Source: Ceratodon purpureus (lineage: Eukaryota > Streptophyta > Bryopsida > Pseudoditrichales > Ditrichaceae). Taken from it: 64,000 nt of DNA. The DNA is taken from contig CM026433.1 in NCBI GenBank assembly GCA_014871385.1, positions 12,131,326 through 12,195,325 on the forward strand. Reading direction: 5' to 3'. Positions 1 to 64,000 of this stretch are shown here, one piece after another. Under the pieces are notes generated by a model. That model worked only from the letters and a program-made list of their open reading frames with translations, was not told the DNA's origin and did not search any database. Every line of letters begins with the position of its first letter. Positions within the stretch are counted from its first letter, which is position 1. The position numbers and the translations under genes are program-made.

Positions 1-1307
1 TCTATTGCAAGATATTGTTGAATAAGCTACACACCTAAGCACCTTTACTTCATCTGAACTTTGATATTCAAGTATCTAAAATCAAATGGATCATGATGGT
101 GAAGAGTTATAACTTTGCATAGTGCCATAGTATACTTCATATTTCACTCTAGCAGGAATTGGAATACCTTATGGGATATGTAGGATCATTAGAACAAAAG
201 CACTGGCAGCCTGGGATTTGAAACACCACCAACCCCAAGCTAATCTCATCGGACACAATATTACACTCAGCAGATTGTCAATAATACCGGCCCTCCTGAT
301 TGGCTACTCGACTCAGAAGCACTGTGCATCCCATGTTCAACCATGATCAAATAGAGAATTTGAGGGACTACACCAATACCTACATGGATCTGAGTACAGC
401 GGCAAACATCATCGGAAAACTCTTTTTATCCACCGCAATTTTAAAATCCTCATCCACCGCAATACACATCCAAATTTTTTACATTTACATCAGAGGAGGT
501 AGGTAGATCTGTGCATTCCAAAGTAGAACAGGGCCCACATCACAAGTCCACTTTTCTCTCAGACTCAATTAGACTTGTCAGGTGCCCAACTACACCGAAC
601 AGTACCAAGGGTCCAAGGTTACACCAAAGGCATGCTCCTTCAATTAGATTGTTTCTGGGTGTAGAACCGAGTGTTCTGTGATTGCTTTTCTACTACTAAC
701 TAGTGGAAGTCCAATCCAAAAAGTACTTTTATTTCCATCAAATGTTGTGAAATTTCAATTTGTACAAGAAACAAATTTTACATTTTTTTCTTATAATTTA
801 TGATGAAACACTTCTATTTTAATTTTTTAAACAGATTCAAAATAAAAAATAAAAAATAGTAGAGTCATAATGCCTTTGTAAAAGTATATAACCTTTGATA
901 CATTAATTTGAGGTCGAGTTATGGGCTACGTAACCATGATACTGTTTTAAACATTAAACGACTTCATCGAAATCCAGCCTGATTTTGAAACGCATGTCGT
1001 CGCAGTATCTAAGGTACTTGACACTTTCACAAAGCTTCTCTAAGTGTAATTTCAATTATTACGTAAACGAAAGGGTACATTAGAAGTTGTGGGCTTCATA
1101 TTATTCTGTGAGGTGATGAATGGCAAGTCATCGATTTTGTTTTAGGTTTTATTTTTAACAGATGGAACAAGTTTTTTTAATCCACAGCGGGACAACAGCC
1201 AAGCCACCTGAAAGCAGCTGGTCAAAAGCAATGGATTGACATATCCAATAGTTTGTGTAAAGTTGGCCAGATTGAATGCCCAAATTGCTGGTTGAAATTA
1301 TAAGTGT
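1..1307. other. Non-coding flank, no gene seen
   Basis: No convincing coding stretch, tRNA or transposon end was found. The part next to 1,308 is probably the 3' untranslated region and terminator of the ankyrin gene on the minus strand. The stretch at 780-870 is strongly A/T-rich. Confidence 0.4.
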
Positions 1308-4077
1308 TTACATAAACACCATACGATAAAAGCTCTTTACATGTCGATTTCTATCAAAAATAACTCTCATTAACCGTAAGAAAAATACAAATAAGACTAA
1401 AATGCACACCATGGACCCTGCAAATGCTGGATAGAACTTGAGGCCCCACTGGTAATCCTCTGGCACTACAGCAATCAAAGCTGCAGTGAAAGAGATCAGT
1501 ATTCCCAAGATAGACATAAGCAACATGGTAATTGCCCATGCCACAATTCTTCGATAGCGGTGAAGTTCCTCCCGCAATCCATCCTGAGGCACAGGAAGAG
1601 ATGGCATGATTGCCAACAGGATGGACGCAATAGCAAGATAGAATGACAGGCTATTGCTAACCATGAACACCCGAATTGGTAGTCCTCTTGTAACTTGTAC
1701 TGTATTTAATGTTGAGATGCTTGACCCATCGGATCCATAACCGAGAGGAGGCTGCAATGGACCTATGAAAGAAGCAGTGGCAACCAAGGTTGCTACAACC
1801 GCTGTTGCAGAGCCAGCTGCATTGAAGTTGTTTTGTGCTTCTTGAGTTTCTCTGGCAACTAGTTCGTACCACCAAAGTCGATCATCATCATTTGCATCGA
1901 TTCCAGGATCAGGAATAGCATTCGCTTGATTGAGGCTTGCACCAATATCAAACTCTTGATCAATTGGTTTCAAATGAATCCCAAAATGTTTCCTTAAATC
2001 TTGCCATGATTTTTTGTTGGAGCTTGATGCAGGTATCTGGTAATCTTCGGTTGGCCATATATTAACACCTGCTTGCAACAGCAGCTTGGTACAAACTTTT
2101 TTACTGCCATACCCAATGGTACTCAAACCATGTTTCAGAGGGCCTTCGATTTTCTTTAATGTTGGATCTTGCTTCAGGCCTCTTTCTTTAGCTGATGCCA
2201 ATTCTTTCCCCAACCAGTACACAGATGCATAATCTGAAAATGCAAGAAATCGATCAAACTTGAAATCAATAGCTTCCAGCTGCGCCTGCAGCATCTGAGG
2301 GCCGCTGAAAGGTTGATATGGTAGCGTTGCATTTACTGCAAAATGTAGACATGAGTATCCCCCAAAATTTTGATTGCTCTCGAAATTTGGACGACCACGA
2401 GATTGGTTCATTAGTAAGGCTTGAACGACTCGAGGCTCCCCAGCTGCAGCTGCTAGGTGTAAGCAACGATCGTCGCATATTTTTGGTTTGCCACCCTGTT
2501 TCATCAGAGTGAGCAATCTTAATAACATCTTTATTGGCAAATAGAAGATGATCAAATACTTCCTTTCCAATAAGAAAAACATGTAAAAATTGCATATGAT
2601 TTAAATTTGACATATTGCAAACTGACATGACCAACGAATCATAGCATGTTAGGTACATAAAAGGCCTTTGCCAGACTGTCAACTTGTAGTGAAGGAGTGT
2701 AGACCTTCAAAGTTCCCTTCTGTTCTTGTCGCCTAGAAAATCTATGAATTCACCGAGCACCATAGTGCGACACCTCAAACTTAGTTATATGTTGTAAAAG
2801 GAGACCCTCAAATATGATCTGGACTAAGAATGTTGATATACCTGGCCTGAAGCTTTCAGGAATTCCACCACGACAGAATAACGCCCCATTACAGCTGCCA
2901 GCTCCAGTGGTGTCCATGTCGAATTCAGGCCGTGACCAAAATTGTTGTATATCTTGATGGGCCTTTTCATTTTAAGCTCCACGTTCACTTTATGCTCATC
3001 CTTCAATCTGGTTGGCGCATTCAGCAAAATTTTGGCAGACACACTATGACAGTGCAACACAGCCAGATGCAGGGCCGTCGTTCCTGAGCCTTTAGGCCAT
3101 TGTGCATTCAAATCTGTTCGACTTTCTTCGACGAGAACTTTGACTGCTTTGCATGATTCGAGACTCATTCCATTTACCGTGGCTCGGTGTAATGGAGTCC
3201 TTCCGGCACCATCAACCCCATTGACACATTCATCGGGGATCAAATTCAGTAGCAGTTGGACGCTCTTAACCCGGCTCTCGACGTCATCTTCGTCAAGGAA
3301 GTGATCGATTGCAACATGCAAAGGAGTTCTTCCTTGAGAATCTTGCTGGTTGAAAAGGTCTTCCAAGAGATTTTCTTCTTCGGCCTTAGCAGTGACACTA
3401 CATATAAACTTGCTATGCTTGAAAGCCCGTTTGCAAGCAAAATTGAAAATCAGCCCCTTGCGCCTTTTTACAAAATTGTAGTCTACATTTTCATTCATCT
3501 GTCCCTCCAGCTCTTCGAGCGCCAGCTTAGTACTTGACTTACGCAGAGTTTCTATCAGATCAGCAATCAACTTGTCCGTTGATTCCCGAATGTCAATTGA
3601 ATGAGAGACATCGGGTGTCTGAAATTCTGGTGAAACAACGCCATGGAAAGATGATTTGTCAGATGCTCTACGAGCATATCGATCATTCACGAAACCGTTT
3701 TCTTGTGCCAAGTCAAGAAGGGTTTGGATAACCTCTTGATTACCTACGATATCTGCCATTTGGAACGCGTCAGCTTTAGTCTTGCCATCCTTTGCCTTGA
3801 GAAGCTTCTTCGCGTTCATTTGGAACTCCTTTTTTGAATTTTTGTCGGCATTTGGGGACGTGAGCACCTGCTTAATCAAATCTACACATCCTTGCATAAC
3901 GGCCACATGCAATACGGAACGATGATCAGTAAGTTCCTTGGGATCTGTAAAATTTATCCAAAGTTGCGAATCTTTCTTCAAAAGATCCATGAGCTTTAGA
4001 CAGTCTCGTCTTTGCAAAGCTTCAACCCATTTGTTCTCCGCTTCAATTCTTGCAAGAGCTCCTCTGGTCATTACCAT
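1308..4077 (-). CDS. Ankyrin-repeat membrane protein with PGG-like domain
   Basis: Two exons: 4,077-2,842 and roughly 2,580-1,308. Exon 1 starts at an ATG (MVMTRGALARIEAENKW) and holds ankyrin repeats with TPLHVAIDH, TPLHRATVNG, TALHLAVLH and TPLELAAVMG motifs. It ends at a clean donor (CAG/GTATAT). Exon 2 has one more repeat (CLHLAAAAGEPRVVQALL), then VVATLVATASFIGPLQPPLG, which matches the PGG domain start, and three to four hydrophobic helices to the end. Family members are plasma- or endomembrane ankyrin proteins of plants, often tied to stress or defence; the ligand is unknown. The joint is unsettled. Splicing to CAG/GGTGGC keeps the frame. Splicing earlier, at GAAAG/GAAGTA near 2,560, adds a good ankyrin segment (EVFDHLLFANKDVIKIAH) but then the frame slips by one base at the CCC run 2,494-2,496. 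So this is either a gene with a late acceptor or one carrying a 1-base insertion or assembly error. Family call is firm. Confidence 0.85.
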
Positions 4078-6558
4078 GATTACTAGGCCCTTTAGCCGTG
4101 CCCTTCACTCAGGCCTTCTGTTCCAGCCGGCTGCAGGCGGTCGTGTTCCTCATGCTTTCAAGTCCTTGTCACTTCACACTGTTCAAACGTTGCAATAAAA
4201 GCCAATATGCCCAATTGGGCTTTAATTTTTCTCTGGATACCTGGAGAATCCAACAAAAACGTACTTCAAACCTAAAGCTTTGAAAAATTTGGATATGGAT
4301 TCGACTCAACGGAATGAATAAAAAATTGCCAGTCATGCGACATCCCGCTATTTGACAGAACCGAATGGAAGATCTCATGATACTAGAAGTATGTTCAAGA
4401 GGTATTATTACGGTAGGAACGTCAACTATGTAATATCGATAATTAAAGCACATCATACGCAAATTAAAATCACATGCAAGTCCTTGCCCCTGGTCACCAA
4501 GATTTGATCAAGGACAAATTGTAACTATAAAACTAGATAGTAAGTATTCCAGCATTTCATCTGGGTCCCTTCTGTCAGAAAGGACTTTATCACCTTCGTT
4601 TTTAAGGCGTGTTCACTTACCCAACTGAGAATTGAAGCTGTAAGTCGTTGATGAAGATGGAGTCTTACAAATTATACACTTGGCGATGAGAAATAACACA
4701 GTGCGTTTTCTGGAACCAGTAAGGTCACCGCGTTGACTGACTGCACTGCTTACTCCGAGTGTTGGCGCCACTCCGTTCCTATCAACTTCACAGAGTAAGT
4801 AAAATTGATATTAGAAAATTTGAAGGAATTCTTCCAAGGACCGGTATAACATTTTATCACGAGTTCACTTACCGAAACGGAATACAGAATAACTTACGCC
4901 GCAACTTCTGCAAACAACATGGTCTGTCCCTTCAGTACTGTGCATTCCGAGACAGAGTACTGCATATTATGCGACTTTTTAAATCAGCAACAAGAAGTGA
5001 ATCTAGTGTGAAAATCGCAATCGTCCTGCTCTCATGAACTCATTGGGCAGAACCCGAGCGATTCAGAGTGCATGAATATAACTGGCAATACTAGTAACCA
5101 AACTCTATATCGTAGTACCAATAACTCACAGAAAGTAGAAGTAGCCAGGAACAAAATCCTTATAGACCGAAAACTTACAGAAAGTAGACGAAGCTGAACA
5201 AGAATACAGAAACAGCTGAATACAAACTAGCTGCATGAACACAACAGAATCTCTGCCGCAGCTTCCTATCAGAACTCAGTCATTATTTTCACGCTCAATT
5301 AGCTAGCTCTGTGCAAGAACAATACTAATTTCACAGCCATACAAAGCAACATCTACTGCTAAACTCTGAAGTTTAATAGAAGGCTCATATCTTTACAATC
5401 AGCACTAACGTTTGCCATCGCAACTATACACCCTTGCCAGAAACTACACAAAAGAATCATCTGATGCCCAAATGCAGACTCAAACAATATGATCTAACAT
5501 CCTAGATTAGAGCATTCGCTCAACTCACCAAGAGATTGAAGAGAGCGTGGCACTAATTACAGTCATTCAAGACCAGTCAAACATCCACAAGACTGATCTC
5601 CTCAACGAAGCCCATTGCAATGAAAAGCTCCGGGTCGTCTCCAGAGGATTTCTGAAATCGACGAGCACACAACTCTTCACAAAAACTGCAGAAGTTTCTG
5701 ACTGATACATGAAGATTCTGGCGTGAACTTCATGCCCCCAAAGCTGCAGTATGTGAACAGGGTCGTACGATCTCAAGCTGACGAGCCTGAAGCGGCTTGT
5801 TTGTTCTTTGCAGTGGTTTCATCGGTGAAAAGATCATACCACTTGTGACTTGTTTATAAAAAAGCTAGAAATGGAATCCGATATGAGGTCGTACAAGCAG
5901 GTCACGTGATTTGCTTGATTAAAGGCACTGCCGGCCACTTTGAGTTGTACCGAACGTGACAGCTAGAAACTTGAGCATTGAGAATATTTTTGTGTCAGCC
6001 GGGCAAATTCGGCTACATTTATGACTCTATATTAAATTTAAAGCTACAGTTGGATGTATCTGTCAGAAATGCCACTCCGACACTACATTCTGTTACCATA
6101 AACGATACTGGTGCAACCTCATGTGACATTCTTTAGCAATTACACTATTAAATTACACTACTTATCAGTGTGGGTTATAAAATAATGTGATGCTTGATTA
6201 AGAGAGCCCACATTAATATACCGGTATTCATAATCTAAAATAACATGAATTTTTCATTTTTATATTGTGATCGATGTCTTACAGCCTTACTATAGCGTCT
6301 TCTAACTTAAGTTGTCAACTAGTCTAGGTCACAATACAACTCCATTCAAATACCTTTTCCCAGGTCCGGAATGAGCTTAACCCCTGAAGTTCCTTGATTA
6401 TGTTTCACCAAAAAGCGCTCCAAAACTGCCATTTCCAATGTAAATACTAAAAAGCATGAATGACTAAAAAATCATTATTTTCTAATTTGAACCGTAAAAT
6501 CTTGAATTACATTGTTGTAGTGAATAGGCTATAGGTCTAAAAATTTCATCATAATCGA
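4078..6558. other. Intergenic DNA between ankyrin gene and hAT element
   Basis: About 2.5 kb without a supportable gene. The first few hundred bases should contain the promoter and 5' leader of the ankyrin gene, but I see no clear TATA box with a start site. Short open frames here have no family-like features. Confidence 0.4.
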
Positions 6559-6566
6559 TCGTAGAG
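6559..6566. repeat. Left 8-bp target duplication of the hAT element
   Basis: TCGTAGAG immediately before the hAT end. The copy at 53,181-53,188 reads CCGTAGAG, so 7 of 8 bases match. Eight bases is the size hAT elements make. Confidence 0.75.
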
Positions 6567-7070
6567 CAGCCAATTTTTTAAGGCACAAGCCAGGGTGTGC
6601 AACACGCGAACTCCCTGTCCATACGGTGGCATATGTGGCGCAGTAAACATTTTACCTTGGAGTTTTATTGGCGAATTTTGAAATTACAGAAGTTGTTAGT
6701 GGCGATTGAGTGAAAAGTGATTTAAATAATTAAAAATGAGAGTACTGTTCACAATGGCGACAATTTCAAAAACATATGGATGGTTGTGGCGAACCACACA
6801 TGTCCAGAATAGGAAGCAACTCTGGCCACTTCTACAGACATTGTTCAGCAAATGTGGCGACTTATAACTAAAATACTCAAACACCCATTAAAAATCACCA
6901 CAACCAACACAATTTAATTTTTTATTTTCTATTAAAGGGAGTTGAACCCCAGCCAAATTTGGCCTTGCCCATTGCAGGTGACAGATCCACCCCCCCCCCT
7001 CCCAAGTTAGTATCAACTTTTAGAAGAAATTAAAAACTCGCCACAATTGTGGAAACAGAGCACTTACAAG

Positions 7071-9017
7071 TTACTGATCCGTCCCCCTTCGAACAGCCTC
7101 CTCTCGCCAACTGCTCATCGTAGTGTGGAAAGGGAAGGTCTTTAAAGTGAAAAATTGCTGTGAGTACAGTTTAACACACGAATCCAGGTGCCCACTGAGC
7201 CGGTTGCGGCATTTAGATTTCATAAAGGTGAGTGTAGAGAAGGTTCGCTCATCTTCGACACTTCCCAATACAGCTGTGATAGCAATGTGACATGTCAGCC
7301 ACCTTAATATATTCCGAGAGTCTGTTCAGCATCAAGGCATTCTGCCCAACCCGGGACCATAATTTCGTAACAGGGTTCTCATTATGTGGTTCCTCCATGG
7401 AGGCCTTTGCATGAGATTTCATGGTCAGTTTAAATAAACTTGACTGCAAGCTCAAGTTACGCCCATCAATGATGGAGTCTATCTGTTCCAGCCGGGGCTC
7501 CTCACTAGTGCCGAGGTTTACCTCTTGAACCACCAAGTACTGCAACTTGAGAGTTCTCAAATGCAAGGAAAACAACTCGTCAGCATTCGGCTGCAACCAG
7601 TACTGCGGAAAAATAATCCCAAGTGCATTCATCAACTCCACCTCGGGAAAACGGGTATCCAACTCAAGCCTCAGCAGCTCCGTAGCGCCCTTGCACTGTC
7701 CCTTGACAAATCTTATGATGCGTTCCAAGTCACCTTATGTCACAGGGAGTTTCCTCCCACTGATAGCACATGTAGAATGAGCGAGGTAGGTGTGATCACC
7801 AATGCGGAAGCTTAAATGCACATCTGAAGTATTGAGGTCAGTAACCCATTCTTGTTGTATAGCATGGGAATTGTTATGAACAATATTGTGGAACATACCG
7901 AAATGCTTTTGTTGCCATGCCGAAGCCTCATCACTGTACATCATGTACAGTTCAGCTTGGCAAATGCGAACAGCCGCACAGTAATCTGCAACAAACACAT
8001 TGTTGGATTGAGCAAATTTCATCAAGTAATCTACAGATTCCAGCATTGGCACAATGCATGGCAGGGCCAGCAAAGTGCCGACATCACACAGTGAGTCGTA
8101 GTTTCTCCTCGCAGACTCCCTGGCTTGATGTTGCTTCTGAGTCAGATAAGACTCTTTGACCGCAGCATCCTCGCACATTTTTGCAAGCAGTGTCTTGTAC
8201 TCTCCCATTACCCTGCGCAGTGGAGAAAGCAAGGAGATCCATCGCGTTTTCAAATTTCACAGCAGAGAGAGGCCCTCTGTTTCCACAATTTCGGCGAGTT
8301 TTTGGAACTCCAATTGCCTCTTCGGACTCTGAGAAAAATAGATGTACATATTCTAACAAAGAAGCTCTAACTTAGCAACAACGGGGAGATTGGAGAGAGG
8401 CTCCACAGCCAAATTGGTTCGGTGTGCCATGTAGTGCACACCAAACATAAAAGGCGCTGCATGTTTCCTCATGTTCACGGTCACCCCATTACGACACCCA
8501 TGAAAAACAGCATCGCCATCGACCCCAAAGCAAACAATCCGCCCAGCCAATTGCACATCCTACAGACCAGTATGGTGGGCAACAAGATCATGGATTGCAC
8601 TTTCCACAGCAGCAGCAGTAACCCTTCAATCGACTCAGACTCAATAGTATTGGTAAGTTCTCTTGAAGTTAATGCATACGTAACAGTGTATGGACAGCCA
8701 GGACTGATGGTCAATCGTAGTAACCTCATCAGCGGAAAGAGAAAGAAAATGTGCATTAGATATAACTTTTTTTGTATGAGGAGCAAGGGTCATGGACATG
8801 TGATCCGCCATCTCCAAGCCCAACCCAGCGGACCAGTGTTTTTTCGGTAGATCAGGCACAGAGAGCACTTCGAAAAGCCTACGAAAATCAGTGAAATCGC
8901 ACATAGGTTGACCCAGGGACAGCAAGTGGAAAACAGCCTTGAGCTGAACCAATTTTCTACGTCTCTCCTTAACAGCCCCAGCCTGAACTTGCTGTGCAAC
9001 ATTATTCCCACCTTTCC
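7071..9017 (-). pseudogene. hAT transposase body with C-terminal dimerisation domain (broken)
   Basis: Continues the coding begun at 52,547-51,950 across the CACTA insertion. Segments in order: ERRRKLVQLKAVFHLLSLGQ, LSLSADEVTTIDHQSWL (first catalytic-type D), a VCFGVDGDAVFHGCRNGV stretch with MFGVHYMAHRTNLAVEPLS, KTRWISLLSPLRRVMGEY, a long helical part ending IIFPQYWL, SLFKLTMKSHAKASMEEP, and the hAT dimerisation signature GSVEDERTFSTLTFMKSK before the stop at 7,071. This order matches the ZNF862-like hAT transposases. At least four frame changes or stops interrupt it (near 8,650, 8,570, 8,350, 7,735 and 7,260), so no full protein can be made. AT-rich non-coding DNA follows to the left end at 6,567. 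Confidence 0.85.
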
Positions 9018-9020
9018 CAT
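9018..9020. repeat. Left CAT target duplication of the CACTA element
   Basis: CAT directly before CACTAGTAG. The partner CAT lies at 51,950-51,952, directly after CTACTAGTG. Three-base duplications are the rule for CACTA elements. Joining the flanks with one CAT restores the hAT reading frame. Confidence 0.85.
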
Positions 9021-10165
9021 CACTAGTAGGAATCGAGTCCAAAGGGGCGTCAATGAAATGACAGACTGTCCGAGTTGCCGTCCTTTGTGACTCAAAGAAT
9101 GACTTATACTTCGTGAGTCATTTTCTACAAGGACTGCAGTGCGTTGTCAGTGAGTCCGAGATCTGAGCAGCCATCGCGGTAATTTTACAGATGCAAGGTA
9201 AGACTGCGCCCGTTTACCTTGTACCTAGCATGACCGCTATGTGTACATGATGTTTGTGATGTTCAGATTACAGATTGCAGATGTCCATGCACTGTCACCG
9301 AGGAAACGTGTGCCGGGAGTTTCGAAACGGGGACCTGATGGTTAACTTGATATTTCGATGATTTTATAAATCATACGCTGTTTGTTCATTTCCTGGAATC
9401 ATGCTGCTTTTCTTCATTTCCTGAATGAACTGAAGTATCCAGATTAAGGTAGATGTGGAACTTCTGCATGTGTCTTGAAACGTTCATTTCAACTCCATTA
9501 CACCTTCAAGGTGGATTGTACAGTTGTAACATAATTCGAAGGATTCTATTCATTTCAGTCATCCATGTCATTGTTACATCAATGTTCATAGGCAAAACTC
9601 CTCATCGACAGCTGTAGATTGTGCCGCAATATGATTACTAGATTTGCTGGGATATATAGATCCCCATACAATTTGAACACTAGGAGGCGGTTATTTTAGA
9701 TAAATTTATGGATTTAAATTCAAGTCAGGCCAATACAATCAAGATTTTCAGCAACTTTTCATACTCAATGTGATTTCTCTATTCAATCATCAAAGACCTG
9801 AACGAGTTGATCTGCATTCATAAAATTATCATATGTCTACCAAGATTTAGTCTTTAATTCATGCGGGAGGCAGATTCTGAAAACAGAGCGATTATGTACA
9901 TATTTGAAAAAAATGTTACAAGTATGTAGTCATCCACAATCAAGTACACAGTACCAGCATTGAACAATGTGCATATCTAGATATGGATTACAAATACCAA
10001 GTCCAGCAATTGTCTTCACACATATGAGCAACTGTCAATTTCCTTAGCATGCACCCCTTACCTAGTTTGGCATCAACATTTGATAAACTGATACAGAAAA
10101 TCATTTGTTTCCTCCACGAATAACCTACCGAGGCATGCTTTACAGACACAGAGATCTCAAAAATC

Positions 10166-10226
10166 CTTATGGAATTTTCGTTTCCTTTATACTTTTTGAA
10201 TGTATAAATGCATTGCTTTCAAAATA
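10166..10226 (+). repeat. Short block shared with 49,488-49,549
   Basis: Both places read AATCCTTATGGAA, then TTTCCTTTAT, then a TGTATAAATGCAT core with few differences. At 49.5 kb it lies in an intron of the TNPA-like gene. Here it abuts the start of the 404-bp repeat. Confidence 0.7.
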
Positions 10227-10630
10227 ACGTAACGCTGTAAACATATGAAGACGGTTTCAAACAAAATAAACGAAATAAAGTGTTGTAATAGATAAGCCAA
10301 AGCTAACGTGCAGGCCGCGACTCCGCCTAGAACTACGATTTCTACTCAAACATTTATGACACCCACATAGTCCCGACGTTCTCTACTTGAAGTTAAATTA
10401 CAAAAGACCACTCAGAGGAAGACCGGAAAGTAGTGTCAAGTGACTCGTTTGTTTGTTTCAAAGCAATGTGTAACGAGGCATTCAGACTGATACTTTGGAT
10501 CATAACATACGCCCGTTCATACGTTCCTACGATCTCACCGAAATTGTGTTACACAACGAACATGCAATGACGATACAGATAGACATTCACAGACCTCTCG
10601 CGCACTTCAGGAAGCAACAGGTACCTCAAA
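10227..10630 (+). repeat. 404-bp direct repeat, copy 1
   Basis: Starts ACGTAACGCTGTAAACATAT and runs to GCAACAGGTACCTC. It matches 36,765-37,170 in the same direction with only scattered base changes (over 90 percent by eye). Copy 2 lies just upstream of the gene starting at 36,733, so copy 1 may be a moved or duplicated promoter region. The pair brackets the whole cargo block. Confidence 0.85.
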
Positions 10631-12550
10631 GTTTTACCGAATGTATTTTCAGTGGAGTTGGAGAACTTAGAAAGTAGATGACAATGAACTGAAATGAAAA
10701 CTACGGCATCCTAAAGTAAAAAAACGAGGCGCTTACTCCACAAGCGTTGTCGGATGCTCCTACTCAATCTCAGGGGGGGTTTGCACACTAGGGTACACCC
10801 TTTTTTTTGTAGCAAGACGTCAACTAGTGTACTATCAACAATTTCAAAATTCAATAAAAAATTATTAAAAGTATTTTGAGATTCTATTTTTTTGCATGAA
10901 TGATGAACACTCTAGTTACTATTTTATCATATTGGTAATGGTTTAAAAAATAGCATGTGGCGAAATAGAAATACATCAAAATAAGCAAAAGTTGGTGTCC
11001 GTAGCAGTGTACATTACACCCTTAATTAAGCAATGTGCATGTTAAAATAGGATTTAAGTCACTGGATTTTTTGGTGGTGTTAGTTATAGTAAACTAGATA
11101 CAATTTTAGTACCCACACTATTTATGGATTTTTTTGCTTTTTTTGAATGACAACCAAACTTATAAACCAAAAATGATTTTCATGTACTCAGGGTTAACAT
11201 TTTTCAATGATTAAGACTAGTTTCATATTGCACATCCAATTTTCTAGGATGGCTTGTCTTTGGTTTTTCAAAAAACCAATTCAAAATCGAATTTGATAAA
11301 AATTGGCCCACAGTTTGGAGAACTTTCACTGATCAGGGATGAGGACTTTTCACGCTGGCAGTTGTGTCGTAGCAACAGTCTGTGCAACCAGGAGCAACGC
11401 GGATCTACCTTGCATACTGGGCGCCAATTCCAACTTCCACCTTGCTTTGTAATTAACAATGTTGTGCATAGCCTGGAACAGACTTTTGAAGGAATTCAGC
11501 AAGGGTTTTAGTGCGAGCTAATCTCGGAAGCATCCCTCAGATCGGGGCTCTGGCAAACAGCCGATGCTTCGTCTCTCCCAACGCTGGAGTCCTGGGTGAC
11601 TTAGGGGAATTTGCGAAGCGGATTAGGGTTTGGAGTTTTTGGGTGCCATGGCGCGAACAATTGCAGCGAGGCCCGGGCCATCAGCGAGAGCGAGGGTCGC
11701 GGCGGAGGCAGCCTGCATCCAGGCGCTAGCAAATGAAGGACTTCGTGCTCAGAGGGAGGCTAACGATCTTGAAGCGCAACGATTGGAGCAGCAGAGATTA
11801 CAAGAGGCTGTTGTGCAAGCGGGTTTGGAGGCGCGCAAAGAAGAAGAGCGGTTGGCATACCATCGTGACAGGCAGCGCCGAAGGAGGCGCTCAATTGAAG
11901 ATGCCCTCCAGGCAGAAGAGGCCCATGAAGCGGATCTGGCACGACATTCTCAAACCTCAGCTGAGGTGGTGAACAGGACGAAGGCAAAAGCGACTTCTCG
12001 ATTGTGTGCACGTTACGTAAGCAGGCAGCTCCAAGAATGTTGTTCGGGTCCCCTCGGTAGGAAGGCCGTTTTGGAGTTCTTGTTTGACCATTGTCTGATT
12101 CGGCCACATATGCCAGAATTTTACTTTCGACCAGAGGACGCACGGATTTGTGCGAAGGTAGTGTCCAATGTGAGGGTGGGATTAGATGAAGTTAAAGGCG
12201 TTCAATCTGCTGAGAAGCTCGCGTATAGAGGTGCACTACTGAATTGCGTTGTTGGAGACGGACTCAGCAAGCGTGAGATTTGTGGATACGCGCGCATTTT
12301 GGGAACCAATACAGCCAACGTGAGACGAGCTTGTCAGCGGAGGCATTCTGCGGTTACAGAGGGGGAGTCGGTGTGGAAATTACCAACTCGAGCACACAGG
12401 CCGGGTCTTTCTTTTCTCAGTGTGGAATCGATTGTCAATTGGTGGACAACAGAAACACGTGTCAGCCCGAACAAAAAGGACATCGTGAGGGACAGACTCG
12501 CACCGAACGTGCATGACGAGCATCCTACACACTTCTTGTGTGAGACTCAG

Positions 12551-14140
12551 GTATGTTACTTCTGAGATTTGGCACATTGTTTTTGTTTAAGTTGTGAGAG
12601 TGTTGGGTTTAAGGGCTCGGTGTCATGTCTTAGCATCACTCTAGATAATTGGCCGAGTACGTTCAATTTGCTTCGTAACGTTGCAACAACGTCAAACTGT
12701 GATTTTGGCCTCTGTGCAGCTGAATGATCTCACCTCGGAAATTAAGTGTATAGAATTCAGATGAATTCAAAAGGGAACGGGTCTCTGAATTGTGCGCTGT
12801 GTGTGATCGTTTGTGTGTGATCAAGTGAACTTACGCACAGTTTGTCAGAGTACAAGTTTGTTCTTATTCGCATTTTGCAGTAGTTGGTCGCAGCAATTTG
12901 AGATGCTCGCATCTGCATCTTTTTTTGTGCTGAGGGTTGTTGTGAACACCCTTTACCTTGAGATTGTTTGATTTTGTAGCTGGTATACTTCGGCCTTTTC
13001 CATGGTAGTAAAATTTCTTGTTTCGATACCAATTTGGGCGTTATGTCATGTCACGACGATTCAGCTTCTGGGATTTGTAACATAATCCGCAAGTTTTATC
13101 ATATTTCGAGCCTGGTAGGAGACTCAGTCACTCAGTGGAAGAGATTAATAGCTCAGAAGTATTACTAGACCGGGGGTGAGACCCTGTAGCCTAGACAGAT
13201 CGTCAAATTCACAGGAAAGCTTGAACCCACACATCTGAATCGGATCAGATTGTCTGTATTTTACGAAGTTGCCTGTGTCACAATTCGTGCCTTCAGATCC
13301 AAGTTGTTTTGAGGAACATCATTCTGCACACAAGTGTAGAAATACTTATGCTTCATTCGAAAGTCATAAAGTTTCAGATTCCTAGATTTTGTAGCTACCC
13401 TTGATGTTATTTTGGGTTGTTTAAATCTTAAGACAAATTAGTAGCATTTCTGAACACCCTTTTGTGATTGATCTTGGGTCCTTCTCATTGTCTGGCATTC
13501 GTAATTTCGTACGTATTCTTTGAGTCCTGTTTCAGCACCTGTGAATTCAGGATTTATTTATTTAAAGTTGTTCGTTTTGCCCGGTGTTGATGCAGCTATT
13601 TGAGAGGACACATGCTATATGGATAATCCAAGCTGTGTGCATCTTTGGGTCCTGTCAAGTACACAAACTATGTCTTTACTGTAATGGTGGTACTTCAATT
13701 AATAATGGTGATACATCCAAAGCATCTGTGTGTGATCGTGTGTATGATACATATTTCAGATGTGTGTATGTGACACAAAGCATGTGTGTGATACATATTT
13801 CATGCCCGTGTATATCTGCTATGTACTACCAGTGTACAGGGGGTGCATTGGAATCGGAATTGTATGCCCTGGGATGTGCTACATACACAAAGGGGACATC
13901 GGTGGTGTACTGAAGTGCTGAGTATAGCCTGAGTGGTGATCTGAGGTACACATGTTGTACACGATCGCTGTTAAAAGGCACAGTCGAGCATCAAGAGTGT
14001 AGCTATGGGGTATTGTGAGCACATGTTTCATGCATGCATACAGGGTTCATACACGAAGTGGTCATTGATAGTGTACGAGTTCTGTATCACTATTCTGAAG
14101 AAGCTAGTATTGACTCATCGCATGGTTTGAAATTGTGCAG
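12551..14140 (+). other. Intron 1 of the cargo transposase gene
   Basis: Donor CAG/GTATGT at 12,550 and acceptor TTGTGCAG before 14,141. It is long for this gene and holds the TGTGATACA-rich tract near 13,690-13,880. A short extra exon cannot be excluded, but phase 0 on both sides works without one. Confidence 0.6.
13690..13880 (+). repeat. TGTGATACATATTT-rich tract in an intron
   Basis: Several copies of TGTGTGATAC, GTATGATACATATTTC and GTGTGATACATATTTC lie within about 190 bases. The same motif in the other orientation fills 30,300-30,610, also in an intron. It is not a simple tandem repeat because spacing varies. Confidence 0.6.
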
Positions 14141-14941
14141 ACAGATTTCTTCTTCCGCTACAAGAAAGCCCATCCGTTGGAGACTGTTAAGCAAAGGGCA
14201 TTTCTTAAATTGTGTCCTTACTTTGTTAAACCGATGAAGGATCGTGCGCTATGTTGTTGTATTTACCACGTAGAGACTATATTGATGAAGGAAGCCTTGA
14301 ATCGTATGCGTGATGTGAAACTTGGTATCCATGGAACTCACGGTGAATATTGTTTTTGTGATATTTGCTGTCCGCCAGGTTCATCAGGCCGCGACGATTG
14401 CAGAGCCAGCCTCACGCATTACACTGGCACAACTCAGTTGTGGGAGTCCTGTGTATGCGAAAAGGGAGCACTTGATCGCTGGCATAGAAGGGAGTGTTTG
14501 ATGGGTACATGCACGCGATGTGGCGTAGATCGGAAGTTATCTTTCTGTCCCTTCGAACTGGACCCAAATTCAGCAGCTGTGGTCACGTGGCGTTGTTTTG
14601 AGCGGATCGAAATTGGGAAAGACGAGGATGGCAATCCTGCGAGGCGGATCAAGGAGGTCTACAAGCAGACTTCACCTTACGAATTGGTGCAGTATCTCAA
14701 ACCCACGCTTCAAAGATTTATTACACACAATTTCGTAGCTAGATGGCAAGATGAGCAATCAAAGCTAGCATTAAAGTCGTTACATGAAGGTGTGATTTTA
14801 TCATACATCGACTTTGCCGAAAATTATACGTTCCAGCCTGGTGTGGAGGTTCAATCTGAATATTTCACGAGTTTCACTTGCACAATCCTAGTTCACATAA
14901 CTTACCGAGTTGTGGTTAATCGAAGCACAAAAGTCCAGAAG

Positions 14942-14950
14942 ATTGTGAAA
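14942..14950. repeat. Left 9-bp target duplication of the Mutator-like element
   Basis: ATTGTGAAA, exactly repeated at 25,228-25,236. Nine bases is typical for Mutator-like elements. Keeping one copy makes the codons read through (…KIVKE then SHFFIS…). Confidence 0.85.
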
Positions 14951-15022
14951 GAGGGAAGTTACCATGCGTGCTGCGAGCGGCGAGCGGAGAGCGGCGAGCA
15001 GAGAATGGCGAGCACAGAATTT
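14951..15022 (+). repeat. Left terminal inverted repeat of the MULE
   Basis: Begins GAGGGAAGTTACC, then ATGCGTGCTGCGAGCGGCG and further GAGCGG / GCGGCGAGCAGAGA copies. Pairs with 25,145-25,227. The inner 40 bases differ by a single base; the outer 13 are more diverged. Confidence 0.8.
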
Positions 15023-15713
15023 ACCTTTATCAAAATTTTCAATACTAATAATACCCCTATAACCGCGGGAAAATAGGGAAATATGGCATTTTTGTAGTTA
15101 CTTTTTTAAGAAAAAAGTGTGTAATTCCGTGGATTTCTGGGTTAAAATCACTTCAGTTTATTACGTTTCTATGAAAAGGTATAAATTAGGGCTGATGTCA
15201 TGATGACGTCATGCATATATTTTGTTATTTTTGTCATGGGTTTAGGCAAGATACAATGATCAGGCGTTGAGTTTTAGATCAAAAAAATAATTCTTTCATA
15301 GAATTATGTAATTGCACAAAGGAAAACACAAATTTCACAGAACATGAAGGAGGCAAGGTCTGAAAACTTCCTGGAATATTTCAAAGCTCGTGTACAATAA
15401 TTTAATTGGTGAAACCAAGATATACCTTGTCAGAGTCCTTGTCTTCATCGAAGATTACTCCGTCTTCCTACGCAGCGAAACTTCTTCATTCGAGTGATAC
15501 AAGTAAGAGATTCTCATCACGAAACAACAGTTGGGTTCCACAGAAGGAGGCGATTCTTTGTTTCTTGAGCTTGTTTCTAGGTGGCGTATTAGGATAGTGA
15601 CACAAGCCCCGGCATTTTGTGCTGTATGCGAAGGTAGCGTACAAGTTTGGGTAAGTAAATGTGCAAGCTTGCGTGGAACGTTTTAAGACAACAACAATTT
15701 AGTGTCTTGCGCG

Positions 15714-16001
15714 ATGCAGAAGGTGCGTAATGCGGCGTCAAGGAGGACGAGAGCCGTTGTGGGTTTGGCCACCAAGGCACCGGCGAGTTATGAGGAGCTG
15801 CGGCCCTGGCTGGTGGAGGTGGAGCGGGCCAGGGAACGAGGCATGGACCTGCCGCCGTTTAGGCACATCGGACACCTCCATGTTGGTGATGGTGAATGGC
15901 GGTGGACAGTGCTCTGTACCAATGAGCTTCTCCGTATCATAGACCAGTCCCTTATCCCGTATCCCTTGGCCTCCACCGCCGTTGAGAATCCAGTTGTTTA
16001 G
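15714..16001 (+). CDS. Possible small ORF or first exon inside the MULE
   Basis: Opens with ATG (MQKVRNAASRRTRAVVGL) and encodes about 95 residues, Arg-rich at first, then YEELRPWLVEVERARERG and an HIGHLHVGDGEWRWTVLC stretch. The composition and GC content look more coding-like than the surrounding AT-rich DNA, and it may be a captured exon or the start of the element's own gene. No family is recognised and no splice partner is assured. Confidence 0.3.
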   Translation: MQKVRNAASRRTRAVVGLATKAPASYEELRPWLVEVERARERGMDLPPFRHIGHLHVGDGEWRWTVLCTNELLRIIDQSLIPYPLASTAVENPVV

Positions 16002-16566
16002 CTGTCCGAAGTGATCATATCGGATGGCAAAAATTGCTGGTTTTGATATCGACAAGAGTTGGACTATATATCCCCCGAAGGATTATTACTGTAACAAATA
16101 GGCAACTAGTGGGGTGTTTGAATGCGGTAAAGGACTCCAGAGGATTGTAGAGGAAAGAACCTGTCTTTGTGTGTTTAGCAAGGACAGATATTCTTGCCTG
16201 ACCTCGTGTCTGGATTTCTTCGAAGAATAACACGTGAGCTTGGAATTATAAAAAAAGATTACTCTTTGTTATGTAAGTTTTTATAGTTATGGGTCTCTTC
16301 TGAGAACAAATGATGTTTGTATTATGAAAACAAAAGATTAACATTTAAAGAAATTTCTAATAGTTATGGGAGTCTCAGAATAATAGATGAGATTGGTATC
16401 ATGGAAGAGGTTATCGACCTTTAAAGATTAATTAAAGTATTCATATTTACGAACTATTACTAAGAGTGTTTTGAGTATGATTTTAAAATGAGAGGAATCA
16501 AAATAATATGAAATGGTCAACGTTTTTCGTTTAATTAATATATTAGAAAAGCCTCTAGCTCATAAA

Positions 16567-18865
16567 ATTTCAAAGTTCCGTATGCTGTAGTTTTGGACGC
16601 TTTGCTGGTTGATCTTCATCGTCAGGTTCTCTTGTCCGCTTCCGTATTGGAACCCAGTCAAATTGTTTTTCCCTAATTGATCCGGTTTGTCCACATCCAA
16701 CTCAATACAGCCAAATCCCTTCATTATCTGCTTTCCATGCGTAATCTATACACTCGATAGGCATTGAAACGTGGTTTAGCAGAGGAGGTGTCGATATTTT
16801 AATATCTCTACGATAAGCCATAGCCCCTAGGTCTTTAAAATAGCATATCCAAGTCGAACTCAGTAAATATTCATTGGTGCGTCGATTTAAGGATATTCGA
16901 AAAAAAACGTTCCGGTACATGTACTCGAATGCGTCTAGGAATTTTCACAGTTTTCCTTGTGCCATCTACAACTCCATATGTAAGCATTAATTCATCATCC
17001 AGATCATTAAAAATAGACACCCTATACTCTGCCAGATGTTCGTGGTGGTCCTCGTCCTCCTTCCAATGCCCAAATAGCTTAAACTGATGTCTACCACTAA
17101 AAGGATGGAACTGAGAAACATACAAACCATCTCGTTCAATATTCCATCGACACAAATATGTATCAGGGCTGGGACCTTGTTTACAGATAGGGCAGTGCCA
17201 AAGGGTGGGGGCCAGTGGTACCCGCATGAGCCTCGGGTTCATGCGGGCGAAGGAGTAGCAGAGACATTCTGCCCCTCTCTCGCATAAGCCAACCGCTCAT
17301 ACAGCACAGACATTCTGCCCCTTAGCTCTGCCGGCAACGGCAGTGGTTTTGAGGGGCAGTAAATTGAATCTTGAAAAGAAGTGAAATAACTTACTTGAGC
17401 CTACCAAGTGGCCTTATGGAGCCATGGAGGAAATACAACGTCGGCGAAGTTAGGCTTCGGAAACTTATACGCATCCCAAATCGCTAGAGAAGAGTTCCAC
17501 CTCTGGAGCCACTTGATCATCATCGGCGTGGGCATTGCCGAAGTTGCCAACATCCAGAGCTTCTCCTGTTGCATCTCAGGCTTATCAAATTTTTCGTAAT
17601 GTAGTTTTACCTCCTCCAGAAACGCCGCTGTGTGCTTTGGATCTGCAACCGGCAAATACTTCCTTAGCTCCCCAATAAGCTTGTCCTCCACTGCTTTAAC
17701 TGCCTAGGCAACCCACTCGTTGGCAGAGCGCTTGGTCCATTGCTCAAGGTCTGGGTGTTTGATCTGAAATCTCTCCTGAGCAGCATGTGCGGCTTCTCCT
17801 AGCTCTTGCTAAATTCACACAAAATTGTGAAAGTTATTCAACACGATAATAAAACGGTATTCAATCAAAGGCATTGCCGCGGCTAAGGAGCGCATACCTG
17901 ATAAAGCACTGTGCATAAGGCTTCAACCGAGAGTGTGTACCAAGTCCTCTTCTTCCCGGTCTGTTTCTTCTTAGTTGCTTCCAGAACCGACTGCGGTACT
18001 AGACCCTCAAAGTAAGAGATTGGCTAAGGAGCTATGTTTTGGACGCGGTACAGTTTGTGGACAAGATTAGTTGACACATGCGATTTCTGATTCCTCCTGA
18101 ACATGTAGAAAATCCGGTTAATTAGCACTCTCTAAAAAAGAAGACAAATCATATCAAAGATTAAAAATCAAAGATCCCTCACCAGGTAACTTCGTGTAAC
18201 GCGGTCAAGGCGGAGGGTACGTCCCCTCTCGGATCGAGAATTACACTTTCCATCCTGTAATGCCAATTGATATCTCCCGCATGATACTCCTCAATAATCG
18301 GCCTCCAGGCCTGCAACCTACGGTAACCATCCCAGACCATGAACATCTTGTTCGAAAATATCAGCAAGTCCTCATCTTTACGCAAGCTCTGCTCGAAGTC
18401 GTCATTAACCTCCCTCTATTCCTTGGATCAGGAGGCTTCGATAGCCGGGGTGACTTCTGAAGTATGCCCATGGTTGTCTTGAAGGGCAACATAAAAATAT
18501 CCATTACCCTCCATGTAGCCATCCCTAACAAAATGGGCAGCAAGGTTGTTCACATCATTCTTCAGGAAAGGGCAAACCACCGGCAGTGACACCATACGAC
18601 AAAGAGGTATGAAGAGTCGATCCTTTGGCTTCGGCTGCCACTTCAATTTCTTGAATCGAGATGCGGTGATCACTAATTCCCGGTTGACAAGATCATACAA
18701 CTTCTGCTTGAGTCCTCGGTCCGATAAGCGAACTGCAACACGAGGTCCATTGAGGTAATCAGAACATCGATAAGCCCAATTCATGCACAACCCAATCTCA
18801 TGCCCGCAACATGCGCACTCCGATTGCAAAACAAATATCATCAGAAAAGGTATAGGTAGGCCCAT
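16567..18865 (-). pseudogene. Decayed passenger gene with a ParB-like DG..RL segment and C-terminal nuclear signal
   Basis: Coding runs leftward with at least five pieces. First, CACCGHEIGLCMNWAYRC to VALQDNHGHTSEVT (18,850-18,430); then DEDLLIFSNKMFMVWDGYRR and MESVILDPRGDVPSALTAL (18,385-18,185); then RVLINRIFYMFRRNQK to LSVEALCTVLYQ (about 18,135-17,898); then ELGEAAHAAQERFQ to FPPWLHKATW (about 17,815-17,401); then a CPICKQG segment, HVPERFFSNILK and a KRPKLQ basic tail (17,242-16,567). The WDGYRRLQAW / DPRGD pattern recalls the ParB/sulfiredoxin fold, but that is a weak call. In-frame stops interrupt several pieces (for example near 18,025, 17,703 and 16,700), so it is decayed. Probably a host or element passenger gene carried by the MULE. 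Confidence 0.55.
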
Positions 18866-18884
18866 TGCAATATTGAAAGCACTG

Positions 18885-19779
18885 CAAATGAAGTGCCGTT
18901 AACGGCACTCTTTTTGCAGTGCATTATTCATGGAATTAAGTCACCTTCATCACCGAGCTTCTTGACAAGGCTCGGTGAAGAAGGTTTTGCTCTACCATTT
19001 AAAAGCCACAGCAAAAGCAATGCCGTTAACGACACTGCTTTTGCAATGCCTTCTAGATTGCACGGGGCCAACCAATACTGCCGAGACTTATGCCAAATTT
19101 GGCGGTATAGGTTGGATCTCTCCAATAAAGAAAGCACTGCAGAAGTAGTGCCGTTAACGGCACTGCCTTTGCGGGGCCTATAAGATGGCACAAAGTCACC
19201 TTCGTCACCGAAGCCTGGTAATGAAGGTGACTCTATGCAATCCAAAAGGCACTCCAAAAGCAGTGCCGTTAACGGCACTGCTTTTGCAGTGCCTTCTAGG
19301 TGCTACACAGCCTACCTTCATCACCAAGCTTCTTGATAAGGCACTGATGAAGGTGGGCTGTGAGCCATCTAAAAGACACTGCAAAAGCAGTGCCGTTAAC
19401 GGCACTGCTTTTGCACTGCCTTCCAGATGGCATATAGTCTTCTTTATCACCAATCCTTGTCAGGAAGGTTGGTGACGAAGATGGGCTCCATGCCATTCCG
19501 AAGGCCCTGAAGAAGTAGTGCCGTTAACGGCACTGCTTTTTCAGTGCCTTCGGAATGGCATGGAGCCCATCTTCGTCACCGACCTAGTCAAGAAGCTCGG
19601 AGATGAAGATGGGCTTCCGCCATCCGAAAGGCACTCCAAAAGCAGTGCCGTAAACGGCACTGCTTTTTCAGTGCCTTCGGAATGGTCAAAGCCCATCTTC
19701 ATCTCCGATCCTCGTCACAAAGGGAGCGAACTAAGAGGAAAATCATAGATGAGAGGAGGGTCAAAAAGGAGTGCCGTCA
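18885..19779. repeat. Palindrome array, short-period part (about 127 bp)
   Basis: Palindromes centred on GTGCCGTTAACGGCAC or close variants at about 18,900, 19,027, 19,155, 19,270, 19,397, 19,525, 19,652 and 19,779. Intervals are 127, 128, 115, 127, 128, 127 and 127. Inner arms such as AAAAGCAGTGCCGTT / its complement are perfect over 30 bases at 19,270 and 34 at 19,397. Sequences between centres contain a second, weaker inverted pair around CTTGACAAGG (for example CACCGAGC … GCTCGGTG near 18,955-18,977). Open frames across it (for example peptides with SAVNGTAF) arise on both strands because of the symmetry and are not genes. Confidence 0.9.
19471..19580. repeat. Near-perfect 110-bp palindrome without loop
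   Basis: Each arm is 55 bases; 52 of 55 positions pair, and the outer 35 are perfect (GGTGACGAAGATGGGCTCC … ). The centre is CCGTT/AACGG at 19,525/19,526. Transcribed, it would make a long hairpin. Confidence 0.9.
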
Positions 19780-21300
19780 ACGGCACTCCTTTTATGACCT
19801 CTCAAGATGTCAACAAAGAACTCGAACTCCTTACCTTCGACGGCCTTGACAGTTCATTACCAACAGCAAAAGAACCATTCTGCAGGGCGCAAAAACTGAA
19901 CAAGGAGCGGTTTTGGGAGGAAAATCATGTATGAGGGGAGGGTCAAAAGGGAGTGCCGTCAACGGCACTCCTTTTATGACCTCTCAAGATTTGTCCAAAG
20001 TGCTCGAACTTCATACCTTGGACGGCCTTGACAGTTCATTACCAACAGCAAAAAAACCATTATGCAGGGCGCAAAAACTGAACAGGGAGCGGTTTTGGGA
20101 GGAAAATCATGTATGTGGGGAGGGTCAAAAGGGAGTGCCGTCAACGGCACTCCTTTTATGACCTCTCAAGATTTGTCCAAAGTGCTCGAGGTTCATACCT
20201 TGGACGGCCTTGACAACAGAGAACCAACAGCAAAAAAACCATTCTGCAGGGCGCAAAAACTGAACAAGGAGCGGTTTTGGGAGGAAAATCATGTATGAGG
20301 GGAGGGTCAAAAGGAAGTGCCGTCAACGGCACTCCTTTTATGACCTCTCAAGATGTCTACAAAGTGCTCGAACTCCTTACCTTGGACGGCCTTGACAATA
20401 AAGAACCAAAAGCAAAAAAACCATTTCGCAAGACGCAAAAATCAGATAGGGAGCGGTGTTGGGAGGAAAATCATGTATGAGGGGAGGGTCAAAAGGGAGT
20501 GCCGTCAACGGCACTCCTTTTATGACCTCTCAAGATTTTTCCAAAGTGCTCGAGCTTCATACCTTGGACGGCCTCGAGAGTTCATTACCAACAGCAAAAA
20601 AACCATTATGCAGGGCGCAAAAACTGAACAGGGAGCGGTTTTGGGAGGAAAATCATGTATGTGGGGAGGGTCAAAAGGGAGTGCCGTCAACGGCACTCCT
20701 TTTATGACCTCTCAAGATGTCTACAAAGTGCTCGAACTCCTTACCTTGGACGGCCTTGACAACAAAGAACCAACAGCAAAAAAACCATTCTGCAGGGCGC
20801 AAAAACTGAACAGGGAGCGGTTTTGGGAGGAAAATCATGTATGAGGGGAGGGTCAAAAGGGAGTGCCGTCAACGGCACTCCTTTTATGACCTCTCAAGAT
20901 TTGTCCAAAGTGCTCGAACTTCATACCTTGGACGGCCTTGACAGTTCATTACCAACAGCAAAAAAACCATTCTGCAGGGCGCAAAAACTGAACAAGGAGC
21001 GGTTTTGGGAGGAAAATCATGTATGAGGGGAGGGTCAAAAGGGAGTGCCGTCAACGGCACTCCTTTTATGACCTCTCAAGATGTCTACGAAGTGCTCGAA
21101 CTCCTTACCTTGGACGGCCTTGACAGTTCATTACCAACAGCAAAAAAACCATTCTGTAGGGCGCAAAAACTGAACAGGGAGCGGTGTTGGGAGGAAAATC
21201 ATGTATGAGGGGAGGGTCAAAAGGGAGTGCCGTTGACGGCACTCCTTTTATGATCTCTTTAGATATCTCTAAAGTGCTCGAACTCCTTACCTTACACGAC
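19720..21300 (+). repeat. Palindrome array, long-period part (exactly 182 bp)
   Basis: Nine centres reading GTGCCGTCAACGGCAC at about 19,779, 19,961, 20,143, 20,325, 20,507, 20,689, 20,871, 21,053 and 21,235, that is eight intervals of 182 bases. Arms are 7 paired bases around a CA centre, extended to about 25 with GGTCAAAAGGGA / TCCTTTTATGACC. The last copy has TG in place of CA at the centre, i.e. the opposite orientation. Between centres lies a conserved block (CCTTGGACGGCCTTGAC, AACCATTCTGCAGGGCGC, GAGCGGTTTTGGGAGG). Copies differ by only a few bases, so the array is young or is being kept uniform. Because 182 is not a multiple of three, the frame shifts in each unit and no protein can span it. 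Confidence 0.92.
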
Positions 21301-22460
21301 CTTGACAACTAAAAACCAAGAGCACTACTTTTAAGAGCAGATCTAAGGAGAAACAGTGGTGCTTAAGGGCTTGGAACTGAATCAAATATAGGACAATTTG
21401 AGCTTCAAAAATACCCATAATGCATCTGAAAAGGATGTACCGTTAAAGGCAGTTTCGCAAAAGTGTCTCCCAGATGCACAAAATACCTACAAATTCCTTA
21501 AAATAGCCTTTATCAATCAATTATGGACTCAAAATTATTTTTTGATGTCCTTCAGAGGTAGTGCCGTTCACGGTAGTACTTTTTTACTGCAATTTGAAGG
21601 ACTTGAAGTATCTAATTGAAGGTTTTCTTGACAATTTCTTCAGTCTTGATAAAGGGCTAAAAAAGAGTGTCGTTAACGGCTGTACTTTTTGAGCCTTCTT
21701 TTGGTCATTTAATCTGTTAAAATGAAGCTGCTGTGGAGGTTGTGTTGTCAATGGCACGTCTCAAGAAGTATCCTCCGCTGTTTCAAGGGGGTCGAGTTCA
21801 AATACCAATAATGCCCCTTGGGACCACTGTTGTCAACGGTAGTAATTTCAAGGGGTCAAATTCAACATCCAAAAATGGCCCTTTGGATGACGAATGTGGT
21901 TTCAAGGGGTCGAAATCAAAATCCAAAAATGCCCTTTTGGACCACTGTCGTTGACGCCAGTGGTTTTAAGAGGTCAAATTCAACATCCAGATGTTCATGT
22001 TTTGACTACTACAATTGCCAGCGAAGGTCTTATTTACAATTTAACAATGTAAGATGAAACCTCATTTCTCTCAAACACCTCTTATAGGACCAAATAGGAA
22101 ATTTTTTACTTGAATGAGTTTCCAAATAAAAACTTTAGAGGACAAATATATTAATGAAACAACAATTTGCATTGTGCTAATCCAAAATTTAAGGGCTGTC
22201 CAAAGATATTATAAATACGAGATTCATATAAATTACACAAACAAATTTTTAAATAGATGAATTCAAATAAAGTAGAAGAATAGAAGGATTTCGATTCACA
22301 TTAAAGGAGATTCAAAATTCACATGTCTCCTTTAGTCCCCTACCGGCAACAAGATTGGTCTAAATGGGGTTGCCTGTTTTTTAGAATAGAATTGTCTTTT
22401 GTGCTCACTGTGAAGTGTCTTGAATGGAGCATTAGACAACTGCCGTTAATGGCGGTGCTA
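21301..22460. repeat. Decayed edge of the palindrome array
   Basis: Weaker centres continue at about 21,446 (ACCGTTAAAGGC), 21,568 (TGCCGTTCACGGTA), 21,675 (GTCGTTAACGGC), 21,834 (GTTGTCAACGG), 21,951 (GTCGTTGACG) and 22,445 (TGCCGTTAATGGC). Around 21,780-21,990 a unit with TTTCAAGGGGTC / CCAAAAATGCCC is repeated three times. Spacing is irregular. Confidence 0.65.
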
Positions 22461-22856
22461 TGAGCACCAACTAGAAGACATTCGATGTGCGGTACACGCT
22501 TGTGAAATTGGATGCGCCACCATTGTGGTTTGCTGCATCGCATCACCTAGATCATCGCTGGCCTTTGAAGCTTGCTCCATTGCTGCAACCGCTGGACCTG
22601 TGTAAAATTCCCTCCTAGCTTCTATAATCTCTTGTCATCAGTTATAGGATTGCTCTGGATCATTATGTTCTAGATGATTCTGTGGTGCTGAAATTTGCAA
22701 TGCATACCAAGGTGATAAATCTCTATTGCTGATTACGGTGAAAATGGAGCGGAATGTCTTCAATGCAGCGTTCACCGCAACTTTTTTGGTAACGAGGTAA
22801 CCAGGTAACCTTCTTAGACCACGCCATTTTTCATAATTCTATGGTTTATTATTAGT

Positions 22857-24361
22857 TTGAAGCACTGTAAGATATTCTCTATTGATCAGTTTCTTTTTAT
22901 CTTTATTGTAGAAAGCATGATCCAAGTAATTGGAGCAGTCTTTTCTCCGACTAATAGTGATTGTTTATCTGTTGTGCAGCTGAATAGCTTTGAAGTGGAG
23001 CTCCCAGTTCCAACTCTAGCCTCACAAGAAGGAGGTTCGAAGACTTGTCGTGTTGTGTTCATCCGAGCTCCTTCGATTTTAGATGTTGGTCCTTCCGTGG
23101 ATGTGCTGGCGGAATATCTCTTGGCACCCAGGCAGTCAGTCGATGTCCTAGATCACGTGCTTCTTTTCTTCGCCAATGGAGGGGATTCATGTCTGCGGTA
23201 TGATTTTCCTAAACTATGCTGCTCCCTTCAATTTTTTTAGATAAATCTAAATGACAAAACTTCTATCATTGAATCTAACTCCTTCCATTGTCTAAACTCC
23301 AGAAATTTACGGAAGAAGAACTCACAAAAATGCCCACCTGTAATCTCGTCAAAATAATTCATAACAAGTGGCTCCAAGCTTCAGGAAACCACGGCAATGA
23401 CCTCTACGTTGCCACGGTGGACGATTTTGTTCAGCGATTTCTACAGGTTGTTAACTACTACCAGTTCCTCAAAGATGACGTAGGCGGAACACGTCCATCG
23501 AAGAAGGAACTGAAGCTTAGGATGGCGGAACGTAGGGCCCAGAGAGCTGTTACAAAAAAGAAGTGTATTGAGAGAATTGTCAGGGGCGCAAACTGCACTG
23601 CTGTACCTACCTACACCGGGGTTTGGACTAACATACGTAGGAACACATCTGAGAGGACATAGTTCTTCTTCTGCCCCGATGACATTGAGAGGTGCGTGAA
23701 AGGCACAAGGCGCAAGTGGATAGCTAGATACTCAGTGGACCAAGAAATGCCTTGGATTCTAGAGGTCTGGCCAATGAAACAAGATACAAACCCCAAACTC
23801 ATAGAAATCCTCGCCCATGAAGCAGCAGGGTTTCAACTTCTGCAGAAGAAGCCGGTCTCCCCAGGACGCCTCTTCTCGTCTGCCCCGCCTCCTGCAAATC
23901 TCAGTTCGGTGCCTGTTCCTGCAGATGCAAACCGCTACCCAGGCAAGAGAGACGGCAAGATGGTGAAGCAAACTGCCACTCGCCCTAACCCGGCGCAGCG
24001 ACTTTCCATGGGCTCCTCCAAGTCCCTCACAGCTTGCCTCCGTTCCGTCACTATGATACCTCACCCGGGCCATGGTTGCATCATCGGGTTGGATTCGGGC
24101 ATTGCTCCTAACATCACACAGTACAAGATCACCATCAACTCCTACCCTGGCTGCACTTGCCCTGCATTCAAGAAGACGATGACTAAGTTCCGAGGTAGGA
24201 TTCAGTTTACGTACTATAAGCACATCTGTCACATCTTCTTGAAGGTCTGCAGCCGTGATCCCGAGACGGACCTTTTCATCCATGCGCCTACCTTTAGTTT
24301 CAACAAAATCAAGCTAGTCCTAGAGAGTGGAATCTTGACTTACCCCTTGGCCAAAAAATAG
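22857..24361 (+). pseudogene. C-terminal part of a MULE-type transposase with SWIM-like zinc motif
   Basis: Pieces: an exon with QLNSFEVELPVPTLASQ to VLLFFANGGDSCLR ending near 23,199 at a donor; an exon from about 23,303 with FTEEELTKMPTCNLVKIIHN, NDLYVATVDDFVQRFLQVVN and a basic KKELKLRMAERRAQRAV region; an in-frame stop at about 23,660; then the same frame continues with FFFCPDDIERCVKGTRRKW to the stop at 24,361. Near the end CTCPAFK … YYKHICHIF resembles a SWIM finger (CxC … CxH), although the Cys normally before KH is Tyr here. The N-terminal catalytic part expected for a MULE transposase is not visible upstream, where the palindrome array lies. So this is a truncated, stopped remnant of the element's own transposase. 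Confidence 0.6.
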
Positions 24362-25144
24362 GCGGCAGGATACTTTGGACGACAGGCATTCACATAGTGG
24401 ACGGTGGTTAATGGGGATGCTTAGTCATTGGTGATTGAATTTTTCCTTGTACTGAGTCAGCAATACAATTTTCGTATTACCTATTTCAATATAAAGGCTT
24501 TGTCATTCACATTTACTTCATCAAGTAAGAATAGTATTAACTTTGGACAAAGGCCCTTTGTACATTGTCTCTCCTAAAAGTTGGACTGTACTAGTGCCAT
24601 CAATACAAATTAATAGCCATTTTATTCTTCAAATGTAAAAACTGAAATGGAAAAAAAAATACATAGAAAATGAATAAAGAATAATTAAGAAGAAAATGAA
24701 CAAACTAATTAGAAGATATATTGGCAATACAAATTAGAGGATAGCATGGAGGAATAGAATGGATAGACAGAGTAGGAATTGAGAAGATGGTTAGAATGGA
24801 AGAAGATAGAAAGGGAAACAAATTCAAATAATTAAAACAATAAGTAATATGATGAATGCCATGTACATGATTGGAAGAGATGTAATAATATGAAGAAAAT
24901 GACATAAAATTTAGAAATTTAATTTAAGAACATTACAAAATATAGGATTAGTACAGAAACGAAGAGGGAAGGTAGTACATTTTTATTATAAAAACTGTAG
25001 TTCAGTCCACGGTTATAGGGTAAGAAAAAATTACTGATTCTATAAATATTCTGAGAATATTCTGAGAATATTCTCAGAATGTTCGAATATTCTAAATTTA
25101 TATTCGAATTTTAGTCAAAAAGTTACTTTTTAAAAGATTTTGGA
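24362..25144. other. Non-coding right inner part of the MULE
   Basis: AT-rich, with no gene. At 25,040-25,092 there is a run of GAATATTC-type palindromes (GAATATTC, TGA, GAATATTC, TCA, GAATGTTC, GAATATTC). A purine-rich AGAAGATAGAAAGGG-like tract lies at 24,700-24,900. Confidence 0.5.
25040..25092 (+). repeat. Cluster of GAATATTC inverted motifs
   Basis: Four GAANNTTC units in about 50 bases, with 11-base steps between the first three. GAANNTTC is the half of a plant heat-shock element, but the spacing here (three bases between units) does not fit the strict 5-base rule, so a regulatory role is only a guess. Confidence 0.45.
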
Positions 25145-25227
25145 CCCAATTTTCTGCTCGCCGCTCTCCAAATCTCTGCTCGCCGCTCACCGCTCGCCGC
25201 TCGCAGCACGCATACAAGTCTCCCTCA
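25145..25227 (-). repeat. Right terminal inverted repeat of the MULE
   Basis: Reads inward GAGGGAGACTTGT then ATGCGTGCTGCGAGCGGCG, followed by GAGCGGTGAGCGGCGAGC and another GAGCGGCGAGCAGA copy. Pairs with 14,951-15,022. Confidence 0.8.
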
Positions 25228-25236
25228 ATTGTGAAA
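25228..25236. repeat. Right 9-bp target duplication of the MULE
   Basis: ATTGTGAAA, identical to 14,942-14,950. Confidence 0.85.
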
Positions 25237-26732
25237 GAGTCGCACTTTTTTATAAGTGACGACAAGGAGCATGATACTTTGTTCGTGCAACATTGCATGC
25301 TCAAACATTGGAAGTGGCTGGATCAGCATGGGATAAACCCGAAACAACACGTTGTATTCAGTGATGGCTCAGCGGCTCAGTTCAAGAATTGCAGAGGTTT
25401 TTACTTCGTGTGTAGATACCCCGGGTTGACGAAGGGATGTCAGATGAAATGGCATTTCTTCGGGACAGGCCATGGAAAGGGTAAGTTCACTCGTACATAC
25501 TTGCGTTCTTTATTATGAGTTTGCACATATGCTGCTTGTAATTCAAGTTTAAGCTAGGACATTGCTGGGGCAATTGATTACTGTGCGCTGGCTTATAATT
25601 GAAACAAATTACTTACCCATGTTTGTGTTATCTAGGTGAATGGGACGGGGCAGGTGCAACCGTTAAGAACAAGCTCGAACAAGAGCAGCTGTGGAATCAT
25701 GGCTGCAGGAAATTGCAGAATGCGGGTGATGTCGTTGATTATTTGAGAGTTGCATTGCCTGGACGTGCAGAGTCGAGTTATCAGAAAAAAAAAGATAGGA
25801 TATTCCGCAAATTCTGGCACATCGGCGAGACTGAGACCAATCGACGTAAAAAGTGGCAGTGCACCACAATAGTCGGGTCTAGCAGTCTACATTCGTTCTC
25901 AAGCATCTCCGGAGCAGATCCGACTAAGTTGATGGTCAGAGAATTGAGCTGCTTTTGTGGACCGTGCTTAATGCGTGACTGGAATGCTTGTGAAAATTCG
26001 GCCCATGTCCCAAGATGGCGGTGTCTGAGGATCAAAACGAAGATTGCCAGAGATGTGAGAGAGCAGATGGTGCGAGAGAGAGACGGAGAGGACTCCCAGT
26101 ATGGTGGTGATGGTGTAGGTCTATCGGACCTGCTGGAACCAGGCGACAATTTCGCAGTCCCTGCTATGCCTGGCAACGACGAGAATGTGGAATTTTATCT
26201 CCTTTACTGCCAAAGGTCTAAGTTTACTTTTGATACTCCATATAGATGCGCATGGGGACATAAGTTCAAAGCGGGTGACAAGGCTGTATGAGGATCGTAC
26301 TATCAAACTTGAGGGAGACTTGACAAGTCTTACGTACTGCTAGACAAATCACAACAAGCCTTCTTACCGGAAAGATTGGTAGTGCAAGTGAAGTTTTCCA
26401 TGGCACCCGCAGACCACCGAGTGCAAGGAGACGATACTGTTTATTATTTGGACGAGGAAGATGAAGAGACTATCATGTCTGAGTGCAACCGAAGATTCAA
26501 CGCTTGATTTGAGACTGTATACTTTGTGTATTGGCTTACGGTTCTGAGCAATGCTAAACTACCCAACCATGCACTATTTCTTGCCCAAACCTTGGCCTCA
26601 TAATGACTGATAAGTGGGCTGGTTTGTGAATGTGCCAGGTATTGATGCAGCAATCTACACGAAGGGGCCACATGCGAGTTGATATCTGTCATGTTAAAAG
26701 ATACTAATTGGCTTAATTACTGGTGCATGTAG

Positions 26733-27442
26733 GTAATCGGTCGCGAGCAGAGGCAGAGGCTGAAAGGATTGGTGTGGGTGTTACCGCGGAAGCTCAAGAT
26801 ATTTTTGATGTTCTCTCTAAGAGGTAACCACTTCGAAACTATGATCCCTATGCATTTCTTTCAAGCTTTCGTTTCAGCCTTTGAGATTCCATTTGAAGAT
26901 CACATATGCTCATAAATTTGGATGTTTTTCTTTGCGGAATGAATTTTTTTGATTTTTTGATTTCTCTTGGAGCTGCTGATCTCCTGTTTACCATAGCTTA
27001 AAAGATTGTTCATTACCACTTGACTGTGCTTTAAGCCACCTAATAGTGGGATGCTGTGAATGGAATAGGCTACCCTGTAGGTGGGATAAGACGACCATTG
27101 TAGTCATGAATGATGTCTGCGTCAACCAACCCTACTTACCTGAGAATGTCATTGGCGGTGCTTCTGTTGGCAATGAAAGTGTTCGCAAAGTTGTAAGTTT
27201 CTGTATCACTCTAGTGAATCAGCCACAATAGATGTCTTGCCTAGGTCTCTGCATTTGACCGTACTATAAGTCACCTGAATTTTCTGTGGGAACCTGTGTA
27301 TTGGTCGCTTTCTTGATACTTGCTTTTATTGGTTACGTGGAATTGATGAATAGATCATTTTGGTTTCTTTTTGCAGGTCGAAGAGGAAGGGAAGAGGTTG
27401 CAAAGTCGATTCCATGGCACTGTGACATTTTGGTTGCCATAG
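26733..27442 (+). pseudogene. LSM12-like gene, C-terminal exons only (anticodon-binding-like AD domain)
   Basis: Three exons with matching phases: 26,733-26,823, 27,069-27,192 and 27,377-27,442. They encode AEAEAERIGVGVTAEAQDIF, RWDKTTIVVMNDVCV, PYLPENVIGGASVGNESV and VEEEGKRLQSRFHG. This pattern (a helix with ERIGVGV.AEAQ.IFD.LSK, then WDK..IVVMN.V.V..PYLPE) is the C-terminal AD domain of plant LSM12 proteins, which carry an N-terminal Lsm RNA-binding fold. The Lsm half is not found upstream in the window; instead the cargo transposase gene ends 225 bases before the first exon. The reading is undamaged in what remains. It is most likely a captured 3' half of a host gene, expressed only if another start is used. 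Other view: the 5' exons lie beyond an insertion I did not delimit. Confidence 0.7.
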
Positions 27443-29224
27443 TAAGCCCCCCTAGCTTGCTGAATTTTCAACAATGGAGGATAGTGAACATCTTCCAACT
27501 AGTGGGAGCACCAAGGTGTATAGCTTTTCTGTTTTTTATTGCTGCGCAGCTTGTGCAAAAGCAATAACAGTCCTGCAAAGATTAATTGTGCCAGTCTTGA
27601 GAATTTCAAATGCGAGGGTTTGAGCAACTGCCGCAAGACAATGGCTTCGTTGACCTCAATATGTTTGCTATTGTGTATGGTAATTGTACTGGAATGTCAG
27701 AAGAGCTCATATAATGTGGAGATTTTATTGATCATTGATGGCAAAAGTGATGGTCTGATATGTATTTGCAGAGGTATCACTTTATGGTTGTTTTGGGAGG
27801 TATCTGTGAGTAAGGATTCCGAATCTCATGACGAGTTTAGTGGCTTATAATAGTTAGAGCGTGGGCTTACAGCTTTAAAGGGTCCTTTTCAGAAACAATT
27901 AGGTTTAACTAGTGCTGGATACCTTGATTCTGGAAGATCCAATTTTTGTTTGCACCTTCTATTACAGTAGAATGGAGCAAATGGTTTGCAATTATGATTG
28001 TATATACCACAGTACACTTTGTGAAGGATACAGAATTGCCACTTCTTTTTTTTATAGTATGTGCCCCAAACTGGTTTCAACGTTTCAACATGTATTTCTA
28101 GTGCCACAATATTGTAACTTTTGCACACCAGTTTAGCATTAGAAAGTTAGCACACTAGAGCATATGGAACATGCAAGGTTTCCTCCAGGAAGTATGGTGC
28201 AATTAATTTTCGCATTCTATACTGTGCACAATCATAATGAATAACTCAGGTAGGGAGAATAGCAAGAGCAACTAACGAGCAAAGTTGCAGCACTAAACAG
28301 GCTTATGCTCCGAAATTTGACTAATTTACACATGAGCCGTTCACTGCGAGCTACAATGATGACTACCCCTGGATGTGGACACTTTGCACAGGTGCTTGAT
28401 TTGCCACCCCGTCCGTCCGCAGTGTCAATCTGCCATAACCAACTCACAAGAGATCAGAACCACTTGCATATGATGCTATTGTGCAAACGACATCACAACA
28501 CTAATCAATAACCTCAAACATGTCTCAGTACCGCGGCCAGAGGAGGATCCTAGCAGTTGTTTCATCCTGGTCACAACGGACCCAAAAAAATAAAAAACAT
28601 CCCGTAAAGATTAGAGAGACCATGTGCAGCTATAAGACAAATATCCTGGAAATTTAAAACATAGGAACTACTGGACGAACAAGTAATTGGACAGCAATGT
28701 ACTTGTATTCTAACTTAAAAAAAGGGTGGCTATAATGCCAACATCACAATAACATGATAGCAATGCCTGCAACCAAAACCAAAGACAAATGCTGCCAGCA
28801 TCCCTTCCCTTTTAGGACACAAAAACTAGGTGGATGACAGTTGCTAATCACAACCTTGGCCGCGGCGGGTCGTGATACACATGTGTACAGACCTTTAATT
28901 CATCATTGACATTCGAATCCAAACTGCGACACAAGCTGATTGAAACGCAAAACTGAAGGCTAGAGATTGAGCCAAACCTGCTGAAATGATTCGCCCGAAA
29001 TCACAACATATTGCATGATATTCCAACCATGCACTTCCACGATCCACGGAAGTAATCAAATAAATATATATAGTGATGCTTCTGTGACTGCAGTCACACT
29101 TTGAAAATACTAATATACCTTGCATACGAATCAAAAAATTACTCAAACCGCATACCGTGTTACAGCACCAACGCCTGAAAATCGAAACTCACATTCTTGC
29201 TTCGTATCACCAGCCTTCGGCCTC
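27443..29224. other. Non-coding DNA between convergent genes
   Basis: Lies between the end of the LSM12-like exons (plus) and the end of the zinc-finger/AT-hook gene (minus). It should hold both 3' ends. Short open frames here show no domain features. Confidence 0.4.
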
Positions 29225-32200
29225 TCATACCTTGGTTTTTTTGGAAGGTCTTCCCCTCTTCCTTGGCTCACTGGATGGGCCACCCTTCCCTGGCGACTTT
29301 GACTCATCCCGAACCAACTTGGGATTTGCAACAGCGGGACTCAAAGCCTCGACTATTTCACCATCAGGATCCAAACCTTTCACTTTGCTCCCGCGAGTAT
29401 TTGGGCGTACAATCTTGTTGGAAATTTCAGCAACCTTTGCAGGTTGTTTCTCTCCAGCAATCTTCGGCTGAGATCCTGATTTCTTGCCACGACTCGGGGT
29501 GCTCAAGTTTGGAGCCGGGGTTTTGAATGCATGCTGGGCCAACTTTTTTCCAGAGTTCGAAGCAATCTCTTTCATCCGAGCAGCTACACCTGCGGCCGAC
29601 TTCTCTCTGCTGGACTTGCGGGGCTGCGGTTCTTCAAATATGGCATCATTCTCATCCACATCTACGCACACATTTCTGATTGTACCACGGCGCGGCGGGG
29701 AATCTGCGAAGTCACTGTCCCCGGTGTTGTATTCTTCTTCATCCCCCGATCGTTCTATGTCATCGAGCACAATTTCACCTGGCATTCAAATACGGTTTGA
29801 TCAGGCCACTTTGTCAAATGGAAAAAACCAGCTCATTCCATGAAAGCTGCTGATCATTGTAGACGCATGAAAATTCCTGCACATGAATTGGAAGATTCAA
29901 ACTCAAATATCTAGAAGTTACCTTCAATCTTCACCCTGGCAGGAATGAAGGGAGGCCATGTCTCCATGACATCTTCTTCGTCATCTAACAATACCGGGTT
30001 CTTTGCATTAGAGGCCGCTTTGCTAGCTGAGTTGAGGTTGGGTGCAGGAGACCTTCTCGACTGAAGGGGTCGAACAGGCAGTGGTGTTCTGACATGGGTG
30101 CTACTGGTTTGCAAGTGTCTGCTTGTTTCTCCGACACTCCCCGTGGCAGTATGTCCTGGCATCGGACCTAGCCAAGTAGCTGGGTTTGCATGAGGACCTA
30201 CATAAATATGCACCCCACGTTAGCACAAGCTCTTTGAGCAGCTCCATCAAAGGTGAAAATCAGTAAGCACGCCCTGGTATTCCTTGCTGTAGACACATAT
30301 GTGACACTATTAGTACACATTCGTACACCTCTAATACACCTCAATACACAAAGGTACACTTCCAAAAATATTTATCACGCACGGACAGTAGTGATACACA
30401 CGGAAGCATGTGTGATACATACAGTGGCATAAATGATACACAGAAACACATATGTGACACACATTCGCACACTTGTGACGTACAACCACACATATGTGAT
30501 ACACACACAGACACCCATGTGCCCACCTCCGACGTTAGTAATACACTCCAGACCATTGTGATACATCCACCACCTACCCTTTCTGGCCATGATGCCCGCA
30601 GTTTACACACAAAGCATCACACAGACGTGAATCGTACATTACAGGCAAAGGCTTGACGTCTCATGCACACTAATATACATTGCAACCTCACATGATAAAG
30701 CAAACTCTCACGCAAGCAGCACAAGAGATCACAGATTGAGATGATGGAGTTCTCACCAATAAGATCAGCCAGAAATTTGTCGAGATCTTCAGAGTTGCCT
30801 ACACTGCCGCAATTGGTCAAAGCAAGCTCCCTCCTAACATGTATAGTGTGAACCCTAGCCTCTTCACAACCTTCCGACACTTCCTTTTCCATCATATGCT
30901 TGTCAAACTCTCTAAATCCGAAGCTCTTGGTCCATTCCGGGCTGGCCAATCCCTTACATGGTTGATAGGCACAATGATAACTTTTTTTATAATGAAGAGC
31001 TGCGCACCACGGGTGGTATGCGTGACGACAAGACGAGAGAATTACGTCGTTGAACCTAAATCCAGCTTTGCACTTAACGCAATGAGTAATCTTTAGGGCA
31101 AAACCCTCCTCATCGAAGTGAGCCACCGGATATGGCAGCGGGTGAGGGAAAATCGCCACTCCAGACTGCCCTTTGCTCAGTTTTCCATGTTGCTCACCCA
31201 ACATAACGTGCATAGCCTCGTGCAAATCACGTTTGCATTCTTCTTCTTTCTGCGCAATTTTTTTTCTCTCCAAATCTTCAGCATACCTTTCGTATGCCAA
31301 TTTGTGATCCTGCGCCATCACAGACAGCCATTCATGCTTCTGTCGGCAGGACAACAACTTCTGTGCATCTGCAACCGAAGGGGTCACGGCGCTGGCTGAG
31401 TTTGCAGCTAGAACAGGTCGCACTTCTAGATCAGTGCCACCACAACCCGCACTCTCTCCCTGGAGAACCGTGCTCCTCTCGCAGCTCTCGACCCCATGCT
31501 GAAGATTAACGTCAGATACCAAAACGTCGTTCAGGTGCTCCTTCTCCTTGCGCACGGCCGCGAGCTCAAGTTCTTGCAACTGCACAGCCTGGACCTCTAC
31601 TCCAGCAACAAAGGAATCCATCACGTGCATTTCGCCCCTGGTCTTCTCTTCCAATTTCACGTTCTCAGTGCTTTGGCGCAGGACAGCTTGCCTACTCGCG
31701 TACCACTCAACCGAAGCAAGATGCAGGAGATCCAAAACCTCCGATGCAAGTTTCTGTGACCACGCAGTTGTCAAGCCTCCCGAATCCTCACCACTTCGCC
31801 TCTCCGCAGAAATCTCAGATGCAAGCGATTTCTCCACAGACTCAGATCCGGTCATCTTCGATCCGGACGCGCAGCCCACGCTCTGTAACCCTAAACCGCC
31901 CGACTCCTCTAGGTCCTGGGACAAATCGATCACACCCTTTGCGCTTCCAGCACGCTGTTTGATGTTCTGCTCTACTCCAAAGGCCGCCCAATTTACTTTA
32001 ATCTTCTTATCCTCTGCTATCATCCCCATTATAAACTCCATTGAGAGCAAACAATTGTTGGGCATCTCAGATTTCGAATGCAAGCCTGGCCAATATGCCT
32101 CGATCTTGGCAACCATCTCCCGATCTGTACAGGCCGTGTAGCGAAACTTCTGGCGTTGGCCTTGCGGAGATCCAAACAGCGCTTCACACTCATCTACTGT

Positions 32201-32434
32201 AACCTGCTTGGACAATCGAATTGCTGAGGGTTTAGCACCGCTGCCCCAAAACCCTAGACCCACAAAATGAGCATGGTCACATACAACAAACGCTGGTTTC
32301 CGCTTCTTCGCACTTGCGGGCAATTCTCGCTTTGGTCGAACCTGCCTAATACTCTCGGGGATCTTGTTTTCACCTGCACTAACCCGCTCATCACTATCCA
32401 TTACTGCGCGACCATTCATAATTTGCTTGGCCAT
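29225..32434 (-). CDS. Large nuclear-type protein with RING-like zinc finger and C-terminal AT-hook
   Basis: Three exons with GT-AG joints and matching phases: 32,434-30,757, 30,197-29,922 and 29,778-29,225, giving about 835 residues. The head is basic (KKRKPAFVV). The middle (about residues 240-420) is helical with heptad-like Leu and Glu-rich stretches. At about residues 455-510 lies a Cys/His set: CVKC, SSCRHAYHPWC and CAYQPC, fitting a RING- or PHD-like zinc finger. The last exon is acidic, then Lys/Pro-rich, ending KRGRPSKKTKV; GRP flanked by basic residues is an AT-hook core for minor-groove DNA binding. So a chromatin- or DNA-associated role is likely, possibly ubiquitin ligase activity, both by inference. 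No stop interrupts it. It lies in the CACTA cargo and may be a captured host gene or an unusual accessory gene of the element. Confidence 0.65.
30300..30610 (+). repeat. GTGATACACA-rich tract in intron 1 of the zinc-finger gene
   Basis: About a dozen GTGATACA, GTGACACA, GTACAC and TGTGATACATAC motifs in 310 bases, spaced irregularly (for example at 30,390, 30,410, 30,434, 30,453 and 30,498). On the gene's own strand the motif reads TGTATCAC. It resembles 13,690-13,880, the intron of the cargo transposase gene. Confidence 0.6.
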
Positions 32435-32797
32435 GACTCCCTAAACCGCGCTTCAGGTCAAATGAAGCCTTAACTACACGCAATCCACCACGGCGCTGCA
32501 GCCAAGACAAGATTCCACTATGAGTGATGGTAACAAGATACAGTACGGAGAAAGCCGTTCTGGCATCACCGCATCTACCCGGGCCATGCTGGAGTCAAAA
32601 TAAGCGTGGCTTATTACTGTCAGCCCATTTTCAGCAAAGTCGTGGGGAAGTAACAGATCCACAATGCAAGTCTCACTTTACCAGTAGTGTTAAAATTCAA
32701 CCAGGTAAATGGTTACTGTTCATCCAGCTGTGCATCCCTTTCGATGCCTTAGTGGAACACCTTGCACACACATGACATTACACACAGTTTGATGACC

Positions 32798-33748
32798 CTA
32801 GTGTGCAACCAACCCAGGATTGTAGTCTTCTGCAAGTGAAACCACGCTCTCATTCTGATCCGCAGAATGAGTTCCAGATTCCAACCGCTGACGTTCCCGT
32901 CTTTTCACCTCCAGGAATCTGTTTGCTCTGAGTCTCCACTCCCGCATTTGGATATTCTTGGGCCACGGCAAGTCCATTGCTTCCTCCCAAATGGAGTCCA
33001 AAGTGTCATCTGGTCCAAATTCCTCTGCTGTAATAGTCCGTTGAGACTGAAATTCGTGGTATTCAAGCTTGTAACCTTGGAATGTAGGATCCGCATCGGC
33101 TATGGCACAGTAATCCTCATACTGTTTGTGCAAAGGCTACCAGTCTTCATCTTCCTCGCGGCGCAGCCTGTACTCCCACTCATCCTCGTAAATTGCTCGC
33201 ATGATCGCATGTTCCAATTCTGCACCTGGATTCCTATGTCCACCTGAATTTGGCGAAGATGCGCTCGCTCCAAGCTGTCTCGATTTCCAGGTTTGTGGAG
33301 GCAGCCTCTGCGTTACTCGAGCCCACAGCGGGCCTACTGGTTCTTCCGTAGCAGGAGCAATCTGTGAATGAGGAGATTGTTCACACCCTACTGCACCGAC
33401 TCCCTCACGGCATTTCTCCTCTTCCCCACGATACTTCTTGGACTGCCTTCCTTCGTCAGAATCTTGCCTTTTTTGTTTTTCAGTCACCGAGGATTGCTCT
33501 CCCTGCTCTGCTGGGTCCTCCCCCTCCACATCCTTTTTCGTCGCAGTGTCGACACATCCTTCTTCAACCTTGGTGGAAACATCTTCATCGTTATCAGCTT
33601 TTCCTGCACAGGACACGACAACGTCCACATGACTGTCAGTATGTCTGTCAATATTGCGACGCAATCTCAGACATCTCTTCCCGTCTTTGACAGTATTACC
33701 CATGGAACCACTAATACCGGTTGAACATTCTCTCTTCTCATTCTCCAT
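32798..33748 (-). pseudogene. Charged protein of unknown family with one in-frame TAG
   Basis: Starts at ATG 33,748 (MENEKRECSTGISGSMGN), Glu/Lys-rich and probably disordered up to about residue 150, then LWARVTQRLPPQTWKSRQLG and EWEYRLRREEDEDW. A TAG follows at 33,139-33,137, and the same frame goes on with HKQYEDYCAIADADPTFQGY, QSQRTITAEEFGPDDTLDSI and IQMREWRLRANRFLEVKRRE to a stop at 32,798. The two parts look like one fold, so the TAG is probably a recent nonsense change rather than the end. No family is recognised. Its 3' end is 364 bases upstream of the zinc-finger gene, same strand. Confidence 0.55.
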
Positions 33749-35380
33749 AGTGACACACAGGCTAGACAGGAACTACAAACTAAAATGAACTTCGGAGAAT
33801 GTGACAGCACTTGTAAACACACCGTGAATCAAAATAAATTGCACATTTATGTAGTTGCAAGAACTACTTGATTGTGCATGAAGTCAGCGTCATGTTCAGT
33901 AACCACCTTACGTTCTGCCTGGGCTGCATCGCTCACTCTAGTTCTGTGCATGTAGTTCAGAAGCAATACAGGCATCTATCATCCAAACTTTTGAAAGGAA
34001 GGAATTCCGGCGCCTTTCACGAGTGCCAAATTTGTCCAACAATTTACCTTACACTGGAAGTCTTCGCCCCAACGCCCACACTGTGAACCTATACAACCAA
34101 CGGAGCGAAGTTATCTTGAGCACTTTTTTCTTCTTCTCCCGTCAGCCTAGATTACAGTCCATCACTTTACAGCACTCTAACATCACATTTCTGTGAGTGT
34201 AAGTGTCAGTGCAATCTCCGTGATCCTTTCATAACTATGGAACAGCGTAGTTCTCTCTTACATGTAACTGAGTTATCTAGTTCCTCACTGTTCTTCGTTA
34301 CCATACATTAGAACCTCCAAATAAATACTACAGTATTTTATAAGCAGATTACACAGTTCCGCTAAAGTATCCTGCGTATATGAACTAGAAGAGCGAGCTG
34401 AAGTCATCTCAGAGTTAATCATGAAGAGAATTGAGAGAGGACTTACCAGCCGAATGGAAGAATACTTGGGAGGCTTATCCCGGTTTCTTCGAAGTTGCCC
34501 ATACAATTCACGATGATCTCCAGAAATTAGACATTGTAGAGCCTTCGGTAAACTCAAATTCTTATGCAACACGCAGCTCCGTCAGAGCCAACTCATAACT
34601 TAATTGAATATCACTCTCCTTACATAAGAATTGTGTCCACATGACATATCGACACTTAGAAGATTGCAGACTTAATTGTAGAACAATGTACTCTAGTAAA
34701 CATGTATACTTTCAAGCTAAAAAAAACGACGTCTGCTCATTGACACTTTCATGAGTATAACAGAGTGTCATGGTTTGGAACGTCACCTTCCAATCGATGT
34801 TATGAACTATTAAAAACAGTAATAAGTGAAGTAATATATGGGTCCGACCTAGACATAGATTACAAAGCAGGAAAACAGTGCGCGCAAGAAACAGTGAACA
34901 GAACACGGCAGGTGACACATCCAGACAAGGGGAACTATATAAATCGCGTATCATTATTTAGGAAAAATGACACCAACATTCCAGTCAGTACACTGTTCAT
35001 TACGGAAACTGTCCTTAGAATTGAAAAGTCTTAGTCTTCAAGGTCCAAAACCTGCCTTCACATGAGACAGCAAATTACAAGCCTATATCACTACAGAGTT
35101 CCAATCCGATGTATCAAAACAACATTGAAGAATGTACTGCTAATATTCAAAATAACTTTCTCCAATATATCTTCTTGCTGTCAACCTCGTAGAGAGTTCC
35201 CCCGCGTATTCGAAACTCAATGTCAAAGGCCCTGCCACATTTACAATTGTACATCCAATTTACTGAATCAATATCAACAAGTCCACTTACATCTATCAAC
35301 TTCCAGCTTGATTAAAACTAAGGGAAAACAGATCAATGAATATGGCCTTACCTCCTCAACTGGTAGAACTCTGGAATTCA
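33749..35380. other. Mostly non-coding stretch with one possible exon
   Basis: A possible minus-strand exon ends at 34,448 with a good donor (CGGCTG/GTAAGT) after LQCLISGDHRELYGQLRRNR and KPPKYSSIRL; it could be an upstream exon of the 33.7 kb gene, but no in-phase joint is proven. Otherwise nothing is seen. The 20-base string AAAACAGATCAATGAATATG at about 35,325 recurs at about 45,157. Confidence 0.35.
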
Positions 35381-36733
35381 CTACTCTTCTTTCCCTTTGC
35401 CCTTTCGCTTTCTGTCCTCCTTTGCATCCGCTTTTGCAGGCTGATCATCATCCGAAGGTACTTCTAGGTCGTCAGGGGATGTGAGCAATGTCCGGGAAGA
35501 TGATCCAGCGTACTTTGGAGGCTCCACTATATGCCCTGTTTTGGGCTTCTTTGATTTCTTTGGCTGATCACCCTCTGCATCGGCGAGTCCAACATTGACA
35601 GCCCATTTTTTTACATCAGAAACACCATCCACCGGCAGATTGTTGTCATACTCCCACTTCTGAAGTGGTGTGTACAGGCTGGATCCGGATCGTGTGATTC
35701 CAAAAGTCCCTGTAAAAGTTACAGATCTTGTCCCCTTATATGGCGGTATGTCGTCCTCAGATGTATCTATATCGTCGTCCTCGGTCTCTGTGGACTCACT
35801 TTGGATGTCCTGACGGGGTTCCTTGCTTCTGTCTCCAGTGGGAAGATCATGTTTTGTTTTCTTGGAGGGGCTCCCACGGATCGCTTGTTCGTCCATCGTA
35901 CTGTTCACTTGAAAATGAAAACGACCCTCCGTGATCCGTTCCTGTCCATTGGGGTCTTGGATCTCCGATGTTTGACCGGTTTTAACGTCTTCCTTGGTCT
36001 GGATGTCAGCAGAGAGATATAGACGATTTGAGTACCGCACAACACACTTGAATTTGCCGAAAAACTTCCAGTCGTCATTTGTATTTCCTCTCAGGTACAA
36101 GCCCCTGCGGGTACGGTCTCCTCCAACATTCTCTGGCTTGCCGACGTCAGAATTTCCGCATTGTACGTCTCCATGTGCGACAGTGACGGGCTGAACCGGA
36201 TTGAGGACTCTGCGTTCATCTTGGTCAGTCTCTTCCAACTCGTCCGAGATAAGAAGCACTCGCTCCGAGCGTAAAGGATTCGCCGGTCCTAGACTTTGTC
36301 CTGCATAAATGTGTGTGTATAGTTATTTGAAGACGTGCTTACTTGAAAGTAACGGACAGTATCAAACTTTCTAATCAGCCGACAGAAATACCAGTGCTGT
36401 GGTTCTAAACATAACTCGCCGCAACGATCACATTTGGTATATTACTATACGACGTAATGGAAAGTAACTTGTAATTGTTTAAACAACTTCACAAACGTCT
36501 ACAATGCATTGAAGGTATAACGCTGCTCGTTACGTGTCTGTACATAGAAAGGCATACTTGGCAATCCTCATACAAAATTGAAGTGTGACCCATTTAACAT
36601 ACCAAGACAACCAGCGTAAGTAATACAGAATTGAATACAAACCTCCTGCATCGCAGACTTGATTTTCCGGGGGTGACTCGCACGTAGCGGGAGTGCAGGA
36701 GCATGCTTGCTCGGTTTGTTTGTCTCCTTCCAT
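35381..36733 (-). CDS. Unknown acidic/basic protein of the CACTA cargo
   Basis: Two exons, 36,733-36,643 and 36,300-35,381, with matching phase, about 336 residues. The head has many Cys (EQACSCTPATCESPPENQVC). The middle contains KFFGKFKCVVRYSNRLYLSA, which looks like a folded beta segment, then a basic stretch (SPSKKTKHD), an acidic one (TETEDDDIDTSEDD), a second folded-looking part with SVTFTGTFGITRSGSSLYTP and a KRKGKGKEE tail. It is probably nuclear. I do not recognise the family. The 406-bp repeat at 36,765-37,170 lies just upstream of the start and may be its promoter. No disabling change is seen. Confidence 0.55.
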
Positions 36734-36764
36734 GTTTCTACAACGAGCAAGAGTTACAATGCAG

Positions 36765-37170
36765 ACGTAACGCTGTAAACATATGAAGACGGTTTCAAAC
36801 AAAATAAACGAAATAAAGTGTTGTAATAGATAAGCCAAAGCTAACGTGCAGGCCGCGACTCCGCCTAAAATTACAATTACTACTCAAACATTTATGACAC
36901 CCACATAGTCCCGACGTTCTCTACTTGAAGTTAAATTACAAAAGACCACTCAGAGGAAGACCGGATAGTAGTGTCCAAAGACTCGTTTGTTTGTTTCAAA
37001 GCAATGTGTACCGAGGCATTCAGACTGATAGTTTGGACCATAACAACCGCACGTTCATACTCTCCTACAATCTCACCGAAATTGTGTTACACAACGAACA
37101 TGCAATGACGATACAGACAGACATTCACAGACCCCTCGCGCACTTGAAGAAGCAACAGGCACCTCGAAAT
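36765..37170 (+). repeat. 404-bp direct repeat, copy 2
   Basis: Same sequence as 10,227-10,630 with few differences. It ends in an A/T run (TTTTTTTTTAAAAA) not present in copy 1. It sits 30 bases upstream of the start of the gene at 36,733. Confidence 0.85.
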
Positions 37171-39258
37171 TTTTTTTTTAAAAACTTCTCATTCTACAAT
37201 CGGTCCACATTGTCTTCTCACGCACTCAATGAAACATGCGGACTGACCACATACATTCTCCCAAGCATTATCTTACAGCCAAGCGGCAGGATCATACCGT
37301 GCCGTAGAAAACTCAGCACCTCCCTCCGAAAAACTCTGCACGCTCGATAGATGATTCACTCCCAGACTCTCCACCGAAAAATTGAGAAATGGCACCTTCG
37401 ACAATATCCTGCCCTGTGTTATATGTGATCCCGAGTATACCCAAAATCAATTGGAAAGTGAACATCGAATACCAACCGCGAGAATGTACTCCATTACTTC
37501 ATTCCTGCCATTTAGGAAATCACTATGTAACGACGGTGAACATTACCGTGAAATCTGCTGAGGATTGAAGATTCTGGAACTCCAAAAGAAAATCATGAAA
37601 ATAGGCTCAAAAACAGCTCAGAGGGGACATATGTGGACGACGTGGACAGATGGTACAGCAGAGTGGCCAAGCTCGTCACAGGACATCTCGTCACCCGCAG
37701 CCCACTCTGCCGCAAACCATCATTACCTGAGGTCCTTGACTTGATGCTCTGTCATCCACCCCAACATTGGATGACGTTCGTCTCTGTCCACTGAGCCTCA
37801 CCTACACGGCTTACATACCTCGTTCGCAATAGCCGTTTCGGGTCTGGAATTCCTGTTGTTTTCACTGTGCACATATCGGAAAACAGATATATGATATGCT
37901 TAGTTGATATACTGTAGTGTTCATAGATTAATGACCAGTGTGGAGATAGTTTTTATGGACAGAAGCACCACTATTTTCAAGGTTTGTCTGTCATTGAACA
38001 AATACTTTGCATCGTTTCTGAAATTTGTAGTTCCTCGAATTTTGAACATTAACGAGAACGTGGACAAAAACTCTCTTCTGCAGTGTGCTCAATCAGACAC
38101 ACAAGTAGTATTCTTTTGAATTTTTTAATTCTACACAAGAACTGAAATTATCTTAAACCCCCGGTGGACCGTCACATACCTTACTGTCCATATACATAGT
38201 CTATGCCGACAACACGTACCTCTCAACAGTTCAGGGACAACATTGGAACAACTTCATACCGACTTCTGAAAGCAAAACGTCAGAGAACCCAATTTCTCTT
38301 TACCTACCTATGATTCATAAATACCACAGAAAAGTGTCTGTTACATGCCCGTGAATATGTACCAGAATAATATACATTAATGATGTTCAATAACCTTATA
38401 AATTCATGTTCTGCAGTGGTGCACTCTCACAAACAAGAATTTCTGACATTCATTACACTCCCTTGGTATTTATCAGTATATGTGGTGTGCTAATCGGACT
38501 ATTTAATAGTAGATGAAGGTATCCCTTCGTGACTGCCTAGAATTACAATTTAAATGTTATCACAAAAACTATTTTGGTCAACTCAAAATTAAGGCTTCCG
38601 ATTGTTGCATAGAATCTAAAGATCCCGTAGTGTTCAATTAATCCACCCATGTAGGCACTCCACAGAGTGTCACTGAGTTTTATTGGTAGAGCCTCATTTC
38701 AAATCAACAACATATTCAGCACTGGAGATAAAACTGTAGCACAACGACAACTGAGCAGGGCTTTTTATCTTGGATTATAAACAGAGGCATTCACATATCA
38801 GTACAAGGTAGTATAGAACGCTCACAGTATATATTGGAGGAATAGCAGAATACTGAACCGATGTCCGTGAACATGTCGTCAGCTGATCTGAAGACTTCAA
38901 GAAACAACATCCTCTGTTCCTCTCGGCGATATTCGCAACATGCTTGGATTCGAAAATCAATAAGGAGATGTTGAGTAATTCATTACAATCTGTACAGGGA
39001 AATGATGACGAATTAAAAACGCACCAAACTACATAATACAAGGTCGGTCACTGCTATAATAACATACTAACCAAACAGAGTTGAACATATTCAGTGCTGC
39101 AGAAGACTACACCATCCAAAATGTATTGCATTTTGCTTCACGCTAAGTGGAATGCATAGTAAAAAAAAGATAATATATGAACATTAGAAAATGTTTCACA
39201 TACCCATTTTGAAGTTGCCGAATACCTGAATTCCATTTTCGTATCACAGAAGCAACCG
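37171..39258. other. Non-coding stretch downstream of the CACTA transposase
   Basis: No well-supported gene. A short frame at about 37,620-37,795 (TYVDDVDRWYSRVAKLV) is more GC-rich than its surroundings and could be a remnant, but has no family-like motif. The 3' untranslated region of the transposase gene lies at the right end. Confidence 0.35.
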
Positions 39259-42200
39259 TTACCTGCGTCGCCTCTTTGCAGCCTGCTTTCTCCCTGCGTG
39301 TCTGTCCAAACTTTGTAATGCTAGGGCGTTCTCTACGTCATTGAGCACTATTGCCCCTACGAGGTTTGGCTCCATCGGTTCATTTAGGAAAGAAGTGCCT
39401 GACGAGGAACTAACCGCAGCATCATTCGTTGTTATGAAAATATCGTCATCCTCTTCCATTTTTCTCCTTCCTCTAGCCTCTTTTCGTAAAATTACCATCC
39501 ACTGGGATCCTTTTGGGTGCAAATCGTCGGTGGCGAAAAACACTTGAGCGCACTGGCTGGGAAAAATGTACGGATCAACTGCTCGGGATAAGTTGTGTTT
39601 AAAGTTTACCACTAGAAAGCCATCAGAGTCTCGGACGTATGTGTTGTTGTTATGATTGTCAACACGTTTCTTCCAAGTACATACAAAAATGATAATGGGA
39701 GTCCTCAAATCCCCATAGTTTGGTACCAAAATATCTTGAAGAATTCCCACATAGTCCTTCCCTGTCCCTGCAGACTGCTCATTTGCTTCAAAGCAAGCGA
39801 CACCACTATCGAACGTATTCCAGGATCTGGTAATGTCATCATCAACTCTCCAATGATTGCCATAGGCACTCATTTTGGCATACCTTCTGCATGAGAGGGT
39901 AGGAGGATTCGATAACAGGACTGTGTCTGCTTCATTCGGATCACTCATATCTAAATTCACGGAATGAATTCTTTTTTTAATCCATGTGTCCGCTGGCTCT
40001 AGCTGTCCTCCCGAATTATCAAACTGCAACTTCCATTCGCTGCACAAAACTTTAATTTTTAGCTCCCCTGTGCAAATATGGCCAGAGTATACAAGTACTA
40101 AGGGTACACAGCATTAACGACCTTCTGATTACGAAAAGGTATACTCTCTACTATTTCTAGTGAGTACCTCTGCGAGGCACAGACAAAGCACTATCACGAA
40201 GTAAGAAAATTCATATAGAATGTTAACTTTTTCGGCTGGGAGTGGCTGTAGCGGAGTTTTAAATTTAGAACTCGGATAATGGAAGTTCTGAATTTCTGAA
40301 CTGAACTTGACATGCTCATGTTTCGGGTAACATACCTGTAGTAAGGAGCGGTTAGCGTATTGTTGCGAAGGACAAACAGATGAAGAGCGTCCCTTTCAGG
40401 CCGAGATAGTGTAATGTCAACATAGCCTCCTTCCAGCACTTCGAATTCTTCACAGTCTTTGGGGTCAGCATCCCATACTCTTCTTCTCACTACATCGAAT
40501 CCATGCATGTACGAAGTGGCGAACCCCATTGTCTCATCCAAGAGGTAACCATGTGCAATAGATGCTTCAGGTCGAGCCCTATTCTTGACATGATTCTTTA
40601 ATGTCATCATATTGCGCTCGATTGGTTACATCCACCGCACCTGTGCTGGTCCCAGAATTATAAGCTCGTCCACCAGGTGTAGAGGTAGATGTGACATGAC
40701 ATCGAAGAATGTTAGAGGAAAAGTTATCTCCATGAGACACATCGTCTCAGCAACATCTTCTCGGAGATTATCTGCTTGTTGTGGATCCCACACTTTGCAA
40801 CAAATCCGTCTAAAGAGACGGCACACCCTCATAATTGCCATTCTTGTGTTGGGTTCCATGAGTCCCCTCAATGCCAAAGGCATCAAAGTTTGCATGAGAA
40901 TGTGGTAGTCATGCGATTTCAGTGCCCCAAACTTCTTGTTTCGGATATGACTACCAATTTCAAAGCAGTAATTAGAAGGTACTTTCAGATTCTCTAACCT
41001 TGTACAAAAAATGTCGAACTCCTTTGCAGTCAACACGTAGTTAGCGACTGGCTTCAGCATCCTAGTAGAGTTTTTAGGATCCTTCACCATCCATAAATGT
41101 TTGCGAATTCCCTCCCGCTCCATATCCCTCCGCACCTTCACACTGTCTTTATCACCAACACCGCATATAGTTTTCAGAATATTCTCAGCCAGGTTCTTCT
41201 CACAGTGCATGATGTCCAGCGTGTTACGTATTTGGAGATGCTGCCAAACAACCAAACAATATAATCAGAACGATATGTTTACAGAGGTTATTCGATTGGT
41301 GGTTCAAAGCTCTAATTCACCTCATTATGATAAGAAAGTTATGCTAGTGAACACGTCAGAAAACAATTCACGAGGCTTTATTGGACTCACTGTACGGTAA
41401 GACGAAGCTGGAAATTATTTTATTTACTACAATTTGTATTTTGATTATTAGTTTTGAAGATATTACTCAATATGGCCCCTGTAAACAGAACTGAGACTGT
41501 TACAGTGCCTTCTTTTCATAATTCAATTCTGTCAGTACCTCGTAAGAAACAACCTCAAAGAAACGATACCTTAAGAATTCACTGCATGTAACCGTGGTAC
41601 AGTGACACTCCGACCTTCTCCGCACGTAAGTATATGAACTTCAGTAAATACTTACAATTATAAGCAGGCACACTATAGTGTAAACATATCCTCAAATTCA
41701 TTGAACACATCGGACATTTTTAACTGACCTCACTTCTAAAACCTTGTACCGAAACTTCCATATACTTTTCCTTCTAAAGCAACACCAACGTCAATGCACA
41801 GCGGTATATTTACAATACAGCAGTGCGACGTGTGAATCATGACTCGACACGATATGAAGGAGGTGACCAATCTAGAAATAAAAAATTTAAACGGTTACAC
41901 ACCTCAAACCAGTTTTCGCCTCCTGAAAATCAAAACTGCCTTCTTCAAGCACCAACATATATAATTGAGTGCATACCATCCCTCCTAGAATCAAATCTGG
42001 TGCTGTTGAAACCAGTGTCAATCCATCGACTGACAACACAACTGTGTATTGTCATCGCGTATTACTTAGAAGATATGCAAAAAAAAATTATAAGAAGGTA
42101 AATCAGATCCATTTTAAAATATGGCCGACACATACATTATAGCCAGGACGATTAGGACAACCTGTAGGACATAATTAACTCATTCACATTCACATGTGAG

Positions 42201-44489
42201 TTTGGAGCATACCTCCCAGTAGGGCAACTCGAAGAAAATACTGTCCCGTTTGATTCCATGCACTTTCGATGGATCCGGGGATTTCTCTTTTCTTATCCTC
42301 CTCCTGTGTAATCTTGAGACTCTCGGATGGACACTTGATGGTCTTGTAGTAGTCCCTCGAGCATTGTCCTGACTCGTCGAAGTCGAAGGGTGATCAACAG
42401 TGCTATTTCGTTTTCGCTTGCCACCTGCCCTATGGCTACGAGAGCCACCAGATTCGACGCCACAATCTGGACGTACACCTCTTCCGGAGCCATGTCTAGA
42501 GAGGTAAGCTAAGTACTGATCCAATGCGGCTTTCCGATCCGCAGGTGTCTTCGGCACAGGGCGTGGTCTATTCTCTGAACGTCCATTAAACAATTTATCA
42601 AACCTGGTTGACCTTAAGAAATGATCAGCTGGTAACCACCGCCTAGCATCCCTGTATATGATTTTTTTGCTTTCATAAGCGTACAAGCCCCTCAATTGAT
42701 CCCCACATGGAGGAAATGCGACATATCCTTGATGGGATGCACCAGAAACAGTTCCGTAACCAGGAAAATCATGGGTCGTGTATAGTACGGCAGCCCTTAA
42801 TCGGAGTGAACAGTCACCCTCATTTTTCAGAACATCGTAGCCTTGTACACCAGTCCACAACAGCTTCAATTCATCAATCAAAGGCCTCATCCAAACATCA
42901 AAAAATTCGAATGGAACCTGAGATCTCCCCGGAATAAGTAGAGTCAAGATAGTAAAGAACTTCTTCGTGATGAGCCACGGTGGCAAGTTCAAAATAGTAA
43001 TCAGCACAGGCCACGCTGACCAGGTGGATTTATATAGTTTGAACGGACATATTCCATCACAGGACACCTGCAATCGAACATCCGAGTCTTGTGATCCAAA
43101 GCCCATGGTGTCGAATATCTCTGGATCCATGTTATCCAACTTCTTCCAAGCCAGCGAATCAGCAGGGTATCTGACTTTCGCGTCGCGACTCTCATTTTCT
43201 TTGTGCCAGCGCATGAGCTCGGATAAAACAGGAATTCGAAAAAATCTGAGCAATCGAGGAGTTGGAGGAAAAAACCTGAGGACCTTAAGTGGTCTTATCC
43301 GGTGGAGCATGTCCTTGAACATGGGTGCTTCACAGATAGGACATCTGTCCAGATCTTTTTTATCAGGTTCATCAAAAAGAACGCAACCATTCGGACACCC
43401 ATCAATGTTTGTAAAATCCAGCCCCAAACGCCTTGTTAAAGTCTTTGCTTGGTAGAGAGAAGCGGGCAAACAGTTCTCTGTAGGAAGCAGGCTCCGGAAT
43501 GTAGCAAACATGTCGTCAGCTGCCTTTTCTGTCATACCCTGATGAGTCGCCACTAAATTTACAATCATCACTGTCGCGCCGAGTTTGGTATTTGAAGAGC
43601 CCGGATATAGTTGACACATGGCATCTTCCAATGCCTTGGCGTCCTTCAACCTCTCTGCTTCTAAGCTCTCTTGATTTTGGTCATTGTGGGCATCCGCACC
43701 CTGTCCCATGTCATTACCGTCTAGGCCAGGTCGTTGAAAATTGCCCCCGAGTCCACCAACGCCAGTACCATCCTGACCCGCACCCTGACCTCCATCGGCA
43801 GCAGGTGGGTTCGTGTCATTCCCCTCCCGTGGCCTATCTTCCCCCCCACCAACCGAAGTGCCTCCGCATTCGTAGTCTCCGCATTCTCTTCGTGTAAATT
43901 CAGAACCATCACCTCCAGAAACCTGCTCATCCTCTTCCTTGTTTGTCCCTATAATGTCGTCAGACCTCTGCAATGTTGTCATAGTTATCTCATTCAATCT
44001 TTCTTCAGTGTCCGCAAACGCGTCGACGTCCTGTTGATAGAGATGCTGCATCATCTGCCTCATTTGCATACCGTTGTCACGGTCAGGTGACACCGCAGAT
44101 GTGTTTGACATTCTTCGGGAATAATCCGTCTCCCATTCGTCATCGGAGGAGTCCGGTTCGTCAGGGCCCCTTGACGTTCTACACTCCGGTGATCTTCCAA
44201 ACCGAAGCAAGTGCCGCTCAATGACGTCTATTCCGAAGGGTAGTCCCATTCCTTGGTGTTCAGTACAAGGACACTGTATCTTTCGGAATTTGTACAGTGC
44301 CGCCCTCCGTTTATCGCGTAGCCAAAGTTTATCATCCCTCGCCTTGATCCGTCGAGGATCTGAGAGTGGTAGTTTTTGGCTCATTCTGTGACAGCACATA
44401 GCAACGTTTGCGTCAGATACTTCTATAACGCTAGACTGACGAAATGTTCCGTAACACACTGAACAAAGTTTATCGGTTTCCACATCCAC
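39259..44489 (-). pseudogene. CACTA transposase (tnp2 type) with DUF4218 and DUF4216 parts; one in-frame stop
   Basis: Three exons with matching phases: 44,489-42,213, 41,240-40,336 and 40,039-39,259. Exon 1 has a transposase-associated zinc region (LCSVCYGTF, FRKIQCPCTEHQGMG, IERHLLRFGRSPEC), a Gly/Asp-rich linker, and the tnp2 domain (VATHQGMTEKAADDMF, FDEPDKKDLDRCPICEAP, RDAKVRYPADSLAWKKLD, VSCDGICPFKLYKSTWSAWP). The exon 1/2 joint gives FELPYWE-HLQIRNTLDIMHC, the expected conserved order. Exon 2 holds DUF4218 (PLHLVDELIILGPAQVRWM, then PIERNMMTLKNHVKNRARPE). At 40,628-40,626 a TAA stands exactly where family members have Tyr in RWMYPIE. Exon 3 is DUF4216-like (SGVACFEANEQSAG, YGDLRTPIIIFVCTWKKR, FPSQCAQVFFATDD) with a basic RRRR end. 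The enzyme would bind the CACTA ends and cut them in the nucleus. One stop only: a single nonsense change or a base error. Confidence 0.88.
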
Positions 44490-46202
44490 AGTACTGGGAA
44501 GCAGGGAAGATGTATTTCTTAGGCAATTAAACTATTCACTACGACGACCATCCACACGATGACAGTAGCGTCCAACGACTTCCAAGTGACAACTAGAAAC
44601 CGACTGTGCAGCAAACGAAGTCATTCTACTGTTTCAGAATCACTGTAACCATGATGTGGAGTTCTGAAAAAAAACCATTGACATGAACGAAATTGCAATG
44701 GTGGTTTATGATTCAGAACTAACCTATCATATGATACACTAATGTGAACGAATATTTCAAATATTAGCAGAAATTCCAAATGCACACATGTTATCCCAAA
44801 TAAATATAATTGATGAAAGGCTTACATTTGTTAGAAAACGATGTGTCTTCGTAAGCCAGAAATTTGGACCGTCAATAGCTTGGCAGCCCGCGAAGACTCG
44901 GTTCACCGGATATGTTAGGTTCGTGATATGCGGAAGCAGGAGAGTAATGTTGTGAACGGAGATCCAGAGCATAACAAGGCTGAGATCTATGCTTGATGTT
45001 GTGTCATTGATTGTCCTGTAAGACGAAAGGGCGAAATTAACAAACATGAAACGTCAAGGGCAAGAAACTTTGTACTAAATTTCACTTTGAGAGCAACGTA
45101 CGACTATGAGTTACTGGAATGATATCTCCGAATGAAACGACAACCGATCCTGTAGAAAACAGATCAATGAATATGGTTTATATTCACGATGGATCAGGAC
45201 TTCTTACCAAAATATTCCCATTCCAACATTTGCAGCCGGACTTTCGATTTCCTACAATTTGGAGATATTTTCCACACTCGCAAAAGAGCCACATCCGTAA
45301 TCCCGAGTAGCAAACACGTTGGCATTTCTGTTACAAAAAAATTCATTAGGGATTAAGGAAGAATCCGACCAAAAAATATGTATATGCTGCATTAAGGTAA
45401 TCACACAGTTTCTCTTAACCTGAATAAAGTCTCCTACGAACACGAGGTGCATTAATACTCCATCAATGAGTACAATATCGACAGGGTAAATGGTACGAGT
45501 GATTTGGATGGAGAGGTTTATACTGTCATACTTCAAAGTTGTTGGTAATTCATTTCTACTCTATCAGCAAACAACGTGGAAAGCAGCAACGCTACATGTA
45601 CGAGTCAGTATCTAAGAATCATCGATCGAATCGTATCAAAGTTGTGAATCCAAAACTACAGTAATTCAAAGTGCTAATTACATTTCTCTTGACACTGGTG
45701 GAAACCTTCTATGGACTTCAGTAGTGAAAGACAATGTTGACCGTAACCCAACAACGTCAAGCATGCACGTTACGGGAACAACGACTCAACCTACAAAAGC
45801 ACGGTAAAGACTGAGCAGTCGTCTAACAGGGTGCAATTCTGAGGCGATCGCAACAGAGATTCACGTCGGGCCTCGGCTGCGTAGGTTTAGAATGGACTAA
45901 GACCAAATCAGGACATCTCAATTGCTACTTATCCAGATAAGAGTAACCAAAAAAGTTTCTAATTCTACTGGCAATTAACTGAGACTTCTGCATGTGCACC
46001 AAAATCCCTCATAGATTGCGACAAAGACATCATCGCAAGCAGCGTACCTGTTGTTTCACGACGTAACAACGGTTTCGATTCCTTCGTTTCTCCTTCACAG
46101 CTCTGCACCTGTATGTGCGAGGGGGGAGATCAGTCTGCATACTACCTCCGAGTGACTACTCATTCAGAGTGCAAGAGATACGCAAGGACCAGGTAGTTCA
46201 CG
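44490..46202. promoter_or_regulatory. Shared region between divergent CACTA genes
   Basis: The transposase gene reads left from 44,489 and the TNPA-like gene reads right from 46,203, so both promoters must lie here. No coding is supported, though a short hydrophobic frame at 44,757-45,047 (minus) is open. No certain TATA boxes are called. Confidence 0.5.
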
Positions 46203-49200
46203 ATGTCCAAGAAAAGGACATTGACAGACCGCGATGAAGAACACGGGGATAGCTCTCCCGAGGAATGGGAAGAAACCGAGAGGAACGAGTACGAATTATT
46301 CCGCGATTCCATTGTCGCTCAGAACATGAGAGCGTTTCAGCCCGTCCGAGACGCTGCTGCTGTATTGTAAGTTGCTTAATCTATCTTTAACCCTAGGGTT
46401 GTATTGTGGGAGTCGTCAGATCTTAGCCACGTGTCATATTGTACGGTTCCGATCATCTTCAGGATAATCTTCTTAGCTTCCATATACACGAACGAGGAAA
46501 CTGTTCTGTGTGTCTTGTCTGCGCTTCAGAGGCCCTTGATTGTGCCGAGTACTGTCCAGTTTTGAGCATATTTTTTGGTTCTTCAGCAATTCTGCGATAG
46601 GATCTTCGAAGAAACGATCGGTACAGAAACAGAAAAGAACTGCAGAAGGCCCCAGACGTTGGAGTGAAAGACTAGGGCATCTGGCCGCGACCGACCATGA
46701 CTGTAAGAACCATGCAGCACTCGCTGGAGAGGAAGGAGAAGAGTACGTTCGCGGGAGAAGCGAAAGCAATTCACGAAGCGACCAATCAGGTACTGTGAGT
46801 CTGTACCCAAACCCTGAACCCTAATTCACGTTTGTTTCTCAGTTCCATTATTGTTTGTACATATTTTGTACTTCTGTTGCGATGAGAAGTTGGGTTTTGT
46901 TGTAGACTTCCGAAACTACCATAACTTAGTGTGACCATGTTGTATTGGCGTATGAATGCGTTAAGACGTTAGAGAATTCTCCGAGTTATGTGCTCCGGAC
47001 CCTCACATTACGCACTCCCATACGGGGCGTCTATGCATGGATTCACCATAAAATAAGTGTTAAAGATCCTCTGCGATTATATGTCATGCAGATTACGAGG
47101 GTAGCCAGTCGTCCTCTGACGCATCCGACTGCGACCGTCGACGCTCCGACGAGACCTCGCCAATTAGTGTTCAAGAGAAAGAGTCGAGAGGTGTTCAGAA
47201 GTGTGCTGAAGGCAGACGGAGCGAACAAGTCAATGACTCTCGTCGTCGACATGCTACCCGGCGCGAGGCGAGTGGCGTTGGTTTGGGCAATCACGTGTCA
47301 TCACTTCCACCCTCATCTAGCACAGCGATGGAGCCGCCGCCCGGGTATGCGTTGGTTAAGATTCCAACGACACGCGGTGGCACAGTCCATCTAAACGGTA
47401 CGTGTACAGTGCCAAATATAAGTTTCCATCGAAACTGGCAAAATGTGACTGCTGATGTTGTTGGTAACGTTGCAGAGAGAATAGGGCATGACAGCCTTTC
47501 GATAGATGGGAGCTCTGCGTCTGGAATAGCACCAATTAAGGAGGAATCTAGGAAAAAACAAATCAGAAGAGCGAACAAGCGCGAAGCAGATGAAATGAAG
47601 AAGATAAGGGTGAGCTCTGGATTAAAGCCGTATATTGTCCAGGTAAATCATAAGGGTATTGTAGATAGTGGATGCGCTGGCCATCTTAAATGGCAAGAAT
47701 TCATTAGGGATTTGACGCCGAGGATGTTGGACATGAGCATTGTGAAGTTCAGTGATCAAAACGAGAGTTCTAGGTTCAAGTTACGTGATGCGCTCAGAAA
47801 TAAATTCGAGTTTACAGACAATGACGTAATGGATGAGTCGTTGGACACGATGATTAAAACGTGGTTACGAAAATACCGTGAACGAATGAAACGCCTTCAC
47901 GGGGGGAAACTGAAAGCTCCTCCAAAGTTTACAGACGGAGAATGGGATGCTATGAAGAAATACTGGGACACACCGACCTCTAAACTGAAGTCAGAAAAAA
48001 TGTCTGAGACGAGGAGTAAGGTTGCTTACAATCCTCGAGTTGGTAGACGAGGATATGCTGGTGATGCTGCAAAAACGGTAAGCATGAATCCAGAAGCCAA
48101 GCTGATGTCGATTTTGATTCCCCTCGATATTACCTCGGTTCATTTGACAGTGGTTTTACATGTCATGTGCGGTCACATCATCTGAAGCTCATTAATACGT
48201 AAGTTTTGTACTTGACATGTTTGGCGATGAAGATGAAAGAAAAGGAAGGGATAGAGTCATTGACAGATCGTGCCGAAGGATTAAAGAATTCGGTGGAGAA
48301 CCCTGATCACACGGTGAGTGTTATTATGTGTTATTATGTGTTATGATTCTGTGTTATTATGCAGGCTTCGCGTTTTCGTTTCTTTTCATGTTTATCAGCT
48401 AATTTTTTTTCTGGAACCCACTGTTTGCTATGAGATTATACGACCATCAAGCATGTGAAAGTGGAAACTCCGGTTAGAATCAAAATGTTTCCTCCTGTAA
48501 CATCGCGTCCAGTAGGACTAGAGTGAACATCTTGGATGGGACTTACATCTTCGTGACGTCGAATCATTGTGGGAACGAAGACCACTCTTGCATGTGTATG
48601 AGTAGTGTGTTCATCACATTCCCCTTCTCCTCTGTCTATTTTTGTGCAATTGGAGAAGTGTTTTGATCAGTTACGATGTGTTCCAAATCAGCTATTCAAT
48701 ACATTTGAAGTGGTGCAGGAAATAGACAAGGCGAACTCCCGACGACTCACTGCGATGGAACGCACTCAAGCTGAAACGAACAAAAGACTTGAAGATTTGC
48801 AGCGTATGTTACAATCCTTTTTAGGTTCTGCGCCAGATTCTAATGTGGCAGGTATTCAGAAAACTGCTGTCATAGATGTCGATGACGAAGGAGAGAAATC
48901 AAAATGCCCTCCCGATGTCGACGGAATAAACGCCGGCAATTCCAGTGGCAAGGGAAGCAGCAAAAAGTGGTGGGATAAGCTCTGTGAATCATCTGAAGAA
49001 GAAGACAAGGATGAAGAGGAGGGTGTACAGTCACCGATTCGGAATAGCCAGTCGCATAAGCAGGTTACTGTTCCTAGTTCCCTGCAGCACCCCTGTAGAT
49101 ACTGCTTTTGTAATGAATGTTGAATGTGACCTCCGTAATTCTTAGTGCAATTTGTATCCATCACAAAAATGCTTTACTGATTATATAATCAAGGGAGTAA

Positions 49201-51042
49201 GAAGCGACCCCATCTCCTCATCTCAAATCCTTACGAGTGACTCTACTTTCGAAGCTTATTGACAGGTTTTGGAGTCAGTGATTAATGCTGAGTGAAGTTA
49301 AGTTTTATTTCAAGTTCAGTTGTAATTGTTTTTGTCGCAGTGATAGCAGTAGTGTAATAGAGTGTTTCCTACCACTGCTTTGTAATCGGAAGTACTTTGG
49401 TCACGCAGAACAACGTCTCCGATAATCAAAAACAACTTACGAAGGGGAAGTTAAATACAGGAGAGGAGATGGTGAGTGAAATCCTTATGGAAATTTTGTT
49501 TCCTTTATGCTTTTTGGATGTATAAATGCATGGCTTTGAAAATGCGCCGCTACTTTTTTTATTTTTTCTTTTGAAGGTTAACGTACTATCTTAAACATCA
49601 GGTGATTATAGAATTTGTTATTTTGTATTTGAAAACTCTGCGGAATGGTTTCTCCAGTGACTGGCCATAAATTATTCATTACATATTGAAGAGGAGATAA
49701 CGGAATCCTAAATTTCTGGAATCTTATTTGCTTATCCACGTTTTTTGTTAAACATGTCCATAATTTGCTTTAAAGGGTACAGTCTATGCACCAAAATATA
49801 AATGTCAACAATTATAATCGCAATTTTCATTAGACGCAGTGTTCGCATACATGAGTTCTGACAGTTATAATTGTGTTTCAGGAACGTCCTTGTAAGCAAC
49901 GTAATGCAGATGACGTAAGCTTGATACAGGTGTGATATGAACTCTCTGCTCATTTTCTTATTCGCTTAATTCCTCAGATCTGGATGTGCTTGTCTAAAGT
50001 TATTCAAAGAACCTTCCTCATATCATCAGCAGTAAAACAGGTGTGGAAATTATAATAATACATGGAGAGGAAGTTGATGAATATTGTCTTGATATTGATC
50101 CATATAATTAATTTCTGGATATCTATTTTCTGGGGACTCTGCATCTTCTATGCAGCATGGAACGTGTGCACCATTTCTAGCACTCAGTTTTTCTTTTCTG
50201 TCATATACATATGTTAAAACTTATTTTTAAAATTTAATAATTCTGGACGAAGCAATAGAATTTTAAGGCTCACTGTCGAAGAGCACTGTTTCATAAAATT
50301 GACTAAGTAACAACACGGAGATATTTTTGGTGTATTATAATTCATAGTCCTTTCTCACAGAATTCACTGTTACGGTCAAGAAGTGGAGAAGAGTTTAGCA
50401 GAGTATATTTTTGGGAGCTTGAATTTGACTGTGAGCTTACAGGGATCCTCCACCGGAGAAACAGTACTCGAAGATATTGAGGTATAGTTCTAGAGATATA
50501 CTGTTGGGGTGCCGTCTTGGTTTTCATAACGCGATATCAACTCTAGTCTCTAGGATACTGATTCTGTGAAGCCCTATTGTGTACAGGGGAATAAAGGGAC
50601 CCCTGCTGCTAGTGAATCGGTGCGTCTACATGATTCAAAGGTATGTACACTACTGAGGATGTTCCAGCACTATAGGGCTGGAAAAAGTATGCTACAATTT
50701 GTACACACAGCAGCATAATTGCTTACTGGATGTGAAGCTCTATAAGTTTATTCTCAAGGGTGATGCAACTTGCAGGTTGGAGTAGGTGACAAAGTCTACT
50801 TATCGGATTCTCGGGACCCACTGGATCGTGTAGCAAAGGGAACGGTCATTGGTGTTGGAGGAAGAGGATCATTATTTCACAATCGCCCTATTCCTGCAGA
50901 TTATTTGCGTGTCAACCTACACTCAGTCTCGGTGAATGTTCCTCTTATGGTGACCGTGGAAGAAGCAGAACAGACATATCTCGAGGACGCTCTTGGATCT
51001 AGCGTGCTCTGGCTGAAGCCATCGACATTTCTAGAAAAATGA
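46203..51042 (+). CDS. TNPA-like partner protein of the CACTA element (Transposase_24 type, DUF8039-like C-terminus), ten exons
   Basis: Exons: 46,203-46,366; 46,587-46,789; 47,092-48,077; 48,233-48,313; 48,719-49,063; 49,409-49,471; 49,882-49,929; 50,443-50,481; 50,587-50,640; 50,776-51,042. All joints are GT-AG and all phases agree, giving about 749 residues with no stop. Start MSKKRTLTDRDEEHGDSS. The third exon holds the Ptta/En/Spm plant transposase domain: DNDVMDESLDTMIKTWLRKY, KFTDGEWDAMKKYWDTPTSK and ETRSKVAYNPR. Exon 5 is a coiled coil (ANSRRLTAMERTQAETNKRL) followed by acidic residues. The last exon (VGDKVYLSDSRDPLDRVAKG, LEDALGSSVLWLKPS) fits the DUF8039-type C-terminus of these proteins. 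By analogy with maize TNPA it would bind subterminal repeats and help the transposase pair the ends. The short exons 6-9 are chosen by phase only and are less sure. Confidence 0.8.
49488..49549 (+). repeat. Short block shared with 10,166-10,226
   Basis: Lies in the intron after exon 6 of the TNPA-like gene. Shares AATCCTTATGGAA, TTTCCTTTAT and TGTATAAATGCAT with the left part of the element. Confidence 0.65.
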
Positions 51043-51949
51043 AGTGCCATTGTGAATTCTTTCTCGGAGTGGCTGAAGGATAACAGTTCATATGCAGGGC
51101 AAACTGAATAGGAGGTTGGAGAGAGGCTATACGATATTGAGTTATCGGAGGCCATAGTCACTGCTGGATACAGACAGAGGTGGCATATTTAGTAATAGAA
51201 ATTTGTTTACGTATTTTATCACAGGGTTTTCAGATCAGCCGACACAAGTTTCAGGTGTGAACGTGTAATCTCATATTGAATCAGAGTTTAATCCAATTAA
51301 TTCAGTTCAGAATTTTTGATATGGATCATTTTTATTCAAATTCATTAATTACTGGAATCAACGACGGCCATGTGGCTGGCGTCGATACGGTGTCATATGG
51401 ACTTCAGAGTCGTCGATCTACAGGTGATCCGGAACTGAACGACGTTGTTCTAAGCAACACGTGTCAGTGGCGGATTCGGTGACGACCATCAAGGGACAAA
51501 ACCAGGGTCAGTAGCAAGTTCAACGCGTGGAGCTGTCGGCGCAAATGTTCCGGGAAGTGAATCTTGTTGACGAGTTCAATATGTACATCTCAACCTACCT
51601 TAATGTCCACTACAGCGACACCACAGGAAGTACAGGGGTCGAAGATGGTAATTAACAACAATTTGCAGAACAGAAGATGTCTTCTTCTGTGGGAAATGGT
51701 CGCGGGGAACAAGAATGCCTCGAGAAATGGACATCTTTAATATGTCACTGGTGAGATCATTGGCGAACTCTCACTCCCCCCGTAAGTCACGTTTACCTGC
51801 CGGGGGAAAACGGTCCAGAATGACAGGTGCACGGGACAGACTGGTCCGTAATGACAAAGCACCCTGTAGTCATTTCTGGGTAAAACAGTCCGCAATGACT
51901 CTGAAAATAGTCCTTTTTGATGTCCTTAAATCCCAATTTTCTACTAGTG
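51043..51949. promoter_or_regulatory. Right subterminal part of the CACTA element
   Basis: Begins after the stop of the TNPA-like gene and ends CTACTAGTG at 51,949. No gene is supported. The last 150 bases carry repeated binding-site-like motifs (see 51,807-51,899). Confidence 0.7.
51807..51899 (-). repeat. Subterminal motif GTCATTNNGGAC, three copies
   Basis: On the minus strand the copies read GTCATTGCGGACTGTTTT (51,899-51,882), GTCATTACGGACCAGT (51,855-51,840) and GTCATTCTGGACCGTTTT (51,824-51,807), with a looser GTCATTTCTGGG on the other strand near 51,868. Repeats of this sort near CACTA ends are where the TNPA-type protein binds in En/Spm. The role here is inferred. Confidence 0.7.
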
Positions 51950-51952
51950 CAT
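51950..51952. repeat. Right CAT target duplication of the CACTA element
   Basis: CAT immediately after CTACTAGTG. Partner at 9,018-9,020. Confidence 0.85.
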
Positions 51953-52547
51953 GTCGAGCAGCATAGATTTTTTCATTCTTAGCATGTGTGTTGGAAGCCA
52001 GAAAGTAATACTGACCTGCTCTCAGATTTCCGTGGCTTGCAAGAGCCTTGGGGCGTCCCGCATGCTTCCACAGAGAGTCGATTTTAGGGACCAGAAGCTT
52101 GTACCGGCCCTCAACATCAGAGCAAGTGCGGCACCTCACCTGGCGAATCTCCCCATTGGGTGACACAACGGATTCTGCCCAAGGAAATCTTGCCGCCCAC
52201 ATATCCTGCCAGTGCCTGTTCCTTTTGTATCCTCTCCGTCTCGCCCTTGCCATCTCATGCGCAGCAGTCCCCACTGCAGGGTCGAGCTCCTCCAACTCAG
52301 AACTCGCATGCAGCGGCATCTCCGCTGCCGGGACTGCCGGCGGCTCACTCCCCGACCCTGCATGAGCCAACAACACCGGTGAGACAGATTCATCTGAAGC
52401 ATCGGGAGCTGCGCTACCCCCGCTCTCGACCACCTGCGTGGTCCCGAACCGCAACTCCCCAATTTCGACCCCCAAAGAATCAACTTCATCACCGCTCTCA
52501 CTCCCTCCATAGAGATACTTCGTAAACATCGACTGCTTGGACGCCAT
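51950..52547 (-). pseudogene. N-terminal part of the hAT transposase (zinc-finger region), cut by the CACTA element
   Basis: Starts at ATG 52,547 (MASKQSMFTKYLYGGSESGD). After an acidic/Ala-rich part comes a BED-like or related zinc-binding region: NRHWQDMWAARFPWAES, VRCRTCSDVEG, LLVPKIDSLWKHAGR, and HAKNEKIYAARH at the break. Cys in RCRTC and His in KHAGR fit a C2H-type DNA-binding fold known from ZNF862-like hAT transposases. The CACTA insertion follows the CAT/ATG codon; beyond it the reading resumes at 9,017. This half has no stop of its own. Confidence 0.8.
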
Positions 52548-53180
52548 CAAAATTACGCAAATTGCAGAAATGCAATTCCAGTGCCAACCAACACTACAGC
52601 CAGCCAACGAACAACACACAAAGACGAAGAAGCTGAGAACTACGACAAAGGAGCAGCAACTTAAACCTTCGGGCTGTGCCGCCTGTGATCCACTGCGTGC
52701 TCCTCACATTGCCAAAAACTCCCCAGTAGCCAAATTCCCCAATCCTGCCACACCCACAATTTTAAAAGCCCGCAACACATACCCAAGTAAAGCACCACGA
52801 TATGGCGATCACTCATCGGCGCTCGGGGGAAGCTTGGCTACTGAGATGAAATTAGCAACAGCGTGTTGGTGAGCACCAAAGAAAGAGTTCAAAAAACTAA
52901 GTGATAAACCCTGGCGAGCAACAGTTCTGTTTATGGAGTTTGGGCCTTGGCTGCATGGGATCCAAGGGTGGAGGAGATGGGGCGATGGGGTGACAGGGTG
53001 GGTTCTGAAAGTGGGCGACGGGACAAGTGAAGTGGGCGGGAGTGGGGCCGCCAAATGCGCAAGGGGGGTCAGATCAAGGCGACACCTTTGAGTTTTCATC
53101 ATGGTTTTACTAGTTACTTTTTCGCCAAACCCTTTTACTAGTAAAAACGTGGCGATTTTTCGCCAATAAAAAATTGGCTA
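52548..53180. other. 5' non-coding end of the hAT element
   Basis: Runs from the hAT start codon to the right inverted end. It should hold the hAT promoter. Near the end a small hairpin (TGGCGATTTTTCGCCA) and TACTAGTAAAA-type repeats occur, typical of subterminal hAT DNA. Confidence 0.6.
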
Positions 53181-53188
53181 CCGTAGAG
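53181..53188. repeat. Right 8-bp target duplication of the hAT element
   Basis: CCGTAGAG, against TCGTAGAG at 6,559-6,566. Confidence 0.75.
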
Positions 53189-53783
53189 ATAAGAAGATTA
53201 TAGCAATTGAAATTTGATTCGATTTTTTGACTCGATTTTTGACTAGGTCGACACACTCTAAATTTTTTTTCCTTAGGTTTTTTGCATTATGGATTTTGGG
53301 GTTTTTGGTGCATAACAAAAAAAAATAAGTTAGCTAACTGTATAAAAAAAATACAAAAAAAAACAAGAGTAACATGTTGAAAACAATATTTTTATTGAGT
53401 GAAATGCAAAAAAATGCTAATTCATATTTCTTTTCTAGAAATTCCATTATTTCATAAAGTCCCAATCCAAATGGTCAAAGTAAAGATTGATGTCCACCTT
53501 ATAAGTGAAAAAAGGAAACTCCTAACAAAACAATTTTTCTAACTTTTACGAAGGAAAGAAGAACTGTTTTTGCTACATTGCCTGAAACGGTGAGAAAACT
53601 TTGATATTTTGTAGAGTGAACTCTTTGTACTGAAAGTAGTTTATTTTTTTTTAATTTCAAAGATGACAACATTAAGTATTTATAGAAAAAATAGAGTGAA
53701 CTCTTTGTAATGAAAGTCCTTGTTACGGCAAACATTCACAAAAAGTTTCAAAAAATATCCATTAAAATTGAAGTCACAGATAC

Positions 53784-53839
53784 ATGCCCAAACTCCAAAA
53801 GCGCCCCCAGTGGGCGCATTGTCCTTTAGGGGTTAAACA
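53784..53839 (+). repeat. Diverged dispersed repeat, copy A
   Basis: Reads GCCCAAACTCCAAAAGCGCC, then GCGCATTGTCC, then TTTAGGGGTTAA. Related copies: 56,832-56,886 (same strand), 56,064-56,104 (opposite strand), and a weaker one near 54,777-54,835. Confidence 0.55.
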
Positions 53840-56063
53840 AGCAGATGAGGGTTGCCAAATACTTGATGTTGCATGCGCCTCATTACCTCATGCAATGCTA
53901 CGGGCCAAAAAAAGTGCCATGTATGCCTCAAAAAACAAAAATAGAATCTTTTTAAAAAAAAAATACCTTTTTCTCTATCAACATCATTTGTTGTATGTGA
54001 AATAAATTTAACTCCATTCAAGTGGCAAGGAAATTTAGTCTTATCACTTTCTGCCACGTTGAAGGGCAATTCAATTGACTTGAAATTTTTACTCTAATTA
54101 CAAAAATTCAAGATATAAAATAAGGTGAAAATGAGGAAATAAATCTTTGAGTGACAAAATCAGGTCAATTTATAAGTACCTGAGTACCTCTATGAAAATT
54201 AACCTCTAAACTTCTTTAGGACCACATTGTGGTTGAGGCACTTCCGGGCAAGCTATTCTAAGGCCCTAGAATTTAAGTATTTTCTGAAAATTTACGACAT
54301 ATAGCTTTCAACTATAACTTTCCAAGTGCACAAAGCATTTGGATTTTCGATGCAAAAGTTATGGATTTTAGAAGAATCTACTCTAAATCTAAATAGTGAG
54401 TAACAAATTAGAAACTTCCATTTTTTACCCAAGTTGTTCATCATTCACAGGGGCATAAAGTAACAAGATTAAATTTCAAAGAGTGGGCACTTGCAAAATA
54501 ATGAGCCCAATATTTTTTCATCCATACATATTGATGACATTTTTATCTGATAGACATTTTTCATCTAACTAACTATTTATATCTAGAGGAATTTTCTTCA
54601 TTCCTAAGACTTTTTTATCCAAATGATAGTTATCATCCATAATTCAGTTTACGTTCAAAATATTTTTTCCATCTACAGAAAATATTACACTTAATCTTCA
54701 TTTTTCATTCGGAATTAACATATTCCATCCAGTCTCCATGAAGTGGTAGGAGATCCATCTGTAGAACCCCTCTTACCAAAACCGCCCTTTGAAATTAATC
54801 TCTAAACGTCATGAACTATGTCCAGTTTAGGCAGTTTTGTAAAGATGCATTATAAAATGCAATTAATATGAATATTCAAAACTTTATGTTTAAATAAAAG
54901 TTATACATCTTGAATTTTAGATTCCATCTATATGGTTATATCTTTTATTATAAATTCTGAAACATAAAATAAAAAATTATTTTGTGATTCAATTAAGAAT
55001 AAGTTATTGACAATAAGTGGATGAAATTTTTTGTGATGCGTTATAATGTAGCACTTTAGGTGTAGTGATTTTTGGAGATTTTTTGGATGCTTGATTTTAA
55101 TAGTTTTTTTCTTCAAGAACACTTTTAGACCAAAATCTTTAAGATTTTTGGTGAAACACACCAACACAAAATGAAGCATAATTTTTTTCAAAAATTATTT
55201 CCTTTATGATCAAATTACACACACATGAAGATAACTTTCCAAAAAAAATCAGTAAAAAATCACACCACAAAAAGTGCATGATGGATGGAAAAATACAGAT
55301 GAAATTTGTACTTGAGGCCAAAAACGCTTGCTTGGGCAGTTAGGAGTTAAAGGGAAATGTATTATTTATATTTTAAAAAAAAATAGAAATTTAAGTATTT
55401 AACTTTTACTCCAATTGCATTGAATTTTTCGTGGTTCTTTCTCTCATTGACATGAACATATTTACCATTTGGATTTCCAATTCGACATGTTTAGATTACC
55501 TTTTTAGTAGTTTTAAATTTGGAGAATGTAAAGCATTTTCAACACACTCTTAATCAAGGGTATTTTCTCCTTTCCAAGATCGTATGGGGCTCAAACTTTG
55601 TAAGCGTACACCTAACTTGCACATCTACAGGAATTGATGACCTTCCATGAATCAAATATTTTTGCAACGCATACTTTTTGGGCATCAAAACTCATATATA
55701 GTGCAAGGGCACTATCAAAAAAACTTTTAGAATGATTTTAAAACTTATAACCTCTCAATCTATACAGCGTATTGCAATCGAATTTGGAATATACCTTTAT
55801 GAATAAGATAGTTACAAGATCCTACAGTTATATATTCTATTGTACGTCTAAGTTTAGAACTGATTAGATTGCAATCAATAAGAGCCTATTTTTGACAATT
55901 TTGGTTCCAAAACACCAAGGAACTATAGAGATTAATCATGCTTATAACCACATTGAACAATTTAATTAATTAAATGATTGAATCTTTTTTCTGCCACAAT
56001 CAAAGAATTTTCCACGGTTCTAAAAAAATTATATTGTGCTCATTCTAAGGTCATGTAAGTTTA

Positions 56064-56104
56064 TTAACCCCTAAACGGCCAAAACTGCCTCCAAATTGTC
56101 CCTT
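56064..56104 (-). repeat. Diverged dispersed repeat, copy B
   Basis: On the minus strand reads GGGACAATTTGGAGGCAG, then CCGTTTAGGGGTTAA. Opposite in direction to copies A and C. Confidence 0.5.
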
Positions 56105-56831
56105 TTGAAAGTTAGCATGATTTTGCAAAATTGGAACCAATTTTGGTATTTCCAACCATAAGATCTTGTATCTGAATACTATGTCTATATGCCTATCAAA
56201 TCTCACACTCTCATTCCTTACCATTTCAGAAATCGTAAGATTCAAAGTTGAAAAAAAAAAAAAATTTTACCCTGCAAAACGAGGACCGCAGTATTTTGGG
56301 GTCCAAAAAAACCATTTTTTGGAGTAGATTTGGAATGTGTCTCTTCAGATTCTTGTTCCTAGGTGAATTAGGTACACGTCCACAAAATCTCATGCCCATG
56401 CAAGGTGTAGAACCTTGAGAAAACCATCAATCTCCACAAGGAGGTATGCTGAAATTCACATACAAAGGTCGTTTTTTTACAATAAAAATAGCATATGAAA
56501 CATTCTTGGATTGAATATCCAAACAGTGGAAACATGCTCTGCTGCTTCTTCTATATATATGAATTTTTATTTTTGAAAAAAACTAAAATCTCGATTTTTG
56601 GTGGAATTTCAAAGTTTTCTCTTTAGACAGTTTTGGGCAGTTTTGGGCAGAAATTGTTGCATTCATAGTGGCCGAGAGCCTGCCCCTCAAGGTCGTTTTA
56701 TGCTTAGAGGAGCATAACTTTTCTTCACTTCAGCCAAAAAAAATTAAAAAAAATATCCCCATAAACCTCTTGAAAAAACATTTTTCCACAAAAAAATTCA
56801 AAATTTTTAAAGTAAATTTGAGTTTAGGAAC

Positions 56832-56886
56832 CTGCCCAAATTTCAAAAACGCCCATTCTAGGACAATGACCGTTTAGGGATTAAGT
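56832..56886 (+). repeat. Diverged dispersed repeat, copy C
   Basis: Reads GCCCAAATTTCAAAAACGCC, then AGGACAATGACC, then GTTTAGGGATTAAG. Aligns with copy A along its length. Confidence 0.55.
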
Positions 56887-58785
56887 GGCAAGTCATACAA
56901 ATACTTTGACCTTACAAATACATTGACTTGCCACTTAAAACATAAACTCTAATCCAAGGTTACCGGAGTACAGGAATATTCCCCTGTATTTGCAAATCTT
57001 GGCTACATACTTCTGGCTAGATTTATACGTACTTACAGATTATTTTATGTACTTGTTAATAACGATCATTAAAATATTCAAAATACTTTAGAAGTACAAA
57101 AAATTTGTATGTATATGAAAGATTCTTGGAACAAATACATCATATTCTCTGTACTCCCGTAACCATGCTCTAATCCACTTTCTTCCCTCGTTGCCACCAC
57201 ATATTTATTTTCAAAATATTTTAAGCATTGATTCATCTTTTCATTACCACCACTGTCTCATCCTAGGTGTATCCAATTTCAATCGATAAACACCGTGCTG
57301 TGGCACCCTTTGTCAACAATAACTTGAGTTTGGGATATGTTCTTGGTGGTTATAGGCATTTGTGAAGCTGCTCATGGGTCACTGGCGTCTATAGGGTAGT
57401 TTACTTGAAACATGAGGACTTTGTGGTGCCCATGATGATCTCTAAAGCCTCAGTTATGCTGATCTCTGTAATCCGATTGCCATGCCAGGCATATGCTGCT
57501 CAACTGCTGCAGTCTGAACGATAGGGTAGCGGCAATCCTATGTTTTATAATTTATTCTATGTACACTGTATTGTACGCTTTATAAATGGGTACAGTATGG
57601 CCCTTTGAATTCAAACAAGATTTCCAACTTCTCAGCAACTGCTTAGGCCAGCCCTAAGGTTTCACTTCATCTTCCCGTATGGTAACTGAAATGCTAGACA
57701 ATTGTGAAGAAACAAACTTCAAATTCACAGTGAGAATCTGTAGGGTCAAGAATAACGGCTGTCGTCTGAACCCTAAACTTCCCACTATATACTGCTCGCT
57801 TAATTCACGAGCGACTTAAATCTATAGGTCATCATCATATAATCGAGCCAGCATCGAATCGCATTGTCCTTTCATTCAAGGAATTAACAGTCTACATTCA
57901 GCAACCAAAGACAGTACAACATATGCAAGCTGAAGTATCATTTGTAACATATTTAACTTGAATAAATTGACAAAGCTGGTCGAAACGTCCATTTGTGATT
58001 GACACGTTGTATCGCCGCACAACCTTGATCAATGATCATCCTGTATATTCACTCCATGTTTCCGTAACCCAACCCAAAATTGTGAACAGCCACAAATTTT
58101 GAACTTTCAGTTCCTACTATTCAATGTGATAAGCTCTGGACACTTCGAGACTCACATCCCAACCCTGGTTCCCACCAAACACAGCCCGCTCAGTAAATCT
58201 AAAACTCCTATCAGATGGTCGCCTCCTGCACCTGCCTAACAACATGACAATTTAATCGTAACCCATTGCGTACAATGAAGGTCAAATGATTACAACACTG
58301 ACGAACGGGCTGATGAAATAACTGATTCTGCAAGCCTAGCTAAGTTAACACTATCCCTTCTAAGGATCAAAACCATTTTCGATATACCGGTACACTGGAT
58401 TCAAACCAAAAGGTCCATCTGTTACTTGAGGTCAACTTGCTCTAGACTGATTAACCTTGAAATGCAAAAACCATATTGCACCATCAAAAAGGTTTTTGTA
58501 ATAGATGGCACTCAAATTTGTAACTCAGACGCAAGGTTGTGGGAGATAACACTCAAATGTACCGTGAAGCCAAGCATTCCAAATAGCTTCACCTCCAGCT
58601 CTTTATCTGCAGACACATACTCGATAAAAACGTCCAGAATGACTCACAGCTCACACAATATACTCGAACATTCGTTCCGGATGCTCAGCACCAATTTACT
58701 CTGATCCCTCGCAGAAAGACGGCAAACAAGGAGCACGGGTAAATTACAGGCGACTACATATATCTCCAGCACGCATTGATTAGTT

Positions 58786-59352
58786 CTACTGGCCACTAAT
58801 AGCACCCTGCGCTGCTGTGTCCACCACGCCCACTACTGCGCCTGCCACTGCGCCCGCAGCAGGGCCGCCTGCAACAACAGCAGCCGCTACTACTCCCACT
58901 CCGACCGCGGAGATTGTTGCTCTTGCAGTTGCAATGCCCATTTGCAGACCTAACCTGCAAAACCAATACTAGATTCAATTCTGCTTTACAATTGGCACAT
59001 CACGTGACGAAGCTCTATCTTGCACTAACTGTGTACCACGCACCTCTTGCATCAGTTGACAAGTATTAGACCTCAAATGCAGAGAACACAAATTGGCTAG
59101 CTAGGCATTCAACAGGACTAAGTGCATGTCAAGAATATGAATGAATGGGATTTGCCGAAATTGTATGTACCTGTGGGCTTCTTGCATGTTACCTTGACTA
59201 GCAGCGATGGCGGACCTCACTCCTGAACCCACGACGCTCTGCTCGGAGTAAGCCCTCCACCGCTGGGATGCTCTGTCAGGATTTCCTGCCACAACATCCC
59301 CCAAACTCTCAAAGCTGGTTTTCACCTCGGCAATTACAGGAACGTTGCCCAT
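58786..59352 (-). CDS. Small protein with Gly/Ala-rich hydrophobic tail
   Basis: Two exons, 59,352-59,171 and 58,954-58,786, with matching phase (AG/GTACAT donor, TTGCAG acceptor), about 116 residues. Start MGNVPVIAEVKTSFESLGDV, then NPDRASQRWRAYSEQSVVGS and SAIAASQGNMQEAHR; the second exon is a glycine-zipper-like hydrophobic stretch (ATISAVGVGVVAAAVVAGGP, then AAGAVAGAVVGVVDT). Such GxxxG-rich tails insert into membranes or pack helices. I do not recognise a named family. The first ATG (59,352) fits the conserved-looking start, and an upstream GTG is not used. The LINE ORF1 begins 298 bases away in the opposite direction, so the gene's promoter has been shortened or replaced. Confidence 0.6.
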
Positions 59353-59649
59353 TGCAAACACACACGGGGACAGTAAGATATTGGTACAACCGGCCTTTGC
59401 AACCAGGAATTTATGTACGAAAAAGATTACTGCGAGTGACCGGGGCGAGAGCGGTGAGGCGGCGAAGTGCTTCTGATTTCGCAGAGTATGCCCGATCAGG
59501 CTCCTCCCCGCTCAGATCCAGAGTTCGTGATTGCTGTAGCTTAGAATCCTTCTGAGAGTGATAGGGTTCACCAGTGGCGCGTTCTCAGCTTAGCCAATGT
59601 TTTAGTACCAAAACCCTAATGCAGTGCTTAGCCTAATCAAACCCTAATT
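59353..59649. other. Gap between the small gene and LINE ORF1; LINE 5' leader likely
   Basis: Should contain the LINE 5' untranslated region and the promoter of the small gene. It contains two ACCCTAA-like runs (CAAAACCCTAAT and AAACCCTAATT) close to the ORF1 start. The exact 5' end of the LINE cannot be placed without its target duplication, the other side of which lies outside the window. Confidence 0.4.
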
Positions 59650-61494
59650 ATGGCGACTTTCAAGGAGGTTCTCTCCCGTAACGCAGCAAGTCAGTACCCA
59701 CGAGGGAGTGGAGCGCACATGGAGAATCGCAGAGCTGACCCTGGATCAAGGCAGAAGACACGAACAGGTCAGACCCCACCTTCCAAAAGCGTTCCTGTTG
59801 ATTCTTTAGCCTGCCCTGTACTTTGTTATCGCATCGGTGACTCAGGTCCGTTCAACCCATACCAAGCTGAGGCGGGTGAAAAGCTCCCAGCTGGCTTCGG
59901 GCGCAACTACTACGACTTTCTTATTCGGCATCTCTCCGAAGGCCCTGTACTCGACATTCCTTTGCTGGAGCAGGAAGCGGCTCGGCTCCGCGAAACCACT
60001 GTGATCGCCAGTTTCATTGGCAGGAAGCTACCACAAAGCGCAATGGTTGACTGGATCCAGCTGATCAACCGCAAGTTGGGGATTGACGCTGTTTCACTCA
60101 AGATGGACATGGGGCGCGGATTCATTTTCCTCACCACTCCCGGCATTCAGATCACTAGGAAGGTTTTTGCCCTGACCCCGCTCCAAACGCCGTGGGGACA
60201 ATGCATCTTTCAAGAGTGGGAACCCAACTTCAACCCGGACTTCCCCTCAGGACTCAAGCTTCCAACCTGGATCAGCCTCACCAAGCTTCCCCACGAGTTC
60301 AAGCCAGTCGAAGGACTCATTGCCGCCTCTCTTGGGCCGGTCTACCAAGCGGATCCCCAAAACAAATTTCTTCGAGACCCACGCTTCTGCGTAGGGTTGG
60401 ATTTGAGGGCTGGCTGGCCCTCAGCTCTTGCGGTGAAAGGCATCGGTAATCACCTCAACACAATCATTCTGAATTACGATCATGCCCCCATTCGTTGTCG
60501 GTTCTGCCTAGACCTAAATCATAAGGTAGCAGATTGTATCGAATTGAGGACTAATGGTGGTGCGTCTCCAACGACCCCAAGAGGCTCTGGCGCTCGCCCT
60601 CAATCCATCAATCCCGACTCTTCTCTGGCCATTGTTACCCCTTGCAAGAAACAACCGACCTCAGCCGAGCCTGCCCCCGGCGTCCCGCCGCTGGTTCCAG
60701 ATGACGGATTCACGCTGGTGAGGCCGAGGAAAACCAGGTCCCCCCCGCTGCCACCAATGCAGTTCTCCCCGGTGACTCCCCCCAGTTTCACCGCTGGAGT
60801 CCCTTCGCCTCCCCCTCCTCATGAGCAGCCCATTCTCACCTCTGAGCAGGTGATGGACATGCTGGCCAGCCCCCAGGCCCCTGACGAGGGCCTCCCAATG
60901 ACATGGTCCCCCGGACGCTATGGGCGTAATCCAGGCAGCAAGAGAGGCGCTGCGAATGCCTCCCAGCAAAATTCCCCAGTGCGGAGCAATGCTTCAACCA
61001 AGCGTTTGGTGATCTCCCCCCCGGACATTCCCCCTCCTGCTCAGATCCGACTCCCAGACTCGGAAGGAGGGCTCTGCATCCTTCTTGATACTCCCCCAGC
61101 AGTCGCTTTCAAACAGATTGAGGCTATCAAAGCCCAAGGGTCCCTCACTCGAGCTAGCAGTGCATCCTCCTCAAGCCTCAACCTCGAGCTTTACCCCACT
61201 CAACGCCTTGCCACCCCCGAAGCTGCTGCCCAGACCCCTGATGGTTCTCTCCCGACCACCCGCCCGCCCCTCGACGCCTCCTTACCCCTGTCCGAAGCAA
61301 CAAGCAAAGCGGGCCCCCATGACTCCTCCGATCAGAGTGATCTCTCTGGTAACTCAGGATCGAAAATTAATTCGCTCAAGATTGCTGCTTCCTACAAGGC
61401 AAAATGGGAGGCGGTAAATCGTAGGCTTGACGCAGCTGCGAACATGCAGCAACAATCCGACCCGAATTCCTCACCTTCAAACTCCATCCAATGA
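59650..61494 (+). CDS. LINE ORF1 protein (DUF4283-like domain, CCHC zinc knuckle)
   Basis: 614 residues from ATG at 59,650. Residues about 50-280 have the DUF4283-like RNA-binding fold of plant L1 ORF1 proteins: PAGFGRNYYDFLIRHLSEGP, VIASFIGRKLPQSAMVDWIQ, KMDMGRGFIFLTT, FQEWEPNFNPDF, LPTWISLTKLPHEF and GPVYQADPQN. At about residue 283 lies the zinc knuckle CRFCLDLNHKVADC (C-x2-C-x4-H-x4-C). The rest is Pro/Ser-rich and probably disordered, ending with a short helix (SYKAKWEAVNRRLDAAANMQ). The protein binds the LINE RNA and helps reverse transcription. Its stop lies inside the ATGA shared with ORF2. No damage is seen. Confidence 0.88.
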   Translation: MATFKEVLSRNAASQYPRGSGAHMENRRADPGSRQKTRTGQTPPSKSVPVDSLACPVLCYRIGDSGPFNPYQAEAGEKLPAGFGRNYYDFLIRHLSEGPVLDIPLLEQEAARLRETTVIASFIGRKLPQSAMVDWIQLINRKLGIDAVSLKMDMGRGFIFLTTPGIQITRKVFALTPLQTPWGQCIFQEWEPNFNPDFPSGLKLPTWISLTKLPHEFKPVEGLIAASLGPVYQADPQNKFLRDPRFCVGLDLRAGWPSALAVKGIGNHLNTIILNYDHAPIRCRFCLDLNHKVADCIELRTNGGASPTTPRGSGARPQSINPDSSLAIVTPCKKQPTSAEPAPGVPPLVPDDGFTLVRPRKTRSPPLPPMQFSPVTPPSFTAGVPSPPPPHEQPILTSEQVMDMLASPQAPDEGLPMTWSPGRYGRNPGSKRGAANASQQNSPVRSNASTKRLVISPPDIPPPAQIRLPDSEGGLCILLDTPPAVAFKQIEAIKAQGSLTRASSASSSSLNLELYPTQRLATPEAAAQTPDGSLPTTRPPLDASLPLSEATSKAGPHDSSDQSDLSGNSGSKINSLKIAASYKAKWEAVNRRLDAAANMQQQSDPNSSPSNSIQ

Positions 61495-64000
61495 AGGTGA
61501 CCCTATACACGTTAAATGTGAGGGGATTAAATGACCCCTCTAAGGTCTCAAGGTTACGGAACTACATCAATAGCTTACAACCAGCTCCAGACATCCTGCT
61601 CCTACAGGAGCATAAGTTAACGGGTGACAAGGCTGTCAACCTGGGACGACATCTCAACCCGAGAGCCACATACTTCTTCTCCGAAGCTACCCCTGGCTAT
61701 GGTAATGGTGATAGAAACTCCAGAGCTGGCTGCGGTGGGACTGCGATCCTGTTGGCAAATCATCTCGACAGATTCATAATTAGTTCGGGGAGCCTTTTCC
61801 AGGGTAGAGCCCTTTGGCTCACTCTTGCCAATCCTGCAGGAGGTACCTGGGGAGTTCTGAACGTCTACAGCCCCAATGACACTCTTGACCGCAAGCACTT
61901 ATGGAACTGTATTCCGGACAGCCTTCCGCCCCATTGCAGTTGGATTTTAGGAGGAGATTACAACATGGTAGAATCACCTGGCGACAAATCCTCGGCCTGT
62001 GGGAGGCTTATCAGTGTTCAAGAAAGGCTCATATGGGAAGGGCTCAAAGAGTCTCTCAACCTGGAAGATTCCTTCTCCCCGAGACAAAACTTAAAATACT
62101 CCTGGGACAATGGCAGGCTCCGTGGGGAACGCATCCTGGCTAGATTAGACCGATTTTACACCCCCAGGAGTGCCCCAGGTCAAAACAAGATGAAGATTCT
62201 TGGATATAAAATCATCGGTGGCTGTTCACTATCCGACCACCTGCCAGTCATGTTACAGATAGACCTCCAAGCGGCCAGCAATCCGAAGCATCTGTGGAAG
62301 ATGAACATCCGATATATTGAAGAAACAAGCGCTGAGGTTAGGAGAATATGGGAATCCCAACCCCATAACACCCCTTTCTTTTCAAAGATGAAGAGAGTTT
62401 TACACTTCTACCGAGAATTCTCCAAAGGTAAAGCTGCAGCGTTCAGGGAAGCAGAGAGGCAGCTGAGAGACCAGCTGGACAAAGCCCACGAGAGTCTCCA
62501 TCAAGATCCCTGCTCCTTCAGGCTGCAAGTGGAGGTGGCCTCCGTGAAAGAGAAGTTGGGTGAACTAGAACAGAGGAGGTCGGATGGGCAGCGCCTGCGG
62601 TCAAGGCTCAAGTGGAGGGACCGAGGAGACGGATGCAACAGAGAATTTTTCCAGATGGTCCGAGAGAAACCCCGGACCCACACAATCTCAAAGCTCCTTG
62701 ACCAGGATGGGAACCTTCACTCGGATGATAAGGAACTCCAAGAAATCTGCAGAAAATACTATGGGGATCTCTATGCCGATCCCCCGACCATCCCCCCAGG
62801 CTCCCTCGAGCGGGCCTTAGAGCAGGTCACACCTCGTCTCACCTCCGAGATGAGGCAGACTCTTGACGCCGAATTCTCAACTGAAGAGCTCAGAGAGGCG
62901 GCTGAGGCCCTCGCCACCGACAGAGCCCCTGGCCCTGACGGTGTGAGTGTGGTCTTCTACACACACCACTGGGACCTGCTAAGCCACGACTTTCTTGTGA
63001 TGATTAATTCAGCCCAAAGGCAGGGCTTTCTTCCCACCCTCATGACCATAGGGGCCATCACACTAATCCACAAATCAGGACCTAAGGAGGACCTAGGTAA
63101 CTGGAGACCCATCACCCTCCTAAATTCTGCCTACAAGATTGTCGCCAAAGCCCTCCAGTTGAGACTCAAGCCTCTGCTCGCCGACATCATTAGCCCAGAT
63201 CAGACTGCGTTTGTCCCCCACCGCTTCATTCTAGATAATGTGTTCGTTGCGCACGAGACTGTGGACATTGCCAGGCGCACCAAGCAGCCCCTGCTCTTCC
63301 TGAAGGTTGATTTCAAAAAAGCCTTCGATAAGGTTAGCTGGCCCTTCCTCTTTGCTAGCATGGATCGTATGGGCTTCGGGCCAGGCTTCATCGGATACAC
63401 CAAACTCTTGTTTACAGGCGCCTCTGCAACAGTTTTAGTCAACAGGCAGCAATCTAAGCCCGTCGACATCAAAAGGGGAGTTCGCCAGGGCTGTCCCCTA
63501 GCCCCACTCCTTTTCTTGATTGCAGGGGAAGTGCTCAATGTAATGCTCCGTCATGCAGAGAGCGAGGGATCCATCTCTGGGATTAAGCTGCCCAACTCAG
63601 AGCAATCCCAATTAATCTCGCAGTTCGCGGATGATACTTCCATCTCTCTGGAAGTCAGCCAGCCACGTACGGTTCTTAATTTTCTGGACATCTTAAACCT
63701 CTTCAGCCTTGTCTCCGGCCTCGAAATTAATTGGAGAAAGAGTCACGCGTATTGGTGTTCTTCAGGGAGAAAATCGGGATGGCTGGATAGGTTTGGGTGG
63801 CAGTGGGCTGAGGAGAAGGATTTGGCCAAACTCCTTGGAACCCCATTCGGCCTCAATTTAGAAACAGACGACGTGGACAGCTTCATCACCGAAAGGATCA
63901 GATCGAAATTATCATATTGGTGCTCCACCAAGCTCTCCCTTGCCGGGCGTGCAATGATCGTCAAGCAGGTGTTGCTCTCCTCCCTCTGGTACTTCCTTGC
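61491..64000 (+). CDS. LINE ORF2 protein, endonuclease and reverse transcriptase (partial)
   Basis: Starts at ATG 61,491, overlapping the ORF1 stop (ATGA), and is open for 836 codons to the window end. Endonuclease domain (APE type): LNVRGLND, LLLQEHKL, GGDYNMVES, ERILARLDRFY and SLSDHLPV carry the usual Asn, Glu, Asp/Asn, Arg-x-Asp and Ser-Asp-His residues. Reverse transcriptase from about residue 480: DRAPGPDGVSVVFYTHHW, LIHKSGPKEDLGNWRPITLL, LKVDFKKAFDKVSW (first catalytic Asp), RRGVRQGCPLAP-type motif read here as KRGVRQGCPLAP, and SQFADDTSISLE with the FADD catalytic pair. The C-terminal part (RNase H if present, zinc knuckle) is beyond the window. Translation probably starts by re-initiation after ORF1. 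The active-site set looks complete. Confidence 0.92.
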   Translation, partial: MKVTLYTLNVRGLNDPSKVSRLRNYINSLQPAPDILLLQEHKLTGDKAVNLGRHLNPRATYFFSEATPGYGNGDRNSRAGCGGTAILLANHLDRFIISSGSLFQGRALWLTLANPAGGTWGVLNVYSPNDTLDRKHLWNCIPDSLPPHCSWILGGDYNMVESPGDKSSACGRLISVQERLIWEGLKESLNLEDSFSPRQNLKYSWDNGRLRGERILARLDRFYTPRSAPGQNKMKILGYKIIGGCSLSDHLPVMLQIDLQAASNPKHLWKMNIRYIEETSAEVRRIWESQPHNTPFFSKMKRVLHFYREFSKGKAAAFREAERQLRDQLDKAHESLHQDPCSFRLQVEVASVKEKLGELEQRRSDGQRLRSRLKWRDRGDGCNREFFQMVREKPRTHTISKLLDQDGNLHSDDKELQEICRKYYGDLYADPPTIPPGSLERALEQVTPRLTSEMRQTLDAEFSTEELREAAEALATDRAPGPDGVSVVFYTHHWDLLSHDFLVMINSAQRQGFLPTLMTIGAITLIHKSGPKEDLGNWRPITLLNSAYKIVAKALQLRLKPLLADIISPDQTAFVPHRFILDNVFVAHETVDIARRTKQPLLFLKVDFKKAFDKVSWPFLFASMDRMGFGPGFIGYTKLLFTGASATVLVNRQQSKPVDIKRGVRQGCPLAPLLFLIAGEVLNVMLRHAESEGSISGIKLPNSEQSQLISQFADDTSISLEVSQPRTVLNFLDILNLFSLVSGLEINWRKSHAYWCSSGRKSGWLDRFGWQWAEEKDLAKLLGTPFGLNLETDDVDSFITERIRSKLSYWCSTKLSLAGRAMIVKQVLLSSLWYFL

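Follow-up and report, generated by a model that had tools for sequence, protein, structure and literature searches.

The transposon

The window analysed here is a stretch of 64,000 nucleotides from the genome of the moss Ceratodon purpureus. As the initial annotation held, its array of palindromes lies inside a transposon, which also carries the remnant of a transposase and, on the opposite strand, part of a second gene referred to here as gene B (Table 1). This 10,276-bp element is itself nested within an older transposon. Comparison of the window by BLAST with six other stretches of the genome (seven copies) places the left boundary at 14942–14951 and the right boundary at 25226–25228, except that the left end of one copy was not located. 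A target duplication of 9–10 bp, in some cases 9 bp plus one extra base, is found in seven of the eight copies examined, the eighth (C7a_1) being the one without a located left end.

Table 1. Features of the transposon, its palindromes and its genes (positions in the window)
Feature	Position	Strand	Remarks
Whole transposon, provisionally Mutator-like (MULE), 10,276 bp	14951..25226	.	BLAST boundaries in copies
Target site duplication attgtgaaa, left copy	14942..14950	.	Copy comparison
Target site duplication attgtgaaa, right copy	25228..25236	.	One extra base at 25227
Left terminal inverted repeat, 54 bp	14951..15004	+	87% complementary to the right one
Right terminal inverted repeat	25173..25226	-	Repeat pairing with the left
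Single palindrome GCCGGCAACGGC	17330..17341	.	At the place of the relatives' second, intron-4 cluster (L027–L030)
Gene B exon 4	17404..17808	-	89.6% identity to L028 exon 4; GTAAGT follows
Gene B exon 3	17898..18098	-	92.5% identity to L028 exon 3
Gene B exon 2, conserved 184-aa stretch	18182..18733	-	84.8% identity to L028 exon 2
127-bp array part	18875..19717	.	Seven centres, 18900–19652; core mostly GTTAAC
182-bp array part	19735..21307	.	Nine centres, 19778–21234; core GTCAAC; eight exact 182-bp steps
Decayed continuation of the palindrome field	21400..22460	.	Weaker copies at 21444, 21568, 21674 and 22447
Transposase C-terminal remnant	22818..24358	+	SWIM-like CxC...CxH at its end, by eye

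The target site duplications of MULEs are given as 8–11 bp, and terminal inverted repeats are described as absent from some of them (PMC6446971). The target duplication of the moss element falls within the 8–11-bp range, and its ends carry terminal inverted repeats of 54 bp (87%). A MULE transposase has a DDE domain, often together with a SWIM zinc finger. The long transposase frames of two related loci, L024 and L026, also end in a SWIM-like CxC..CxH, again by eye. The N-terminal half of the transposase, present in L024, L026, L027 and L028, has no match in the window. Pfam returns no MULE or SWIM match for the L024 and L026 frames at E up to 1, or for the transposase frames of the window at E up to 0.05. 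With both the catalytic domain and the finger unrecognised by Pfam, the assignment as a Mutator-like element is provisional. CACTA ends were also considered and rejected. The sequence CACTACWAGAAA occurs 17 times with up to two mismatches against 11.7 expected (9 of 100 shuffles equal this), and the real ends read GAGGGA.

With only the C-terminal part of a transposase, two in-frame stops in gene B exon 2 and no match for gene B exons 1 and 5, the window copy is, judged by its coding content, a dead or dependent element. Frames with SDG..QFKN..HFFGTGHGKG at 25096–26291 and a frame at 14114–14950 appear to be part of the older element, split by the insertion. As they seem to belong to the older transposon, these flanking frames are uninformative on the array.

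The palindrome array

The array consists of 16 palindrome centres, each with at most one mismatch from GCCGTTAACGGC in a scan of the window. The first seven lie at 18900, 19027, 19155, 19270, 19397, 19525 and 19652 (base left of the axis), and the remaining nine at 19778, 19960, 20142, 20324, 20506, 20688, 20870, 21052 and 21234. In the first part the steps between centres are 127, 128, 115, 127, 128, 127 and 126 bp, and the extended arms are of the type AAAAGCAGTGCCG..CGGCACTGCTTTT; in the second part every step is exactly 182 bp. Tandem Repeats Finder reports a 127-bp array at 19240–19717 and a 182-bp array at 19735–21307. The array and its extent (16 centres from 18,900 to 21,234) are thus as initially annotated, and each unit is indeed a palindrome. 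Of the two strict registers then described, the second is exact over its eight steps of 182 bp and the first is looser (115–128 bp). The centre CCGTT/CAACGG ascribed to all units is found in all except three: one arm is mutated at 19027, the core at 19652 is GTAAAC, and that at 21234 is GTTGAC, the reverse complement of GTCAAC. A change of step at one shared core, also proposed, is partly supported, relatives having units of ~106 bp (L028, L030) or, among others, ~181 bp (L031).

Beyond the main array the palindrome field continues in decayed form and includes ~64-bp repeats at 21780–21989. A single weaker copy lies apart, at 17335. Within the 10,276 bp of the element there are 16 exact matches to GCCG-N4-CGGC (the site at 17335 counted, that at 19027 not), compared with one in the remaining 53,724 bp of the window. 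The chance level for the composition of the element is a mean of 0.03 sites and a maximum of 1 (200 first-order Markov sequences).

A search for the same array elsewhere in the genome, proposed as a check in the initial annotation, finds it at many other loci with differing numbers of units. By our own arithmetic on nine copies picked from the genome match list, the 182-bp stretch is ~6 to 26 units long; it is shorter in others, such as C6:40887466 with ~2 units of 182 bp. Because the same array occurs at many loci with different unit numbers, an assembly artefact in the window is unlikely.

Gene B and the position of the array

In better-preserved relatives of the element, gene B lies on the opposite strand. 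Its exons, defined by homology together with splice signals, comprise a short acidic exon 1 (by eye), an exon 2 with a conserved stretch of 184 amino acids, and exons 3, 4 and 5, the last of which continues into a basic stretch in L027 (by eye) and ends earlier in L028. In 11 of 13 loci a CAG is found no more than 20 bases ahead of the point where the conserved part of exon 2 begins, and in five of five exon 4 is followed by GT. The window retains exons 2 to 4 (Table 1).

Of 1868 first-look candidates for exon 2 in the genome, 150 copies were scored. It is free of stops in 104 of these best-scored 150 copies (hand count). In the alignment of twelve members, the other eleven are 61–97% identical to the first. 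The ratio dN/dS is 0.02 for L028/L030 and 0.07 for L034/L039, values taken from two of nine pairs, the synonymous sites of the seven others being saturated. On these ratios, exon 2 is under strong purifying selection. By hand count, 73 of the best-scored 150 copies lie on contig C6, which at 110.5 Mb makes up ~30% of the assembly (362.5 Mb in 151 contigs). The genome of Ceratodon purpureus is described as ~360 Mb, with U and V chromosomes of >100 Mb each (PMC8000587). C6 is probably a sex chromosome.

The relatives also indicate where the array belongs. In L027, L028 and L030 the palindromes form two clusters, one separating exons 1 and 2 and the other exons 4 and 5; L029 is arranged likewise, its exon 1 being identified by eye. 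Of the exact GCCG-N4-CGGC sites in L027–L030, all 69 fall outside the gene B exon matches, and none occurs in the 6,138 bp that these matches cover. Sequence comparison thus shows that in the relatives the sites are located between exons of gene B. The window is organised alike: its first centre is 167 bp upstream of exon 2, and the site at 17335 occupies the place of the second cluster. By comparison with its relatives, the window array is therefore located in intron 1 of gene B. An alternative, in which the array is an intergenic promoter between two divergent genes, was abandoned in favour of intron 1, because in L027, L028 and L030 exon 1 turned out to lie on the far side of the array.

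Form of the site in related families

Fourteen loci were read, of at least 150. Five of them (L027–L031) were chosen for holding the motif, and L032–L039 were selected on the homology and divergence of gene B (8 of the best-scored 150), each represented by exon 2 and ~1.4 kb upstream. GCCG-N4-CGGC, a form written down after seeing these eight loci, occurs in all eight, with 4 to 11 sites each, exon 2 being free of them; the corresponding Markov sequences contain a mean of at most 0.06 sites per locus and a maximum of 1. The initial filter, GCCGTTAACGGC with up to two mismatches, detects 2 sites in L036 and misses those of L032 altogether. The four central bases differ between families (counts pool each centre with its reverse complement). 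The centre is GTGC in L032 (9/9) and L036 (5/7), TTGC in L034 (6/6) and L039 (11/11), GTAC in L035 (3/4), and TTAA in L037 (8/9) and L038 (9/9); L033 is mixed, with TTGC in 5 of 9. The longer arms vary as well, for example GTACTGCCG or AGTGCCG. Comparison of these loci shows a general form GCCG-N4-CGGC with centre and arms that differ by family.

A genome-wide count gives 868 occurrences of TACTGCCG-N4-CGGCAGTA and 0 of the reversed control, and paired sites number 386, 191, 390 and 190 forward against a control of 0. The short core CCGTYAACGG stands out less when taken by itself, with counts of 1871 and 1883 where the control gives 709 and 816. In viral contigs TTAA paired sites number 0, and 67 stretches fit the peptide pattern of gene B exon 2, none of which was confirmed as a relative.

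Compared with the exon-2 tree, from which L027 is excluded, site motif type is shared within gene B kin groups (L034/L039, L037/L038, L032/L036 and the family of L028, L030 and the window). A shared motif type in sister loci is also expected from descent alone. The tracking of site and protein is imperfect, because loci with the TTAA centre belong to several distinct clades of gene B (L028/L030, L029 and L037/L038).

This recurrence of TTAA in separate clades would also suit a host transcription factor that binds the sites, intron 1 serving the transposon as an enhancer. Enhancers are commonly located in a first intron, and phased palindromic sites suit any dimeric factor. A host factor would be expected to impose a single consensus, however, yet centre and arms vary by family, and for R1R2R3-MYB, the one candidate named, the AACGG core is missing from GTGC and GTAC sites. 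A host factor is accordingly an unlikely explanation, though one to be kept in view. The MYB candidate came from the initial annotation, which took AACGG for the core of plant MSA sites. TTAA and TCAA sites do contain AACGG, but it is absent from the sites of L032 and L035 and from 6 of the 7 in L036 (centres GTGC, GTAC and ATAT). The MSA consensus has YCY before AACGG, whereas the window has GTT or GTC, so the flanks misfit as well. What the loci have in common is GCCG-N4-CGGC rather than AACGG, and the MSA interpretation was rejected.

Symmetry and helical spacing

The palindromic arms were compared over 156 sites. At offset 8 from the axis 137 of the sites pair, with 91 CG, 38 GC, 6 AT and 2 TA pairs, and at offset 10 pairing is found in 127, likewise with all four pair types. 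Offsets 3–6 carry no information, since the sites were selected on them. These counts show that arm changes are two-sided, affecting both arms together.

The 143 neighbour spacings of up to 350 bp in the 14 loci fall into 29 classes. Their best period is 10.65 bp with R=0.63, an agreement inflated by kinship, as the classes come from related loci and are not fully independent. In a scan of periods from 8 to 14 bp in which each random set was allowed its own best period, none of 2000 sets reached this value (maximum 0.54). The classes include 42, 54, 64, 74.5, 86, 95, 106 and 118 bp and, among longer ones, 127.5, 138.5, 150.5, 159, 169, 181, 202.5 and 211.5 bp. Those at 60, 188.5, 198 and 240 bp are more than a quarter turn off phase, and 221 bp is at the margin. 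Phase agreement within single loci is 0.73 for L027 and 0.76 for L029. In a genome search for paired sites 60–90 bp apart, 35 of the 42 matches listed lie at most 2 bp from 64, 74.5 or 85 bp (45% expected), a tandem run being counted once. Among the matches listed outside L027, L029 and L039, only 17 of 24 are in phase (45% expected; binomial tail 0.01). Taken over these loci, site spacing shows a preference for whole helical turns. The window steps of 127 and 182 bp equal ~12 and ~17 turns, and their closeness to whole turns would explain how two step lengths come to meet on one core.

Spacer sequences bear on how this phase is maintained. In L027, 9 of 10 pairs of 63–65-bp spacers are no more alike than shuffled sequence, so phase is preserved there although sequence is not. 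Among the spacer pairs of L029, 5 of 10 are more alike than any shuffled pair, so some of these spacers have a common origin. The initial annotation had set the array apart from a simple satellite; this is borne out by L027, where sites recur with unrelated spacers, but the 182-bp part of the window on its own would pass for one. Shared descent of some spacers, unit numbers that vary between copies, and the ability of repair to re-symmetrise palindromes would all be compatible with functionless selfish tandem repeats, grown by unequal exchange and hairpin-templated repair. Such repeats would not, however, account for sites kept in L027 although the spacers are unrelated, for a spacing that prefers helical phase, or for a site form that recurs across families whose gene B has diverged, and within two introns of a single gene. 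We consider this explanation extremely unlikely.

The arrays might instead act as RNA, with intron or antisense hairpins that feed small RNAs or block their action. The units are palindromic, one in the window extending to ~120 bp overall at 94% complementarity; L030 has a perfect arm of 52 bases, and an intron is transcribed together with its gene. Perfect palindromes in L027, L029, L037 and L038 are nevertheless mostly 20–30 bp, which is short for hairpin sources of small RNA, and hairpins would not need a spacing of 10.65 bp, near the repeat of B-DNA, across differing spacers. A role as RNA is very unlikely. A protein-binding platform, one of several roles suggested in the initial annotation, is the best reading of the array given the helical phasing and the two-sided arm changes. 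The helical spacing would then be an unusually clear sequence trace of cooperative binding.

A candidate binding protein

We propose that the palindromes are phased dimeric binding sites for the gene B product of the element itself, and that the system works in the manner of VANC in the VANDAL transposons of Arabidopsis; for this proposal as a whole the chances seem evenly balanced. Its first step is very probable: a dimer would bind each palindrome as duplex DNA, side by side with others on one helix face, and neighbouring dimers on the same face would bind together. The second step, that the bound protein is the element's own gene B product, is slightly favoured. Beside this step may be set the acidic character of gene B exon 1 and the basic stretch in exon 5 of L027, both read by eye. 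The third and fourth steps, taken jointly, are tentative and fall a little short of an even chance. Binding would maintain expression of the element, or of every copy that shares its code, and protect it from silencing, in the way that VANC, which removes DNA methylation, acts on VANDAL; and arrays would turn over by tandem duplication, with each family drifting to its own code. A family that had drifted in this way would therefore activate itself and not its relatives.

In domain searches gene B shows no recognised DNA-binding domain. No Pfam match near the curated cut-off was found for L028 exons 2 and 4, L027 exons 4 and 5, or the 12 exon-2 members. The scans covered gene B exons 2, 4 and 5, and in those three exons there is no match to DUF1985, the VANC domain.

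ParB loads at palindromic parS sites, and gene B might encode a protein of the ParB/Srx fold with the palindromes as parS-like loading sites. A nucleotide-gated clamp would then spread over the element and serve in anti-silencing, copy pairing or segregation. The motif VWDGNHRLQAW is present in 11 of 12 aligned exon-2 rows, and E. coli YbdM, annotated as ParB-like, contains VDGFHR. Signatures of ParB/Srx-fold families are given as DGQHR, DGQQR and F(G/S)GCHR (PMC4619093), and the gene B motif resembles them. However, the row of the window family reads DGYRR. Pfam support consists of one DndB match (E=0.11) in 1 of the 12 members, weaker than that to the unrelated DUF5531 (0.013, 4 members). 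Alignment with YbdM by hhalign gives 0.5% probability, outside the motif, and two unrelated controls give 0.2 and 0.3%. A profile search of PDB sequences with gene B exon 2 returned no ParB or Srx, searches of NCBIfam and PHROGs returned nothing ParB-like, and single-sequence fold prediction for exon 2 has a pLDDT of 35. A ParB/Srx-fold gene B is distinctly unlikely.

Just as doubtful is the broader idea of a partition-like module in eukaryotic transposons, in which a ParB/Srx-fold gene B clamp on phased intronic palindromes, with family-specific centre and arm codes, would keep the element open. The likeness to ParB–parS consists of clustered palindromic sites, here candidate targets, near a gene with a DGxHR-like motif. 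The moss system differs in being a eukaryotic transposon with many intronic sites, and its likeness to the ParB protein lies in the motif. As described in a 2025 survey, ParB-fold proteins are linked to prokaryotic mobile elements, and sulfiredoxin is the commonest ParB-fold form in eukaryotes (PMC12704722).

Comparison with known transposon systems

The proposed binding of gene B product to its own element has its closest counterpart in VANDAL elements. VANDAL21 and VANDAL6 are described as Mutator-type DNA transposons with a transposase and a second gene (PMC5735166, PMC10398659), and the moss element, provisionally Mutator-like, resembles them in this. VANC21 is reported to bind family-specific motifs that occur as tandem repeats in the introns of VANC21 and VANB21 and upstream of VANA21 (PMC5735166), and the codes are reported to differ between related families (PMC5735166, PMC10398659). 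Common to both systems, as far as these accounts go, are a short noncoding motif that is specific to the family and found, among other places, in introns of the second gene, and turnover as tandem repeats. That related moss transposons have their own versions of the site suggests, by analogy, a self-recognition code like that of the anti-silencing transposons of Arabidopsis.

There are also clear differences. The moss sites are palindromes of at least 12 bp, of dimer type and helically spaced, whereas VANDAL motifs are 8–9 bp, such as YAGTATTAY. The moss element has 54-bp inverted ends, while VANDAL ends are degenerate. The gene B exons scanned have neither DUF1985 nor another clear Pfam match. 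Since these exons are not VANC by sequence, the system is one that may work like VANC rather than a member of that family.

Subterminal transposase-binding repeats occur in plant DNA transposons such as CACTA and MuDR, and are similar in being repeated short sites inside a transposon. The moss sites differ in being internal and intronic, unlike the inverted ends (GAGGGA..., with GCGAGCGG repeats). None of the literature found was recognised as describing this system, and none retrieved with the string CCGTTAACGG was about transposons, by title.

If gene B does bind these sites, transposon self-recognition codes would be present in mosses too, alongside those of Arabidopsis. Codes in both, with proteins of no detectable similarity, would suggest more than one origin. 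With 104 of the best-scored 150 exon-2 copies free of stops and palindromes that differ by family, such a code may be readable by comparison and testable by swaps. The genome of Ceratodon purpureus would in that case be a ready-made experiment on the recognition code.

Palindrome arrangement and similar sites

In the intron-4 cluster of gene B, the second gene of the element family, palindromes with two arm types, GGACCGCCG and GGCACTGCCG, alternate at steps of 106–107 bp at two related loci of the same genome (L028 and L030). The spacers of the intron-1 array are, by eye, also inverted repeats, and the array is thus symmetric about two kinds of centre. Outside the element, the window holds a single GCCG-N4-CGGC site. 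Tandem arrays of TGCCG-N4-CGGCA occur twice on contig C2, with regular 75-bp steps in the one beginning at 7811120; they may belong to another family or be part of a repeat that encodes protein.

Coordinates of features in the window and in the same genome (G000)
Feature	Position
Intron-4 cluster, L028	3600-4150
Intron-4 cluster, L030	200-660
GCCG-N4-CGGC site	window 7205
TGCCG-N4-CGGCA arrays	G000:C2:7811120-7811808; C2:5385136-5385469
Split outer transposon	window ~14114-14950 and 25227-26291
Paired element copies	G000:C7:8462204-8482262
Long open frames (620, 856 and 783 aa)	window 59632-63998 (+) and 42183-44531 (-)

Surroundings and copies of the element

The element interrupts an apparently older transposon, whose frames carry SDGSAAQFKN...HFFGTGHGKG and have no match in Pfam at E up to 0.05. 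Other long open frames lie elsewhere in the window. On contig C7, two closely similar element copies stand in the same orientation with ~15 kb between them, each ~98% identical to the window over 17500-18890. Contig C6 (110.5 Mb, ~30% of the assembly) holds 73 of the 150 scored exon-2 copies of gene B (hand count), as if the family were accumulating on this probable sex chromosome.
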